Positions 1 through 64,000 of a stretch of 64,000 nt of DNA are shown piece after piece (within the stretch, counting starts at the first letter, position 1; each line of letters opens with the position of its first letter). The position numbers and the translations under genes are program-made. The notes beneath the pieces are model-generated. The model was not told the DNA's origin. It worked only from the letters and a program-made list of their open reading frames with translations, and made no database searches. The stretch comes from Haloferula helveola (lineage in GTDB: Bacteria > Verrucomicrobiota > Verrucomicrobiia > Verrucomicrobiales > Akkermansiaceae), in assembly GCF_037076345.1 (NCBI RefSeq), contig NZ_AP024702.1, forward strand, positions 4,154,001 to 4,218,000. Reading direction: 5' to 3'.

Positions 1-869
1 CGGCACATCAGCAGTTTGTGCACGAGTGCGCGCTGGACTTCTGCCGAGTCGTTCACGCCGCGCAGCAGGACGCTCTGGTTGCCGAGCGGGATGCCGGTGT
101 CGGCGAGTCGCCCGAGCGCGTCACGCACCTCGCTGGTCAGTTCCTTCGGGTGGTTGGTGTGGATCGAAATGAACAACGGATGATACTTCCGCAGCATCGC
201 GCACAGGTCGGGTGTGATCCGTTGCGGCAGAAAGATCGGGATGCGCGAGCCGATCCGGATGAACTGGATGTGCGGGATCGCGCTGAGGCGGGAGAGGATC
301 TTCTCCAGCTTCGCGTCGGAGAAGAGCAGGGGATCTCCGCCGGAAAGGAGGACGTCGCGGACCTGGGGAGTTTTTTCGAGATACTCGAAAGCAGCTTCCC
401 ATTGGGTCTCGAGCTGCTGGTCGCCGACACCCGACACGACCCGCGAGCGGGTGCAATAACGGCAGTAGGAGGCGCAGCGGTCCGTGACGAGGAACAGCAC
501 GCGGTCCGGGTAGCGGTGAACCAGTCCGGGCACGGGCATGTGCGAGTCCTCGCCGCAGGGGTCGGCCAACTCCTCCGGAGCGGTCCATGCCTCCTCGAGG
601 CGCGGGATCACTTGCCGCCGGATCGGGCAGTCCGGGTCCTCGCGGTCAATCAGATTGAAGAAGTGGGGAGTGATCGACATCGCCAGCTTGTTGCCGGCGA
701 GCAGCACGCCGGCCCGCTCCTCGTCGGTGAGCGGGAGGTGCGGCTCGAGGTCGGTCAGGCCGGAGATCCGGTTCTTCAGCTGCCACTTGTGGTCGTCCCA
801 CTGATCCATAGCACTGGCAGGCCAGTACCCCGGGGCGTGGGAGCGGAAATCGAGGAAGTCGTCGGCCAT
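1..869 (-). CDS. kamA: Lysine 2,3-aminomutase family radical SAM enzyme (3' end cut by window)
   Basis: Reading the minus strand from the ATG at 867-869 gives an N-terminus beginning MADDFLDFRSHAPGYW and a KamA-type body. The radical SAM cluster motif is visible as CASYCRYCTRSRVV, followed by the SAM-binding segment DVLLSGGDPLLFSD, then IRIGSRIPIFLPQRIT, SIHTNHPKEL and NQSVLLRGVND. These are hallmarks of the lysine 2,3-aminomutase/YodO family, which uses PLP, a 4Fe-4S cluster and SAM to move the alpha-amino group of L-lysine to the beta position. About 289 codons are present; the C-terminal part, including the PLP lysine region, lies outside the window. A beta-lysine osmolyte role or an EF-P modification role cannot be told apart here. 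The 120 bases between this start and the hipA stop show no further gene. Confidence 0.88.
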   Translation of the reverse strand, partial: MADDFLDFRSHAPGYWPASAMDQWDDHKWQLKNRISGLTDLEPHLPLTDEERAGVLLAGNKLAMSITPHFFNLIDREDPDCPIRRQVIPRLEEAWTAPEELADPCGEDSHMPVPGLVHRYPDRVLFLVTDRCASYCRYCTRSRVVSGVGDQQLETQWEAAFEYLEKTPQVRDVLLSGGDPLLFSDAKLEKILSRLSAIPHIQFIRIGSRIPIFLPQRITPDLCAMLRKYHPLFISIHTNHPKELTSEVRDALGRLADTGIPLGNQSVLLRGVNDSAEVQRALVHKLLMC

Positions 870-989
870 GTGCTGAGGCGAGGTTAGAGGGGAGGGGGGA
901 TGTGTCAAATAGGGGTCTGGCGGAGCGCCGATTATGAGATCGGCCCTTTTCTACGGTGCCATCGCCCCGATTTCACTATCGGCTCTCCT

Positions 990-2219
990 TCACCAGCGGC
1001 TGGCGGGCATTTCGGCGGCGATCATGCCCGAGTGCGCGTCTGTGAGACCGGCTGCAGTGGCGAACTCCGGCCAGCGGCGCACGGTCTCGACGATCCGGCC
1101 AATCCGGTCGTCGGGAGTCCGGATTCCCTGATCCTTTGCCAGTTGCAGAAGATCGGCGATCCCGAGCCCGGAGAACCTCCCGCGGATCCCTGCGGCTCTG
1201 AAGCCGGATCCGAGCGGGTAGGACGTCCGGGTCAGGTCGTAGGCCGGCGAGAGTTTCCAGCCTTGGTCAGGGTCGAGAAGATAGGCGTGATTCCGTGAAT
1301 GATCGTCGTCATTGGCGATCGCGATGTTGAAGGCGGCGCGGGCAAACGCCTCTTCGACCTCGGCCTCGTGAAGGGTCAGATCCCGCGTGAGGCTCATGAA
1401 ATCGCCGTAGTCAATCGTGTCGCGGACCGGCGTGTGGGTGAGCCCGGCGAAGGTGTGGAGATGCAGGGGCAGTTGACCGGGTTGGCGGTCGAAGCGTTTG
1501 GTGAGGAAATGGGCAAGCCCGTCGGAAGTCTTCAGCAGCCGGGTTTCCGGCGTCCGGATGCCTGCCGCGGACGCCATCCGCGTGATGGCATGTTCTTCGC
1601 GGCCGACAGGATCGTCCGGGTCGAGTTGGAATTTCACCAGCCAGGAACTGAAGTCTTCCGGTGCCGGGCCCCCGCCGGCGACCACCCGGGAGAAGTCGGG
1701 GTCGCACGCGATGAGTGCCTTGGGCTGGGCACCGCCGGGTGAGAGGCCGCCGCGGATGAGCGCGGGCAGCACCTCTCCCGGTTCACCATCAAGAAGCTGG
1801 CGCGCCGCCGACACGAGGTCCGCCACCTCGGTCGAGATCGTCTCGCGGAATGACTTCGGTGACAGGTCCGGCTCATAGCTGAGCGCTCCCAAGCTGAAGG
1901 CACCCTGACAGGCCAGTTTCTCCAAGGGACGAACCTCGTTCCACGGCACGTTCATGGTCGCGAAGTGGTGCCGCATGATCCGTTGCCCCCACCAGTCGGG
2001 CATGGAGTCATCGAAGAGCCCGAACAAAGGGCTGAAACCGGGTGTGGAAGTCGTCACTGGCCCACCCGTGGACAGCGGCAGGTGAAGCGGAGAGAGCTCG
2101 ATGCCGCGGCCTAGCCAGCCGGAATCGTATTCAAAATAGATCCGTCCCCGGGCATCGTCAGCGAGACCGCCGATGCGAGGCTGATCGGCAAGGCCGAGAA
2201 AGTGGACATCGAGCTTCAT
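990..2219 (-). CDS. hipA: HipA-family serine/threonine kinase toxin
   Basis: The 409-residue protein fits HipA-type kinases, toxins that phosphorylate an aminoacyl-tRNA synthetase and cause growth arrest. Visible landmarks: GGLSPGGAQPKAL at 157-169 (the flexible, autophosphorylated P-loop-like segment), the lysine strand WLVKF at 193-197, FLTKRFDR at 238-245, the catalytic loop NDDDHSRN at 303-310 and the metal-binding LSPAYDL at 323-329. All key acidic residues appear intact. The start ATG overlaps the stop of the upstream HTH gene by 4 bases (2216-2219), the usual antitoxin-toxin coupling. The protein is the usual family length. The cellular target cannot be read from sequence. Confidence 0.93.
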   Translation of the reverse strand: MKLDVHFLGLADQPRIGGLADDARGRIYFEYDSGWLGRGIELSPLHLPLSTGGPVTTSTPGFSPLFGLFDDSMPDWWGQRIMRHHFATMNVPWNEVRPLEKLACQGAFSLGALSYEPDLSPKSFRETISTEVADLVSAARQLLDGEPGEVLPALIRGGLSPGGAQPKALIACDPDFSRVVAGGGPAPEDFSSWLVKFQLDPDDPVGREEHAITRMASAAGIRTPETRLLKTSDGLAHFLTKRFDRQPGQLPLHLHTFAGLTHTPVRDTIDYGDFMSLTRDLTLHEAEVEEAFARAAFNIAIANDDDHSRNHAYLLDPDQGWKLSPAYDLTRTSYPLGSGFRAAGIRGRFSGLGIADLLQLAKDQGIRTPDDRIGRIVETVRRWPEFATAAGLTDAHSGMIAAEMPASRW

Positions 2220-2524
2220 CTGGATCGGTCGGCGATCCGATGGGTGGCCTCGACCTCATCGAGACTCGCGTAGGCCGGAGTGGCGGAGAACAGCTCGCGC
2301 AGCTCGCCGTCCAGATTCAGGATCACGGCGACCTTCGCCAACCGTTGCAGCGATCCTTTTCCCTCACGCTCAAGGAGTTTCAGGGTCGAGAGCGAGATTC
2401 CCGAGCGCTCCGCCAGCTCCGCTTGCGTCCAGCCGCGGGCTTTGCGGTGGGTGCGGATCCGCTGCCCGATCTGGCGAATCAGGTAGTTGGGATTCCGGAG
2501 TTGGAAGGGTGGTATTTTGTCCAT
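2216..2524 (-). CDS. hipB: HipB-type helix-turn-helix antitoxin
   Basis: This is a 102-residue XRE/Cro-type DNA-binding protein. The HTH spans about residues 17-70, with IGQRIRTHRKARGWTQAELAERSGIS in the helix positions typical of HipB (given here only as a landmark for residues 19-44), followed by LERxGKGSLQRL. It precedes and overlaps hipA, so it is the antitoxin and repressor of the pair. The start ATG at 2522-2524 lies inside the left arm of a palindrome (2513-2522), and there is no Shine-Dalgarno sequence in the A/T-rich bases upstream. Translation may therefore be leaderless or weak, with repression directly covering the start. Confidence 0.88.
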   Translation of the reverse strand: MDKIPPFQLRNPNYLIRQIGQRIRTHRKARGWTQAELAERSGISLSTLKLLEREGKGSLQRLAKVAVILNLDGELRELFSATPAYASLDEVEATHRIADRSR

Positions 2525-2556
2525 TTCGAAAAAAATGGGCCATTTTGGACAAAATA
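2513..2556. promoter_or_regulatory. Probable HipB operator: 10-bp inverted repeat over the hipB start
   Basis: Perfect inverted repeat with arms TATTTTGTCC (2513-2522) and GGACAAAATA (2547-2556), separated by 24 bases that contain a smaller ATGGGCCAT palindrome. The geometry suits a HipB dimer pair. The arm nearest the gene includes part of the start codon. Regulation is inferred from position and symmetry. Confidence 0.7.
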
Positions 2557-2647
2557 CAAGCTACAAGTCATGCGCGCCGAGGGCCGTGCGGCGCTGCTGC
2601 GCAAAGAATTGCCGCGGCTCCGGGGCGTGGCGCCGCCACGCGGTCCG

Positions 2648-4039
2648 CTATTTGGCGTCCGCCTGAAACCGAGATCGCCAGTAGTCGAGGCGCTCCTTGA
2701 TCCGCTTCTCCAGCCCGTTTTCGGTCGGAGAGTAGTATTTCCGGCCCTCCGGCAAGTAGGCCTGAGGCACATAGCCGCCCTCGTAGTCGTGGGAATACAG
2801 ATAGCGCAGCTTCTCGTCATCGGCGCCGCTGCCAGCGGCGAGTTTCTTGCGGGTCTTCGTCCGGAGGTGCTCGGGCACGGCCAGTGTCCGACCGCTTTCA
2901 ATGTCCCGCATCGCCTCGCCGAGCGCGGCGTAGGCGCTGTTCGATTTTGGCGCGGTCGCCAGATAGACGGTCGCGTGGGCGAGCGGGATCCGTCCTTCAG
3001 GCATGCCGATGAACTCGAAGGCCTGCTGGGCGTCGATCGCGACCCGCAGCGCGTTGGAGTCGGCCAGCCCGATGTCTTCGCTGGCGGAAATCACCAGCCG
3101 CCGTGCGATGAATCGCGGGTCCTCGCCGGCGTGGAGCATTTTCGCCAGCCAGTAGAGTGCCGCGTCCGGGTCGCTTCCCCGGATCGATTTGATGAAGGCG
3201 GAGGCGGTGTCGTAGTGCGCGTCGCCGTCGGCGTCGTAGGCGATTGCCTTGCGCTGGATCGACTCTTCGGCCACCGCCAAATCGAGCACGACCGAGCCGT
3301 CCTCGGCCGGCGTGGTGGTGAGAATTGCCAGCTCGAGGGCGGTCAGGGCTTTCCGCACGTCGCCGTCCGACATCTCGGCGAGGTGGCGCAGTGCGTCCGG
3401 ATCGGCTTGGACTTTCAGATCGCCGAGTCCGCGCTCGGAGTCGGTGATCGCCCGCTCAAGCACGGGGATCAGCGCATCGGTGGCGACAGATTCGAGCTGG
3501 AAGATCTGCGACCGGGAAACCAGCGGCGAGTTGACGTAGAAGTAGGGATTTTGGGTGGTCGCGCCGATGAAGCGCACCGTGCCGCGTTCGATGTGCGGCA
3601 GCAGGACGTCCTGCTGGGCCTTGTTGAAGCGGTGGATTTCATCGATGAAAAGCAGCGTCGTCTGGCCCCGCAGGTCGCGCATCGTCCGGGCCTGATCGAT
3701 CTTGGCGCGGATCTCGGCGACGTTCGACTCCACCCCGTTCAGCGCCTCGAAGCGCGAGCCGGTGGTTCGCGCGATCACGCTGGCCAGCGTGGTTTTGCCC
3801 GTCCCGGGCGGGCCATAGAAAATCAGCGAGGTGAAGCGGTCGGACTCGATCGCCCTGCGGAGGAGTTTGCCTTCGGCGAGGATGTGCTGCTGGCCGGCGA
3901 TTTCGTCCAGAGTGCGCGGGCGCATCCGTGCCGCGAGCGGTTCGTCGGGCGACGGCTCGCGGGATTTCCGGGGTTCGGGTTCGCTGGCGAACAGGTCGGC
4001 CACGGACGAATTCAAGATTGGGGATTGTCCGCTGGCCAT
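2648..4039 (-). CDS. rarA: Replication-associated recombination protein A (AAA+ ATPase)
   Basis: 463 residues with the RarA/MgsA/WRNIP1 layout: an N-terminal [16 protein letters not shown] segment (35-50), Walker A GPPGTGKT (76-83), Walker [10 protein letters not shown] (129-137), sensor 1 GATTQNPYF, and the C-terminal clamp-interacting and tetramerisation part with [16 protein letters not shown] and PAHALLPE-like sequence replaced by [13 protein letters not shown]. The protein acts at stalled replication forks with SSB and the replisome. The start is uncertain: the ATG at 4037-4039 gives an unusual 33-residue leader, and a GTG at 4001-4003 (VADLFASE) would match the usual N-terminus better. 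It is divergent from the carbonic anhydrase gene, only 21 bases away. Confidence 0.93.
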
Positions 4040-4060
4040 TTCGGATTTGTGATTTCGGAC

Positions 4061-4660
4061 ATGGAGAGCCTGAAGGTGCTATTGGACAACAACGAGAAGT
4101 GGGCCGCGCAACGCGTTGCCGAGGATCCCGAATTCTTCTCCCGCCTGGCGAAGCAGCAGGCACCCGAGTATCTCTGGATCGGTTGCTCCGACAGTCGGGT
4201 CCCCGCCAATCAGATCACCGGCCTCGCGCCCGGCGAGGTGTTCGTTCATCGCAACATCGCCAATGTGGTCGTTCAGACAGACATGAACGTGCTCTCGGTG
4301 ATGCAGTTCGCGGTCGAGGTGCTGAAGGTGAAGCACATCATCGTCTGCGGCCACTACGGCTGCGGAGGAGTGAAGGCGGCGCTCGAGAACCAGCGGCACG
4401 GTCTGATCGACAACTGGCTGCGCCATATCCAGAACATCGCCCGCCGCCGCGAGGAGGAACTCGAAGGCCTCGATCCCGCCCAGGCGCTCAACCGCCTGTG
4501 CGAACTCAACGTCCAGGCGAATGCCGAGAACGTTGCCCGGACCACGATCGTTCAGGACGCGTGGGACCGGGGCCAGCAGCTCGACATCCACAGCTGGATC
4601 TACGGCCTCGAAACCGGCCGGCTCGCCCCGGTCAGCAAGGCAATCCAGGGGCCAAGGTAG
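4061..4660 (+). CDS. can: Beta-class carbonic anhydrase
   Basis: 199 residues of a plant-type beta-carbonic anhydrase, which interconverts CO2 and bicarbonate in the cytoplasm. The zinc ligands are visible as Cys42 in CSDSR (42-46), His98 and Cys101 in CGHYGCGGV, with the Asp44-Arg46 dyad present. HRNIANVV (63-70) is also typical. The frame stays open far upstream, antisense to rarA and hipA, but homology begins at the ATG at 4061, which is taken as the start. It is divergent from rarA. The 154 bases after it, up to ssrA, hold no gene; a short CGGTT/AACCG hairpin at about 4766-4779 may help end transcription. Confidence 0.94.
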   Translation: MESLKVLLDNNEKWAAQRVAEDPEFFSRLAKQQAPEYLWIGCSDSRVPANQITGLAPGEVFVHRNIANVVVQTDMNVLSVMQFAVEVLKVKHIIVCGHYGCGGVKAALENQRHGLIDNWLRHIQNIARRREEELEGLDPAQALNRLCELNVQANAENVARTTIVQDAWDRGQQLDIHSWIYGLETGRLAPVSKAIQGPR

Positions 4661-4767
4661 GGACGAGCGCCCTCGGTCGTCCGCCGTTTGACCTGCCTCC
4701 GCCGACTCATGCTTTCAAAGGGTATTTCGGTCGGCCTGCCGGGGGTTCATTCCGCTCATTTTACCGG

Positions 4768-4796
4768 TTGAATAAACCGTAACCCCGCTGCATCCT
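4768..4796 (+). promoter_or_regulatory. Possible ssrA promoter
   Basis: TTGAAT (4768-4773), a 17-base spacer, then CATCCT (4791-4796) resemble a weak sigma-70 promoter. It would start transcription just upstream of the mature tmRNA 5' end at 4815. Placement is plausible but the -10 match is poor. Confidence 0.35.
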
Positions 4797-4814
4797 ACGG
4801 GACGCACAGCGAAC

Positions 4815-5171
4815 GGGGGCGTTCTGGTTTCGACGGGATGTTCGACGCGCTGGCTGCACGTGGAGGTTGGTCGGTTGGCCTCCTAAAAAGCCGTCCAAAC
4901 AAACAATTGCAGACTCTAACGAGCTCGCACTTGCTGCTTAATTGACAGCAACGTCCGGCCCCCGACGCCTATTGAGGGGAAGGGCGACAACTTAATAGGC
5001 TGGCCCCCGAGCCGGGCGACCGGGCGAGGGGGCGAGATTCAACAGGACGCTAGGGGAGGGAACGCGGTCGGCGGGCCGATCCTCTCCGAAACCACCGAAC
5101 GCCGACTAAACGTGTAGATGCCAGTACCGAAGGCATTTCGGACAGGGGTTCGACTCCCCTCGCCTCCACCA
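4815..5171 (+). ncRNA. ssrA: Transfer-messenger RNA
   Basis: Complete one-piece tmRNA that rescues stalled ribosomes with SmpB. The 5' end GGGGGCG (4815-4821) pairs with CGCCTCC (5161-5167), followed by A and a genome-encoded CCA (5169-5171). The alanine-type tRNA domain shows the conserved TTTCGACGGGAT stretch after the acceptor arm and the T-arm AGGGG-TTCGACT-CCCCT. The resume codon is GCA at 4909-4911 and the tag frame reads ADSNELALAA, ending at TAA 4939-4941, so tagged proteins would end in the ALAA protease signal. A minus-strand frame over the 3' end (GGGEGSRTPV) is the usual spurious ORF over tRNA ends. Confidence 0.97.
5142..5171 (+). repeat. Left copy of tRNA-like 3' end (possible att site, inside ssrA)
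   Basis: The last 30 bases of ssrA match 18521-18550 at 27 of 30 positions. Looser similarity continues for about 30 bases past the CCA (GCCAA, then CTTCGG/CCTCGG, then AAGCC/CAGCC). tmRNA 3' ends are well-known integration sites, so this pair may mark the edges of an inserted segment. Confidence 0.5.
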
Positions 5172-5214
5172 TCCCAAGCCAAGGCTTCGGTTGGCAAGCC
5201 AACGGCCTTATCGG

Positions 5215-5409
5215 CGGAGCCGCGATGATGGACGACCGGTCGCCGGCAAGGGACCGCTCGGCGTTCCGCTTGAGGGCATTGACACTGGTGGAGCGGCGTT
5301 GGGGATCCTTCTCGAAACAGCGCAGCGTGATCCGGTCGAGGCCTCCCCGTAGTCGCTTGGCCGCGTTCTGATCGACAACGCCCGTGGAGGGTCGTCGCGG
5401 ATCGTTCAT
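5215..5409 (-). pseudogene. Remnant of a Ser/Thr protein kinase C-lobe
   Basis: The minus strand of this otherwise empty stretch encodes MNDPRRPSTGV, then AAKRLRGGLDRITLRCFEKDP and RRSTSVNALKRNAERSLAGD. This matches the end of the large planctomycete/verrucomicrobial Ser/Thr kinases (the usual pattern is PPRPSTRL, then LRGELDWIVMKCLEKDRxRRYETANxLAxDLxRHLAxEP). Nothing upstream or downstream continues the kinase: no start, no catalytic loop, no WD40 tail. It is therefore read as a decayed fragment. The remaining bases from 5172 to 5560 show only a small GCCAA/TTGGC hairpin just after ssrA and the leader of the sigma gene. Confidence 0.6.
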
Positions 5410-5560
5410 ACGAACGGGACGCCGGATCGGCCTGAAGGCGCTTCGGCGGCGTCCAAAGGGCGGCCTCGGAAAGCGTCGCCACGGAGGTGCCTCGGCATAC
5501 GTCGTTGGAAAAACCCTTCCGATTTTGGACACAATCGTGATCCCTGTTTCATTACTGACA

Positions 5561-6097
5561 ATGACCGATCCCGAGAAGGCAACCGAAGCTCCTGATCCCA
5601 CCGAGGAGGTTCAGCTGCTTTTTGTGCGCCATGAGAACACGATTCGGGCGTTTGTGAGAGCTCTGCAGCCTTCCCTCGCTGACGCGGACGATGTGATGCA
5701 GGAGACCTTTTTGACGGTTTCACGCAAGGCTGCCACCTTCGAGCTGGGAACCAATTTCGTGGCGTGGGCCTGTGGGGTAGCGCGTCTCAAGGTGCTGGAG
5801 AATTTCCGCCAGAGGAAGCGAGCTACCGTCCTCAGTGAGGCGGCCATCATTGCCCTCACCGAAGACGCACCCTCGACCCAGTTGATCTCCGAGACGGAAG
5901 GCGCCCTCGAACGGTGCCTGGAGAGGCTGGCTCCGAAAGCGCGCGATCTGTTATGGCGGCGCTATTCTCGGAGACAGAGTTCGACGGAGATGGCAGAGGC
6001 CGCCGGGATGACATCGACCGCGGTCAGGGTTGCCTTGACCAAGGCGCGAAAGGCGCTCCGCGATTGTATCACAACCCAACTCCAACATGCCAAATGA
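5561..6097 (+). CDS. ECF sigma-70 factor, Rhodopirellula/Verrucomicrobium type
   Basis: 178 residues. Region 2 (about 16-90) shows LFVRHENTIRAFVRAL, then DADDVMQETFLTVSRKA and NFVAWACGVARLKVLEN, and region 4 (about 115-170) shows LERLAPKARDLLWRRYSRRQSSTEMAE with the recognition helix in TSTAVRVALTKARKALRDCI. The DADDVMQE wording and the CI/L ending are typical of the sigma subfamily common in Planctomycetes and Verrucomicrobia. The start ATG at 5561 is chosen because homology begins there; the frame is open further upstream without similarity. It overlaps the next gene (ATGA, 6094-6097), which encodes the likely anti-sigma factor. It may control the sulfatase genes that follow. Confidence 0.9.
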   Translation: MTDPEKATEAPDPTEEVQLLFVRHENTIRAFVRALQPSLADADDVMQETFLTVSRKAATFELGTNFVAWACGVARLKVLENFRQRKRATVLSEAAIIALTEDAPSTQLISETEGALERCLERLAPKARDLLWRRYSRRQSSTEMAEAAGMTSTAVRVALTKARKALRDCITTQLQHAK

Positions 6098-7035
6098 GGG
6101 AAGGTAACAGGAACGCCGAACTCGATGCGCTGGTTGACGCCTATTTCGAAGGACAACTGAGTGAGGAGGAAGCAAGCAGACTGAACGTCTTGATCGAGGC
6201 CTCCGAGCAAGCAAGGCGCCGTTATTGGGAGCTCGCGCTCGTTCACGGGCTGCTGGAGCAGGGATTGCAGACGGCATCGGTAAAGGCTGCGGCGGGCGAG
6301 AAACCGGCTGCGGCTAGTGTGAAGCGCAGCATTTTCCCCAAGTGGCCAGGGCTGACTGCTGCTGCTGCCGGTGTGGTCGTTGGCATCTTCAGCGCCTCCA
6401 TGGTCTGGGCCTACAGAGGCTTCCAATCGAGCACCGAGGTTAAAGAGGAGATTTTGTTCGAGAGCTTCGAGGGCGATGAATCGGCGACTCTTTCACCCCT
6501 CTTTCCGGATCGTGCCGGAAGGTGGTTTGGGGACCTGACGGTAGCGGTGCCGACGAAGGATGGATTGGATCCTGAACGGGGAGAATCAGTGGCAAGATTC
6601 GTTCCGGCATCCAACCGCAAATACTCCTATGCCCGGTACATCATCGATGCGGAAGATCTGCAACTGACCGAGCTTGGAGCGGTGCCTCAATTGGAGGTAA
6701 AAGCGTCCTTTGCTTCAAATCAACGGTCCCTTCCCGCGCGGTATCAAATTCGCCTCGCCGCGTTCGCTCAGCCTCCCGAGGAGGTTCGTGCAATCTGGAG
6801 GCACGAGTCGCTTCTCTTCGACACCGTCCTGCAGCACACGGCCCGAAATTACATGGCCAGCCCGGATCAGGAAGGTTGGAAAAAACTGGCTTCCAGAATC
6901 GATATCCCCCCGGGAACTCGGTCTCTGGTGATCTCGTTGGGCGTGGCCGAGCAAGAGGGTTCGGCGCCCTCTGGCGCGCACTATCTGGATGCAGTCAGAG
7001 TCCGGCTCATTTCCAGTCGGGTGCCACAGGGCTGA
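6094..7035 (+). CDS. Membrane-anchored anti-sigma (FecR-like) protein
   Basis: 313 residues. The N-terminal cytoplasmic part reads [26 protein letters not shown] and [14 protein letters not shown], the short helical domain that partners ECF sigma factors in this phylum. One membrane helix follows at about 86-106 ([20 protein letters not shown]), then a roughly 200-residue exported domain with [16 protein letters not shown] and a likely beta-sandwich fold. The outer domain is not a typical FecR core; it resembles the galactose-binding or LamG-like sensors that some planctomycetal anti-sigma proteins carry. The ATG overlaps the sigma stop codon, so the two are translationally coupled. The ligand is unknown. 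Confidence 0.75.
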
Positions 7036-7070
7036 TCCTGGCGCTTCTCCCCTCAAAACCATTAGTTCCC

Positions 7071-8699
7071 ATGAACCTTCGATCTCTTCTCATCGGTCTC
7101 TTCGCCGCTTCCTCGCTCACCGCAGCGGAGCCGAAGCCAAACATCGTCCTGTTCTTCATCGACGACTGGGCCTGGAACGGCACGCCTATCGCAATGGACG
7201 ATTCGATGCCCAATTCCAAGATGCCGGTGGTCGAAATGCCGAATCTGGAAAGGTTGGCACGGGAGGGGACGAAGTTCCGCAATGCCTATGCGTCTCCGCA
7301 ATGCTCGCCCTCGCGAGTCTGTCTGCAGACCGGGCAGTCCTCGCCTCGCAACGGATTCACCGTTTACCTGAATTCCCTGGGGCAGGACTACTACAACGAG
7401 AAACGGTCCAGAGGCCTCCCAGTGATTTCCTGCATTGCTGACGAGACCATTGACCCTGATGCAGTGACGATCCCGGAGGCGCTTGCGCCGCTTGGTTACG
7501 AAAGCGCCCACTTTGGGAAATGGCACATGCGCGGCGACCCCTCGGACGAAGGCTACGTCGCTCACGATGGCAACACCGACAACAAGCAGGGAAACACGCT
7601 GCATGCCTGGGCGGAGGAGGGGAAGGCGAAGCCGAAACGGCTGCCCGATGACTTCAGCGATCCCAAGCTGATGTTCAGCGTGACCGAACGGGCTATCGAC
7701 TTCATGGAGAAACGGGCCACGGCCAAGAAGCCATTCTATATTCAGATTTCCCACTACGCGATGCACGCCGGATCGGAATGTCTTCCGGAGACCAGAGAGA
7801 AATACGCCAAACATCCGTTGGTGCAGGCTTGGTATCGGGAAAACGACAAAGACCCTGAAACGATTAAGGTCGGAGAGGATCCCGCGGTGTGGCTAGGCAT
7901 GGCGGAAGACCTTGATGGCCGCATCGGCGCGGTGCTCGACAAGCTCACCGAGTTGGGAATCGCGGACAACACCTATGTCGTGCTGATGTCGGACAACGGC
8001 TACCGTCACAAGGAGTTTGGGCTCGCAGGCCAGCTTGCCCAACCGCTGCACGCTCACAAATGGTGGGTTTGGCAGGGAGGAATTCGCGTTCCCATGATCG
8101 TGCGCGGACCGGGGATCAAGGCCGGTTCGTCGTTCGAGGCCAATGTGGTGAACTACGATCTGCTTCCGACCTTTGTCGATTGGGCCGGCGGAGATCCGGA
8201 GACCTTGCGGGAAATCGATGGCGTTTCGCTAGAAGGATTCTTGGACGGAACAAAGAATCCGGATCCCGATTTTCTAAACCGGTTTCTCTATTTTCATTAT
8301 CCTCACCATCGCACCTCCATGCCGCACTCGGCGATCGTTTCGGGCACGGACAAGGTCATCCACTTTTACGAGAAACCTGACCTGCCGATGTTGTTCGATC
8401 TGGCCAACGACGAAGCAGAAACCACAAACATTGCGATCAAAAATCCCGAGCGCCATCGCGAGCTGTTCGATGAGATGTTCCGCTATTTCAAAGAAGTTGG
8501 TGCCCGCATTCCAAAGCCGAACCCCGACTTCGACGAAGAGGCGGAAGAGGCCTGGCACGCCACAGAGCAGTATCAGAAAATCAAACCGAATGGCCCCTTC
8601 ACCGGTAAGCGGGAGTTGAGCCAGGACGAGATGGCTCACAACACGACTCCAGATGATCCAAAAGAGAAAAAAGGTAAGGCTCCCAAGGAGAAAAGATGA
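7071..8699 (+). CDS. Secreted sulfatase 1 (S1 family)
   Basis: 542 residues with a signal peptide ([19 protein letters not shown]). The metal-binding [10 protein letters not shown] lies at 24-33 and the formylglycine signature CSPSR has Cys78 as the residue to be oxidised. Further landmarks are [15 protein letters not shown] and [14 protein letters not shown] (metal and substrate pocket). It hydrolyses sulfate esters, probably on polysaccharides, in the periplasm or outside. The C-terminus is Lys/Glu-rich ([12 protein letters not shown]). It begins 35 bases after the anti-sigma gene and leads a four-sulfatase run. The exact substrate cannot be assigned; no formylglycine-generating enzyme is in the window. 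Confidence 0.92.
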
Positions 8700-8733
8700 G
8701 CAATGCCATGGTCTTCACCGATTTGCCGCCACT

Positions 8734-10329
8734 ATGAAAATACTCTTGGGATTCTTTTGTGTGCTTTGGATCTCCGCGGCAACTCACGCTGCAGGCGCCG
8801 CTGAGCCGAAACCCAACGTCCTCTTCCTCGCGGTCGATGACATGAACGACTGGATCGGATGTCTCGCGGGCACCAGTCCGGGCGACGGGCCGCGGGCGAT
8901 CACGCCGAACCTCGACAAACTCGCGGCACGCGGGGTGTGTTTCACCAACGCACACACCGCGGGAGTCTTCTGTGCACCCAGCCGGGCGGCAATCTTCTCC
9001 GGGCAGTTCGCCTCGACGACCGGTTGCTACGAAACCGCCAACTACTTCGTCAACCGGCCGGAGATCGAAAGCCTCCAGACGAGCTTCGCCAAAGCCGGTT
9101 ACACGACCCTGGGGACGGGAAAGCTTTACCATCACCCGGTCGGTGCGATCGACCAACGTGGCTGGACGGAGTTTTTCCTGCGCACCCGGGCGCAACGTGA
9201 AAACGGGTGGGCGCTCGACTCCTGGAGTGAAGGAACGCCGTTTCCAAAACCATTCCCGGCCAGCGTCTACAACGAAGGCCAGCAGATCACCGGCGGTTTA
9301 TTTCTCGAATGGGCGGGACTCCCCAACGATCGGGAAGAAGAAATGGCCGACACAATGCGGGTCAACTGGGCCGTCGAGCAACTGTCGAAGCAACACGACG
9401 AACCGTTCTTCCTCGCTTGCGGAATCTACGCGCCGCACTACCCGCATTACTGTCCGCAAAAGTACTTTGATCTCTACGATCCGGACAAGATCGAGCTACC
9501 AAAGTACAAGGCTGACGACTTGACCGATCTGCCCCCGAAGATCGAGAGATCGAAGACGAACCGCCTGAAGATTCGCCAGAAACTGGAAGATCTCGACGCG
9601 CTGGACGATGCCATCCACGGCTACCTCGCCTGCATCAGCTACGCCGACGCCATGATGGGGCGCGTGCTCGATGCCCTGGAGGCGAGCCCCTACGCCGACA
9701 ACACCATCGTCGTCCTCTGGAGTGATCATGGTTACCATCTCGGAGAGAAGCACTGGGGCAAACACACGCTCTGGGAACGGACGTCGAATGTGCCGTTTAT
9801 CTGGGCCGGACCGGGCGTTGCCCAAGGTGCGAGGACCGATGTGACAGTGAGTTTGATCGACATGTATCCGACCTTCGTCGAAATGTGCGACCTGCCGAAG
9901 CCCCACCAAAAGCTGGAGGGCACATCAATCGCGAAAACTCTGAAAGACCCATCAAAGGCGAAAGATCGGAACGTCCTTTTGCCCTATATGAAGCCCGGCG
10001 AATTTGCCGTGATCAATCGCAATTGGCGCTACATTCGCTACGGCAACGACGGCGAAGAACTTTACGATGTGCAGGCCGATCCTCACGAGTGGGACAACCT
10101 CGCAATGCATCTGGAGCATGCGCAGCGGATGAAACAGATGCGCGGATCTGCACCGAAGGCCTTCGCCGACCCGGAGCCGCGATTCAACGCGCGCAAGGAT
10201 CTCGTGATCGAGGGAGAAAGCTACCGTTGGGAATTGGGAGCCGGAAACTACACGCCGCCTCCAAAGTACCTGCCCTATACGAAACCTCCCGTTGGCGAGA
10301 GAGTGAGACCGAAGCCCACACCGCAGTAA
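8734..10329 (+). CDS. Secreted sulfatase 2, iduronate-2-sulfatase-like
   Basis: 531 residues with an N-terminal signal peptide ([19 protein letters not shown]). Signature segments: [14 protein letters not shown] (29-42), [12 protein letters not shown] with Cys80 as the formylglycine precursor, [26 protein letters not shown] and [23 protein letters not shown]. The LGEKxxWxKxTLWE stretch and the VDDxND start are characteristic of the iduronate-2-sulfatase-like branch. It starts 34 bases after sulfatase 1. The 36 bases at 8842-8877 recur at 31 of 36 positions at 13345-13380 in broken sulfatase debris. Confidence 0.92.
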
Positions 10330-10350
10330 ACTGGGAAGCAACCAGCGATC

Positions 10351-11760
10351 ATGAACCCTTTGAAATCGATCCTTTTTCTTTTCGCTTCCCTGTTGATGCC
10401 ATTTGCGGCGGCTGCGGATAGTCCACACATCATCCTGGTGATGGCTGATGATCAGGGTTGGGCTCAGATGGGATACATGGATCACCCCCACTTGAAGGAT
10501 CGCACGCCCCACCTCGACGCCATGGCGGAGGCGGGAATCCGCTTCAACCGATTCTACGCAGCGGCGCCGGTATGCTCGCCGACCCGGGCATCGGTCATGA
10601 CCGGGAGGATTCCTGGGCGCACCGGTGTGCCCGGTCTTCACAAGCGCCTTTGCCTGCAGGAAAAGACCATCTCGCAAGCACTCAAGAACGCCGGCTACGC
10701 CACGGCGCACTTTGGCAAGTGGCACCTCAATGGCGTCAAAGGTCCGGGCATGCCCATCCTTCCTGATGATCCCAACCACCCCGGCCACTACGGCTTCGAT
10801 TTCTGGCTCTCCATGACCAACTTCTTCGAGATGGATCCGATTCTGAGCCGGATGGGCAAGTTCGAGTACATCGAAGGAGAGTCCTCCGAGATCTTGGTTC
10901 GGGAGGCCTTGAAGTTCATTAAAGAACACAAGGACAAGCCAACCTTCAGCGTGATCTGGTACGGTTCACCTCACTTCCCCTTCCGGTGCGCACCGACTGA
11001 CCGGAAAGGATTTCCCGAAGGAAAGCACGGTGATCACCTCGGCGAGATCGTGGCCATGGATCGGAGCGTTGGCATATTGCGCGAAGGTTTGCGGGAGATG
11101 GGCATCGAGAAGGACACGCTCATTTGGTACACGAGCGACAACGGTGGACTCTCCACCGACCCCGACTCGACCGGACATTTGCGCGGATTCAAGGGAAGCC
11201 TCTACGAGGGTGGAGTCCGGGTGCCGGCCATCATCGAATGGCCGGGAAGAATCAAGCCGGCCATCACCGATTTCCCGGCCTCGACCATGGACATCATGCC
11301 CACCATCGCGAACCTGCTCAATCTGCCTCGAGATTCCATGATGTCAGTGGTCGATGGAGAGAGCCTTGCGGCCTTGTTCGATCGCAAGACCCCGGTGCGG
11401 TCCAACCCCATTGCCATCACCATGAAAGGCACGGCGCTCATCGACGGAAACTTCAAGCTCCTCAAGGCTGGAAGAGGTAAGGGCACCGAGTGGAGCCTCT
11501 TCGATCTGAAAGCAGATCCCGGTGAGAAGACTGATGTCTCTGCGGATCATCCTGAGAAATATGCAGCCCTGAAAGCGCAGGCGGAGAAGTTGACGGCATC
11601 GGTGGCGGCCAGTGCGGAAGGGAGGGATTATCCGGAAGGAACGGTCATCCAACCCCAGCGAGGAACTCCGTGGATGGCGATGCCGGAATACCAGAAGCTC
11701 TATCCCACCTTCCAAAAACTCAAATCGTCCTGGGAGCTGCCCGGGAAGGGCAAGGAGTAA
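10351..11760 (+). CDS. Secreted sulfatase 3, arylsulfatase A-like
   Basis: 469 residues with a signal peptide ending near AAAADS. Metal-binding IILVMADDQGW (27-37), VCSPTRASVMTGR with Cys75 as the formylglycine site, ATAHFGKWHL, and WYTSDNGGLSTDPDSTGHLRG mark an arylsulfatase-type S1 enzyme. The C-terminal EWSLFDLKADPGEKTDVS is the standard sulfatase tail. It starts 21 bases after sulfatase 2 on the same strand, consistent with one transcript. Divergence from its neighbours shows that the run was assembled from different sulfatase subfamilies, not by simple tandem duplication. Confidence 0.92.
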   Translation: MNPLKSILFLFASLLMPFAAAADSPHIILVMADDQGWAQMGYMDHPHLKDRTPHLDAMAEAGIRFNRFYAAAPVCSPTRASVMTGRIPGRTGVPGLHKRLCLQEKTISQALKNAGYATAHFGKWHLNGVKGPGMPILPDDPNHPGHYGFDFWLSMTNFFEMDPILSRMGKFEYIEGESSEILVREALKFIKEHKDKPTFSVIWYGSPHFPFRCAPTDRKGFPEGKHGDHLGEIVAMDRSVGILREGLREMGIEKDTLIWYTSDNGGLSTDPDSTGHLRGFKGSLYEGGVRVPAIIEWPGRIKPAITDFPASTMDIMPTIANLLNLPRDSMMSVVDGESLAALFDRKTPVRSNPIAITMKGTALIDGNFKLLKAGRGKGTEWSLFDLKADPGEKTDVSADHPEKYAALKAQAEKLTASVAASAEGRDYPEGTVIQPQRGTPWMAMPEYQKLYPTFQKLKSSWELPGKGKE

Positions 11761-11781
11761 GCCGCTTTCCACCCATACTCT

Positions 11782-13179
11782 ATGAAGATCTCCGCCAAGC
11801 TCCTGCCGATCTGCCTCGCCGGCTTCTTTCTCATCGGCGCAAGGTCGGCGGGTGCCGAGGAGCGCATGAATGTGCTGCTTCTCATCGCCGACGACCTGAA
11901 CACGTGGATTCTCGAGAAGCCGGAACGCTATTCCGGCAAGGTCATTGCTCCCAATCTCAAGAAGCTGAGCGAAAGCGGCCTGGTCTTCACCCACGCCTAT
12001 ACCGCTTCACCGTTCTGTGTGCCCTCCCGAACCTCGATGTTCTCGGGCGTGAGCCCTCACAAGTCCGGCGTCTACCACAACCAGAGCAACGTCGCTGCCA
12101 GCGCGCCGTTGAAAACCGCACAGTCCCTGTTCGAGACCTTCTCCGGGGCGGGCTACTCAATGTACGGGTATGGGAAGATCACCCACGGATGGCGCGGCAA
12201 GGATGTCTGGGATGACAAGCAGGGGCACAAGCGTGATCCGCGCCCGCCCGGCGCACCCGTGCAGTCGGTCGGCAAGGGCGAGCAGGACTGGGGTCCCATC
12301 CACCTGGCCGAAGATGAAATGAACGACACGGGCGGTGCGAACAGGGCGATCGCCATCCTCAAGCAGGAGCACGAAGGACCCTTCTTCCTGGCCTATGGGA
12401 CGTTCAATCCTCACATGGCCTGGTTCGTGCCGCAGAAGTATTTCGAAATGTTTCCCATGGATGAAGTGAGGACGCCCAAGCTGAACCCCGACGACTTTGA
12501 TGACATTCCGCCCCTCGGCGATGAGGTGGTCGGGGGAAAGCGGGGGTTCACCCAGGCAGTTCTCGATGCGGGTCTGCACAAATCAGCGGTACAGGCCTAC
12601 CTGGCGACTACCGCCTACGTGGATGTTCAGCACGGTCGCGTCCTCGATGCCTTGGCGAAGAGCCCCTACAGAGACAATACCATCGTCATCTTCATCTCGG
12701 ACCACGGATTTCACCTCGCCGAGAAAGACCACTGGCAGAAGGGAACCCTCTGGGAGGAGGCCACCAATTCCATGCTGATGTGCCGCGTCCCGGGCATGAC
12801 CAAGCCCGGTCGCGTCACGGAGCGCTGTGTCTCTTTGCAGGATCTCTACCCAACGCTTCTGGATCTCTGTGGCATCCCCCGACCGGCTCATGTCGACGGG
12901 AAGTCCCTGGTGCCTGTCCTCAAGAATCCTGACGTCGACTGGCGAAGCACCGCCATCAGCTACCTCTACGACCAGTATGCCAGCATCCGCACCGAGCAGT
13001 TCCGCTACATCCGCTACAAGGACGGGCAACAGGAGCTCTATGATCATCGGAAAGATCCCCATGAGTGGAAGAATGAGGTCGGCAATCCCGAATACGCGGA
13101 GGCGCTGGAGATGCTCAACAGCGAGCTTCCAGCTGTCGGAGACATGGCCAAGCAACTGGTCAGGGGTCGAAGGCAGTAG
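11782..13179 (+). CDS. Secreted sulfatase 4, iduronate-2-sulfatase-like
   Basis: 465 residues with a signal peptide ([25 protein letters not shown]). [10 protein letters not shown] (31-40), [12 protein letters not shown] with Cys79, [26 protein letters not shown] and [24 protein letters not shown] identify the same branch as sulfatase 2. The C-terminus ([24 protein letters not shown]) is complete. It starts 21 bases after sulfatase 3 and is the last intact gene of the run. Confidence 0.92.
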
Positions 13180-13204
13180 GATACGAAGCAATGATGAAGA
13201 CCGG

Positions 13205-13380
13205 ATGACAGCGGAGGGCGTTCGTTTCAACGATGCTTACGCCACGCCGCTTTGCATTCCGAACCGGGACGATGATCATGCACGGGGTCTAGCGTCCTAC
13301 GGCCCCTTCCAAGTCCAACGGCCTCCTTTCCCGCGAGCGATGGCATGAACGACCGAATCGGTCGTCTCGCGGACACCAGT
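13205..13380 (+). pseudogene. Sulfatase debris: two separate N-terminal fragments
   Basis: Bases 13205-13273 encode MTAEGVRFNDAYATPLCIPNRD, a sulfatase active-site segment with the CxPxR motif kept; no start region or body follows. Bases 13345-13380 match the [12 protein letters not shown] region of sulfatase 2 at 31 of 36 bases, now reading MNDRIGRLADTS. In an intact sulfatase the MND segment comes before the CxPxR segment, so the two pieces are in the wrong order and come from at least two lost genes. The rest of 13180-13414 holds nothing recognisable. Confidence 0.65.
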
Positions 13381-13414
13381 AGGGAGGTTTTGTCGATGGA
13401 TCATTCTTCGTTCC

Positions 13415-14356
13415 TCAGTCTTTCTTCAGTGTCCGATCAAAGAATGGCACGGCAATTTCCATCATCTGATCGAACCACACTTGCCTGACGGTGAACGGAT
13501 GGGGAGCCCCATTGATGATGGTCAGTCCATTTTCGATTTCAAACTCGTCCATTTTTTTCCGCAAGGCTTCGGCATGAGTGCTGGAATCGTCCTTCTCGCC
13601 GGTGATGATCCAGACTGGTGGATCACTTTCGTCCAGGTGCTCCAAGGGTGAGGCGAGTCGATAGGTTGCGGGAAGTTCCTCTTGCGACCCGCCAAGAAAC
13701 TTCTGCCAGATCTCCGCCGTCGCCGATTTCTCCCGATTTCTCGCTGACATGAAATCCGTTTGCCCACCCATCGGAACCACGGCTTGAAGGGCACTGCTGA
13801 CTCCGGCGTTGCCGCCATCGCCCTCCAGTTCCGCGACACCGCTAGATGTGGCCAAAAGAGCTGCAAGGTGGCCTCCCGCCGAGTGCCCGATAGCGCCGAT
13901 TCTGTCTGCGTTGATGCCGTATTTCTCTGCATTGGCACGAAGAAACCGGACCGCCGCCTTGCAATCGTGAATATGGGCCGGAAACCTTGCCTCACCACTC
14001 AGTCGATAATCAATCGAGGCAGTGACATACCCTTCGGCCGCCAATGCTTGCGCGACCTTGCGATGATTGATCTTGCTGCCTTTTTGCCAGCCTCCACCGT
14101 GAATGCAGACGATCGCTGGCAATGCCTGCGACTCTTCCTTTGGTCGGAAAATATCCATCTGCAAGGTCCGCTCGCCGTAATTCGCGAAGGTCACGTCAAG
14201 TTGTTGATCCAGTCGATCCAAGGTGGCTTTGGGAATGACGGTCTTGCTTTCATCGGGGATTGGATCGGCCTCCGCCAAGCCGGACATCATAGAACTGCAG
14301 ATGAGCAGAGTTGGCGTCGAGAGACGGACGAAGGATAACCTGTGGAATGGTTTCAT
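13415..14356 (-). CDS. Secreted alpha/beta-hydrolase esterase
   Basis: 313 residues with an N-terminal signal-like segment. The oxyanion-hole HGGGW is at 86-90 and the nucleophile elbow GHSAGG has Ser159. The catalytic Asp probably lies in ITGEKDDSSTHAE and the catalytic His in INGAPHPFT. This is the BD-FAE/acetyl-esterase type, which removes acyl groups from carbohydrates or small esters. It is convergent with the sulfatases and lies 53 bases downstream of the DUF1592 gene on the same strand. Its bases look less G+C-rich than the flanking chromosome. Substrate unknown. Confidence 0.85.
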   Translation of the reverse strand: MKPFHRLSFVRLSTPTLLICSSMMSGLAEADPIPDESKTVIPKATLDRLDQQLDVTFANYGERTLQMDIFRPKEESQALPAIVCIHGGGWQKGSKINHRKVAQALAAEGYVTASIDYRLSGEARFPAHIHDCKAAVRFLRANAEKYGINADRIGAIGHSAGGHLAALLATSSGVAELEGDGGNAGVSSALQAVVPMGGQTDFMSARNREKSATAEIWQKFLGGSQEELPATYRLASPLEHLDESDPPVWIITGEKDDSSTHAEALRKKMDEFEIENGLTIINGAPHPFTVRQVWFDQMMEIAVPFFDRTLKKD

Positions 14357-14409
14357 AGGATTTTCTGGTCGGGACGTTTTGGTTGGATAGGGATTGCCAA
14401 GAGGCCCCT

Positions 14410-16890
14410 CTAGTCATCGCGGAACGCCTCACATAAGACAACAAGCTCAACCAAGTCGCGCAGGCCGTTGCCTCGTGCAGCAAGCTCATCAACAATTGCT
14501 TCGACGATTGGCCGGTCTTGAAACCCAACCTCCCGACCCAACCCATAGGTGAGCATCTTTTCAGTGAGGCAATGCGCGAATTGAGTTTTCTGGCCCAGAA
14601 GCAATTGCTTGAGTTCAGCAATATCCGCAAAGGCCTCTCCTGTCGGCAGGGTTCCCGTAGTATCCACCGGTCTGGCGACCTTCCCTGAACTGTCACGGTA
14701 GTTGAAACGTAAGGAGCCGATGGGATCGAAACTTTCCAGAGCAAAACCAATCGGATCAATCTTTCGATGGCACTCGGCACACGTTTCAACGCTTCGATGT
14801 TTGGCAAGCTGCTCCCGAATGGTTGTCGCGCCTCGAATATCCGGTTCCAGGGGCTCGACGTCGGGCGGCGGCGGGGGAGGCGGTGAACCAAGGATGTTTT
14901 CCAACACCCAGATACCGCGGGTGACCGGTGAGGTCTCGACGCCATTCGAGGTCGCCGTCAGGACGCTTGCCTGGGCAAGTAGTCCGCCCCGAAACGATGA
15001 ACCAGGCAATGCGATTCGCCGAAACTCCTCTCCCGCGACCGTCGGCAGGCCATAGTGCTTCGCGAGACTGCGATTGGCGAAGGTGAAGTCCGAATCAATG
15101 AACTTCTCGATGCTCATGTTCTTGTGTAGAATTTCCGCAAAGAACAATTGGGTTTCCCGCCGCATCAACGGCTCAAGCTGACGGTCATAGTAGGATGCAA
15201 ATTTCTGAGGGTCGGGCGGCATTGCCCCCAGTTCATTCAGACGCAACCAACTGTTGGTGAAATTGACGATCAATGCCTCGGCCCGTGGGTCCCGCAACAT
15301 GCGGTGAGTTTGGGCCAGCAGCGTTTGGGGTTCATTCAGTTTTCCGCTGGCAGCCACTTCAAGCAAGTGATCGTCCGGCATCGAGCTCCACAAAAAATAT
15401 GACAATCGGGAGGCAAGCCGGAACGCTCCGTTCACGCTGTTGTCTTCATCGGGAGGAGTCTCCAAATAGATGAAACTCGGCGAACAGAGGATCGCTTTAC
15501 AAGTGGTCAGGAACGCAGACGCCTGAGACTCGCCCGAGGCGCGTCGTGACTCATAGAACTGGCGATATCGAGCGACTTCGGATTCCAATGGTGGGCGACG
15601 GAACGCATGAAAAAGGAATGGGCGGAGTGATCGCGGATGCTTGTCGGCCAATAGATCCATCCGTGACGCGTCTCTGGGTTCCGGACCTGCAATTTGCAGG
15701 TGGTGGATTCGCATACGGGGTCCCTGGTAGACGTCGGAAATCCAGGCATCCGGAATGTCTGACGGCTCTGTCGAGAAGACATCGAGCCAGTTGCTCGTCA
15801 TGGTTTCAGGATGGAACTTGCGGACCAACTTCACCAATGATGCCCGGAAGTTGATCGGCCCGTTGGCATAGCGGATCACCGGCACGAACCCCTTGTCCAT
15901 CCACGTGCGGAATTCGTAGACTGTTGATTCGTGATCCGCCAGCGACACAGTTGCTACAATTCGGTCCGATGAGTTGTGACCCTTTCCCGCATCTGCAACG
16001 TTCGGGTCGGTCACGATGATCTGCATCTGGATCGGCTCATCGGGATCGACCTGCAATGCGCGAGGCGGATAGGGGTGCTCGCGATGGATCCCTTCGGCTC
16101 GCACACGAATGGTGTAGTATCCATCGGCCGGCACACCTTGGAATCCTCTCGCATGCAGTCGCGGCAGTCTGGGAGCGCTGTGCGCGACATCCACATATTC
16201 GCCGGTTGGATTGACGATAAAACTCTGCTCGGGGCGGAAGAGAAACTTGCGTTTGCTGAATTTTTCAGCTGGCAGTGAGACGTCGATGGGGTCGATGACC
16301 TCCCGTGACTGAACGGCCTTCTCGATGCTTCGGGACGCTGCTTCGAGGTAGCATTGCATTAGGTAGTCAGAGAGGACCAGCCTTTCACCGATGTTCTCAA
16401 ACCCATCTATCCGATCATCCGCCGGAAACGAAGCCGTCGGATCGAAGGACTCCATATTCAAGCCCAGAAGATCCCGAATCGTGTTGCGATACTCGGATCG
16501 GTTGAGCCTCCGGAACCGTCCTTGACCACCGGATGCCAGGTGCTCGCGGGCTATCTCGATCTGCTGCGTGAGCCTTGCTACAAATCGCTTCGTCTCGTCA
16601 GCCGTCGGTTGAGGCTCGTCCTCGGGAGGCATGTCGCCGAGATTGACGACGTCCAGAATCTCCTGCCACTGCTCGGCGGTTTGATGGTCTGAAATCGCCG
16701 CACTGAGGGCGTCGAATCGCCTGTCCGCTTTCTGTTTGTCCACACCATGGCAACGGACGCAGTGAGCCTGGAGATACTCGAGGGCAATTGACTCCGCTCC
16801 CTGGGCCGTTGGCAAATGACACGGCACGAGCCACGCGATAAGAAGTGTGACCGCGAAAGTCAGATTCCGGATTAGAGCGAAACACCTCAT
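14410..16890 (-). CDS. DUF1592-family cytochrome-type secreted protein
   Basis: 826 residues with the planctomycete-type multi-domain layout: a signal segment, a c-type heme-like motif CVRCH (44-48) in the PSD1 domain, DUF1587 (RFRRLNRSEYRNTIRDLLGL), DUF1595, DUF1592, DUF1588 with CAECHRKIDPIGFALE, and DUF1585 at the end (TYGLGREVGF, IVEAIVDELAARG). The family is membrane- or periplasm-associated and of unknown biochemical role, usually encoded next to a DUF1552 protein. The ATG at 16888-16890 is chosen because it overlaps the DUF1552 stop as TGATG and starts a good signal peptide (MRCFALIRNLTFAVTLLIAW); an open upstream extension has no similarity. Confidence 0.9.
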   Translation of the reverse strand: MRCFALIRNLTFAVTLLIAWLVPCHLPTAQGAESIALEYLQAHCVRCHGVDKQKADRRFDALSAAISDHQTAEQWQEILDVVNLGDMPPEDEPQPTADETKRFVARLTQQIEIAREHLASGGQGRFRRLNRSEYRNTIRDLLGLNMESFDPTASFPADDRIDGFENIGERLVLSDYLMQCYLEAASRSIEKAVQSREVIDPIDVSLPAEKFSKRKFLFRPEQSFIVNPTGEYVDVAHSAPRLPRLHARGFQGVPADGYYTIRVRAEGIHREHPYPPRALQVDPDEPIQMQIIVTDPNVADAGKGHNSSDRIVATVSLADHESTVYEFRTWMDKGFVPVIRYANGPINFRASLVKLVRKFHPETMTSNWLDVFSTEPSDIPDAWISDVYQGPRMRIHHLQIAGPEPRDASRMDLLADKHPRSLRPFLFHAFRRPPLESEVARYRQFYESRRASGESQASAFLTTCKAILCSPSFIYLETPPDEDNSVNGAFRLASRLSYFLWSSMPDDHLLEVAASGKLNEPQTLLAQTHRMLRDPRAEALIVNFTNSWLRLNELGAMPPDPQKFASYYDRQLEPLMRRETQLFFAEILHKNMSIEKFIDSDFTFANRSLAKHYGLPTVAGEEFRRIALPGSSFRGGLLAQASVLTATSNGVETSPVTRGIWVLENILGSPPPPPPPDVEPLEPDIRGATTIREQLAKHRSVETCAECHRKIDPIGFALESFDPIGSLRFNYRDSSGKVARPVDTTGTLPTGEAFADIAELKQLLLGQKTQFAHCLTEKMLTYGLGREVGFQDRPIVEAIVDELAARGNGLRDLVELVVLCEAFRDD

Positions 16891-18173
16891 CAGCTCAGCC
16901 CCTCCAAGGTTCCCGTGCTGGTTCCAAAGCGATCGGCTTCCACGCCAAAGCGCTGCAACATCGAGAGATACAGATTGCATGCTGGCGTCTTCCGGACTCC
17001 GTCGGCTGCGTAAGCTTTGTGAGCACCGTGCTCGAAACCGCCACCCGCCAGCAGCAAGGGGAGATTTCGATTGGAGTGAGAGCTCGCGTTCCCAAGACCG
17101 CTTCCCATCAAGACCATGGTCCGGTCGAGCAGTGAGGCGTCGTCGGCTACTTGCGAATGTTTCAGTCCGTCAAGGAACCGTGCGAGCTGCGAGGTATGAA
17201 ATTGCTCGATCAGGCCAAGCTGCTGCAGCTTCGATTCATCGCGGCCGTGGTGCGTGAGGTCGTGATAACCCTTGGTGACGCCCGCCAGCCCCGAGTCTCC
17301 GGTCCATCCGTGGATTGCCATTGAAATCAGGCGGGTTGAGTCGGTTTCCAAGGCCAATCTCATCAGGTCGTAGAACAAAGCCACTTCTTCAGTGAAGCTG
17401 GTCGGCAATGGCGCCGGCAATCTGTAGTCCGACTTCGGCTTTGGCTTATTGAGCCATGCCTCTGATTGCTCTAGGCGCTTTTCCACCTCGCGTATCGATG
17501 TAAAGTACTCATCGAGCTTCTCTGAGTCTCCGCGGCTGACGCGCTTGTTCAATGCCGCCGCATCCTCAGCGACCACGTCCAGGATGCTACGATTGGCTGC
17601 ATACGTGTCGACTTGCCGCTTCCGCTTCGAGGCGGGTGTTTCCAAAAACAGCGCGTCGAACAGGGTTTGCAGTCGCGTGATCGTCGGGATCTCGATGCCG
17701 TTTCGCGTCCACGACACGCCGCCACCGCCCAGTCCCAGCTGCATCGATGGGAAACGGGTTCGTACGCCCACAAACTCTGCCGCCCGCTGATCAACCGTGA
17801 CGTTTCCATCGGGATACTGTTTTGCTTGATCCGATCGAATGCCGGACAAGAAGGTGTGAGCCGCCTGATGCCCTCCCGTGATTCCAGGATGATCCAAGCC
17901 GGAAAAGACGGTGAAGTCGTTCTTCAGTGATGCTAACGGAGCCAGGAGACGAGGTAGCTCGTAGTGGCGCCCCGTTTGCTGAGGGAAGAAGTCGTTCGGA
18001 TAGAGCCCGTATTCCAGGCCGATGCAGACCATCCGCATCGGGGTTTCAGCCGTAACCTCCGCCGCCATCAAACGCCTTGGGAGCGCCAGGGATTCAAGGA
18101 ACGGAAGAGCCACAGCGGCTCCTGCTCCAGTCAAGAATCTTCGCCGGTCGAGTCGATTCGTCGTCGGTTTCAT
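16890..18173 (-). CDS. DUF1552-family Tat-exported protein
   Basis: 427 residues starting MKPTTNRLDRRRFLTGAG, a twin-arginine signal (RRRFLTG at 10-16). Typical DUF1552 segments follow: RMVCIGLEYGLYPNDFFP, FTVFSGLDHP, GGHQAAHTFLSG, TVDQRAAEF, SWTRNG, and MGSGLGNASSHSNRNLPLLLAGGGFEHG near the end (the last is quoted in part as GNASSHSNRNLP). The ATG at 18171-18173 is chosen because the Tat motif follows at the normal distance. It is coupled to the DUF1592 gene by a TGATG overlap. The pair is a hallmark of Planctomycetes and Verrucomicrobia; its role is not known. Confidence 0.92.
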   Translation of the reverse strand: MKPTTNRLDRRRFLTGAGAAVALPFLESLALPRRLMAAEVTAETPMRMVCIGLEYGLYPNDFFPQQTGRHYELPRLLAPLASLKNDFTVFSGLDHPGITGGHQAAHTFLSGIRSDQAKQYPDGNVTVDQRAAEFVGVRTRFPSMQLGLGGGGVSWTRNGIEIPTITRLQTLFDALFLETPASKRKRQVDTYAANRSILDVVAEDAAALNKRVSRGDSEKLDEYFTSIREVEKRLEQSEAWLNKPKPKSDYRLPAPLPTSFTEEVALFYDLMRLALETDSTRLISMAIHGWTGDSGLAGVTKGYHDLTHHGRDESKLQQLGLIEQFHTSQLARFLDGLKHSQVADDASLLDRTMVLMGSGLGNASSHSNRNLPLLLAGGGFEHGAHKAYAADGVRKTPACNLYLSMLQRFGVEADRFGTSTGTLEGLS

Positions 18174-18749
18174 CAATGGTAATGACGAGGAACCGAGGAT
18201 TGTTTCCCCATAAAGTGACGACTGCTCGGGCGCTGCTTCTGCCAGCAAGGTCACGGGAGTTGATGTCGGGCAACGCGCGCCAAAACAGTTCGCGGGGCAA
18301 GGGGGAAGAGATCATGTCCCGCCATGGTTCTAGTCTAGATAAAGGTCGCCTCAACGTCAGTTCACCCTCCAAGGCCTGCTCGTCGATTGTAGCCCGGCTG
18401 GCGAGGGTCGTCGGAGGATCTCTGTCGGGTTCTAATCTAGGGAAATCGGCGTGTTTCAGGCGTGTGGTCTTCCGTTAGGTGTTTGTAATCCACTGCCGGT
18501 CAACTCTCCCGATCCCTGAAACAGGGCTCCGACTCCCCTCGCCGCCACCAGCCATTGCCAACGCCTCGGCTGACCAGCCGGAGGCTTGGCGAAGGCTGTC
18601 TGCCATTGCCCAAGTGAGCGAGGGCGGGCTGTTAAATTGTCGACCGGTTGAGAGGGGGGCAAGGCGCGCTTGTGGTAGGGTTCTCTTCAGTCTAAGAAGT
18701 GCAAGCTGTCCAAAAGGGCGGTTGTGAAAAAGCCAAAAACCCTCGATCC
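18174..18749. other. Gap of 576 bases with no gene
   Basis: This stretch separates the divergent DUF1552 gene and the first module protein. It must contain the promoters of both, but no clear -35/-10 pair was found. The one recognisable item is the decayed tRNA-like 3' end at 18521-18550. Open frames here have no similarity to known proteins and seem to be chance. Confidence 0.6.
18521..18550 (+). repeat. Decayed copy of the ssrA/tRNA-like 3' end (possible right att site)
   Basis: Matches 5142-5171 at 27 of 30 bases, including the T-loop core CGACTCCCCTCG and the terminal CCACCA. A mismatch breaks the T-stem (AGGGC against CCCCT), and no 5' acceptor strand or anticodon arm is found upstream, so it is not a working tRNA. 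Weaker similarity continues to about 18580. It is in the same orientation as ssrA, as expected for an attachment-site duplication. Confidence 0.55.
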
Positions 18750-20591
18750 ATGCTGAATAACCCATTCAAGCGTCGGTTCACCCAAGTCATGGCAATCGCC
18801 CTAATGGTGGGTCCGATTCCTGCTTCGGCCGTCGTCATTACCGAGGCAGGGAGCACCGGTGAGTTTGATGAGAACGCCGATGCAACCAATGCCGTCGATG
18901 TCGAGAATCCCGCTGCGACCCTGGCGGCCTTCAAAACGGCGGTCCAAACCGCTTTCGACAACGATCTTGGTGGCGTGGTCGACTGGGAAACCGGGGTAAC
19001 GGCGACGGCAAGCGCGACGACCGCATCAAACAACACGCTCTCCACCGTCGATGTCGCCTACGGCACCAGCGGAACGAAGACGATGAGGATCACCTTCGAC
19101 CGGGTGATGGAGCTCTACACCAACGACGTCAATTCGCAGGTCAACGTGTTGTCGCAGGCGGGAACCTCCCACAACTCCATCCTGCCCCAAGGCACCGCCC
19201 CCACCGCAGTAATCTTCACGATGAGCTTCACCGGTGCCGAGGTGAGCGAACTCGGCGCGGCGATGCCATCGCGCACCACCTTCGGGGCCTCCGGGGTGAC
19301 GTTTGACGTGACCGCCAACTTCAGCGGCGGCGGATCTTCCACGCTGAGCGATACGATCGGCAACGTTCCTGGTGACGACGACACGTTCTTCCATTTTGCC
19401 GCTCCGGTCGACGAGTTCATCAGCTCGCTGACCATTGCCTATGCAAGCGACAACGGACAGGGTCTCGCCAATGGCCAGCGCCGGCCTGTCCTCGATGACT
19501 TCGGGTTCATCGCCGAGGATGCCTTGCCTCCGCCCGACGCTCTCACGACGGGTGTCTTCGATGAGAATGTCGAAGCCACCAATGAGATCGACGTCGAGAT
19601 CCCCTCGGCGACCTTGGCTGCTTTCAAGTCGTCGGTTCAGACGGCCTTCGACAACGATCTCGGCGGCGTCATCGACTGGGAAACCGGTGTCGCTATCGCC
19701 GGTACCACCACCACCCTGCCCACGACCATCGATGTCGGTTACGGGACCAGTGCCAACCAGAACCTCGCCATCGCCTTCGATGCGTCCATGGTGGTTTACA
19801 ATAACAATGTTGCCGGCCAGGTGGAGGTCTTGTCCCGGAAGGGGGTTTTCCAGAACGCTATCATTCCTGCCGATGTCAACGACGTCGACTACACGATGAC
19901 ATTCACCGGCGCTGAGGTCATCGAACTCGGAGCGGGCGTCCCGTCGCGCAGCACCTACAACGTATCGGGTGTCGACTTCCGGGCCACGGCGAGCTTCAGC
20001 GGTGGTGGATCGGAAGTGGTCGATTTCACCGTCGGAGGAACCGCCGGCACCGGAGACACCTTCCTTCACTTCGTGGCTCCGGGAGGCGAGTCGATCACGT
20101 CGTTGTCGGTCGTGTATCTTGATGACAACGGCCAGGGGCTCACCAACGGTCAGAGGCGCCCGATTCTCGACGACCTCGGTTTCATCGTGGCGTCGGCGGG
20201 CGATACCTTCGCCGACTGGATCGCCGACTACCCTGGTGTGGGCGGCCAGACCGGCATCGATGACGACCCGGACGGAGACGGACAGGGCAACGGGGTGGAG
20301 AACTTCTTCGGCACCGACCCCGGCGAGTTTTCCGGCGGGATGGTTGCGGGAGCCGTGAGTGGAAACACCTTCACGTTCACCCATCCCGAGGGCACGCTGG
20401 CGAGCGATCTCGAAGCGGTTTACAAGTGGTCGACGGATCTTCAGGACTTCTACGGGGACGGCGTGACGCAAGGCGGAGTCACCGTGGACTTTTCGAGCTC
20501 CTCGGCCGGTGGCGTCACCACCGTGATCGCGACGATCACCGGATCGGTCACCCGGATCTTCGTAAGGACCGAGGTGACTTTGATCGAATGA
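18750..20591 (+). CDS. Secreted protein A with two copies of an unrecognised ~225-residue module
   Basis: 613 residues: a signal peptide (MLNNPFKRRFTQVMAIALMVGPIPASA), module A1 (about 38-262), module A2 (about 264-484), then a C-terminal region with DDDPDGDGQGNGVENFFGTDPGEF and the ending RIFVRTEVTLIE, a calcium-binding-style linker and tail common in secreted verrucomicrobial proteins. Each module runs from FDEN-xATN-xxDVExPxATLAAFK, through AFDNDLGGVxDWETGV and FTGAEVxELGA, to DDNGQGLxNGQRRPxLDDFGFI. The aromatic- and Asp-rich pattern suggests an all-beta, perhaps carbohydrate-binding fold, but I do not recognise a named domain. The next gene carries the same pair of modules. The ATG at 18750 is chosen for its signal peptide. 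Confidence 0.85.
   Translation: MLNNPFKRRFTQVMAIALMVGPIPASAVVITEAGSTGEFDENADATNAVDVENPAATLAAFKTAVQTAFDNDLGGVVDWETGVTATASATTASNNTLSTVDVAYGTSGTKTMRITFDRVMELYTNDVNSQVNVLSQAGTSHNSILPQGTAPTAVIFTMSFTGAEVSELGAAMPSRTTFGASGVTFDVTANFSGGGSSTLSDTIGNVPGDDDTFFHFAAPVDEFISSLTIAYASDNGQGLANGQRRPVLDDFGFIAEDALPPPDALTTGVFDENVEATNEIDVEIPSATLAAFKSSVQTAFDNDLGGVIDWETGVAIAGTTTTLPTTIDVGYGTSANQNLAIAFDASMVVYNNNVAGQVEVLSRKGVFQNAIIPADVNDVDYTMTFTGAEVIELGAGVPSRSTYNVSGVDFRATASFSGGGSEVVDFTVGGTAGTGDTFLHFVAPGGESITSLSVVYLDDNGQGLTNGQRRPILDDLGFIVASAGDTFADWIADYPGVGGQTGIDDDPDGDGQGNGVENFFGTDPGEFSGGMVAGAVSGNTFTFTHPEGTLASDLEAVYKWSTDLQDFYGDGVTQGGVTVDFSSSSAGGVTTVIATITGSVTRIFVRTEVTLIE
18861..19530 (+). repeat. Module copy A1
   Basis: First copy of the shared module, starting at the FDENADATN codons. 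It is closest to B1: both have NTL...ITFDRxMELYTND, SHNxxLPxGT and DDTFFHFAAP. Confidence 0.8.
19542..20205 (+). repeat. Module copy A2
   Basis: Second copy, starting TTGVFDENVEATNEID. It is closest to B2: both have FQNAIIPxDVNDVDYTMTF and GGSEVVDFTVGGTAG. Confidence 0.8.
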
Positions 20592-20675
20592 TCGGCCTTG
20601 GAGGGTATTGGTGGACCGTCCGGCCAACCGGGCGATGTTCGGGTTGATCACGTGACTCCTGTCTTCTTTTTGAAA

Positions 20676-23600
20676 ATGAACAAACACCTGAGGGAGTCTC
20701 TCACTCCCGCATGTCGACTCGCAGCGGTTGCGGGCTTTGCCTTGGTCGCGCTCACGACGTCCGCTTTCGGTGCTCACTACCACGTCTATCTTCTCGGAGG
20801 GCAATCGAACGGCAACGGGCGTGCCGATGCGGCCCAACTGACTACGCCCTTGGACGCTGCACAGACCGATGTGCGCTTCTATTGGCATCGCACCCAGTCG
20901 GTAAGCAACGTGGGTTGGATCCTGGAAGACCAGTGGACCGATCTCGCCCCGGGGTCGGGTCACGGGACCGGTTCGCCGGTGTATCCCAAGGAGTTCGGCT
21001 GTGAAGTTTCGTTCGGCCGGGCGATGGCGGATGCGAAGCCTTCGGACAACATCGCCATCATCAAATACACCCATGGTGGAACCAACCTCTATTCCAATTG
21101 GTCCGCCAGCGGCACCCAGTACACGACCTTTGTTTCAACCGTTCAGGCGGGACTTGCCGCTCTGACCACGGCGGGGCACACCTACGATCTCAAGGGCATG
21201 CTCTGGCAGCAGGGCGAGGCCGACACGGGTGGGAGCAATGCGGACAACTACGAGACCAATCTCACCAACCTGATCGCCCGGGTGCGGACCGATCTGTTCG
21301 CAGGTGGTCCGCTTCCGTTCCTCATCGGCAGCCTCTCCGACAGCCAATACTCCAACATCACGACCGTCGGCTCGGGACCCTACAAGGTGCGGCAGGCGCA
21401 GGAGACAGTGGCGGCGGCCGATGCGGCGGCGGGAATCGTGATCACCGACGGCTACAGCACCCGTCTTGGTGACTCGATTCACCTCGATCACACCGCCCAA
21501 GTGACCCTCGGACAGAGCTTCGCCACGCTGATGCTCACCTTTGAGGGCCCGGATGTCTCGCCCCCGGTAATATCGGCGACAAGCCCGGCTGATGATGCCA
21601 CCGGAGTGGCGGCCAATGGCGATCTCGTGGCGACCTTCAACGAACCGATCGCATTGGTGAACGGCGGCACGGTGACCATCCGTGATCTGGGTCCGGGTGC
21701 CGATGTCGTCATCACGCTTCCAGACTCACGCGTCATCGCCTCTGGAAGCGACCTGATCATCGACCCTTCGACGGACCTGGCGTTCGAAAATCCCTATGCG
21801 ATCCGGATCAGCGCGGACGCGGTCGCTGACCTTGCGGCCACTCCGAACCTGTTCGGTGGAATCGCGGACGACACCACATGGAATTTCATCACGGGAACAA
21901 CCGAACCGGTGATCTCCGAACTCAGTCCGGCGGACGATGCGACCGGTGTCGCTGCCGGAGCCAACCTCGTGCTCACCTTCAACGAGGCCGTGCAAAAAGG
22001 CTCGGGAGGGGACATCGTGATCAAGGAGAACGGGGGAGCGGTCTTCGAGACCATTCCCGTGACCGATGCGCGCGTCGCCGTGAGCGGGTCGACCGTGACG
22101 GTCAATCCGACCGGCACCTTCGCGCTGGGCACCGGCTATCACGTGCAGGTTGCGGACGGGGCCATCGAGGACCTCGGAGGAAACCCCTGGTCGGGGATTT
22201 CCAGTGCCGACACGACGACTTGGAACTTCACCACCATTCTCCCGGCCAACGCGGTGGGGACGAGCGGAGTCTTTGACGAGAATACCGACGCCACCAATGC
22301 GATCGATGTCGAGAATCCTCCGGCCACTCTGGCAGCCTTCAAGACGGCGGTCCAAACGGCCTACGACAACGATCTCGGCGGGGTGGTGGACTGGGAGACC
22401 GGTGTCACGGCCAACCCGAGTGGAGGTTCGGCGTCCAACAATACGCTCACCGCCATCAGCGCGGTGTTCGGGTCGGGTTCCTCCCGGTTGCTGGGGATCA
22501 CGTTCGATCGAACCATGGAGCTTTACACCAATGACATCAATGGCCAGGTCACCGTGCTCTCGCGGCAGGGAGCGTCCCACAATGCCGTGCTCCCGGCAGG
22601 CACGAGTTCGTCTTCGGTTCTGTTCGAGATGACTTTGACGGGTGCGGAGGTCACCGAAGTGGGAGCGGCGATGCCGTCGCGGAGCACCTTTGGCGCCGCG
22701 GGTGTCGACTTCCGGATCGCGGCCAACTTCAGCGGAGGAGGATCGTCCGTGTTGGAGGACACCATCGGGAACGCCAAGGGGGCCGACGACACGTTCTTCC
22801 ACTTTGCCGCGCCGGGCGACCAATACATCACCTCGCTCAGCATCGCCTATCTCGATGACAACGGGCAGGGGCTGACCGATGGCCAGCGCCGCCCGATTCT
22901 CGACGACTTCGGGTTCATCATTCGCGACGCTCCGCCGCCTCCGCCTCCGGCGGACGTTCTGACAACCGGTGTCTTCGATGAAAATGTCGAAGCCACCAAC
23001 GCGATCGATATCGAGATCCCGGCGTCGACACTCGCATCGTTCAAGACCGCGGTTCAGACGGCTTTCGACAACGATCTCGGCGGAGTCATCGACTGGGAGA
23101 CCGGCGTAACCGCGACCCCGAGCAGCGGAGGCACCGCCAACAACACCTTGGATACCGTGCTCGAAATCGGATACGGAACAGGCGCGGGCGAGAGGCTGAC
23201 CATCACCTTCGACGAGCCCATGGAGCTCTATACGAACAACGTCGCCGGACAGGTGAGCGTCCTGTCGCAGCAGGGAAGCTTTCAGAACGCGATCATCCCG
23301 GACGACGTCAATGACGTCGACTATACGATGACGTTCTCCGGTGCCGTGGTGACCGAACTCGGAGCTGCCATCCCGTCACGGAGCACCTACATGGCGTCGG
23401 GCGTCGACTTCCGGGCCACCGCGAGCTTCAGCGGAGGCGGATCGGAAGTGGTTGATTTCACCGTTGGAGGAACTGCCGGCAGCGGGGACACGTTCCTTCA
23501 CTTCGCGGCGCCGGGCGGCGAGTCGATCAGTTCATTGTCGGTCGTTTATCTCGATGACAACGGCCAAGGCCTGACCAACGGCCAGAGGCGGCCGATCCTC

Positions 23601-24023
23601 GATGACCTGGGTTTCATCGCGGCGTCGGCGGGGGAAACCTACGCCAATTGGATCGATGAATATCCCGGTGTTGGCGGTCAGACCGGAGTCGATGACGACC
23701 CCGACGGAGACGGCAACGGCAACGGAGTGGAGAACTTCTTCGGCACCGACCCCGGTGAATTCTCCGGGGGGATCATCGCTGGAACCGTAAGCGGGAATAC
23801 CTTCACTTTCAGCCATCCACAGGGGACGTTGGCGAGCGATCTCGATGCCGTCTACACATGGTCGACCGATCTGCTGGGGTTCCACGGGGACGGTGAGACC
23901 CACGGTGGCGTCACCGTGGATTTCGCGACCTCAACCTCAGTGGGTATCACCACGGTGACGGCGACAGTCACCGGTTCGGTGGACCGCATCTTCGTGAGGG
24001 CCGAGGTCACGTTGATCGAATAG
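20676..24023 (+). CDS. Secreted protein B: sialate-O-acetylesterase-like domain, two Ig-like domains, two shared modules
   Basis: 1115 residues with a signal peptide ending near TSAFGA. Residues 34-290 form a SASA/carbohydrate-esterase domain: GGQSNGNG (41-48) with nucleophile Ser44, IIKYTHGGTNLY, GMLWQQGEADTGG and the DSIHLD motif near 265-270 supplying Asp and His. This type removes acetyl groups from glycans. Two Big_5-type Ig-like domains follow (about 297-405 and 410-521, each with SPADDATGVAA and VxTFNEPI/LTFNEAV), then modules B1 (about 527-757) and B2 (about 760-985), and the same C-terminal DPDGDGNGNGVENFFGTDPGEF tail as protein A. The 84 bases between the two genes hold no promoter-like signal that I can see. 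The ATG at 20676 fits the signal peptide. Confidence 0.88.
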   Translation: MNKHLRESLTPACRLAAVAGFALVALTTSAFGAHYHVYLLGGQSNGNGRADAAQLTTPLDAAQTDVRFYWHRTQSVSNVGWILEDQWTDLAPGSGHGTGSPVYPKEFGCEVSFGRAMADAKPSDNIAIIKYTHGGTNLYSNWSASGTQYTTFVSTVQAGLAALTTAGHTYDLKGMLWQQGEADTGGSNADNYETNLTNLIARVRTDLFAGGPLPFLIGSLSDSQYSNITTVGSGPYKVRQAQETVAAADAAAGIVITDGYSTRLGDSIHLDHTAQVTLGQSFATLMLTFEGPDVSPPVISATSPADDATGVAANGDLVATFNEPIALVNGGTVTIRDLGPGADVVITLPDSRVIASGSDLIIDPSTDLAFENPYAIRISADAVADLAATPNLFGGIADDTTWNFITGTTEPVISELSPADDATGVAAGANLVLTFNEAVQKGSGGDIVIKENGGAVFETIPVTDARVAVSGSTVTVNPTGTFALGTGYHVQVADGAIEDLGGNPWSGISSADTTTWNFTTILPANAVGTSGVFDENTDATNAIDVENPPATLAAFKTAVQTAYDNDLGGVVDWETGVTANPSGGSASNNTLTAISAVFGSGSSRLLGITFDRTMELYTNDINGQVTVLSRQGASHNAVLPAGTSSSSVLFEMTLTGAEVTEVGAAMPSRSTFGAAGVDFRIAANFSGGGSSVLEDTIGNAKGADDTFFHFAAPGDQYITSLSIAYLDDNGQGLTDGQRRPILDDFGFIIRDAPPPPPPADVLTTGVFDENVEATNAIDIEIPASTLASFKTAVQTAFDNDLGGVIDWETGVTATPSSGGTANNTLDTVLEIGYGTGAGERLTITFDEPMELYTNNVAGQVSVLSQQGSFQNAIIPDDVNDVDYTMTFSGAVVTELGAAIPSRSTYMASGVDFRATASFSGGGSEVVDFTVGGTAGSGDTFLHFAAPGGESISSLSVVYLDDNGQGLTNGQRRPILDDLGFIAASAGETYANWIDEYPGVGGQTGVDDDPDGDGNGNGVENFFGTDPGEFSGGIIAGTVSGNTFTFSHPQGTLASDLDAVYTWSTDLLGFHGDGETHGGVTVDFATSTSVGITTVTATVTGSVDRIFVRAEVTLIE
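22255..22945 (+). repeat. Module copy B1
   Basis: Third copy of the shared module, starting TSGVFDENTDATNAID. It pairs with A1 by sequence. Confidence 0.8.
22957..23630 (+). repeat. Module copy B2
   Basis: Fourth copy, starting LTTGVFDENVEATNAID. It pairs with A2 by sequence and leads into a C-terminal tail nearly identical to that of protein A. Confidence 0.8.
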
Positions 24024-24169
24024 TCTGGTCACGAAACTTATCGTTATTCTGTGGCTCAAGAAGCGATCCGCACTCCGTCGGGAAACGTCGAAGTCGGGAG
24101 GCGGCAGGGAAGTCGGGGCTTCCGTTGGATCGGTTCGCTGCCCGATCATGGGCTTTTGAAATATAAAAG

Positions 24170-24231
24170 GCCAGTCAACCGGTCCCCGAGAGCCTCCGAT
24201 GAGGTCCGCACGCGGGTGTTGGCTGACTGGC
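24170..24231. repeat. Long-loop inverted repeat
   Basis: GCCAGTCAACC (24170-24180) and GGCTGACTGGC (24221-24231) pair with one mismatch across a 40-base loop. It lies between two convergent genes, next to the strong hairpin at 24254. It may add to transcription termination; its function is otherwise unknown. Confidence 0.45.
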
Positions 24232-24253
24232 GAGATCCGCTGCTTCACCTGCC

Positions 24254-24293
24254 GGTCTGACCGGGGCGATCCATTGTCGCCCCGTGTCAGACC
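24254..24293. terminator. Bidirectional hairpin terminator between convergent genes
   Basis: GGTCTGACCGGGGCGA (24254-24269) pairs with TCGCCCCGTGTCAGACC (24277-24293) with one bulged base and a 7-base loop. There is no long T run on either side, but the 16-bp stem sits where protein B and the minus-strand surface protein converge. No gene is seen in the 312 bases 24024-24335. Confidence 0.6.
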
Positions 24294-24335
24294 GATCTTG
24301 AATCAGGTGAGTAGGAGGATGGCGGAGTCGAACGA

Positions 24336-27300
24336 TTACTCCGCTCCGGTCAGGCGGCCGAACAGGGCGCCGTTGATGGCGTTGCCGGCGGCGGGAATGG
24401 TGGCCACGACGTCGTTCTTGGTCGAGTCGCCGGCATTCTCGGTGACTGTGAAGTCCACGCCGCCGACCGTGCCGGTGGCTGCGGGAACATCGACGCTTGT
24501 CCATGCATCGCCGACGCCAAGATCGCTGCTGTGCCCCAAGCTGAGCACCGCCGGAGCCCCTTCGCTCGGCTTCAGCATGGTGAAGGTCATCACCAGACCG
24601 CCGGAACCATCTTCGGTCGGTGTCGGAAGCAGGCCGTTGGCATCTTCATCGGGAGTGGCCGCACCGAGCAGGAAGGCGATACCGTCATCGACTCCGTCGC
24701 CATTGGCGTCGCCTTCAAAGGTGACGCCGCCCACCGTGCCGCTGGTTGCCCAGGTGTCGAACGGGTCGGCTACCGTGCCTCCGGTGTATTCGACGCCGGA
24801 GAGCTCGAGGTCCGCACCATTGAATGTCAGGGTGGCGGCGCTGGTGTCCCAGCCCGTTCCCGTGACGGTCACGGTGCCGCCGGTGCCGACGAGCGTGAAG
24901 TCGCCGGTGTAGGTGGCGGCGTTGGCGATCACGTAGATGTCGGTGAGATTGCTCTCGGCCGGGGTCAGTCCGTCGATGGCGGCCAGATCGATCGTCAGTG
25001 CGCCGAGGGACTCGAAGGTGTTGACGTAAATGGTGTCGTAGCCGGTTCCGAATCCGGCGGCGGGATCTGCCACTTCGAGTTCGAAGGTGGCTCCGTCTTC
25101 GAGGGTGATCGAGCCGCTGCCGTCACCGAGGGTGCCGGCGCTGGCGCCGGGAGCGACGCCGCCAACGACAACCGTGCCGCCGTTATCGATGTCGCCGGAG
25201 CCGCTAAGCGTGCCAGTGACGGTGATCGTATTGCCGTTAGGGAGCAAACGGGTGTCGGCTCCGACGTCGATGGCAGGGAGAGTCTGGTCGACCATCATCC
25301 GGGTGGTGCCGGAGCGGAGCTCCAGCAGGTCGGCGGTGATGGCTTGGTAGAACTCAACTTCGCCGGTTTGCAGCGAGGTCTCGAGAGCCCCCGTGTGGAG
25401 CGATGGAATGCGGTCGGGATCGTCGCTGCCGACCCGCACGATCGCTCCCGGAGCTGAGACCTCCACATTGACCTTGTTGGGCCGGTAACCCGAAGGCGGG
25501 TTCGGGGCGATACCGAGCACATCGGTCTCGCCCGGAGGAGCGTTCCCGGCGGGGACGAGCTTCGAGCCGTTGCCGCTATCGATGGAATTGGCATTGGCGG
25601 AATAGCTGCTGGACCAACTCCAGATGAAGTACTTCTCGTGGCCGATCCGAAGATCGGAGTCGATATTGACCTCAACCGGTCCGTCGACCGCGATGTCGGC
25701 GTTCTGCAGCAGGTCGGCGAGGATCGGATAAGTCGTCGCGCCGCTGTAGTCGAAGGCGTAGACCAGATCGTCATCCAGCGAGACGACCGGCATTCCGCTG
25801 TAGCTGAAGGACCCGTTGCCGGGCGCGCCGTCGAGGGCTTCGAGGAACTCGAGGTTGGAGTTGCTGATCTGAATGTTGTGCAGCCCCGAGAAGTTCAGCG
25901 ACACGGTGTCGGTGCCTGCGGCGAAGGCCGTCTCGCACCGGATCATCCGGCCGTTTGAAAGGTTGACCGTTCCGTGTTGGCCGCGCCCCGCAAAATCATC
26001 GACGGGCCTCCATGAGCCGTTGGAGATGTTCCAGGTCTGACCTTCCAAAATGTGGGTCCGTGGTGAGCTCCAGTGGTCCATGATCCAGGCGGCTTCATTT
26101 CCGACCTCGCCCTGGATGTTGAAAGTGTCGATGCGGGTCGGCTCGCTGCCGTCGTAGGCGTAATCGCCGTTCAAGGTGTAGCGATTGCGGAACAGGGCTC
26201 CATTCAGAACCACAATGTCCGCCGTGGTGCTGGTGCCGTCGCCGAAGAACTTGTTGTTCTGATCGACATTGAAGGTTCCGGCGCTTCCGAAGACGAGTTG
26301 CAAATCGCCTGAACCCGTCTCAGCGGTCAATTCCATGCCGGCGACCGTGCCGTACCAAGGGCCAATGGCGGCGCCTTTGTAAATGGCGGTCGCTCCATCG
26401 TCGCCCACTGTCAGCACCTTGCTGCCCGAAAGGACACCCTGATAGATGGTGGCGCCTCCAATGTCCGCACGGGCGGGCGAAGGCCCGGCGGAGGGCGCGA
26501 AAACGGCGTCTGCGGCGAAGGCGACGTTCCCGCCGCCGCCGTAGGTGGCACCGGTCAGGTCACCGGCCAACGCAGCGAACGCTCCCACGTTGATCAGGCC
26601 CGGAAGAGTGGTCTGGGGAACCTGGATGTCGAGGTAGCCGCCGCTGTCGATGTTCACAGTCGTGGTTCCGTCGCCCAAAGCCCCGTCTCGCTCGACGAAG
26701 TACTGGGCGGCATTCTGGATCGTGATCGTGGTTGCCGACACGATGCCGTCGGCGAAGAACTTGCTGGAACCGTCGTCCAGCAAGACACTCGGCGTTGTCA
26801 AAGTCGGAACCGCTGCTGTCGTGGGATGCGGTTCGAGGTAGGCGTTGGTGTTGGCGTCATCCCTGACGACCTTGAACTCGGTCGTCGCGTTCACGTCGCC
26901 ATACAGGTAGACGTCGCCACGGCCGAGATCGACTTCCGGCGTGGTGATGGATTGGAAGAACTTCACGCCTCCAAGCCGGTAACGGGTGCGGACTTCCGTG
27001 TTGGCGATGATCGGGACGTCCACTTCGTAGGCGGGGCGTCCGCCTTGCTGGACGTGGAAAATGTCGCAGGTGAGGGTCGCGCCGCCGACGTTGTCCTCGA
27101 TCCGGGATCCGCCCTCGCTGCCCTTGTACATGCTGACTTGGCTGTTCGGGAGGCTGACGGAAACGCCGTTGAGATCGGCGATCGCGGTTGCCGGAATGGG
27201 AGAGACGCCCTTGGCGCCGCCATTGACGTTGGCGGCGTCACCATCCACCGGGACAACGTCGCCGCCCCAGTTTTCGGGAGTGGCCCAGAATTGATTTGCG

Positions 27301-27446
27301 CCGCCGCCATCCCAAGTGATGTTGGCCGCGTTGACCGTTGCGCTGAATCCAAGCATCGCGATCGCGATGGGGGTGATGGCCGGGAGAGAGCCGTGGCCAG
27401 TTGCTGTCTGTGACAGTGACCGGTTCGTCAAATGCATGTGCTTCAT
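24336..27446 (-). CDS. Autotransporter-like repetitive surface protein
   Basis: 1036 residues with a signal peptide near TPIAIAMLGFSATVNAA, directly followed by ITWDGGGANQFWATPENW, the start pattern of PATR/autotransporter-associated beta-strand proteins. The central part is a long series of short beta-strand units rich in Gly, Asn, Thr and Asp, with LSGSGDIDNGGTVVVGG, a typical beta-helix spacer. The C-terminal part (about 900-1036) has VGGVTFEGDANGDGVDDG, AFLLGAATPDEDANG and LGHSSDLGVGDAWTSVD, a C-terminal region often seen in large secreted verrucomicrobial proteins. It is probably displayed or secreted and may bind polysaccharide; no catalytic site is visible. The GntR/LacI-type regulator lies upstream on the same strand. 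Confidence 0.8.
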   Translation of the reverse strand: MKHMHLTNRSLSQTATGHGSLPAITPIAIAMLGFSATVNAANITWDGGGANQFWATPENWGGDVVPVDGDAANVNGGAKGVSPIPATAIADLNGVSVSLPNSQVSMYKGSEGGSRIEDNVGGATLTCDIFHVQQGGRPAYEVDVPIIANTEVRTRYRLGGVKFFQSITTPEVDLGRGDVYLYGDVNATTEFKVVRDDANTNAYLEPHPTTAAVPTLTTPSVLLDDGSSKFFADGIVSATTITIQNAAQYFVERDGALGDGTTTVNIDSGGYLDIQVPQTTLPGLINVGAFAALAGDLTGATYGGGGNVAFAADAVFAPSAGPSPARADIGGATIYQGVLSGSKVLTVGDDGATAIYKGAAIGPWYGTVAGMELTAETGSGDLQLVFGSAGTFNVDQNNKFFGDGTSTTADIVVLNGALFRNRYTLNGDYAYDGSEPTRIDTFNIQGEVGNEAAWIMDHWSSPRTHILEGQTWNISNGSWRPVDDFAGRGQHGTVNLSNGRMIRCETAFAAGTDTVSLNFSGLHNIQISNSNLEFLEALDGAPGNGSFSYSGMPVVSLDDDLVYAFDYSGATTYPILADLLQNADIAVDGPVEVNIDSDLRIGHEKYFIWSWSSSYSANANSIDSGNGSKLVPAGNAPPGETDVLGIAPNPPSGYRPNKVNVEVSAPGAIVRVGSDDPDRIPSLHTGALETSLQTGEVEFYQAITADLLELRSGTTRMMVDQTLPAIDVGADTRLLPNGNTITVTGTLSGSGDIDNGGTVVVGGVAPGASAGTLGDGSGSITLEDGATFELEVADPAAGFGTGYDTIYVNTFESLGALTIDLAAIDGLTPAESNLTDIYVIANAATYTGDFTLVGTGGTVTVTGTGWDTSAATLTFNGADLELSGVEYTGGTVADPFDTWATSGTVGGVTFEGDANGDGVDDGIAFLLGAATPDEDANGLLPTPTEDGSGGLVMTFTMLKPSEGAPAVLSLGHSSDLGVGDAWTSVDVPAATGTVGGVDFTVTENAGDSTKNDVVATIPAAGNAINGALFGRLTGAE

Positions 27447-27568
27447 GGTCTGTACTATTATCGCTAGTTGGGGGAATTCGACGCTCTAGCGAGCGGGTGG
27501 AATTCGAACCCCTAACCCTAGAAAAAAGCCGTGAGGTCGGGGCGATCCCAAAAGCGAACCGATGCTGG

Positions 27569-27594
27569 CACTAATTTCTGATAGTCTGTTAGTG
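27569..27594. promoter_or_regulatory. Candidate operator CACTAA-N14-TTAGTG with ATTTCTGATA core
   Basis: A perfect 6-bp inverted repeat (27569-27574 and 27589-27594) frames the ten bases ATTTCTGATA (27574-27583). The same ten bases occur on the other strand at 28761-28770, right before the regulator start. The site is about 125 bases upstream of the surface-protein start. It could bind the regulator or simply end the regulator transcript. Confidence 0.4.
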
Positions 27595-27673
27595 GGTGCC
27601 GGTAGCGGAGTTTCAATGGCCGCGTCGCGTCGCGGACTGCCCGGAAAGTTGCGGTCCTCGCGGAATGGGCGGG

Positions 27674-28750
27674 TCAGCCGCGGCGGCGTCTCGAGAGGGC
27701 CCGGCCGATGCTTTCGCCGCGGACCAGCTTCGTCTTCGTAAGCGACTGAACGAGGTCGCTCTTGCCCTGGCTCACATTCCGGACCCACCTGACGATCCGT
27801 CGGACCCAAGGACGGCTGTCCCAGAGTACGTGGGCGACGGATGGCTGTTGCAACTCGAAGTAGGGATCCCAGTCCGTACACGCGAGGGACACATGCTGGG
27901 GTGCGAGGATGCCACGCCGGGCCAGATGCTGCTGCACGCTGAGGAAGATGGGCGGCTCATCCAGAACGATGGCGGTGGGTGGCGTGAGCTTGAAAATGGA
28001 ATCGACCACGTTCCCCAACGTCTCGCTTTTCCCGTCCCAGTCCGGCAGGTTGTAGCTTCCGGTCCGAATGCCGCCGCGCCGCAATTCATCGAGGAACGCC
28101 CGCTCGGGTGCTCCCGGTCTGGGCAGGCGCCGCACGGGTCTCGTCAGCATGGTGATGCGCTCGTGACCCAACTCGATGAAGTGCCGTGCCAATTCCCTGA
28201 GGGCCGGCGACTTGTCGGGGCCGATTCCCGCAATCGGAAGGCCCGACCGGCGCCCGAACATCGCGAAAGCCGGCACAGGGCATTCGGAAAACCATGTGAG
28301 CACTTCGCGCGGACCCGCGACGACAATCCATGCGTCCGCCTGGGTCGTCTCGATCAGCTTGGTGATCCTCGCCATGTTTCCCTTCATGAGCGTGATGGAA
28401 GTCTTCGGAAATAGAACGGTGTGTCCGTCTTCCTGAAGAAGTCGCTGGAGATCCATGATGTAGTCGAAGCGATAGTCTTCGATCAGGTAGGGCAGGAAGG
28501 CGACCTTCAGGGACGAGGAATAGCTGCGAGTCGTGGAGACCCTACGTGGGAGCCTGGCACCCTGGCTGACAAGTTCGCCCTGCTTCTCGAGCAGGTCGAG
28601 CGCGGCGTCGACCGTCATCCGTCCGACTCCCAATTCCCGCGCCAAGGCCGCTCCGCCAGGCATGGTGCCGGTCCATGTTCCGGAGCGGATCTCTTTGCGC
28701 AAATGATCCGCGACCTGTTCGGCGGCGGTAAGGACTCGCAAGGTGGGCAT
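27674..28750 (-). CDS. GntR/LacI-hybrid transcriptional regulator (AraR-like)
   Basis: 358 residues. The N-terminus is a GntR-type winged helix: VADHLRKEIRSGTW, ALARELGVGRMTVDAALDLLEKQGEL. Residues from about 80 onward form a LacI-type periplasmic-binding-protein-like sensor with SLKVAFLPYL, DAWIVVAGP, FAMFGRRSGLPIAGIGPD, HFIELGHERITMLTR and HVSLACTDWDPYFE. Such hybrids normally bind a sugar and control its uptake and degradation genes. It is divergent from the esterase at 28907 and upstream of the surface protein at 24336. A C-terminal RRRRG tail is unusual but short. The start ATG at 28748-28750 is preceded by GGGAGAG on the minus strand, a fair ribosome-binding site. Confidence 0.85.
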   Translation of the reverse strand: MPTLRVLTAAEQVADHLRKEIRSGTWTGTMPGGAALARELGVGRMTVDAALDLLEKQGELVSQGARLPRRVSTTRSYSSSLKVAFLPYLIEDYRFDYIMDLQRLLQEDGHTVLFPKTSITLMKGNMARITKLIETTQADAWIVVAGPREVLTWFSECPVPAFAMFGRRSGLPIAGIGPDKSPALRELARHFIELGHERITMLTRPVRRLPRPGAPERAFLDELRRGGIRTGSYNLPDWDGKSETLGNVVDSIFKLTPPTAIVLDEPPIFLSVQQHLARRGILAPQHVSLACTDWDPYFELQQPSVAHVLWDSRPWVRRIVRWVRNVSQGKSDLVQSLTKTKLVRGESIGRALSRRRRG

Positions 28751-28760
28751 GGCTCTCCCT

Positions 28761-28770
28761 TATCAGAAAT
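28761..28770 (-). promoter_or_regulatory. Second copy of the ATTTCTGATA decamer
   Basis: On the minus strand these ten bases equal 27574-27583. They lie 10 bases before the regulator start and in the divergent region shared with the esterase gene, the normal place for an autoregulatory site. Confidence 0.35.
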
Positions 28771-28906
28771 GAGGTCCAGGAAGGAAGTGGCAACCGGTGG
28801 CGGCCGGAATCCGTGTCATGGCTTGTGCTTTGCGGCAGCCATCCTCCGTATGGGTGCCATTGGACTGCCTGCGACCCCAGGCAGCGCGTTCCGCCACTCT
28901 ACAACG

Positions 28907-30724
28907 ATGTTCACGAGGATTGGTTCCCTGCTCCTGATGGTGATGGCTTCCGCTGCTCTTGGTGCGGACGAGACGTTCGCTCCGTACGAATCCACGGAAG
29001 ACGTTCCGCAACGGGCCGAAGAGTTATGGGAAGCCTACGACCCCCGCGAGGAAGCGTTGGAGGTCAAGATCGTGAAGGAATGGAAGGAGAACGGAGTGGT
29101 GACCCGATACATCACCTTCAAGGTCGGGACCTTCAAGGGAAGTGATGCCCGGATCGCTGCTTACTACTCCTTCCCCGACAATGGCGGGCGGAATCCGGCA
29201 TTCGTCTGGAGCCATGGGGGCGGTCAGCGGGCAGAGCGGGGCCGTGGCGTCTATTTCGCGAAGCAGGGCTTCGCCACGGTCGACATCAACTGGCTCGGCC
29301 GACCGATGGAGGACGACATCAAGATCAACACCGATTGGGGTAAGGTGGATCCGACCCAAGGACCCCGGTTTTACAAGAAGGCACTGAGAGATGGTTGGAA
29401 GCGAGATCTCCAACCGGACGAGCACACGATCGATCCGGTGCCGAGCCCGCGGAACGCGAACTGGTTCCTGCTCGCCGTGGCGGCGCGGCGGGCAATCACG
29501 TTTCTGGAACAACAGCCCGAGGTAGATCCCGACAGGCTCGGGTTCTCCGGATTCTCGATGGGCGGAATGGTCACCGCGCTGACCGCCACCGATAGTCGGC
29601 TCAAGGCGGTGGCGCCGTTCGTCGGCGGGACGGGTTTCAAATACGTCGACTTTCCGGGCGGGATCCGAGGGAGCAGCATCCGCACCCATTTCCAAGACCT
29701 GGATCTCTATCGGAAGACCATTGATGCGTCCGCCTACTGGCCTTCGGTCCGGTGCCCGGTGATGTTCATCAGTTCGTCCAACGACTTCCACGCGACCTTC
29801 GAGCGCATCTACCGTTCGATGGCGCTGCTCCAGCACGACGACTGGCGGGTCAGTGCCAACATCCACCGCAATCATGGTCCCGACCCCGAGCAGTGGGTCA
29901 TGCTGAACCTGTGGTTCGACCGTTACCTCAAAGGCGTCGATCCCGATATCCCGGTCACGCCTCCGTCGAGCTTCGAGGTGGAGGGTAAAACGGCGCGCTT
30001 CGTGGTGACGCCCGCGCAGCGCGACCGCCTCGTCGGCGTCGAGGTCTACTACAGCTACGACCCCAATTCGCGGACCCGATTCTGGAATCGGGCGGATGCT
30101 ATCGAGGCGGCAGGGAAGTATCGGGTCGATCTGCCGGTGCACGAGAACCTGCCACTGTACGTGTTCGCGCTCTGCCGTTACCGATTGCCGGGCAAGGTCA
30201 CTCTTGAGCGCGGCGAAACGACCACCTTCACGCTGAACTCACTCGAGCACGTTCATTTGCCGGATGCGGTCGATCTTTCCGCGCTGGCTGACGTTCCGAA
30301 GACGCGGACCGTCTTCGAGGATTTCGAGCATGGTCTGCAGGATTGGGCGAGCCGGGACCAGTGCAGCATCCAGACGTACAAGTTCCAAAGTCCCGAGCTG
30401 GATACCTCGAATGACAAGAAGTTGGTCCTGACCGTCGACCCGAAGGGCAGGAAACTGCTGCTTCGCCTCAGAACCGGTAGCGACTTTCTCGGTAAGGAAG
30501 GAAAGTTCGGCAGCTTCACGTTCACCAAACCTGTTGACGGAAAAGCTTCCCGCAATGTCGTGGTCGAACGGAAAGACTTCCGAGGTGAAGATGGGGAGAC
30601 GCTGGAGTGGGCGAATATCGTGACTTTCGACGTTGCCCTCATCGATCGGGAGACCAGGGAGCCGGTGAACCTGACGTCGGAACATGGTCGCGGGATCCTG
30701 CAAAGAATCGAACTGGTCGATTGA
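28907..30724 (+). CDS. Secreted dienelactone-hydrolase/acetylxylan-esterase-like hydrolase
   Basis: 605 residues with a signal peptide (MFTRIGSLLLMVMASAALG). Residues about 60-400 are an alpha/beta-hydrolase: VWSHGGGQRAERG near the oxyanion hole, the nucleophile elbow GFSGFSMGG, ISSSNDFHATFERI near the acid residue, and NIHRNHGPDPEQW with the likely catalytic His. The remaining 200 residues are beta-rich, with a final FEDFEHGLQDWASRDQCS jelly-roll-like domain that may bind carbohydrate. It is divergent from the GntR/LacI regulator, which suggests sugar-responsive control. The ATG at 28907 is used because an open extension upstream has no signal peptide or similarity. Confidence 0.82.
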   Translation: MFTRIGSLLLMVMASAALGADETFAPYESTEDVPQRAEELWEAYDPREEALEVKIVKEWKENGVVTRYITFKVGTFKGSDARIAAYYSFPDNGGRNPAFVWSHGGGQRAERGRGVYFAKQGFATVDINWLGRPMEDDIKINTDWGKVDPTQGPRFYKKALRDGWKRDLQPDEHTIDPVPSPRNANWFLLAVAARRAITFLEQQPEVDPDRLGFSGFSMGGMVTALTATDSRLKAVAPFVGGTGFKYVDFPGGIRGSSIRTHFQDLDLYRKTIDASAYWPSVRCPVMFISSSNDFHATFERIYRSMALLQHDDWRVSANIHRNHGPDPEQWVMLNLWFDRYLKGVDPDIPVTPPSSFEVEGKTARFVVTPAQRDRLVGVEVYYSYDPNSRTRFWNRADAIEAAGKYRVDLPVHENLPLYVFALCRYRLPGKVTLERGETTTFTLNSLEHVHLPDAVDLSALADVPKTRTVFEDFEHGLQDWASRDQCSIQTYKFQSPELDTSNDKKLVLTVDPKGRKLLLRLRTGSDFLGKEGKFGSFTFTKPVDGKASRNVVVERKDFRGEDGETLEWANIVTFDVALIDRETREPVNLTSEHGRGILQRIELVD

Positions 30725-30870
30725 GGCTTCAGACCCGGTGTGGTCCCAAGGTGTCTGAGTTGCGCTCCGAGGTGATCTTGGTGGGCTGCCCGCCCGCGAG
30801 CCTTCAGCAAACGCCGGGACACTCTTGACGCAGCGGATCGCAGTTGTTGGTTTCTCGCTTCAAGGTGCAA

Positions 30871-32169
30871 ATGATTCGAGTCTTCAAAGGTATGGTGCTG
30901 GCGTTCCTGCCGGTTCTTTGCGCGGCATTCGTTTCTTCCTGCGGGGTGGGGGTGCAGCCGCTGATGCCGACGCCGGTGCTCTACACCGAGTCGGGCCACA
31001 AGCCCTTGGACCACCTGCCCCCGGGGGAGCGATGGAAAGAACGGCGGGTGTACTACGTCACCAACCGATCCCGCCAAGGGGGCGCGCAACGGATTTCCTA
31101 CGGCAACGGGATCAGCCCCGATCTTTCGGTCGGCACCTCACTGATCGGATTCGGTGGACCGGACATGACGTGGGCGCATCTCAACCGGGTCTCAGCCGAG
31201 TCCGAGCGGGACGACGTGGTCGAGCTCTCGATCGCCGGGATCGCCGAGTTCGGACGGATCCCCGCGAACTCGACCGTGAGCCAGGCAGCCGGCCCCGAGG
31301 CGGCGGCGTTCTGGCTGAAGGAACTCAATGAGTCGATCGACAGCTCACGGGACAAGGATCTGCTGATCTATGTCCACGGTGCCAAAGTGAACTTCTACAA
31401 CTCCTGCGCCTTCGCGGCCCAGCTCGATCACTTCCTCGGTCGCGACATGACATCGCTGGCCTTCGCATGGCCGACGCATCAGAACATTCTGTCCTACGTC
31501 TCGGGTGCCGATGTTCATCGTGCCTATGAGTCGGCCGAGGCACTCGCCGACCTTCTCGAGTTGCTGGGCAGCCGGACCGACGCTAGAAGGATCCATATCC
31601 TTTCGTGGAGTGCCGGGGCGCGCGTGGCCACCCGCGGGATCGCCTTGCTGCGCGAGCGCCATCCGAACGAGTCGGCCGCCAGCCTGCGTCGGCGATTCCG
31701 CATCGGCACCGCCTACTTCGCGGCGGGGGATGTGCCGAGCCACGAGTTCGTCGCGGCTGCTCCGGCCATCGACAGCCTGGTGGAGCGGATCATCGTCACG
31801 CAGACCGATCACGACAGCGCCCTGGAGTCGAGCAGCCGCATCATGCGCGGAGGGATGCGGATCGGTCAGCAGGGGAACGATTTGAACGAAGACGAGATCG
31901 CGGTGCTGAGATCGCTCAAGCATCTCGAAGTCGTGGACATGTCCGAGGGGACGGAGAAACGCGGTTTCGACATCGTGGGACACCGCTACTGGTTCGACCA
32001 CCCGTGGGCGAGCACCGACGTCCTGCTGTCGATTGGCACCGACCTGTCGCCCAGGGAGCGAGGACTGGTGCCCGGTGGTTTGCCGATGCAGTGGGACCTG
32101 CCGCCCGACTACCCGGAGCGCCTCCGCCGTCTGCCACCGCCGACCAGCTTCCGGCGCTGGAATCGTTGA
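30871..32169 (+). CDS. Lipoprotein alpha/beta-hydrolase (DUF900-type)
   Basis: 432 residues. The signal ends in a lipobox (AFVSSCG), so the protein is probably a lipoprotein. The DUF900-like hydrolase core reads WKERRVYYVTNRSRQGG, DKDLLIYVHGAKVNFYNSCAFAAQL, TSLAFAWPTHQNILSY and HILSWSAGARVATRG, where SWSAGA carries the nucleophile Ser. FAAGDVPSHEF precedes a likely acid residue, and GHRYWFDHPWAS holds a possible His. The ATG at 30871 is preceded by AAGGTG. It converges with the giant surface protein, with only 8 bases between the stops. The 146 bases upstream show nothing else. Substrate unknown. Confidence 0.82.
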   Translation: MIRVFKGMVLAFLPVLCAAFVSSCGVGVQPLMPTPVLYTESGHKPLDHLPPGERWKERRVYYVTNRSRQGGAQRISYGNGISPDLSVGTSLIGFGGPDMTWAHLNRVSAESERDDVVELSIAGIAEFGRIPANSTVSQAAGPEAAAFWLKELNESIDSSRDKDLLIYVHGAKVNFYNSCAFAAQLDHFLGRDMTSLAFAWPTHQNILSYVSGADVHRAYESAEALADLLELLGSRTDARRIHILSWSAGARVATRGIALLRERHPNESAASLRRRFRIGTAYFAAGDVPSHEFVAAAPAIDSLVERIIVTQTDHDSALESSSRIMRGGMRIGQQGNDLNEDEIAVLRSLKHLEVVDMSEGTEKRGFDIVGHRYWFDHPWASTDVLLSIGTDLSPRERGLVPGGLPMQWDLPPDYPERLRRLPPPTSFRRWNR

Positions 32170-32177
32170 CGCCTCGG

Positions 32178-35100
32178 TTACTCGCCCGGATCCGTGAACT
32201 CCTCACGGAAGAATAGCCGGTCGCCAGGTGTTGCGATTTCGAGGGTGAGCAGGGTCCGGACACCCTCGATCGTTTCGGTCGGGTCGATGGCGTAGTCGAC
32301 TCCCTCGACCATCGGCATCCATGATCCGGCAAGCAGGGTGGTGGACTTCTGGAACTCGACGGCGACATCCACGGCATTATTCCGGAAGGAGAAGGTCAAT
32401 TGGTCGCCGACCAGTTTTGGCCGAAGCGAAGGATCATCCGGGCCAGTCGGGTTGCCGCCGGCGGCGTAGTCGCCGTAGTTGCTGACGCCGTTGCCGTTGT
32501 CGTCGTCGTTCGGGTCGAGTGTCGGAAATAGCAGGGCGAAGGTGGCGTCGACATTCCCCTCGTAGGCGCCGAGGTCGATCGTGGTGTCCTGGATGCGTGG
32601 GTTACCGAGGATGTCGAGAGGTTCCTCGTTGGCGGTGTTCAGACCCGCTTCGAGAGCGGGGGATCCGGTCTGCAGCCGGAAGTCGCCGCCGGTGCCGGGT
32701 GCCGTGAACGGATCGAGTTCCAGAACGAAGAGCGGGTCATTCGACGCGTCGCCTCCGTCGAAATTCCCGGTCCCCGTCGAAGAGAGATCGATGTTCTCGA
32801 CGAGGCAGTACGAGTAGCCGGCGGTCGAGGTGCCGTTCTGGCTGACCGAAGCGCCCGCGGATGAGTTCGACGTTCCCTCGGCGTTGTTCCAGATCAAGGT
32901 GTTGCTCAGGTTGGGTGATGAGTCGAAGTCGAAGATGCCGCCGCCTTCGGAGGTCGCGTTGTTGCCGGTGATCGTGGCGTTGACGATCAAGGGAGATGCG
33001 AAGGCGTTGAACATCCCGCCGCCCTGAACGGCTTGGTTGCCGGAAAGGCAGCAGTTCACCAGCAGGGCGGGGGCCGACTCATTGTAGATCCCGCCACCGC
33101 CACCGGAGCTGTTGCCCCGGAACGCGCTGTTGACGATGAACAGCTGCGAAGAGGTGCTGTAGAGTCCTCCGCCCGAGGAGGTTGAGCTGTTGCCTTCGAC
33201 CGTGGTGGAAATCAGCGAGAGGCCCTCGTCGTTGAAGATGCCGCCGCCGTTGCCGGCGTCGGCGATGCCGGTCGCGCTTCCCCCGGTGATCTTCAGGTGG
33301 TTGAGGATCACGGTCTGAATGGTGCCGGAGCTGCCGTCGTCGATGGTCAGAACCCGTGAAGCTCCTCCGGCGTCGAGTGTCACGGGGAGCAGCAGCGCCG
33401 AGGCGTCGATCGTGATCGATTTGTCGATCACCAGCGGTCCGGAGGTCAGGGAAATCGTGTCTCCGGTGAGACCGGCGGCGAACGTGATGGTGCCTCCGGA
33501 GCCGGTCACCGCGAGGGCATCGCGAAGCGAGCCGGTTCCGCTGTCCGCGGTGGTGGTGACTTCGGAGGAAATCGGGATCGAGAGCGTGACGTCGTTGCCG
33601 TCGCCACCGGTGTAGCTGATCTGAAGGGTGAAAGTTCCCACCGTAACGAGCGCGCTTTCCGGCAGGCCGTCGAAGGTTCCACTGACCGGGTCGGCGCCGT
33701 CATTGTCGATGATCGTGAAGATGGAGCCGGGTGCCGGTTCGAAAAGGCCGAACGGGACGGCGGTGAGCGTGACTCCCGTGCCTATCGAGACGGAGCCGAC
33801 CACGGCGATCTGGTCATATTCGGAACCGGGTGCGCCGCTGCCGAGCTCGGCTTCGTAGGTCGAACCGGATGCCAGTTCGAGATCGCCGCTGACCATCAGG
33901 ATTCCGGGTGACTGACCGGGTGCGACCGTGCCATCGAGGGATACGGTGTCGGTTCCCGCGTCGATGTCGGTGCCGGCATTGTCGCGAATGAATTCACCGG
34001 AGATGATGACCGGATCGGTGAAGGTGACGGTGTCGAGGTTAACCGTTCCCGCGGTGGCTCCGCCGATCGTGACCGAGGCGAATCCGTCGGCGAGCAAGGC
34101 CAGTTCGGAATCGCTCAGTTCGAGGATGCCGGTCGCTCCGCCGACGCCGACCGATGTTCCATTGGTGAACGGCCGGATGGCCAGGTTTCCTGTCGACTGG
34201 ACGCTGCCGGCGGTGAATTCGTAGCTGTCTGTTGCAATCGTGATATCGCCGCTGGCGAGAGGGCCACCGATCACGTTCAGCGGATTGCCGGATCGCAGTC
34301 CGTTCTGGCTGGCTGAAACACCCTGGATCTGGATGGTGCCGGCGCCTCCGGAGAGGATGCTGCCACCGGTGGCGGACGACAGGATCACACCATCCGCGTT
34401 TCCGGCTCCATTCGCAGTGATGGTGATCGCTCCGGAAGTGGTGCTCACCGAGCCATTGCCGCCGATGCTCAAAGCTCCGCTGACACCGGCGACCGACCCG
34501 GCGCCGTTGGCGAAGATGGTGATGTCGCCGCTGGTCGAGGTGACCGTGCCTCCGTCGATGCCGATCGCGTCGTTGATGCCATTGCCTCGCAGCAGGATGC
34601 TTCCTGCGCCGGACGATACGGTTGCCCCTTGGATCAGGATCCCGCGATTACTGGTCGCTGCGGTGCCGTAGGCCGACGTGTTGCTGGGATCATTTCCACC
34701 GCCGATCACGATATTGCCGCCACCGGAGTCGACCAAGATGCCGGTCGGGATCAGGACGCCGCCGCTGTTGTCCGAGTCGGCATCCGAATTGAGCGTGAGA
34801 TTGCCTCCTCCGCCCGTAATGTCGGCATTGACCACGATGTCGTCATCGGCTTCGAGGACGAGCGTGCCGCCATGGGTGTTGACCATGGCGGCGACCGTGA
34901 TGGTGGCGCCACTGTTGAAGGTGAAGTCTCCCAAGTTCGCCTCGATGTTCATCGAACCGACGACGATGATGTCTCCGGCCGCGGTGATGTCCGCATGCCT
35001 CGTGCGATCGAACAGACCGACCGCGAGGTCGTCGACATCGTTGAAGTTCAGCGAGGCCAGCGGGATGTTGCCGCCACCTTCGGTGTGTTCGAGCGCGTTG

Positions 35101-38100
35101 ATGTCGTTGTTTCCGAGGAAGGTGACGGTCTTGTTCGTGCCCACCGTGACGAATCTCAGCCGGTCCGCCGTGATCGTTCCCGCGGTTTGCACCGCGTCAC
35201 CCTGGATCCGCAGGATCAGATCGCCGTCGCCTGCTACGGAAACATTCCCGTTCAGGGTCAGTACGCCGCTGAACGAACGGATCTGATGGCCGAAATTGGA
35301 GGTGTCGGTCGCCGTGATCGACGAGAATGTGAGGCCCTCGCGTCCGTGGAAGCGCTGGATCCGGAAGGCGCTCAGCGAGATCTCGCCGTCAACGGTGTGA
35401 TGGTCCGGCCGGTCGAGAAAGATGGTGTCGGAGGCGGTGAAGCTTGCGGTGCCTCCGACGTCGATCAAGGAGGTGACGGAATCCGTGATGTCGCCGCCCG
35501 AGGCTTGCACCGAGAGATTGCCGCTCGGGGTGATCTGTTCGAGATCGATCGAGTTCGCATCCCTCAGTGTGACCGAGGTGCCTGCGGCCGAGACGGGTCC
35601 GGTGAAGTCGTTGAAGATATCGTCGAGCGTGACGGCCGTTGCCGCGGTGAAACTCGACGGGCCGAGAACGTTGATGTCCTCACCGCTGACGACGCCGTCG
35701 CCGTTGTCGCTGATCGATCCGGCGACGGATGTCACGGTGAGACCGAGTGTGGCGTCGATGTCACCGAGAATGACATCATCGGCCTCGGTGATCACGATGT
35801 TCGCACCTGTCGCATGGACGGTATCGGAACCGAAGGTGTTGCCGGTCTGGTCGAGCACGATGTCGTAGAAGGTTCCGGTCGCCTCGGCGTGGAGGGTTCC
35901 CGTGCCGGCGATGATCGAACTCCCGGCGGATTGGGTGATCGGCCCGCCGGCGGTCACCGTCAGCGAAGAACCGGCATCGACATCGCCGAGTGTGAGCGGA
36001 CCCGCGTTGTTGATCGTCACCGGAGAGCCCGAGGCGGAGACCGGACCGCCGAAGCCGTTCTGTGAATCATTGAGGACAATCGACCCGGAGGCCATGTAGT
36101 GGGCGGCGCCCGCCACGTTGATGTCGTCGCCGGCTCCCGCGCCATTGCCGTTGTCGCTGATCGATCCGGTCGCGGTGACCGTGAGTGAACCGGTGGCATC
36201 GATGTCGCCGAGCACCAGATCACCCGCCGCCACGATCTCGATATTGCCGCCGGCGGCGTCCAGCCCGGCCGGACCGAACAGGTTGCCGGCCTGGGTGAGC
36301 GTGACATCGTACTGGTTTGCGCCGTCCAGTGCCGTGAAGCTGGCATCCGGGGTATTGATCAGGGTGCCCGGCTCCTGGTTGATCGTGTCCACGCAGGTGA
36401 CCGTCAGCGAAGAGCTGGCGACGATGTCACCAAGGATGGTTTTGGAGAGGTTGTTCACCGAGACGTCCGTTCCGTTCACGTGGATGGCTCCGTCGAGTTC
36501 GTTGCCGGCATGGGTCAGGCTGACCGAGCCCGGCGATTCGATGGTGGTGGTGCCTTCGATCGTCAGCGTGTTGGAGTTGGTCACGTCACCGCCGGCCTCG
36601 ATGTAAAGGTCGCCATACGCCCAGATCTCGCCCAACTGGACATCGTCGATGTCGATGAAGGACACGTCGGTGAATGCCGAGTTGGTCTGCTCCGTGACGC
36701 GGAACTCGTTCACGTCGTTCCCGGTGTTGTTGAGCGTCACGTTGCCAGCGCCATTGATGCGTCGGATGTTCAGAACGTTCGCCACGATGGAGCCACCGGA
36801 TTGGGTGGTCGAATTGCCGACCCGGACGGTCAGGTTCCCGCCGGTGGGGAGCATGACGTCGCCGGCGAAATCGACGCCGCCCGCCTTGATCTCCAACGTG
36901 TTGTTGATGTTCGTCTGGGTGGTCGTGATCTCATCGACGATGAGTCCCCCGAACCCGACTTCGAAGTTCTGGACCCGGGCGGCCCGTAACGTCACACCGC
37001 CGACGTAGTCGTGGGTGCTCGGCTTGTTGACCGCGATGTTGCCCGGTGTCTCCATCACCGTGGTGAGGGCGACGGAAATGAGTGATCCCGGAGTTCCGGT
37101 GATGTCCGTGATGAGAGTGCCGGCCCAGACCGAGAGCGTGCCGGCCGACGAGACCTGATCGAGGGTGATCGTGTTCGCGTCGTTCAGGGTCAGGGTGGTT
37201 CCGGTGGCGGAAACCGGTCCGACGAAATCGTTGGTGACGTCGTTGAGGGCGATCAGGCCCCCCGTGGCATCCAGTGTCGTCGTTCCCCCGACCGTCAGCG
37301 AGGCGGATTGAATGATGGATTCCGCCGAGAGGACGAGCGCTCCGGCTGCACCGGTGCTGACGGCTCCGTCAATCGAGATCGCGTCGGTGTCATTACCGCA
37401 GTCGATCGTGAATCCGCCGCCAAGTGTTGCCTGGACACTCAAGATCGTGACCGTGTCGTCTCCTCCGGCGGTGTTGATCTGGATGCTGTCGATCGTGCCC
37501 TCGGGGATTGTGACCGAGGACGAACCGGAGCCGGCGGAGCCGGCGATGGTCGAGGCGTTGAGGATCAGGCCGCCCGTGTCGGTGATGGTGTAAACACCGC
37601 CTGCGTAGGAGATCTCCAGTTGGTCGGTGCTCGCGGCTCCGTTGATGTCGGACAGCGTCAGCGTGTTGCCGACCAGCGTGACGCCGGTCTCCGGGATAAC
37701 GAACAGGGTGTCGGCGTAGAACTCGAGACCACGCACGAGGTCGAAGCTGCCATTGGTGAACGGCTCCGAGGAGATATTGGTGTTGGAACCATCGCCTGAC
37801 ATGCTGCCGTCCTGTTCGCCGATTCCGGCGCCACCGCTGCCGCTCCAGTCCTGGGTGGTCCAGCTTCCGAGGTGGGTGCCCGACCCCGCGAGGACGCCGT
37901 CGATGTAGAGCGCGATGATCGGCGGGTTGGCGCCGTCGATGTCGACGGTCCAGATCAGGTCGTAGGTGCCGGCGGTGACCGGAGGCGACACGACCTCGAT
38001 GTATCCGCTTCCGTTGCCGCCGCCGTCGTTGCCGGACATCCGCATCACCAACACGTTGCCCGCCTCGTAGTTGAGTGAGAGGCCGATGGTTCCGCCGCCG

Positions 38101-38384
38101 GTTTCCCAGAGGGTCTGCCGGTCGGCGGTGGTGTGATCCGCCAGTGTGACCGTCATCGCGAAGGTCGCATCGAGCGTGTCGCCGGCGACGATTCCTTCGG
38201 CGGCCCACGCGAAGTCATTGAACGAGTTGCTGCTGGCGTCGCCGATGTTCGAGAGCAGTCCCTGCGTGGTGAAGGTCTGTGTCGGGCTGGCCGGAAGGGT
38301 GGTGACAACGTCGGCCAATCCAGCCCCGTTCAAACTCAGGCAAAAGGAGGAAATCAGGGCGAAATGACGAGCTCCGGGAATCAT
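32178..38384 (-). CDS. Giant beta-helix surface protein (2068 residues)
   Basis: Signal peptide (about 1-24), then an N-terminal LamG-like domain (about 30-240) with FDLVRGLEFYADTLFVI at its end. Residues about 250-1500 form a long filamentous-hemagglutinin-like series of degenerate repeats of 75-85 residues; recurring units are LGDIDATGSLTVTATGSISDNG, DINVLGPSSFTA, VTLDDIFNDFTGPVSAAGTS and ANSIDLEQITPSGNLSV. Near 1560-1640 is a linker with GTVAPGQSPGILMVSGDLELASGSTYEAEL (quoted in part). Residues about 1700-1930 are a right-handed beta-helix of the choice-of-anchor type, ending GSPALEAGLNTANEEPLDILGNPRI and TIDLGAYEG. The last ~130 residues contain DPNDDDNGNGVSNYGDYAAGG and the verrucomicrobial C-terminal region. 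It is probably secreted or surface-bound. No catalytic motif is visible. The gene is intact. Confidence 0.85.
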   Translation of the reverse strand: MIPGARHFALISSFCLSLNGAGLADVVTTLPASPTQTFTTQGLLSNIGDASSNSFNDFAWAAEGIVAGDTLDATFAMTVTLADHTTADRQTLWETGGGTIGLSLNYEAGNVLVMRMSGNDGGGNGSGYIEVVSPPVTAGTYDLIWTVDIDGANPPIIALYIDGVLAGSGTHLGSWTTQDWSGSGGAGIGEQDGSMSGDGSNTNISSEPFTNGSFDLVRGLEFYADTLFVIPETGVTLVGNTLTLSDINGAASTDQLEISYAGGVYTITDTGGLILNASTIAGSAGSGSSSVTIPEGTIDSIQINTAGGDDTVTILSVQATLGGGFTIDCGNDTDAISIDGAVSTGAAGALVLSAESIIQSASLTVGGTTTLDATGGLIALNDVTNDFVGPVSATGTTLTLNDANTITLDQVSSAGTLSVWAGTLITDITGTPGSLISVALTTVMETPGNIAVNKPSTHDYVGGVTLRAARVQNFEVGFGGLIVDEITTTQTNINNTLEIKAGGVDFAGDVMLPTGGNLTVRVGNSTTQSGGSIVANVLNIRRINGAGNVTLNNTGNDVNEFRVTEQTNSAFTDVSFIDIDDVQLGEIWAYGDLYIEAGGDVTNSNTLTIEGTTTIESPGSVSLTHAGNELDGAIHVNGTDVSVNNLSKTILGDIVASSSLTVTCVDTINQEPGTLINTPDASFTALDGANQYDVTLTQAGNLFGPAGLDAAGGNIEIVAAGDLVLGDIDATGSLTVTATGSISDNGNGAGAGDDINVAGAAHYMASGSIVLNDSQNGFGGPVSASGSPVTINNAGPLTLGDVDAGSSLTVTAGGPITQSAGSSIIAGTGTLHAEATGTFYDIVLDQTGNTFGSDTVHATGANIVITEADDVILGDIDATLGLTVTSVAGSISDNGDGVVSGEDINVLGPSSFTAATAVTLDDIFNDFTGPVSAAGTSVTLRDANSIDLEQITPSGNLSVQASGGDITDSVTSLIDVGGTASFTASDTIFLDRPDHHTVDGEISLSAFRIQRFHGREGLTFSSITATDTSNFGHQIRSFSGVLTLNGNVSVAGDGDLILRIQGDAVQTAGTITADRLRFVTVGTNKTVTFLGNNDINALEHTEGGGNIPLASLNFNDVDDLAVGLFDRTRHADITAAGDIIVVGSMNIEANLGDFTFNSGATITVAAMVNTHGGTLVLEADDDIVVNADITGGGGNLTLNSDADSDNSGGVLIPTGILVDSGGGNIVIGGGNDPSNTSAYGTAATSNRGILIQGATVSSGAGSILLRGNGINDAIGIDGGTVTSTSGDITIFANGAGSVAGVSGALSIGGNGSVSTTSGAITITANGAGNADGVILSSATGGSILSGGAGTIQIQGVSASQNGLRSGNPLNVIGGPLASGDITIATDSYEFTAGSVQSTGNLAIRPFTNGTSVGVGGATGILELSDSELALLADGFASVTIGGATAGTVNLDTVTFTDPVIISGEFIRDNAGTDIDAGTDTVSLDGTVAPGQSPGILMVSGDLELASGSTYEAELGSGAPGSEYDQIAVVGSVSIGTGVTLTAVPFGLFEPAPGSIFTIIDNDGADPVSGTFDGLPESALVTVGTFTLQISYTGGDGNDVTLSIPISSEVTTTADSGTGSLRDALAVTGSGGTITFAAGLTGDTISLTSGPLVIDKSITIDASALLLPVTLDAGGASRVLTIDDGSSGTIQTVILNHLKITGGSATGIADAGNGGGIFNDEGLSLISTTVEGNSSTSSGGGLYSTSSQLFIVNSAFRGNSSGGGGGIYNESAPALLVNCCLSGNQAVQGGGMFNAFASPLIVNATITGNNATSEGGGIFDFDSSPNLSNTLIWNNAEGTSNSSAGASVSQNGTSTAGYSYCLVENIDLSSTGTGNFDGGDASNDPLFVLELDPFTAPGTGGDFRLQTGSPALEAGLNTANEEPLDILGNPRIQDTTIDLGAYEGNVDATFALLFPTLDPNDDDNGNGVSNYGDYAAGGNPTGPDDPSLRPKLVGDQLTFSFRNNAVDVAVEFQKSTTLLAGSWMPMVEGVDYAIDPTETIEGVRTLLTLEIATPGDRLFFREEFTDPGE

Positions 38385-38425
38385 CCGTGGATTGAGCCGG
38401 GATCGCCATGTTCCGTCAAGGACGC

Positions 38426-38457
38426 CCGGTGTCCTGCCGATGCGTCAGCAGCACCGG
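38426..38457 (-). terminator. Weak hairpin downstream of the lipase-like gene
   Basis: CCGGTG (38426-38431) can pair with CACCGG (38452-38457), with an inner CTG/CAG. No T run follows, so termination is only possible. Confidence 0.25.
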
Positions 38458-38486
38458 ATCGGCCCAGAGGCTTTGGGAATCGAGGC

Positions 38487-39779
38487 TCAGCCGCCGTCGA
38501 GGTGGCGGAACGTGCGTCGGAGGACGTCGTCGTTGGAGAGGATCGAGACGTGGTCCTCGTCGTAGCCGTGGACGCCGACCGCGTCGCTGGTGGCCTTCTC
38601 GTCGGTCTGGCTGGCCACGCTGACGGTGCCGTCGTTCTCCTCGGGCAGGGTGAACGAGCGCTTCGCGCGATGGCCGTAGAAGAGGAGGTGGGGAACCTTG
38701 CCCTTCAGCTTGTCGTCGAAGATGTCGCGCTGGAAGTCGCTGCCCGGAACCATGTCGTACCATGACGGCACCACTGACGGTGCGTGCTTCACGCCGGACT
38801 TGGCGAAGTCCTGGCCGCCCCACGGGGTAGAGATGGTGACGTAGCGGCTGATGTAGCGGTTGCCGTCCCTGCGGTTCTTGACGATGAAGTCGCGTGAGAC
38901 GAGGCCGCCCATGCTGTGCGCCACCACGTGCATCTTGTTGAAGCCGTAGTAGGCCTGCAGCAGTTCGACGGCCCGGTTCAGGGAGGATCCGAGTTCGTCG
39001 AGTCGGCGTCCGGTCGGGTAGTGGAAGAACCACGGCTGGTATTTCTTCCGGTCGATCTTGTTGAAGAAGGTCCGCCAGTCCTGGGGAGAACCTGCAGCGC
39101 CGTAGACGAACAGGACCGGGGTACGGTTCGGCTCGTACTTCTGGAGGAAGTAGATGCCGATGCCGGTCTCCATCGGGTAGGCGGCGGGTTCCCAGTATCC
39201 TTGGGATCCGCGCTCAGAGCTGAACTTCGGGGCATCGAGATCGGCGATAGTGCCGAGGTCGACCGGGATGCTCCAGCCGGTCGCCGCTTCCTCGGTGGTC
39301 CTCGCCCCGCGGAATTCGCGAGCCGCCTCGACCAGATCGTTGGGCAAGCGGGTCGATGAAGAAAGGCTGCCTTCCACCCGTGCCTTGTCGGTCTCGGGAT
39401 CGATCCTTACCGGAACCGGATTGCCGGAGCTGTCCGAGTGGATCCAGGCAGGGTCGCTGCTGTCGTAGCGCCCGTTGTCATTTCGGTCGCTGAAGGCCAT
39501 CAGGTACTGGTTGTCCTTCTCCTTGACGACGAAGCCGAACACCCCGACCGGACCCACCTCGGCGAAGTCGGCGGACTCGACCTTGTTGTCCTCCCGGTCC
39601 CACTCGACGACGAGTCCGAAGGTCTGGTGCTGCTTCGACGTGTTCTTCACGTGCGCCGTCACGATGCTCGTCTCATCGATGAACTTCAGGTCTTCGCCAA
39701 GCCGGCGAAAGTTGGCGCAGCCGGACGGTAGGACAATGCCGAGGGCGGCGAGGATCGTGAGGAAGCGGGGGCCTTTCAT
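38487..39779 (-). CDS. Lipoprotein lipase/esterase-like alpha/beta-hydrolase
   Basis: 430 residues beginning MKGPRFLTILAALGIVLPSGCANF; LPSGC is a lipobox, so residue 20 should carry the lipid. The hydrolase half starts near 215: TPVLFVYGAAGSPQDWRTFF, then MHVVAHSMGGLVSRDF with the nucleophile Ser in HSMGG, and ISTPWGGQDFA. An acid and His are expected toward the end (ENDGTVSVASQ, HGYDEDHVSILSN). The PGAP1/lipase-like pattern suggests an ester substrate at the outer membrane. The N-terminal ~200 residues are beta-rich with DRNDNGRYDSSDPAW. It is downstream of the two-component pair on the same strand. The ATG at 39777-39779 is selected for the signal peptide. Confidence 0.83.
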   Translation of the reverse strand: MKGPRFLTILAALGIVLPSGCANFRRLGEDLKFIDETSIVTAHVKNTSKQHQTFGLVVEWDREDNKVESADFAEVGPVGVFGFVVKEKDNQYLMAFSDRNDNGRYDSSDPAWIHSDSSGNPVPVRIDPETDKARVEGSLSSSTRLPNDLVEAAREFRGARTTEEAATGWSIPVDLGTIADLDAPKFSSERGSQGYWEPAAYPMETGIGIYFLQKYEPNRTPVLFVYGAAGSPQDWRTFFNKIDRKKYQPWFFHYPTGRRLDELGSSLNRAVELLQAYYGFNKMHVVAHSMGGLVSRDFIVKNRRDGNRYISRYVTISTPWGGQDFAKSGVKHAPSVVPSWYDMVPGSDFQRDIFDDKLKGKVPHLLFYGHRAKRSFTLPEENDGTVSVASQTDEKATSDAVGVHGYDEDHVSILSNDDVLRRTFRHLDGG

Positions 39780-39873
39780 GGTTTTGGAATTACCAAGCAG
39801 GATCAAAGGATGGAAGCGAGTCAAAGTTGGGATTCGCGGTGGATCGGGCAAGATCGGAACACAGCCTCCACGG

Positions 39874-41169
39874 TCAGTCGTCTGTCACCGCCTGCTTCAG
39901 CTTCTTGCGAAGCGTAGACCGGTTGATCGAGAGGGCCGCGGCGAGGTGGGAGGGCTTGCCGTCGAAGCGGCGGAGGAGGAGTCGGAGCAGGAGACCCTCG
40001 AGTTCGGCGCTGAGCTCCTTGTACTCCGTCTCGGGGCCGAGATTGCGGTCCACCCAGCAATCCAGCGCGTGTGAGAGCGCGTCATCCTTGGCGTGGTGGG
40101 CGGGGATGCCGGAGAGGTGGTCGGGGATGTGCTCGATGCCGATCCGGGATGAGCCCGCGCTGGTGACGAGTGCGAAATTGATCACGTTGCGCAGCTCGCG
40201 GAGGTTTCCCGGCCAGTCGTAGCGGGTGAAGATGTCGAACACCTCCGGATCAATCCGGCTGTGGGTGGTGGAATCGAGCTCGCCGAGGAAACACGCGGCG
40301 ATCGCGGGGATGTCGTCGATGCGTTCCTTCAGAGGTGGGAGACTGACTTCGAGAATCTGCAGCCGATAGTAGAGCTCCTGCTCGAAGCTTCCTTCGTTCA
40401 CGTGCTCCAGCAATCCTTCTTCACCGGTGGTGACGATCAGACGGGGCGCGCTCTCTGTCTCCGTGTCGAGAGTGTGGATGAGCTGCGCCTGAAGTTCGTG
40501 GGGTAGTGCCGCGACCGACTCGATGATGAGGTGTCCTCCGCGGCTGCCGGTCACGGCATCGCGGAGTTCGTTTTCGGTTACCTGTGCCGAGGCATGGAGG
40601 ACGCGGAACGGGCCGCCGCGATTCGCGCTCTGGCGAATCAGCGTGGCGACCTGGGTCCTGCCGGTTCCCGTGGCGCCGCACACGACCACCGGTTGGTCCG
40701 AGGCGCAGGCGTGGGAGATCTGTCGGAATACGGGGCGCATCGAGGGTGCGGCACCGACGAACGGGGACGGGGGAGAGGGTGCGGATTCGGCGGGTTGGTC
40801 AGGTTCGGCGGCTGCAGCGACGAGTTCGAAGAACGACTGCAGTTCGTCGAAGTCCACCGGTTTGTCGAGGAAGCGGGCGATGCCGATCTTGCGCGCCTTG
40901 ATGGCGTTCTCGATCTCGCCATGGGCGGTGATGACCGCGATCTCCGGCTTGTCCGGCCACTGCCAGTTCTCGACGAGATCGAGGCCGTGGCCGTCGGGCA
41001 GGCCGATGTCGAGGACAAGTCCATTGAACCGCTCGGCCTGCAGCAGTTCGCGAGCCCGGGCGAGCGACGGCGCGAGCCGGGTCTCCAAGCCGCTCCGCTC
41101 GGCCGCGGCCGCGATCGCGACCGCAAGCGCGTGGTGGTCTTCGACGATGAGCAGTTTGGAGGCGGCCAT
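39874..41169 (-). CDS. NtrC-like response regulator without a sigma-54 contact loop
   Basis: 431 residues. The receiver domain (1-118) has Asp54 in LVLDIGLPDG and Lys103 in FLDKPVD. The central AAA+ domain keeps the general NtrC shape (ELYYRLQILEVSLPPLKERIDDIP, YDWPGNLRELRNVINFAL) but the Walker A reads GATGTGRT (165-172), with Arg171 for the catalytic Lys. The Walker B Asp-Glu is replaced (HLIIES, 213-218), and the GAFTGA loop and its surrounding insertion are missing. The C-terminal Fis-type HTH (SHLAAALSINRSTLRKKLKQ) is intact. By family knowledge such a protein should not activate sigma-54 promoters; it may act on sigma-70 promoters or as a repressor. It is partnered with the kinase gene 13 bases upstream. 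Confidence 0.88.
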   Translation of the reverse strand: MAASKLLIVEDHHALAVAIAAAAERSGLETRLAPSLARARELLQAERFNGLVLDIGLPDGHGLDLVENWQWPDKPEIAVITAHGEIENAIKARKIGIARFLDKPVDFDELQSFFELVAAAAEPDQPAESAPSPPSPFVGAAPSMRPVFRQISHACASDQPVVVCGATGTGRTQVATLIRQSANRGGPFRVLHASAQVTENELRDAVTGSRGGHLIIESVAALPHELQAQLIHTLDTETESAPRLIVTTGEEGLLEHVNEGSFEQELYYRLQILEVSLPPLKERIDDIPAIAACFLGELDSTTHSRIDPEVFDIFTRYDWPGNLRELRNVINFALVTSAGSSRIGIEHIPDHLSGIPAHHAKDDALSHALDCWVDRNLGPETEYKELSAELEGLLLRLLLRRFDGKPSHLAAALSINRSTLRKKLKQAVTDD

Positions 41170-41182
41170 GGCTTCGCAGGGG

Positions 41183-42538
41183 TCAGGCTTCCGGGTTTCT
41201 CAGGTTTCCGGAGACGCACGCGCCTCCCTGCGGGCGGTTGCTGACCCGGAGTTCGCCGCCTTGGGCTTCGAAGACGCCCTTGGCCAGCGCGAGACCGAGT
41301 CCCATTCCTCCCTCGCGCTCCGAGTAGAAGGTTTCGCCGAATCGTCTCAGAGCGTTCTCGGAAAAGCCGGTCCCTTCGTCGGTGATGCTGAACGCGACCG
41401 AGCCGGAGTCCGACCGGGCAAGTGCCACGGTGATCCTGCCGCCGGTCGGCATTGCCTTGATGGCGTTGTCGATGAGGTTGCGGAAGGCGAGTTCAACACG
41501 CTGGGCATCACAGCGGACCGTCAGGGAATCCGGTGTGTCGAGTTCCAGTTCGCAGCGGTTGAACTCGAGAATTGGCAGGAGTTTTTCCCGCAGGCCGTGG
41601 AGAATTTTCACCAGATCCGTTTCGGAGGTCCGAGGGGCGTCGGGTTTCGCGACGAACAGCCACTGGTTGACCAGTGAGGTGATCTGTTCGCTGTCTTCGC
41701 GGATCAGTTTGCCTTCGGGGCCGTTGTCGCGACTCTCGACCGCCCGCGCGTGCATGATGATCGCAGCGGCCGGGTTCTTGATCTCGTGGGCGAGGGAAGT
41801 CGCCAGCTGCCCGAGCAGTGCCATCTTCTCGGCGTTGCGACGTCGTTCCTGTTCATCGAGCAGCGAGGCGCGCTCGCTCACCAAGGTCCGTGCAAGCACG
41901 CCGATCTCGTCATTGCGCCGGGTCAGGTGAAGCGGCAGATCCATTTCCTCCTCCGAGCGCGATCCGAAAACCGAAGTGGCGAGCAGGTGCAGCGGCCGGA
42001 CGACCGAGCGCGCGATGAAGAACGCCGCGGTGACGGCCAGCAGGGTCATTCCGAGCAGTGGGATGAGTGAAAAGTTCCCGGTCAATGCGAGCAGGGGACG
42101 GGACGGTTGGATGACGACGATCGTTCCGCGGCCGTCGGCGATCGGGCGACAGAGCGCCTGCAGCCTGTTCTCCGCGACGATCTCGGGTTCGCGCTCCTTG
42201 GCGAGAAGCGCGATCGCGCGCTCGTCGGGCGTCCAGTCCCAGCCTTCGACCAGTCCTTCCTCGTCGAGGAAGAAGCCGACCTTGGAGTCGGTGATGACCG
42301 ACAGGTGGTTCGCCATGTGTCGGGTTCGGGGCACTTTGACCCGCTGCAGGAAGACCGCATTGGCATCGGCGACGTCGGCCATCCGCTCCTGGTCCAGCTT
42401 GCGCTGCTGGGCCGCTTCCCACAGGAAACCGAGGGTGCCGGCCGCGATCGCGATCAGGATTTGCGGCAGGATGAACCGCCGGAAGAGGCCGCCCTTGCTG
42501 CGGGCCGGGCTTCCGGTCTCTGGTGCTTCGGAGCTCAA
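41183..42538 (-). CDS. Sensor histidine kinase with HAMP domain
   Basis: About 451 residues. Two membrane helices (FILPQILIAIAAGTLGFLW and LLGMTLLAVTAAFFIA) flank an external sensor of about 110 residues, followed by a HAMP segment (SVVRPLHLLATSVFG). The HisKA H-box is SLAHEIKNPAAAI, with His near residue 251. N, G1 and G2 boxes are visible as FRNLIDNAIKA, ITDEGTGFSE and GMGLGLALAKG. It phosphorylates the response regulator encoded 13 bases downstream. No ATG precedes the first helix. The TTG at 42536-42538 is chosen because AGGGG lies six bases upstream; a TTG seven codons further upstream is possible. It is divergent from the TonB receptor gene. Confidence 0.88.
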   Translation of the reverse strand: MSSEAPETGSPARSKGGLFRRFILPQILIAIAAGTLGFLWEAAQQRKLDQERMADVADANAVFLQRVKVPRTRHMANHLSVITDSKVGFFLDEEGLVEGWDWTPDERAIALLAKEREPEIVAENRLQALCRPIADGRGTIVVIQPSRPLLALTGNFSLIPLLGMTLLAVTAAFFIARSVVRPLHLLATSVFGSRSEEEMDLPLHLTRRNDEIGVLARTLVSERASLLDEQERRRNAEKMALLGQLATSLAHEIKNPAAAIIMHARAVESRDNGPEGKLIREDSEQITSLVNQWLFVAKPDAPRTSETDLVKILHGLREKLLPILEFNRCELELDTPDSLTVRCDAQRVELAFRNLIDNAIKAMPTGGRITVALARSDSGSVAFSITDEGTGFSENALRRFGETFYSEREGGMGLGLALAKGVFEAQGGELRVSNRPQGGACVSGNLRNPEA

Positions 42539-42635
42539 AATCAGCCCCTGAATGAACAAAATTTATCCATCGGTAAAGTTCTTGGTCAGAAATTGACACC
42601 GATCTTGAGCGGGCAAGCGGGAATCAGGAGTCTCG

Positions 42636-44768
42636 GTGCCGATGCCGAACACGCGCCCCACACTTTTCCATGCTGTTTCGTTTGCTGCGTCCCTCGGCAC
42701 GACCTGGGTAGGAGCCCAGGATGTGCTGGGGGATCTGGAGCCCACCATCGTCACCGCGAGCCGGGTCGAGGACAGCGTGATGGAAGTGCCCTACACATTC
42801 GATCTCATCGACTCGGGCTTCCTCTACGAAACCAAGCGCCGGAGCCTGCCCGAGGCGCTGCAGTTCACTCCGGGCATTCTCGTCCAAAAGACCGCCTACG
42901 GTCACGGCTCGCCCTTCATCCGGGGCTTCACCGGCCGCCAGAACCTGCTGCTGGTCGATGGGGTGCGTTTCAACAACTCGCTGACCCGGGGTGGTCCGGT
43001 TCAGTACTGGAACACGGTGGATCCTTACTCGCTCGACCGGATCGAGGTGATCAAGAGCCAGGGGTCGGTCCTCTACGGCAGCGATGCGGTCGGCGGCACG
43101 GTGAACGCGATCACCCGCTCGACCGGTTTTCGCGATACGCCGGACGGCGAGTTCTTCAGCCACGGATCGGCTTACTACGAGTATCGTAGCAATGGCGAGG
43201 GTTCGCACATCGGGCGGATCGAGTCGTCGACCGGTGTCGGCGGGCGTTTCGGGATCATGCTCGGAGTCACCGGCAAGGAGTTCGGCGATATCGAGGACTC
43301 GGCGGTGGGTCGGATGCGCAACACCGGATACCCGGAGCAGGACATCGACCTGAAGATCGAGGCGGCGATCGGTCCGGACACCACCATGACGTTCCTCCAC
43401 CAGCGGGTGAACCAGGACGATATCTACCGCTGGCACTCGACGATCTACAACCCGGGTTGGCAGCACTCGGGTCACGTGGCGGCGCCGGGCAGCTTTTTGG
43501 CGCGTGTCTACGATCAGGAGCGCACGCTGACCTATCTCCGCTTCGAGGGTGAGCCGTCCGATGTCGGCTGGCTGAACCGCTGGAGCGCCACGGTTTCCTA
43601 TCACCAAGGGCGTGACATGGAGGCGCAGTACCGGTCGATGACCGACAAACGCTACCAGGTGGCCGATATCGACACGCTCGGATTCGATCTGACGCTCGAG
43701 TCGCCGCTCGGCCCCGGCGAGCTGATCTACGGTCTCGATTACTACCACGATACGGTGGATTCCGCGGGGTATCGCGACCGGGGTGTGGGCTTGCTCTACG
43801 ATCCGTCTTTCCGGCCGGTTGCCGACGACTCGGAGTATGACCTGTTCGGGGCCTTCGCTCAGTATTCCTTCCGTCCGGTCGAGTGTCTCGAGATCACCGC
43901 CGGCGGGCGCTACACCTACGCCCGTGCGGAACTGGGCCGGTCGTGGAACCCGACGTTGGGTCGCGATCTCTACGGTCAGTCCCGTAGTTGGGACAACTTC
44001 TCGGGGTCGCTGCGCGCGCTGTGGACGATCAATGATTGCTGGAACGTGTATGGCGGGATCTCCCAAGCGTTCCGGGCGCCGAATCTCAACGACCTGTCTG
44101 GGGTGACCACCTCCCGCTTCAATACAAACGCGACCGGATCGATCGACGTCGACTCCGAGGAATTCATCACCTACGAGCTCGGCACCCGCTTCCACAACGG
44201 CACCTTCGGCTTCGGTGCCGCGGTGTTCTACACCGATGCGTCGGACCTGATCACTTCGGTGCCGGTGGCGGCGGGGTCGAACACGACGGTTCCGACGAAT
44301 GCCGCCGATGCCTACGTCTACGGGGTCGAACTCGAGGCCGACTGGCGATTCGCGGCCGACTGGCTGCTGTCCGGTTACTTCACGTGGCAGGACGGCCGGA
44401 CCGATACGCAGTCGTATCTCGGCGGCCCAACGATTCACGATCTCGCTTCCCGCACGGCTCCGATCAGCGGAGGTCTGGCGCTTCGCTGGACCCACCCCAA
44501 CGAACGCCTGTGGGTCGAGGGTCGGATGATTGCGGCTGCCGAGCAGGACAATCTCTCACGTGGGGACCGCGGCGACACCCAGCGGATCCCGGTGGGTGGC
44601 ACGCCCGGCTACATCGCCTACATGCTCCACGCCGGATGGCAGGCGACCGACTGGCTGGAGCTGACCGGCGGCGTCGAGAACATCAGCGACGAGGACTATC
44701 GCAATCACGGGTCCGGGCAAAACGAGCCGGGCCTGAATGGAATTTTCGCTGCGAAGGTAACCTGGTAG
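42636..44768 (+). CDS. TonB-dependent outer-membrane receptor
   Basis: 710 residues with a signal peptide ending near WVGAQ. The plug domain (about 35-155) has [62 protein letters not shown] and [15 protein letters not shown]. The beta-barrel follows, with [14 protein letters not shown] and a C-terminal FAAKVTW ending in an aromatic residue, as outer-membrane barrels do. It imports a large iron complex, heme or cobalamin using TonB energy; the ligand is not certain. The GTG at 42636 is preferred because AGGAG lies five bases before it; the ATG at 42642 is an alternative. The neighbouring Fur gene suggests iron control. Confidence 0.9.
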
Positions 44769-44782
44769 CGGAATGGGAAAAG

Positions 44783-44820
44783 GGGCTCCTCGGCGGGGGA
44801 CGCCGGGGAGCCCTTCTCTT
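44783..44820 (+). terminator. Rho-independent terminator after the TonB receptor
   Basis: A 13-bp stem with one wobble (GGGCTCCTCGGCG 44783-44795 with CGCCGGGGAGCCC 44801-44813) and a 5-base loop, followed by TTCTCTT. Confidence 0.85.
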
Positions 44821-44875
44821 GTACGGTGAAGGAGAGATCCGTCGATTATCGCACACGGTTGAAATAGACTGCAGC

Positions 44876-47627
<2,752 letters not shown>

Positions 47628-47650
47628 TCGGAAGTCCTTGCGAATCATTG

Positions 47651-47700
47651 ACCGCCGGAGTGGCCGCCTGACCGCGTGCCGCCCCGGCGGTTTTCTTTTT
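47651..47700 (+). terminator. Terminator after katG
   Basis: ACCGCCGG (47651-47658) pairs with CCGGCGGT (47684-47691), with additional inner pairing, followed by TTTCTTTTT. Confidence 0.8.
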
Positions 47701-47779
47701 CCCGGATGGGCCTTGGATTGCGCGGACTTCTGGATTTACGCCGGGAAAGGGGAGGTTAGGTTGGGGCGGATCCGGATTT

Positions 47780-48526
47780 ATGGAGGAAACGAGAACCCGA
47801 ATCGACACCCTGCAGGCCATTGAGTTGGCGGAAGGGGTGGAGGTCCGTCTCCGGATTGCCGGTCCGCTGCTGAGGGGCGGTGCGCTTGCTCTGGATCTGG
47901 TGATCCAGTGGGCCTTCCTGCTGGTGGTCGCCTTCATCCTGATGATTTCCGGCATGATCGTCGGGTGGGAGACGTCGGGCGGTCTGATCAGCCTGCTCTG
48001 GTTCTTCGTGTGGTGGTGGTATCCGGTGTTCTTCGAAGCAGGGAAATGGGGAGCGACCCCCGGAAAGAAGATCCTCGGTTTGCGGGTCGTGCAGACTTCC
48101 GGCGGGCCGATCACGATGGGCCAGTCGATCCTGCGGAACTTTCTCCGCTATGCCGACGGCATGCCGTTTCTCGGCATGGGAATCATGGGAGTGCCGACCT
48201 TCGGCTTCGCGCTCGCGACGTGTGTCGCGACGCGCCGCTTCCAGCGTCTGGGCGATCTCGCTGCGGGAACGGTGGTGATTTACGACAAGACGCCGCCGGA
48301 GCCGGTGGTGCCCTCGCCGCCGCCGATCGAGGCGGCGACTCCGGCGGTCGCGCTGCGGCCCGAGGAGGTGCTCGCGCTCTCGGCGTTCCGCGATCGTGCC
48401 GGGCTCTGGTCGGAAGGGCGGCGGGAGGAAATCGCGGACCATGCGAGCGAACTGAGCGGCAGCGACGGACCGGCCGGGGTGTCGCGCATCATGGCGATGG
48501 CACACTGGCTGCAGGAGCGGAGATAG
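47780..48526 (+). CDS. RDD-family membrane protein
   Basis: 248 residues. The RDD domain starts with RIAGPLLRGGALALDLVIQWAF, in which the usual Arg-Asp-Asp is partly kept, then has helices about VVAFILMISGMIV and LISLLWFFVWWWYPVFFE, the conserved GATPGKKILGLRVV and ILRNFLRYAD, and LGDLAAGTVVIYD. A ~90-residue cytoplasmic tail follows, with a Pro-rich hinge (PPEPVVPSPPP). It is the first gene of a six-gene operon; the next start is one base after its stop. Its molecular role is not known; in this genome group the RDD gene usually heads this same envelope cluster. Confidence 0.88.
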   Translation: MEETRTRIDTLQAIELAEGVEVRLRIAGPLLRGGALALDLVIQWAFLLVVAFILMISGMIVGWETSGGLISLLWFFVWWWYPVFFEAGKWGATPGKKILGLRVVQTSGGPITMGQSILRNFLRYADGMPFLGMGIMGVPTFGFALATCVATRRFQRLGDLAAGTVVIYDKTPPEPVVPSPPPIEAATPAVALRPEEVLALSAFRDRAGLWSEGRREEIADHASELSGSDGPAGVSRIMAMAHWLQERR

Positions 48527-48527
48527 G

Positions 48528-49496
48528 ATGAAGGAGGGCAACTTCGAGACGAGGCGTCGCGAGGCGTGGGACGACTTCGAACGGCTGGTCACCAGCGTCG
48601 AGAAGTCGAAGCCGGCCCAGGGCGTCGAGGAGCTTCCGCGGCGTTTCCGCGAGATGTGCTCGGACCTCGCGCTGGCCAACCACCGGATGTACCGCGGCCA
48701 GCTGGTCGGGCGCCTGAACGAGCTGGTGATTCGTGGCTACAAGCTGCTCTACCGGACCCGGCGCCGTGGTACGGAGTCCTTCGTACGTTTCATCGTCTCC
48801 GATTTTCCCGCGGCGGTCCGCCGTGACTGGCGGCTGTTCTGGCTTTGCAACGCGATGTTCTGGCTGCCGTTCTTCGGCATGATGGCGATGCCCTGGATCA
48901 ACATCGACTGGGTGCAGTCGATCCTCGGTCCCCACGGCATGGCGCAGATGGAGGCGATGTATGGCGGGGAGGAGGAACAGCTGAGCTACCTGCGCTCCGA
49001 GTTCGGCTCGAACTTCATGATGTTCGGCCACTACATCCAGAACAACGTGAGCATCGACTTCCGGATCTTCGCCGGAGGGATCGTCGCCTGTCTCGGCACC
49101 ATCTTTTTCCTGGTTTACAACGGCCTCGCGATCGGCGCGGCGGCCGGCTACGTGACCTACGCCTGCAATCCGAAGTCGTTCTGGACCTTCGTGGCCGGGC
49201 ATTCGTCGTTCGAGTTGCTCGGGATGGTGGTGGCCGGAATGGCCGGGATGAAATTGGGACTGGCGGTTCTCAGACCCGGTCGCATGACCCGAGCGAAGGC
49301 CATCGGGGTGTCGGCCAAAAAGGCGTTGCCACTCATCCTCGGTGCGGGTGGCATGACCGTGCTGGCGGCATGCGTCGAGGGCTTCTGGTCGGCGCAACCG
49401 CTCCCGGCGCACGTGAAATACACGGTCGGCATCATTTTCTGGGTTCTGCACGCCGCTTATTTCCTGCTCTTGGGAAGGAGGTCGCGTGAAGCTTGA
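48528..49496 (+). CDS. SpoIIM-family integral membrane protein
   Basis: 322 residues. A helical N-terminus (about 1-90) precedes the stage II sporulation protein M fold: FWLCNAMFWLPFFGMMAM, NFMMFGHYIQNNVSIDFRIFAGGIV, FLVYNGLAIGAAAGYV and FVAGHSSFELLGMVVAGMAGM, ending with two more helices. The NNVSI and HSSFEL pieces are signature positions of the family. A role in sporulation is not expected here; such proteins occur beside MoxR/DUF58 genes in many non-sporulators. It overlaps the next gene by 11 bases and starts right after the RDD gene. Confidence 0.88.
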   Translation: MKEGNFETRRREAWDDFERLVTSVEKSKPAQGVEELPRRFREMCSDLALANHRMYRGQLVGRLNELVIRGYKLLYRTRRRGTESFVRFIVSDFPAAVRRDWRLFWLCNAMFWLPFFGMMAMPWINIDWVQSILGPHGMAQMEAMYGGEEEQLSYLRSEFGSNFMMFGHYIQNNVSIDFRIFAGGIVACLGTIFFLVYNGLAIGAAAGYVTYACNPKSFWTFVAGHSSFELLGMVVAGMAGMKLGLAVLRPGRMTRAKAIGVSAKKALPLILGAGGMTVLAACVEGFWSAQPLPAHVKYTVGIIFWVLHAAYFLLLGRRSREA

Positions 49497-50922
49497 GTCG
49501 GTGACGGCCGAGCTCCGTCCCCGCAGCGATTGGGAGGCAGTTGATCTAGGGATCGCGCTCGTCCGGCGCGACTTCTGGAAGCTGTCCCGGGCGTGGTGGC
49601 TGGGCATGACTCCGGTCCTGCTCATCGGACTGCCGCTGCTGCGCGAACACCTGTTCTGGTTCACCTTCGTCTTCTGGTGGTGGATCCCGGTGGCCTCAAG
49701 GCTGTCGCTCTTCAAACTCAGTCGCATTCTTTTCGGCGACAATCCGGGCTTCAAACCGTTGCTTCGGGAGTTTCCGCGGGCGATCCGCCGGCGCTTCTTC
49801 TACCGCATGATTTGGGCGAGGTTCTCGCCATGGCGGCCACTCACGATGGCGGTGGAAGACCTCGAGGGGCTTCGTGGAAAGGACTACGCGGCCCGTTGCA
49901 GGATCCTCATGCGGCGCGGGGACTCGAGTGTGATCATGCTCGCCTTGTGGAGATTGGCGCTCGGGTTCTGGCTGGCCCTGACGATCTTCTGCACCGGCAT
50001 GCTTTTCGTGCCGGAAGGACCCGGTGCCATGTGGAAAGAGACGATCTCCCTGTGGTGGGAGGGGAATCTCGCGGATCCTCCGACCGGATTGGCCGTGGCG
50101 GTCGCGGGCTCGCTGTGTGTCTCGTTCTGGTTGGTCGACCTCTTCTCAACCGGGTGCGGATTCGGAATTTACGTCAACTATCGTACTTGGATCGAGGGAT
50201 GGGATGTCGAGTTGGCCTTCCGCCGCTTGGGGAACCGCTTGCGGGGGATCTCCGGAGTAATCGTCGCGTCGTTGCTGTTCTTCGGCTTGTCAGGCGGGCT
50301 CCGTGCCGAGGAGCCGGCGAACCCCAAGGAGACGATCGAAAGGGTGCTTCAACACGAGGACTTCACGGTGCACCAGCAGACCACCAAGGAGTGGCAGGGT
50401 TGGGACAACGCATGGAGTTTGGGATCCGGCCTCGGAGCTCTCGGCGGGCTCTGGACGGTTCTGCAGATCCTCTTCTTCGGCGGGTTGCTGTTTCTTCTCG
50501 GCTGGCTGATCTACCGCTTCCGACACGTATTCAGTGGTGGCCGGGGTGCCCGGGTTCCGGCTGAACCCGCCAAGGCGAGGGTGGTCATGGGGATGGAGGT
50601 GACCGCCGAGAGCTTGCCGAGGGATGTTCCAGCGGCGGCGATGGCGGCATGGCGGGAGGGCAGGCACCAGGAGGCGATGAGCCTGCTCTACCGTGGCTCC
50701 ATTTCATGGATGATCCGGCACGGACGTGTGGAGATCGCCGAGTCCGACACCGAGAACGATTGCCTCGGCCGGGTGGACCGCGCGGGGTCGGGGCATCTTG
50801 GCTATTTTCGGATGCTGACCGGCGATTGGGTCCGGCTCGCCTATGCCCGAGAGTTGCCATCCGACGCGCGGGTCGAGGAGCTTTGCGGGCATTGGCCCTT
50901 CAGGGAAGGGGGGCAGTTGTGA
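49486..50922 (+). CDS. DUF4129-containing membrane protein
   Basis: 478 residues. An N-terminal membrane part with helices near FWKLSRAWWLGMTPVLLIG and LFWFTFVFWWWIPV precedes helices at about 160-180 and 200-215. A periplasmic loop with LRAEEPANPKETIERVLQHEDF, a further helix (VLQILFFGGLLFLLGWLIY) and a C-terminal DUF4129 domain (AMAAWREGRHQEAMSLLYRGSISWMIRHG and FRMLTGDWVRLAYA) follow. The GTG at 49486 has a strong AAGGAGG ribosome-binding site before it, and it lies inside the end of the SpoIIM gene. The next gene starts at an overlapping GTGA. It belongs to the MoxR/DUF58 operon; function unknown. Confidence 0.82.
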   Translation: MKLESVTAELRPRSDWEAVDLGIALVRRDFWKLSRAWWLGMTPVLLIGLPLLREHLFWFTFVFWWWIPVASRLSLFKLSRILFGDNPGFKPLLREFPRAIRRRFFYRMIWARFSPWRPLTMAVEDLEGLRGKDYAARCRILMRRGDSSVIMLALWRLALGFWLALTIFCTGMLFVPEGPGAMWKETISLWWEGNLADPPTGLAVAVAGSLCVSFWLVDLFSTGCGFGIYVNYRTWIEGWDVELAFRRLGNRLRGISGVIVASLLFFGLSGGLRAEEPANPKETIERVLQHEDFTVHQQTTKEWQGWDNAWSLGSGLGALGGLWTVLQILFFGGLLFLLGWLIYRFRHVFSGGRGARVPAEPAKARVVMGMEVTAESLPRDVPAAAMAAWREGRHQEAMSLLYRGSISWMIRHGRVEIAESDTENDCLGRVDRAGSGHLGYFRMLTGDWVRLAYARELPSDARVEELCGHWPFREGGQL

Positions 50923-52034
50923 TCAGGCTCCTAGCGGGTATTCTCGCGCTTCTGCTGGTCGCCTGCGACTATGTGGAGACAACCCGCGAGGTCGGTCACA
51001 AGGGCAAGGCCCGGGTGAATCCGTATCTCGCGGCGGAGCGGATGTTGGAGGAACTGGGTTACGAGAACCTCGACAAGCCCGGCTGGCCGGATCTTGAGGA
51101 TGCGGAGTTGGGACTCGTAGTTGTGCCGGCATCGGTGCTCAGCGCCGAGGGATATGTTCGCGCCCTTGAAGAGTGGGTGGAGTGGGGCGGACACGCCGTG
51201 ATTCTTCTCGAGCACGGGGAGGCTTATCTGAATGACTGGGGAGACGTTTCGTGGCGGGATCTCTGGGTCGAGGCCGAGCAGTCCGAAGCCCTCGATGACT
51301 GGTTCGAGCGGGTCGGCCTGAGCATTGAGTCGGAGACCGATCCGTCCGGCGCGGCGAAGACCGCAGAGGCCGTGCAGGTGGATGGTTACGGCTACGAGGT
51401 CTGGATCGAAGGTAAGTCGGGGCTGTCCCAGGGAGGCAAGCCGGTCGGCCCGATTTACTCGGAGGAGTTCGGAGATGGGCGCCTGACTGTGATGACCGAC
51501 GCGCGTCCGTTCCGGAACCGCTACATCGGCGATTACGATCATGCCGAGTTGCTCTATGATCTGGCTGAACTCGCACCCTACGGCTACGGCTTCTGTTTTG
51601 TCAGGAACGCGTCGTTGTCATTCTGGAAACTGCTCTGGGACCGTGGTTGGCCGGCGGTGAGCGCGCTGCTCCTGCTGGTCGGCTTCTGGCTATGGAAAAA
51701 TCTTCCCCGTTTCGGTCCGCTGGATTCGCTGGAGTCCGGCGGCACGCTGCGGGCCTACGATCATCACCTTGAAGCGCTGGGTGACTTCCACTGGCGACTG
51801 GATCGCGGGCAGGGATTGTTGCGTCCGCTGCGCGAGTCGTTGCTGGAGCGGGGTCACCGGCTCGCCTTGGCATCCGGACAGCGCGAGGCGGATGTCTTCC
51901 AGCTCATGGCCGACCGGGCCGGTATTTCCCGCGAACGCGCCGAACGCGCCATGACCTTCGAACGAGCCCGCGACACAGGCAGCTTCACCCGCCTGGTCGC
52001 CGACCTCCAGGCACTCCATCTATCGATTCCATGA
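50919..52034 (+). CDS. DUF4350-type membrane protein
   Basis: 371 residues starting at the GTG overlapping the previous stop (GTGA, 50919-50922). The N-terminus MIRLLAGILALLLVACDY looks like a lipoprotein signal (LVAC). The exported part has NPYLAAERMLEELGYE, AELGLVVVPASVLSAEGYVRALEEWVEWGGHAVILLEHGE and FGDGRLTVMTDARPFRN, the DUF4350 core. A membrane helix (WPAVSALLLLVGFWLW) and a short helical tail with LRAYDHHLEALGDFHWRLDRGQGLL follow. It overlaps the MoxR gene by ATGA. It is a standard member of this operon; function unknown. Confidence 0.83.
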   Translation: MIRLLAGILALLLVACDYVETTREVGHKGKARVNPYLAAERMLEELGYENLDKPGWPDLEDAELGLVVVPASVLSAEGYVRALEEWVEWGGHAVILLEHGEAYLNDWGDVSWRDLWVEAEQSEALDDWFERVGLSIESETDPSGAAKTAEAVQVDGYGYEVWIEGKSGLSQGGKPVGPIYSEEFGDGRLTVMTDARPFRNRYIGDYDHAELLYDLAELAPYGYGFCFVRNASLSFWKLLWDRGWPAVSALLLLVGFWLWKNLPRFGPLDSLESGGTLRAYDHHLEALGDFHWRLDRGQGLLRPLRESLLERGHRLALASGQREADVFQLMADRAGISRERAERAMTFERARDTGSFTRLVADLQALHLSIP

Positions 52035-53080
52035 ACGAAGAAGATCCGATCCAACCCGAACCCGTCACCCCGCCGGCGGAACCCGTGACGCCGCAGGAAC
52101 TCCCTGCCGCTCCTCCCGTGCAGCCCGCGCTTTCCGAAGCGGCGAGGATTGCCAATGCGATGCGCGAGCAGATCGGCCGCTCGGTGCTTGGTCAGACCGA
52201 AGTGATCAGCCAGGTGCTCGCCGGCTTTCTCGCGGGAGGCCATGTACTCCTTGAGGGTAAACCCGGACTGGGCAAGACCCAGCTTGTGCTGGCGATGGCG
52301 CGCAGCTTCGGAGGGGCGTTCGGACGGATCCAGTTCACTCCGGATCTCATGCCTTCCGACGTCACCGGTTTTCGACTGTTCGATATGAAGAGCCAGACGT
52401 TCCAGCTCAGGCAAGGGCCGGTCTTCACCAATCTCCTGCTTGCGGACGAGATCAACCGCGCTCCGGCAAAGACCCAGTCCGCGCTGCTTGAGGTGATGCA
52501 GGAACGTCAGGTGACGATTGACGGTGAGTCGATGTCCCTCAGCCCGCCTTTCATGACTCTGGCGACACAAAACCCGATCGAACACGAAGGCACCTATCCG
52601 CTGCCCGAGGCGCAGCTTGACCGGTTCCTGATGAAAGTGCTGCTGGACTATCCCGAGTCCGGCTCGGAGTCGGAAATCGTGACGCGTTCCGCTGCCGAAG
52701 TGCCCGGGCAGTCATCGGTGGCTTTGGTCGAAACCGTGGCGTCCCCGGAAGACATCGTCCGGGCACAGGCCGAGACAGCGGCGGTCACGGTGGTGAAAGA
52801 AGTGGTCGATTACGCGGTGGCGATTGTTCAAGTGACGCGTGAGTCGAAGGCGGTGGCACTCGGCGCGGGAACGCGTGGCGCGATCGCGCTGGTTCGGATC
52901 GGCAAGGCGATCGCCGTGTTGCACGGCCGGAATTTCGTGACCCCCGACGACATCAAGGCGGCGTCGCTTCCGGTGCTGCGGCACCGTGTCCAGCTGGCCC
53001 CCGAGGTCGCGATCGGCGGCCAGAACATCGACGATATCCTGCGGACCTTGGTCGAGTCGGTCCCCGCTCCCCGTCAGTGA
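52031..53080 (+). CDS. MoxR-family AAA+ ATPase
   Basis: 349 residues with a Pro-rich start (about 1-38) ahead of the AAA+ core. Walker A is EGKPGLGKTQLVLA, Walker B LLADEINRAPAKTQSALLEVMQE, and sensor 1 FMTLATQNPIEHEGTYPLPEAQLDRF, quoted in part; these are diagnostic for MoxR. The C-terminal helical lid ends near VLRHRVQLAPEVAIGG. MoxR proteins act as chaperone-like ATPases that mature partner complexes, usually with DUF58 and VWA proteins. It overlaps both neighbours by 4 bases (ATGA and GTGA). Confidence 0.94.
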   Translation: MNEEDPIQPEPVTPPAEPVTPQELPAAPPVQPALSEAARIANAMREQIGRSVLGQTEVISQVLAGFLAGGHVLLEGKPGLGKTQLVLAMARSFGGAFGRIQFTPDLMPSDVTGFRLFDMKSQTFQLRQGPVFTNLLLADEINRAPAKTQSALLEVMQERQVTIDGESMSLSPPFMTLATQNPIEHEGTYPLPEAQLDRFLMKVLLDYPESGSESEIVTRSAAEVPGQSSVALVETVASPEDIVRAQAETAAVTVVKEVVDYAVAIVQVTRESKAVALGAGTRGAIALVRIGKAIAVLHGRNFVTPDDIKAASLPVLRHRVQLAPEVAIGGQNIDDILRTLVESVPAPRQ

Positions 53081-54381
53081 CACCGACGCGCCGAGTCCTG
53101 TATCTCGTCTTCACCTGGACACTTGTCGGGGTGGGGGTGTCGATTTGGCCCGACTGGCAGATCGCCTGGTGGGTCGTCGCGGGTGTGTTGTTGCTGATTC
53201 TGGGCTTGGATGCCCTGATGCTCGGTCTTTCCCGCATGCCGGTCGCCCGCAGGGAGGTGCCTGACCGGTTCGCTTTGGGCGAGGCGGGAGAGGTGAGGAT
53301 CCAACTTTCGAATCCGGGATCGTCGTCGATCGATGTCGAGGTGTTCGACGGAATTCCTGAGGGCGCCGAAGCTGAGGCAATGCCTTGGCGCGGCAGAATC
53401 CGCGGGCGCGAGGAGGCGAAGATCTATCATCCGGTCCGGCTGCTGGAGCGTGGAGTGACAAGCTTCCGTGAGGGGCATCTAAGGGTGCGTTCGATCCTGG
53501 GACTCTGGTGGAGGAAGAAGGCGATCTTCGGCGATGAATCGGTAAAGGTATTCCCCGACTATGAACCGGTGGTGAAGTTCGCGCTTCTCGCGATGCAGGC
53601 ACGCCAAGAGCAGATGGGCATCGTCAGGCGTTCCGTCGCCGGCAGCAGCCGGGACTTCCATCAGTTACGCGAGTACCGGGAAGGGGATCCGCTCGCACAG
53701 ATCGATTGGAAAGCGACCTCGCGCCGGCTTTCCCTGATCAGCCGGGAGTTCCAGGAACAACGCAACCAGACGATCATCTTCCTGACGGATACGGGCCGCA
53801 GGATGCGGGCGATCGACGGCGAGTTGCCTCAGTTCGACCACTGCCTGAACTCGATGCTGCTTCTGTCCTATGTCGCGCTCAGGCAGGGGGACCAGGTGGG
53901 TGTCCAGTCATTCGGAGGAACGGACCGTTGGCTGCCGCCGGTAAAGGGGCAGCACTCGATGGCCACCTTGCTCAACCATCTGTTCGATTACCAAACCACG
54001 CCGGAGCCGAGTGACTTCTCCATGGCCGCGGAGCGGCTGCAGGCGCGGCAACGCCGTCGGGCTCTGGTGGTGGTCATGACCAATCTCCGAGGTGAGGACG
54101 CTTCGGAAATTCTCCCGGCGCTGCGTATCCTCGCGAGCCGGCATCTGGTGATGCTTGCGAGTCTTCGCGAGCGGACGATCGAGGATGCACGACGGAAGCC
54201 GGTGGAGATCTTCAATGAGGCCCTCAAGTTTTCCGCGGCCGAGCAGTATGACGCCGAGCGTGCGGAGGTGCTGGCAAATCTGCGTGGCTACGGAGTCCTG
54301 ACTCTGGATGTTCCCGCTCAGGAACTCCCGGTTGCCTTGGCCAACCGCTATCTCGACATCAAGGCGGCAGGCCGATTGTAA
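53077..54381 (+). CDS. DUF58-domain protein
   Basis: 434 residues. Two N-terminal membrane helices (VLYLVFTWTLVGVGVSIW and AWWVVAGVLLLILGL), an exported beta domain, then the DUF58 signature FHQLREYREGDPLAQIDWKATSRR and a VWA-like core with IIFLTDTGRRMRA and LVVVMTNLRGED. The GTG start overlaps the MoxR stop (53077-53080). DUF58 proteins pair with MoxR, often in envelope or stress functions. It is the last gene of the operon; structured element A with its hairpin lies 24 bases downstream. Confidence 0.9.
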   Translation: MTPTRRVLYLVFTWTLVGVGVSIWPDWQIAWWVVAGVLLLILGLDALMLGLSRMPVARREVPDRFALGEAGEVRIQLSNPGSSSIDVEVFDGIPEGAEAEAMPWRGRIRGREEAKIYHPVRLLERGVTSFREGHLRVRSILGLWWRKKAIFGDESVKVFPDYEPVVKFALLAMQARQEQMGIVRRSVAGSSRDFHQLREYREGDPLAQIDWKATSRRLSLISREFQEQRNQTIIFLTDTGRRMRAIDGELPQFDHCLNSMLLLSYVALRQGDQVGVQSFGGTDRWLPPVKGQHSMATLLNHLFDYQTTPEPSDFSMAAERLQARQRRRALVVVMTNLRGEDASEILPALRILASRHLVMLASLRERTIEDARRKPVEIFNEALKFSAAEQYDAERAEVLANLRGYGVLTLDVPAQELPVALANRYLDIKAAGRL

Positions 54382-54404
54382 GCGGATCTTGTTTGTCAGG
54401 AGTA

Positions 54405-54512
54405 CGTGAATGCGTAATGGGCCGAATGGGCCGTTCGAGGCATGCTTCAGGCGCTGTGAGCCCCTTAGGGGCGGTTTCGCGGGCGCCGGAAGTCTCCCCC
54501 TCCGGCGCCCGC
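54405..54512 (+). ncRNA. Structured element A, first of two related ~110-nt elements, ending in a terminator-like hairpin
   Basis: Starts with CGTGA-N3-CGTAATGGG, has a small hairpin GCCCC-TTA-GGGGC (54460-54472), and ends in a 12-bp hairpin (54479-54490 with 54501-54512) followed by GCTTTTTTT to 54521. The big hairpin loop AGTCTCCCCC is nearly shared with element B although the stem bases differ, which is the pattern expected when structure is selected. At a minimum it is the terminator of the DUF58 operon. Whether it is a separate small RNA or a 3' UTR element is unknown. Confidence 0.5.
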
Positions 54513-54540
54513 GCTTTTTTTGCCGAGGGGTTGCCCTGAC

Positions 54541-54657
54541 CGTGATCACGTAATGGGAAGGAGCGACGGATTGCTCCAGTATGATCTCCGTAAGGGATAG
54601 CACTGCCCCCCAAAAGGGCCCACGGACGCCGGATGTTTCCCCCTTCGGCGTCCGTGG
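54541..54657 (+). ncRNA. Structured element B, related to element A
   Basis: Starts with CGTGA-N3-CGTAATGGG at 54541-54557, carries a C-run/G-run hairpin near 54606-54621, and ends with a perfect 12-bp hairpin (CCACGGACGCCG 54620-54631, CGGCGTCCGTGG 54646-54657) with loop GATGTTTCCCCCTT. On the minus strand GCCCTTTTGG follows the stem, so it may also end the minus-strand response-regulator transcript. The two elements fill most of the 372-base gap between two convergent genes; no protein gene is seen there. Confidence 0.48.
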
Positions 54658-54753
54658 ACAATCCCAGCCCCTCAATCAATCGGAGGCAAAAGACCCGACA
54701 GGATCGGGCGTGAGGAGGGCGGTGACTGGCGGGGATTCCGCCAAGCCGAAAGG

Positions 54754-55410
54754 TCAGATCAGTCCCTTCCGGATGGCCTTTGATACAGCCTCGGTCTGGG
54801 TCTGGACGTGCAGCTTCCGATAAACGCTGCGAAGATGCATGTCGACCGTGTGAAGCGAGATGTCGAGCAGGTCGGCGATCTCCTTTTTAATGTGGCCCTT
54901 GACCATGTGTCGGAGGACTTCCTCCTCGCGTTTGGTCAGCGGTTCGGTTTCTTCCACCGGGCCGAGCTTGGCGAAGCCATCGAGAATCATGCTGGCGATC
55001 GCGCCGCTGAGAGGGGCGGCGCCGCCCATCACATCGCGGATTCCGCTGACGATGTCGTCCGGATCCGCGGTCTTCAGGAGGTAGCCCGACGCGCCGTTGC
55101 AGATCGCCCGGTAAACCCGTTCGCGGTCATCAAAAGAGGTGAGGATGACGATCTTCTGTTCCGGAGCCTTGGCGCGAACCTCGAGGAGCACTTGCAGACC
55201 GTCTTTGCCCGGCAGGCCGAGATCGAAAAGCATGAGATCGGGCAACTTCGAGCCGAATTCGATCTCGGCGAGGAGCTCGTTCGGATGGCTGAAGGCCTTC
55301 TCGCACTCAAGATCGTCCTCGCTGTCGATGAGTCGACTGAGTTGCTTCGCGAACTGCGAGTGGTCTTCCAGGATCCAGATCCGGGTCGGAGGAGTCGGTT
55401 CGTTGCTCAT
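54754..55410 (-). CDS. NarL/LuxR-type response regulator
   Basis: 218 residues. Receiver domain: acidic pocket Glu15-Asp16, phospho-acceptor Asp63 in LMLFDLGLPGKDG, Thr/Ser switch in ILTSFDD and Lys in YLLKTADPDD. The C-terminal LuxR HTH is TEPLTKREEEVLRHMVKGHIKKEIAD and SLHTVDMHLRSVYRKLHVQT (landmarks). The ATG overlaps the stop of the upstream kinase gene (ATGA, 55407-55410), so it is the kinase's direct partner. The regulated genes are unknown. Confidence 0.92.
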   Translation of the reverse strand: MSNEPTPPTRIWILEDHSQFAKQLSRLIDSEDDLECEKAFSHPNELLAEIEFGSKLPDLMLFDLGLPGKDGLQVLLEVRAKAPEQKIVILTSFDDRERVYRAICNGASGYLLKTADPDDIVSGIRDVMGGAAPLSGAIASMILDGFAKLGPVEETEPLTKREEEVLRHMVKGHIKKEIADLLDISLHTVDMHLRSVYRKLHVQTQTEAVSKAIRKGLI

Positions 55411-57407
55411 GCTGCTGCCGTTGCGGTGATGAGGTTGGCGCGTTTCACATCGAGACGCAAGTGCGTGCCTTGACCCGGTTTCGATGTCACTTGGAGGCGC
55501 CCTTCGAGAACCGCGGTCCGATCCGTAAGTTTACGTACGGCAGCAGGGCGTGCCTTGGCATCCGTTGGCAAACCGATTCCGTTGTCTTCGATTTCCATGA
55601 CCAGCCACTCCTTTGAATCGTAGATCTTGATCGCGACCTGTGAGGCCTGCGAGTGCTTCAGGACATTGTGGAGGGCCTCCTTGTAGAAGAGGAACAGGTG
55701 CCGCTTGGCGTCGAGCGTCATCTTCGCCGCAGTGCGGTTCGAGCGGCAGACAAGGGTGTAGTCAATGTCCCGGAGAAGCCGTGAAGCGCAGTCGCGCATT
55801 CTTTGGACGAAGTCCCCGATGGTGTCCTGACGACGTTCGAGGAGCCACACGATGTCGCGCATGGCGAGCGAGCTTTCGCGCGCGATCACCTCCACTTCGT
55901 CGAGATCGTCGGCAAGTTCGTTCGGGCCTTGCAGGCGTTTGAGGTCGCGCTTCGCCGAGCGGGCGATCAGGGAGATGCTTCCGAGGTTGCTGCCGATATC
56001 GTCGTGCAGATCGGAAGCGATTCGCTTTCGGAGCGCATCGATTTGCTTGCGCGATACGAGGCGTCTCCTTTCGACGAACGCCACCGGGATCAGGAAGGTA
56101 AGGCCGATGGCGATCGAGGCACCCCACGTGGCATTCAATTCCGTTTCGGTCGCCATGTTGCTGCGGACCGGCCGGAGGTCGGCCAGTTCGGCTTCAATCT
56201 CCTTGCGTTCGACGAGTTGCCTGAGCCACGAACCGACTGGGGTGATCTTGAGTCCGCTGGCGTAGCCGTCCGTGATCTCCGGGGAGGCGGCCAGAGTTCG
56301 ACCCGAGTGACGGATCCGGACCGGTTGCTCCAGCGCCAGATTCCGACCTTGGGACCACACCTCGATCTCCGAGAGCATGTGGTGCCTGAGTTTGCCGATC
56401 GCCATGGCGGAGTTTGCCCGGAGCATCACATATCGGCCGGTCACACGGTTCATCGGAAGGCATGCCGGGGCGAAAGTCTCCCCACCCGGCATGGTGGCAT
56501 ACGGTGCCGCGGATTCCTCGGGGTCGTCGCTTACAAATACCTCGATGTCACCCGGGAGTGCGGAGGTCCCTCCCAATTCCGGCATCTGGAACGGGAAGGC
56601 GACGATCCGGTCGATCGGCTCGGGCTCACCCAAGTCAATGATCCACTCGGCCTGCTCGCGTCCGGGTTCGACTTCGAAAATCTGGCCCCGGGAGTTGATC
56701 CATTGGCCTCCTTCCCAGACCCCCAGAGGAGATCGTCCATCGACCGCATATTGCGCGTCCCACTGACCGGGACTGTCCAGCCCGTGGGTGGACGTTACCT
56801 TGGCCCCGAACGAGACCGGCTCGCCTCCCGAGATGACGACCATCTCCGAGAGCGCGGCGGTGGCTTGGCTGCCCCGGAAGTGGCCCAGCGCCACCGTCAG
56901 GCGCACATACCGTGCGTCGATATCGCGGGCGACGACCCTCAGCGGGTAGGGATCCTGATCCTCGTGGATCTTGTCCTTTGTGTCGTAAATGACCAGTGCC
57001 TCCCTGAAGTCCGGGTCGAGCGACGTTTCAATGCGGATGCGGAGGGGAAACAGGGTGCGGGCGTCGCCTACCTGCGGTTGAGCCGGAATCAGGAAAATGT
57101 CGCTGAGCGGGTAGGTGTCACCCAGATCGAGCGTGAGCGACGGTTGCTCGTCCTTGCCATGGGAGGCGCAGCGCCATCCATGTTCCTTGCTGAGGGGCTT
57201 CGGGGAAAACGTCGCGAGTCCGCGAAGCCGCTCTTCCAGCCAGGTCAGGCGGTCTTCAACCTCGACCAACTTGGGATTCAACAATCGGGCCACACGGCCG
57301 ATCGGATTGTTGGATTGGGCTTCGTCGGCGGCGTCCGCGGGCGCAATGACGCAAGCGGCCAACGCTGAAGCAAAGGCCCAAGACCGGATCTCGGACAAAT
57401 CGCTCAT
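55407..57407 (-). CDS. Sensor histidine kinase (HisKA_3) with two discoidin-like external domains
   Basis: 666 residues. A signal peptide (about 1-27) precedes a large exported part. Two F5/8 type C (discoidin-like) domains are visible: about 76-192 (WRCASHGKDEQPSLTLDLGD, ARYVRLTVALG) and about 215-352 (WDAQYAVDGRSPLGVWEGG, AEWIIDLGEPEPIDRIVAFP, GRYVMLRAN). A helix with a predicted coiled coil leads to the single membrane helix at 428-445. The HisKA_3 dimerisation box is RIASDLHDDIGSN with His468; the ATPase domain has FYKEALHNVLKHSQAS and MEIEDNGIGLP. The sensor is probably external and may recognise a polysaccharide. It pairs with the overlapping NarL-type regulator. Confidence 0.9.
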   Translation of the reverse strand: MSDLSEIRSWAFASALAACVIAPADAADEAQSNNPIGRVARLLNPKLVEVEDRLTWLEERLRGLATFSPKPLSKEHGWRCASHGKDEQPSLTLDLGDTYPLSDIFLIPAQPQVGDARTLFPLRIRIETSLDPDFREALVIYDTKDKIHEDQDPYPLRVVARDIDARYVRLTVALGHFRGSQATAALSEMVVISGGEPVSFGAKVTSTHGLDSPGQWDAQYAVDGRSPLGVWEGGQWINSRGQIFEVEPGREQAEWIIDLGEPEPIDRIVAFPFQMPELGGTSALPGDIEVFVSDDPEESAAPYATMPGGETFAPACLPMNRVTGRYVMLRANSAMAIGKLRHHMLSEIEVWSQGRNLALEQPVRIRHSGRTLAASPEITDGYASGLKITPVGSWLRQLVERKEIEAELADLRPVRSNMATETELNATWGASIAIGLTFLIPVAFVERRRLVSRKQIDALRKRIASDLHDDIGSNLGSISLIARSAKRDLKRLQGPNELADDLDEVEVIARESSLAMRDIVWLLERRQDTIGDFVQRMRDCASRLLRDIDYTLVCRSNRTAAKMTLDAKRHLFLFYKEALHNVLKHSQASQVAIKIYDSKEWLVMEIEDNGIGLPTDAKARPAAVRKLTDRTAVLEGRLQVTSKPGQGTHLRLDVKRANLITATAAA

Positions 57408-57440
57408 TGTTGTAGGGGAAACAGCGAGGATTAGTTAGCA

Positions 57441-57530
57441 TTTTTAAAATTTCCGGCCAAGTTTTTATTGAACCTTTTTGGAGTTCAGGAGTCCCCGGCA
57501 CAAAATGTCCGCCAATCCCCAAAATTCCGG
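57441..57530 (-). promoter_or_regulatory. Upstream motif shared with 62810-62866
   Basis: On the plus strand TTTTTAAAA (57441), ATTGAAC (57467-57473) and ATGTCCGCCAATCCCCAAAATTC (57505-57527, quoted in pieces ATGTC, GCCAATCC, ATTC) occur in the same order and orientation before the small membrane-protein gene at 62766. It lies 30-125 bases upstream of the kinase start. The rest of 57408-57606 shows only a weak AACCGG/CCGGTT hairpin (57564-57583) behind the isomerase gene. Confidence 0.4.
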
Positions 57531-57606
57531 GGTGTCACCGACTCGCGGCGGGCCCTGGGGTGAAACCGGCAAGGAGACCGGTTGAGACCTGCTATCGGGG
57601 CTTCCG

Positions 57607-58419
57607 TCAGGGGCGTAGCGCCCGGATTGACTGAATCGTCTGGGCCGCCGCGGTATCCGCATCGGGTTGAGGGAAAACCTCCGCGGAAAGGTAGCCGTCG
57701 TAGGCCAGCTCGCTCAATGCTGCGAAAATCGGCTCGTAGGCTGTGTGGCCAAGTCCCATGGCCTGCCGGTTGGAGTCGGCCCAGTGGACGTGCCCCAGCT
57801 TGGAACCCATCGCTTTGAGGCTGGCGGCGATGTCGCGCTCCTCAATCGCCATGTGGAAGAGATCCGCGAGAAGGACGATGTTTCCAAGGTCCTCGGCGAT
57901 CAGGTAATCGGTCGCGGCAGCGGCGTGGTTGAACAGATTGGTCTCGTACCGGTTGAGAGGCTCGTAAATGAACGGGACGTCGTGCTCCGCTGCCCGGGCA
58001 CCTGCTTCTCGAAGGGCTTCGGTCAGCCACGCAAGCGCTTGGTCGCGGCTCACCTCACCGCCGTGCTTGCCCTGCATGGAACCGAGGATGACCGGAGCAC
58101 CGAGTTGTCCGCCGAAGTCGATCATGGATGCGATGAACTCAAGTGCGGCGGCACGTTTGTCCGGCGAGGGATCGGTCAGAGAGAGTCCGTGCCGGACCAT
58201 TCCCGCGCCGCTGCCGACGGCGGCAACGGCGAGGCCATGTTCGTCCTGAAGAGCCTTGATGTCGCCCATGGGAACCGCATCGGGTGCCGGGAGGAAAAGC
58301 TCGACCGCGTCGAACCCGTGCTCCGCCGCTTTGCGGAACCCGGTAGCCAGGTCGTCGTGAAAGACAAAGGGACCAGCCGCGGCCTCGTGAACGCGGCAGA
58401 GTGTGATCGCGGTCTTCAT
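57607..58419 (-). CDS. Sugar isomerase/epimerase-type TIM-barrel protein
   Basis: 270 residues of the AP-endonuclease-2-like/hydroxypyruvate-isomerase superfamily. Metal-ligand positions are in FIYEPLNRYE (Glu), VLLADLFHM (Asp and His), LGHVHWADS (His) and LSAEVFP (Glu). RxxMGLGHTAY precedes the last part. The enzyme probably isomerises or epimerises a sugar or sugar acid in the cytoplasm; the exact substrate is unknown. The ATG at 58417-58419 overlaps the upstream stop as TGATG, so it is coupled to the RbsD/FucU gene. Confidence 0.85.
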   Translation of the reverse strand: MKTAITLCRVHEAAAGPFVFHDDLATGFRKAAEHGFDAVELFLPAPDAVPMGDIKALQDEHGLAVAAVGSGAGMVRHGLSLTDPSPDKRAAALEFIASMIDFGGQLGAPVILGSMQGKHGGEVSRDQALAWLTEALREAGARAAEHDVPFIYEPLNRYETNLFNHAAAATDYLIAEDLGNIVLLADLFHMAIEERDIAASLKAMGSKLGHVHWADSNRQAMGLGHTAYEPIFAALSELAYDGYLSAEVFPQPDADTAAAQTIQSIRALRP

Positions 58420-58817
58420 CAAACGGATTCGACGATGATGTTGCCGTAGGCGGTCGGATCACCGGTGCGGATGAGGCCGATGGCGTCCGGAACGAAAGTT
58501 TTGAAGGTCACGTGGGGCAGGCGCTCGATCGTGACGTCCGGGATACCTCCGAAGGAATCGTCGAAGCTCTTGATGGTTTCCGCGGGATTGGTGTCGAGGA
58601 ACTCTTCGGCCTGCCAGATGCGGCCGATCTTGAAGTTGGGCTTCAGAAGCTCGAGCACATCGAGCACCATGGGCATCCCTTTGGTCAGGCTGATGTCGAC
58701 GGTCTCGATCTGCGGCCAGTAGGGGAAAGCCCAGTCGGCGATCACGAGGGTGTTCGTGTGGCGGATGCGTGCCACAAGTTCGAGGACCTGGGGATTGAGA
58801 ATTCCGTTCTGTAGCAT
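58419..58817 (-). CDS. RbsD/FucU-family sugar mutarotase
   Basis: 132 residues. The active-site stretch RIRHTNTLVIADWAFPYWP (17-35) matches the HTDxIVIADxGxPxP motif of D-ribose pyranase and L-fucose mutarotase, and the C-terminal IRTGDPTAYGNIIVESV matches the usual RTGExTPYANxIL. It interconverts sugar ring forms in the cytoplasm. An Ala-Gly pair in the motif is replaced by Trp-Ala, so specificity may differ. It starts 14 bases after the ABC permease and is coupled to the isomerase, suggesting one sugar-handling unit. Confidence 0.87.
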   Translation of the reverse strand: MLQNGILNPQVLELVARIRHTNTLVIADWAFPYWPQIETVDISLTKGMPMVLDVLELLKPNFKIGRIWQAEEFLDTNPAETIKSFDDSFGGIPDVTIERLPHVTFKTFVPDAIGLIRTGDPTAYGNIIVESV

Positions 58818-58831
58818 GGGAGGGTCGGGGT

Positions 58832-59653
58832 TCAGGAAGATGCCGCCTTGACCAGCAGGCCGCGATGGCGGGCGATCGACAGCATGCGGGAGAACAACAT
58901 GCCGGCCCCAAGGAGGTAAAGGCCATTGAGGGCGGTGGCCATGAGAAGCTTCCGGGGATCCATTTCGCCGGTGTCGAGCACCTCCCGCATCCCCTCGAAG
59001 ATGTGGGCGGGCGGCATCGAGAGCGATACCACCTGCATCCAGCGCGGAAGCACGCCGACGTCGTAGAAGACGCAGGCGAAGGGCTGAACCATGAAGGGAA
59101 CCGCCCATGCCAAGGATTCGGCCGCGTGTCCGAAGCGGAGGATCAACGAGGTCGAGACGATCCCGAGTGCCCAGCCGAACATCAGCAGGTTGCCGTAGAA
59201 CGGAATCAGCAGCCACTCGAACTGGAACAGGTTGAAGCCGTAGGACACCACCGCGATCAAGGCCATGACCAAGGCGGTAACCAGCACCCTCAGGCCGCCC
59301 ACCGTGAAGCTTGCGGCGAGATACTCGGTCATTCGGATCGGGGCGGCGAAGATGTTCAGGAGGTTGCGGGTCCAGACGTCCTCGAGGAACGAGATGGCCA
59401 CGCCCTGTTGCGAACGGAAAAGGGCATCCCAGAGGATGATCGCTCCGATAAGGAAGGTGATGAAGTGGATGAGGTTGCGTCCTTCGGTCCCTGTTTCCTC
59501 CTGCAACTGCTGCTGGAGGAAAACCGTCACGAAGCCCCAGACGAGAAGCTGGACGACCGGCCAGAAAAGAAGCTCAAGCGCCCGCACCGGGTTGCGCGTG
59601 AAGAGCAGCACCTGCCTCCGGACCAAGGCAAGGATGACGGGGAAACGGAGCAC
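58832..59653 (-). CDS. ABC-2-type transporter permease
   Basis: 273 residues with six hydrophobic helices and a cytoplasmic basic start (MLRFPVILALVRRQVLLFTRNP). The ABC-2 pattern is seen in ALELLFWPVVQLLVWGFV, FLIGAIILWDALFRSQQGVAISFLEDVWTRNLLNIFAAPI and PPAHIFEGMREVL. It starts with a GTG at 59651-59653. No ATP-binding partner lies next to it in this window, so the ATPase must be encoded elsewhere. It lies in line with the RbsD and isomerase genes; whether the three work together is not certain. Confidence 0.88.
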   Translation of the reverse strand: MLRFPVILALVRRQVLLFTRNPVRALELLFWPVVQLLVWGFVTVFLQQQLQEETGTEGRNLIHFITFLIGAIILWDALFRSQQGVAISFLEDVWTRNLLNIFAAPIRMTEYLAASFTVGGLRVLVTALVMALIAVVSYGFNLFQFEWLLIPFYGNLLMFGWALGIVSTSLILRFGHAAESLAWAVPFMVQPFACVFYDVGVLPRWMQVVSLSMPPAHIFEGMREVLDTGEMDPRKLLMATALNGLYLLGAGMLFSRMLSIARHRGLLVKAASS

Positions 59654-59698
59654 GTGGGAAACTCGGCCGGGGGCGGGAGACTTGGCAAGTCCGCGGTT

Positions 59699-62248
59699 TC
59701 AAGGCGCCTTGGGCGCAGCGGCGACATACTGCCGCTTGAGTTCCTCCGACTTGCGCCTGAGCGCGTCGATCTGGGGGAGCAGGGCGTCGAGCTTAGAGCG
59801 TTGCTCGTTCATCTGTGCGGCGGTGTTGGCGAGGGTTTCCTTGAGCGCTTCAACCGTCGCCTGAAGCGTGGTCACCACAGATGCCCGTTCCGCGGCGGTT
59901 TCGGAGTCGCCGGGGGACTCGGCATCCTTCCGGAGAGCTTCGAGCTCCCCGCGCTTGGTTGCGAACTCTGCCCTGAGTTCTTCGACCGACCGTGTGGTCT
60001 CCGCGAATTCCGCCGACAGGGTCTCGCTCTCGGCGTGGAGGCGAGCGGCCTCTTTCCCGACCGCGATCGACTCGGCATTGAGCGCCGCCCGCTGCCAGTG
60101 ATGCTTCTTCCGCTGAACCCACTCCGCGTGCTGACGGGCTTCGGTAACCCGTTGATCGGCTTCTTGGAGAGACTTGGTCGGGGCTTCCAGCGCCTTCTTC
60201 ACTTCGGGGAGCTGTTTTTCAAGTTGGGGAAGCTGCTGGGCTGCCGATTGGTGGCGCTGGCGGGCCTGCTCCTGCGCCGTCTGATGAGACTTCTGCGAAG
60301 CGTTGAGTTTCTCAATCTCCTGTCGGATTCCGGCGATAACCGTCGACTTGTCCTGGATCTGCTTCTCGAGTCCCGCGATAGGCTGTGCCTCGGACTGACG
60401 TTGCTGCTTCAGTTGGTTGAGAGTTTCGGTCTTCTGGCGACTGGCGGTCTCGGCCGCCGTCACCGCAGCCGCTTTCTCCGGTCCTTCGGGGGCGTTTTTG
60501 GCTTCAGTAAGTCGGTTCTCCGCCGCCTTCCGTTCACCATCGGCGCTGGCGATCTTGGGGTCGAGTTCGGCGCAGCGCTTGCGCCGTCCCTGAATCTGCT
60601 CGCGAAGACCCGCCAACGCCTTCTCCTGATCGGCCAGTTTGCTTCGTTGCTGTTCGAGTTGCTGAGCGGTCTGCTTCTGTTTGTTTGCCGCCTCCTGTTC
60701 ATCCCGTTTCGAGGTCTCGATCGTCTTTCGTGCTTCCCGGATGGCCGCTTCTTTGGCGGCGACCTTCTGCTTCGCCTGGTTCAGGGCTTCAGCGGCGGCG
60801 GCCCGGTTCTTCTCGGCTTCTGCGATCGCGGCAGGCTGTGCCTTCTCGGCTTCGGAGAGTTGCTGCAGTCGGGCAGCAATCGTCGGAGGGTTGTGGTCGA
60901 GTTCGCCGACCCGGTTCCCGCTCTCGATATCATAGACGTGGATCCGTCCGGTGTAGTCGGCGACGAAGATCCGCTTGCCGTCTTGGTTGATCGCGACCGA
61001 GGTCGGAATATCGGGAAGCTTGTCGATCACCTTCTTCTGACCGAAATCCGGCTTCCAGACCTTGGCGGTCCGGTCGCGGCCGGCGGTCACAAAGCTTCCG
61101 TCCGGGGCCCAGGCGAAATCGAGGACGCCACCGGGATGCGCGTCCAGCTTTCGGACCTCGTTGCCGTTGTTCATTTCCCAGAAGCGGACCGTGCCGTCAG
61201 CAGATGCGGTAGCGAGGACGTTGGAATCAGAGCGGAAGCGTGCCGCGCTGATTCCCGCCTGATGGGCGCGCAGGGTGTGGAACTCGTTGCCCGTCTCCGC
61301 CTCCCAAACCCACACGCCGCCATTCCGGTCTCCGGTCGCAAGCAGGATGCCGTCCGGAGAGAAGTCGAGAGAGGTGACCCAGTCGGTGTGCTTCTTGATC
61401 GATGCGGTTCTCGAGCCGTCCTCGGTTTTCCACAGCTTGATGAGCTTCGACGGGGAACCCGTTGCGACCGAACCCAGATCCGGTCTCAGGTCGGTGCAAA
61501 GCACCGTATCGAACTCCTTGGCGGCTGTGAGGGCGCGTTCGCCGGTGATGACGTCGAAGCTCACCGTGACGCCGGACTTGCCGGGGATGCCGCCGCCGGC
61601 AATCAGATAGCGGCCGTTCGGGGTGAATGCCAGCGAGACCGGATCGCCCTCCGGAAATGGAAGAACGCCGGCCAACTCGAGCGCGTCGGTGTCGTAGAGA
61701 AGAATCTGTTTCTGTCCGGTGATCGCCAGCAACGGGGCCCAAGGTGACGCCACCATGGCGTGAACCGCGGAGGACCGGGACGCGACTACGGCAGGCTCCA
61801 GAATCACGTCCTTGGGCATCGGTGGCGGGCCATCGGGACGGGCGGTCGGATCGGCCTGCAGCGCGGTATCGAACTTCGGCTTTTCGGGCTTCTTGGCCTT
61901 CGAACTCGAATTCTGGAGCAAACCTCCCGCAATCCAGTTTTCGAGAACCTTGATCGCCTCGCCGGAAATCGGATCGCCCTCCGGCGGCATCTTCGGTTCG
62001 GCGGTCTGGCGGACCACCGCGATGAGGGTGGAGGCGGTGTTTCCCGACTCGACGACTTTGCCGCCGGAACTGCCCTTGAGCGCGCCTGCGTAGTTGGACA
62101 GGTCGAGCCCGCCCTTGGTCTTGTCGGGATTGTGGCAGTTCAGACAGGCCTGCTCGAAGATCGGTAGAACGTGATCGTCGAAGGTCACCTTGTCCGCCGC
62201 TTGGGAAACAGCGGTGGCAAGGAAAGATGTGAAAAGGAAGCGGGTCAA
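59699..62248 (-). CDS. Cytochrome-type/WD40/coiled-coil protein
   Basis: 849 residues. A signal peptide is followed by a planctomycete-type PSD1 cytochrome domain with CLNCH at 35-39 and PKMPPEGDPI. Residues about 160-475 are WD40 repeats (TDWVTSLDFSPDGILLATGD, FWEMNNGNEVRKLDAH). From about 480 to the end the chain is a long Ala/Glu/Lys/Gln-rich coiled coil (QQLSEAEKAQPAAIAEAEKN to LRRKSEELKRQY). The order cytochrome, WD40, coiled coil is typical of the phylum. It is likely periplasmic and may be a scaffold. A DUF1549/DUF1553 gene, its usual companion, starts upstream on the same strand. Confidence 0.88.
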   Translation of the reverse strand: MTRFLFTSFLATAVSQAADKVTFDDHVLPIFEQACLNCHNPDKTKGGLDLSNYAGALKGSSGGKVVESGNTASTLIAVVRQTAEPKMPPEGDPISGEAIKVLENWIAGGLLQNSSSKAKKPEKPKFDTALQADPTARPDGPPPMPKDVILEPAVVASRSSAVHAMVASPWAPLLAITGQKQILLYDTDALELAGVLPFPEGDPVSLAFTPNGRYLIAGGGIPGKSGVTVSFDVITGERALTAAKEFDTVLCTDLRPDLGSVATGSPSKLIKLWKTEDGSRTASIKKHTDWVTSLDFSPDGILLATGDRNGGVWVWEAETGNEFHTLRAHQAGISAARFRSDSNVLATASADGTVRFWEMNNGNEVRKLDAHPGGVLDFAWAPDGSFVTAGRDRTAKVWKPDFGQKKVIDKLPDIPTSVAINQDGKRIFVADYTGRIHVYDIESGNRVGELDHNPPTIAARLQQLSEAEKAQPAAIAEAEKNRAAAAEALNQAKQKVAAKEAAIREARKTIETSKRDEQEAANKQKQTAQQLEQQRSKLADQEKALAGLREQIQGRRKRCAELDPKIASADGERKAAENRLTEAKNAPEGPEKAAAVTAAETASRQKTETLNQLKQQRQSEAQPIAGLEKQIQDKSTVIAGIRQEIEKLNASQKSHQTAQEQARQRHQSAAQQLPQLEKQLPEVKKALEAPTKSLQEADQRVTEARQHAEWVQRKKHHWQRAALNAESIAVGKEAARLHAESETLSAEFAETTRSVEELRAEFATKRGELEALRKDAESPGDSETAAERASVVTTLQATVEALKETLANTAAQMNEQRSKLDALLPQIDALRRKSEELKRQYVAAAPKAP

Positions 62249-62313
62249 CGGGCGGACAACGGGCTTACTCCGCGGATACGGTGGTTCCTCCGGATTCTTG
62301 TCGGAAACAAGAA

Positions 62314-62339
62314 GGCCCGCACCGTTTCCGGTGCGGGCC
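62314..62339 (-). terminator. Terminator of the small membrane-protein gene
   Basis: Perfect 11-bp stem GGCCCGCACCG (62314-62324) and CGGTGCGGGCC (62329-62339) with a 4-base loop; on the minus strand TTCTTGTTT follows. Confidence 0.8.
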
Positions 62340-62370
62340 CCATCTCAGCGAAACACCAAACGAGAAGAAA

Positions 62371-62766
62371 TCAGCCGAGCGGCACCTTTAGGCCGAGCGT
62401 CGCGCTCACCGTCCCGATGAAGAAGGGAAGCATGGCGCTGGGGTCGTTGCTGAGGATGCTGGCAAAGTGGTAGAACGCCTTGTGGCCCTCGGTCGGGAAA
62501 AGGAGCATCGGAACCGTGACGAACATGGCGCCCAACAGGATCGGGAGCATGGCGACAATGACGATCGCACCCTGACGGCGGTCGAAACGGCCCTGAAAAA
62601 TCGCCGAGAGGCCATCGACATAGCAGGCCTTCAGAAAGTGGGCGACCAGCCTCAGGTGGGACAGAGCTTGCTGGATGAAGGACGGCGCGACCGGCTCGAT
62701 CGGTCCCTTGTCGAGGAATTCCGTGATCGGAGGCTCGGGGGTGGCATGAGCGGCGTCGGACAGCAT
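62371..62766 (-). CDS. Small membrane protein of unknown function
   Basis: 131 residues from the ATG at 62764-62766 (MLSDAAHATPEPP). A TTG start 12 codons upstream is possible. The first half is polar and helical (ITEFLDKGPIEPVAPSFIQQALSHLRLVAHFLKACYVDGLSAIFQ). Then come two hydrophobic stretches: AIVIVAMLPILLGAMFVTVPMLLF and an end part MLPFFIGTVSATLGLKVPLG. I do not recognise the family. It has its own terminator and shares upstream sequence motifs with the discoidin kinase gene, which suggests independent transcription. Confidence 0.62.
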   Translation of the reverse strand: MLSDAAHATPEPPITEFLDKGPIEPVAPSFIQQALSHLRLVAHFLKACYVDGLSAIFQGRFDRRQGAIVIVAMLPILLGAMFVTVPMLLFPTEGHKAFYHFASILSNDPSAMLPFFIGTVSATLGLKVPLG

Positions 62767-62809
62767 GCGACTGTGAATACCCGCGATCGCGTAATGGAGC
62801 AATCTGAAA

Positions 62810-62866
62810 TTTTTAAAAGATTGAACATTCTGGGAGGTTGGATGTCAGCCAATCCTCCAATTCTCG
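62810..62866 (-). promoter_or_regulatory. Upstream motif shared with 57441-57530
   Basis: TTTTTAAAA (62810-62818), ATTGAAC (62820-62826) and ATGTCAGCCAATCC...ATTCTCGGGG (62842-62870) repeat the order and orientation seen before the discoidin kinase gene. The first two blocks are closer together here. It lies 45-100 bases before the membrane-protein ATG. Confidence 0.4.
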
Positions 62867-62888
62867 GGGTCCGGATCCCTCGGCAGGC

Positions 62889-64000
62889 TCAGTGGTTGAA
62901 TAGGAACTCCTTGGAATTCAACAGGGCCCAGAAGATGTCGTCGAGGATGAGGCGGACATCCTTCGGGTCTTTTGCTCCCTCAAGATAACCCTTGAGATGC
63001 TCCCTTTCGCTGGTGGTCGGTTCGCGGCCCAGCGTTCGCAGGTAGAGATGATCCACAATTTCGATCGGCGGCCGCTTCTGTTCCAGAAGGGACGGGATCA
63101 CCTTGCTCTGCTTGATCCTCTGGTGGGTGGAGCTGCCATTCAGCAAGTGGAGCGCTTGCGAGAGGTTGGGCTCCATTTTGACTTCACAGGAGCAAACGGT
63201 AGCGCGGGTGGCCCGGCCGAAGGTGGTGAGGAAATAGTTCGAGGTGTTGCCGTCGGCGATCTGCACCGCCGAGGCGCCGAGCGGCAGTCCCTTGAACTTG
63301 TTCGGGGTCTCGGTGACTTGCGAAATGGCATCAAGAAGCACCTCGGCACGCATCCGTCGGATCAACGAGTGCGAGAAGTTCGTTTCGTCGGTCGCGTTGG
63401 TCTCGTTGGTCCGACTTGAAAGCTGGTAGGTGCGTGAGTTGCAAATGTCGCGGACGATGCTGCGGATGTCGTAGCCGGAGTCGATGAACCGCTTCGACAG
63501 GGTGTCGAGAAGTTCGGGGTTCGACGGCGGATTCGAGACCCGCACGTCATCGACCGGGTCGGTGATGCCGACACCGAAGAAGTGGGCCCACGTGATGTTG
63601 ACGACATTGCGGGCGAACCACGGGTTGTCGGGCGAGGCGAGCCAGTCGGCGAGGGCCTCGCGACGCGACTTCGATCCGAAGTCGTCGGGCGTCGGGGTGC
63701 CAAGGAAACGGGGCTTCGCATTCTGCTGCGTGACCGGGTGTTTCACGTCGCCACCGCCATCAAAGATGATTCGCTCGCGCGGGTCTTCGGCCGGCTTGCG
63801 TTTCACCTGGGCGAAGAATGAGGCGAAGCCGTAGTAGTCGTCCATCGTCCAGCGGTCGAACGGGTGGTTGTGGCACTGCGCGCACTGGATCCGGGTGCCC
63901 ATGAAGACCTGCGCGACGTTCTCCGTCAGCTTCAGGACATCGGACTCGATCTGGTAAAAGTTGGTGGCCGGAGTCTCGAAAGTGCCTCCCTCTGAAGAGA
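62889..64000 (-). CDS. DUF1549/DUF1553-family cytochrome-type protein (N-terminus outside window)
   Basis: About 370 residues of the C-terminal half. The frame is open to the window edge, where it reads TFETPATNFYQIESDVLKLTENVAQVFMGT and then CAQCHNHPFDRWTMDDYYGFASFF (both quoted as landmarks for residues near the edge), the end of DUF1549 with a CxxCH motif. DUF1553 follows: SRREALADWLASPDNPWFARN, NITWAHFFGVGI, DTLSKRFIDSGYDIRSIVRDICNSRTYQ, and LNGSSTHQRI, ending near YLRTLGREPTTSE and DIFWALLNSKEFLFNH. The family is secreted and of unknown role; it is common in Planctomycetes and Verrucomicrobia. The signal peptide and PSD1 domain should lie beyond 64000. Confidence 0.92.
   Translation of the reverse strand, partial: SSEGGTFETPATNFYQIESDVLKLTENVAQVFMGTRIQCAQCHNHPFDRWTMDDYYGFASFFAQVKRKPAEDPRERIIFDGGGDVKHPVTQQNAKPRFLGTPTPDDFGSKSRREALADWLASPDNPWFARNVVNITWAHFFGVGITDPVDDVRVSNPPSNPELLDTLSKRFIDSGYDIRSIVRDICNSRTYQLSSRTNETNATDETNFSHSLIRRMRAEVLLDAISQVTETPNKFKGLPLGASAVQIADGNTSNYFLTTFGRATRATVCSCEVKMEPNLSQALHLLNGSSTHQRIKQSKVIPSLLEQKRPPIEIVDHLYLRTLGREPTTSEREHLKGYLEGAKDPKDVRLILDDIFWALLNSKEFLFNH

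Follow-up and report, generated by a model that had tools for sequence, protein, structure and literature searches.

What is the module of ~220 residues that stands in four copies, two per protein (A1, A2, B1 and B2), in two neighbouring secreted proteins of Haloferula helveola, and what might it do there? Both proteins are encoded on the plus strand of the window, the stretch of 64,000 nucleotides that was analysed as a whole, with 84 bases between the stop of A and the likely ATG of B.

Proteins A and B and the order of their duplications

Protein A (ORF 18699-20591, likely ATG 18750, gene 18750-20591) consists of a predicted signal peptide (MLNNPFKRRFTQVMAIALMVGPIPASA, 18750-18830), modules A1 (18840-19517) and A2 (19542-20192) and a C-terminal domain (20193-20588). 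Protein B (ORF 20598-24023, likely ATG 20676, gene 20676-24023) opens with a predicted signal peptide (MNKHLRES...TTSAFGA, 20676-20774), followed by a SASA carbohydrate esterase domain (20778-21536; Pfam PF03629, E 1.7e-32), two Big_5 Ig-like domains (Pfam PF13205), modules B1 (22254-22925) and B2 (22959-23624) and the counterpart of the C-terminal domain of A (23625-24020). The first Big_5 domain was matched in two stretches and has approximate limits (21564-21893); the second covers residues 434-546 (21897-22235). Signal peptides were read by eye from the ORF translations. Protein B belongs to the SASA esterases (PF03629) by its Pfam match, the GQSN nucleophile motif and the DxxH block; the motifs GQSN, WQQGE and DSIHLD can all be read from its sequence.

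Upstream lie four plus-strand sulfatase genes (6876-13179; Pfam PF00884) at 6876-8699, 8653-10329, 10351-11760 and 11782-13179. A BD-FAE-type esterase, a DUF1592/PSCyt protein and a DUF1552 protein, assigned by Pfam, are encoded beside A and B on the minus strand (13415-18254), and a gene at 28421-30724 has weak Pfam matches to AXE1/DLH-like hydrolases. The sulfatase run directly upstream of the esterase/DUF1592/DUF1552/A/B group suggests a sulfated-polysaccharide locus. These neighbours are of the same kind as those described for PSCyt proteins, which in Verrucomicrobia can bear carbohydrate-binding modules and have sulfatase genes nearby (PMC5615132). The DUF1592 protein of the window contains no copy of the module. 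Elsewhere in the window, an 872-residue protein (2042-4660) has residues 710-861, at the C-terminal end, assigned to a carbonic anhydrase domain, and its first ~700 residues had no Pfam match at the threshold used.

The four copies over two adjacent proteins, first pointed out in the earlier note, are real. Their pairwise identities are 80% for A2/B2, 68% for A1/B1, 64% for B1/B2, 62% for A1/B2, 60% for A2/B1 and 58% for A1/A2, and the local alignment scores of A1/A2, B1/B2, A1/B1 and A2/B2 (635-879) were far above the maximum of 82 reached in 500 shuffles. The strict common pattern that had been described holds in three motifs invariant across the four copies (FDEN..ATN, DNDLGGV.DWETGV and QRRP.LDD.GFI) but not in FTGAEV.ELGA, which reads LTGAEVTEVGA in B1 and FSGAVVTELGA in B2, nor in DDNGQGL, which is SDNGQGL in A1. 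A profile search of the genome of H. helveola found no copies beyond these four.

The proposed pairing of A1 with B1 and of A2 with B2, visible in the identities, was also recovered by IQ-TREE with PEP-CTERM relatives as outgroup. A2 and B2 were grouped at 100/100, giving the split A1B1|A2B2 and not a tree that joins A1 with A2 and B1 with B2. The duplication of the module within the gene is older than the duplication of the gene. The tree thus agrees with the duplication of a two-module gene that the earlier note had put forward, but the duplicated unit was larger and also took in the C-terminal domain: DNA similarity between A and B covers both modules and the C-terminal domain but stops short of the SASA/Big_5 part. 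Since four-fold degenerate sites are merely 44-50% identical between corresponding copies of A and B, the gene duplication is old.

History of protein B and the shared C-terminal domain

By Pfam, A and B differ in the SASA and Ig-like (Big_5) part, and a search with this part found many homologues. The homologue in genome G042 has a 70% identical SASA domain followed by two LamG domains, two Big_5 domains, a sulfatase and the same C-terminal domain as A and B, while in genome G017 SASA is followed by a sulfatase. A paralogue in the genome of H. helveola continues its SASA domain (67% identical) with TSP3 and two other DD-ending repeats. These multi-module esterases of Akkermansiaceae and relatives share the SASA domain with B and, in G042, the C-terminal domain; unlike B, they hold LamG (concanavalin A-like), TSP3 or other DD-ending repeats, or a sulfatase in the region corresponding to the module, which was absent from all five SASA homologues examined. 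The fusion of SASA esterase and sulfatase in one secreted protein was observed in L140 (G042, 1555 residues) and L141 (G017, 1724 residues).

Protein B therefore looks like a mosaic. Whether one copy had gained or the other had lost the SASA and Ig-like part had been left undecided; the difference itself is real, and as to its direction, gain by B is more likely than loss from A, because SASA homologues, whether from the same genome or from relatives, come with other modules, and none of the five examined has this one. An internal duplication produced the module pair, the pair was then duplicated as a unit together with the C-terminal domain, and one of the resulting copies was probably joined to a SASA-Big_5 part.

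The C-terminal domain, absent from the earlier note, comprises ~130 residues (~132 in A and B, which are 78% identical here) with the pattern W.......DDPDGDG..NG.E..LGTDP......WSTDL...VTATVTG..LFVR.EV-COOH, and has no Pfam or NCBIfam name. Up to 27 matches, the weakest of them partial, occur in the genome of H. helveola, and the domain was detected in 32 of the 54 genomes searched, this one included; genomes of the same genus contain five to 21 copies at E 1e-8. It stood at the C-terminus in 37 of 38 proteins checked (19/20 in the genome of H. helveola, 18/18 in other genomes). This constant position on many different large proteins makes it a candidate sorting or anchoring domain. The genome encodes two exosortases; A and B lack a PEP-CTERM anchor and end in this other domain, while several stand-alone relatives of the module have PEP-CTERM. 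The C-terminal domain may represent a sorting signal in its own right that is widespread in this group. Downstream of B, on the minus strand, a 1036-residue secreted protein without Pfam match (24336-27446) shows in its C-terminal part a W....DGDG..DG....LG layout similar to the C-terminal domain of A and B.

An unnamed domain family in Verrucomicrobiota

In line with the earlier failure to name the module, none of the four copies had a sequence match in Pfam, NCBIfam or PDB, and 12 family members compared with Pfam at E values up to 5 gave nothing except two chance matches. Searches of genome and viral contigs with the four modules returned no relatives, and plasmid records no match; whole-genome profile searches alone revealed them. 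A profile of the four copies, run on 57 genomes, detected weak relatives in five genomes besides that of H. helveola. With two stand-alone PEP-CTERM relatives added, 32 of the 387 genomes from the order gave matches, a count that includes a few partial, probably chance matches such as those in genus g3. A 12-row profile matched in 11 of 388 genomes sampled over the phylum Verrucomicrobiota. Verrucomicrobium sp. BvORR106 and BvORR034 are among the genomes with the module, which is hence no speciality of this gene pair. Stand-alone PEP-CTERM proteins were matched at E 1e-62 to 1e-81 by a profile that itself contains some of them, and inserts in DUF1592 proteins at up to 3e-15 by a profile built without any DUF1592 protein. 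An Akkermansia-like match (L038) was rejected as a chance hit, given its outer-membrane beta-barrel look and an alignment confined to the first ~66 positions.

A short helix and the motif F..AV..AF..G.GGV.[DN][FW][ED] mark the start of family members, and FSDGS....DTFF.F.AP.G..I..L....DD[LI]GFI marks their end. These comparisons support the module as an unnamed domain family, one without an entry in current libraries. About ten members stand alone in secreted proteins that are 290-370 residues long and mostly have a PEP-CTERM end. In about 20 genomes the module is inserted between PSD3/DUF1587 and PSD5/DUF1595 of PSCyt1-DUF1592-DUF1588-DUF1585 proteins, as checked by Pfam in one protein (L007) and judged by length and visible sequence in the rest. 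It further occurs at the N-terminus of one phosphodiester glycosidase (NAGPA) protein, in the N-terminal part of Ig/FG-GAP proteins (1098-1305 residues) and twice within one 1701-residue protein. For most relatives, the host protein contains no recognised carbohydrate enzyme. The copies in the DUF1592/PSCyt cytochrome proteins L065, L066, L007, L017 and similar ones are divergent and unannotated by Pfam.

Predicted fold and possible ligands

Module B2 was modelled by AlphaFold2 from a six-row alignment (pLDDT 73.3, pTM 0.77). The model has an N-terminal helix (residues 22-37) followed by about 13 strands and leaves the first ~20 residues, with the conserved FDEN..ATN motif, unmodelled. Its best PDB match by Foldseek was BtuJ1, a B12-binding DUF4465 jelly-roll (E 7.4e-5, TM about 0.49), followed by CBM61 (E 2.7e-4); CBM4, CBM51, CBM16 and CBM22 were found below E 0.005, and further matches were MAM and viral haemagglutinin-esterase sandwiches. 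Modelling a PEP-CTERM relative in the same way yielded a poor structure (pLDDT 53) with weak structural matches. With moderate confidence, the predicted fold is of the beta-jelly-roll class, so the new fold that had been considered is probably not present.

The match to BtuJ1 raises the possibility that the module is a distant DUF4465 relative, with vitamin B12 or another corrinoid as its ligand on the cell surface. Secretion and PEP-CTERM anchors are common to both families, the DD/DN directly follows the loop preceding the last strand in both, and B12 binding has been shown for some verrucomicrobial members of DUF4465 (PMC13398666). Nevertheless, we consider such a kinship very unlikely. No member matched PF14717, and the profile-profile probability against verrucomicrobial DUF4465 proteins was 0.1%. 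The NTPAY motif of the DUF4465 HI loop, whose B12-binding tyrosine is 97% conserved (PMC13398666), is absent, the position before DD being GQRRPILDD or GDLRLGIDD, and so is the TNTTY helix motif seen in verrucomicrobial members. DUF4465 is an augmented jelly-roll with N-terminal strands and its helix in loop DE; for B2, too, a jelly-roll is predicted, but the helix of the model is N-terminal. The gene neighbourhood differs, with sulfatases and esterases but no B12 transport gene among the 20 genes around A and B in Pfam scans. On the HMM, profile-profile and motif results, membership in DUF4465 was rejected.

The jelly-roll carbohydrate-binding modules CBM61, CBM4, CBM16, CBM22 and CBM51 resemble the module in the predicted fold, in the C-terminal strand with a DD pair and in being discrete domains, here on a secreted carbohydrate esterase. 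As a discrete domain the module is combined with SASA and two Big_5 domains in B and with NAGPA in a relative. It is longer (~220 residues), has an N-terminal helix and matches no CBM family in Pfam. The modules reported in PSCyt/DUF1592 proteins of Planctomycetes and Verrucomicrobia (LamG, NPCBM, CBM6 and PA14; PMC5615132) offer a second comparison, as our family likewise sits within DUF1592 proteins, where PSD3 and PSD5 flank it. Unlike them, the module has no Pfam name, and in A and B it stands outside any PSCyt protein. On balance we lean towards a non-catalytic binding module, and we infer a ligand that is probably a glycan. In favour of this are the structural matches, the insertion into PSCyt proteins, the LamG domains, other repeats or sulfatase at the corresponding place in SASA homologues, and the sulfatases and esterases nearby; against it speak the moderate TM of the best match and the many relatives outside carbohydrate enzymes. 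Jelly-rolls bind much besides sugars, including vitamins and proteins. If the module is a glycan-binding beta-jelly-roll domain on secreted proteins, the B1-B2 tandem would keep the SASA esterase on an acetylated, probably sulfated polysaccharide, and protein A, with the same pair and the C-terminal domain but without the enzyme, would accompany B at the surface as a glycan-binding protein.

The acidic pair near the C-terminus of the module (D in 26/28 and 27/28 members of a non-redundant set) could also be read as the mark of an uncharacterised enzyme domain working with the esterase. Conservation is mostly in glycine, aromatic residues and the DD pair, however, and no histidine or cysteine is kept family-wide, which makes catalysis very unlikely. 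The DD pair in jelly-rolls is commonly structural.

A spacer or an adhesion/matrix domain of surface proteins, one without a defined small ligand, would agree with the tandem copies in A, B and the 1701-residue protein, with the neighbouring Big_5 domains, which are typical spacers, and with the stand-alone PEP-CTERM members, which resemble exosortase-sorted surface or matrix proteins. This is a possible role, if less than likely: the helix-GGV and FSDGS/DTFF/DD motifs are kept over very divergent contexts, and the module is inserted into PSCyt proteins, a group known for binding modules, both of which suggest more than a spacer.

The domain family, missed by current libraries, links PEP-CTERM proteins, PSCyt/DUF1592 proteins and multi-module esterases, all of them poorly understood groups in Verrucomicrobiota. 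The module is small and soluble, and its ligand could be the first for DUF1592 proteins. Speculatively, and with rather low confidence, the module may be an undescribed binding domain that the PSCyt/DUF1592 cytochrome proteins, themselves unexplained, have in common with free surface proteins sorted by exosortase. If this were true, knowing its ligand would show on what substrate the PSCyt/DUF1592 system of Verrucomicrobia acts.
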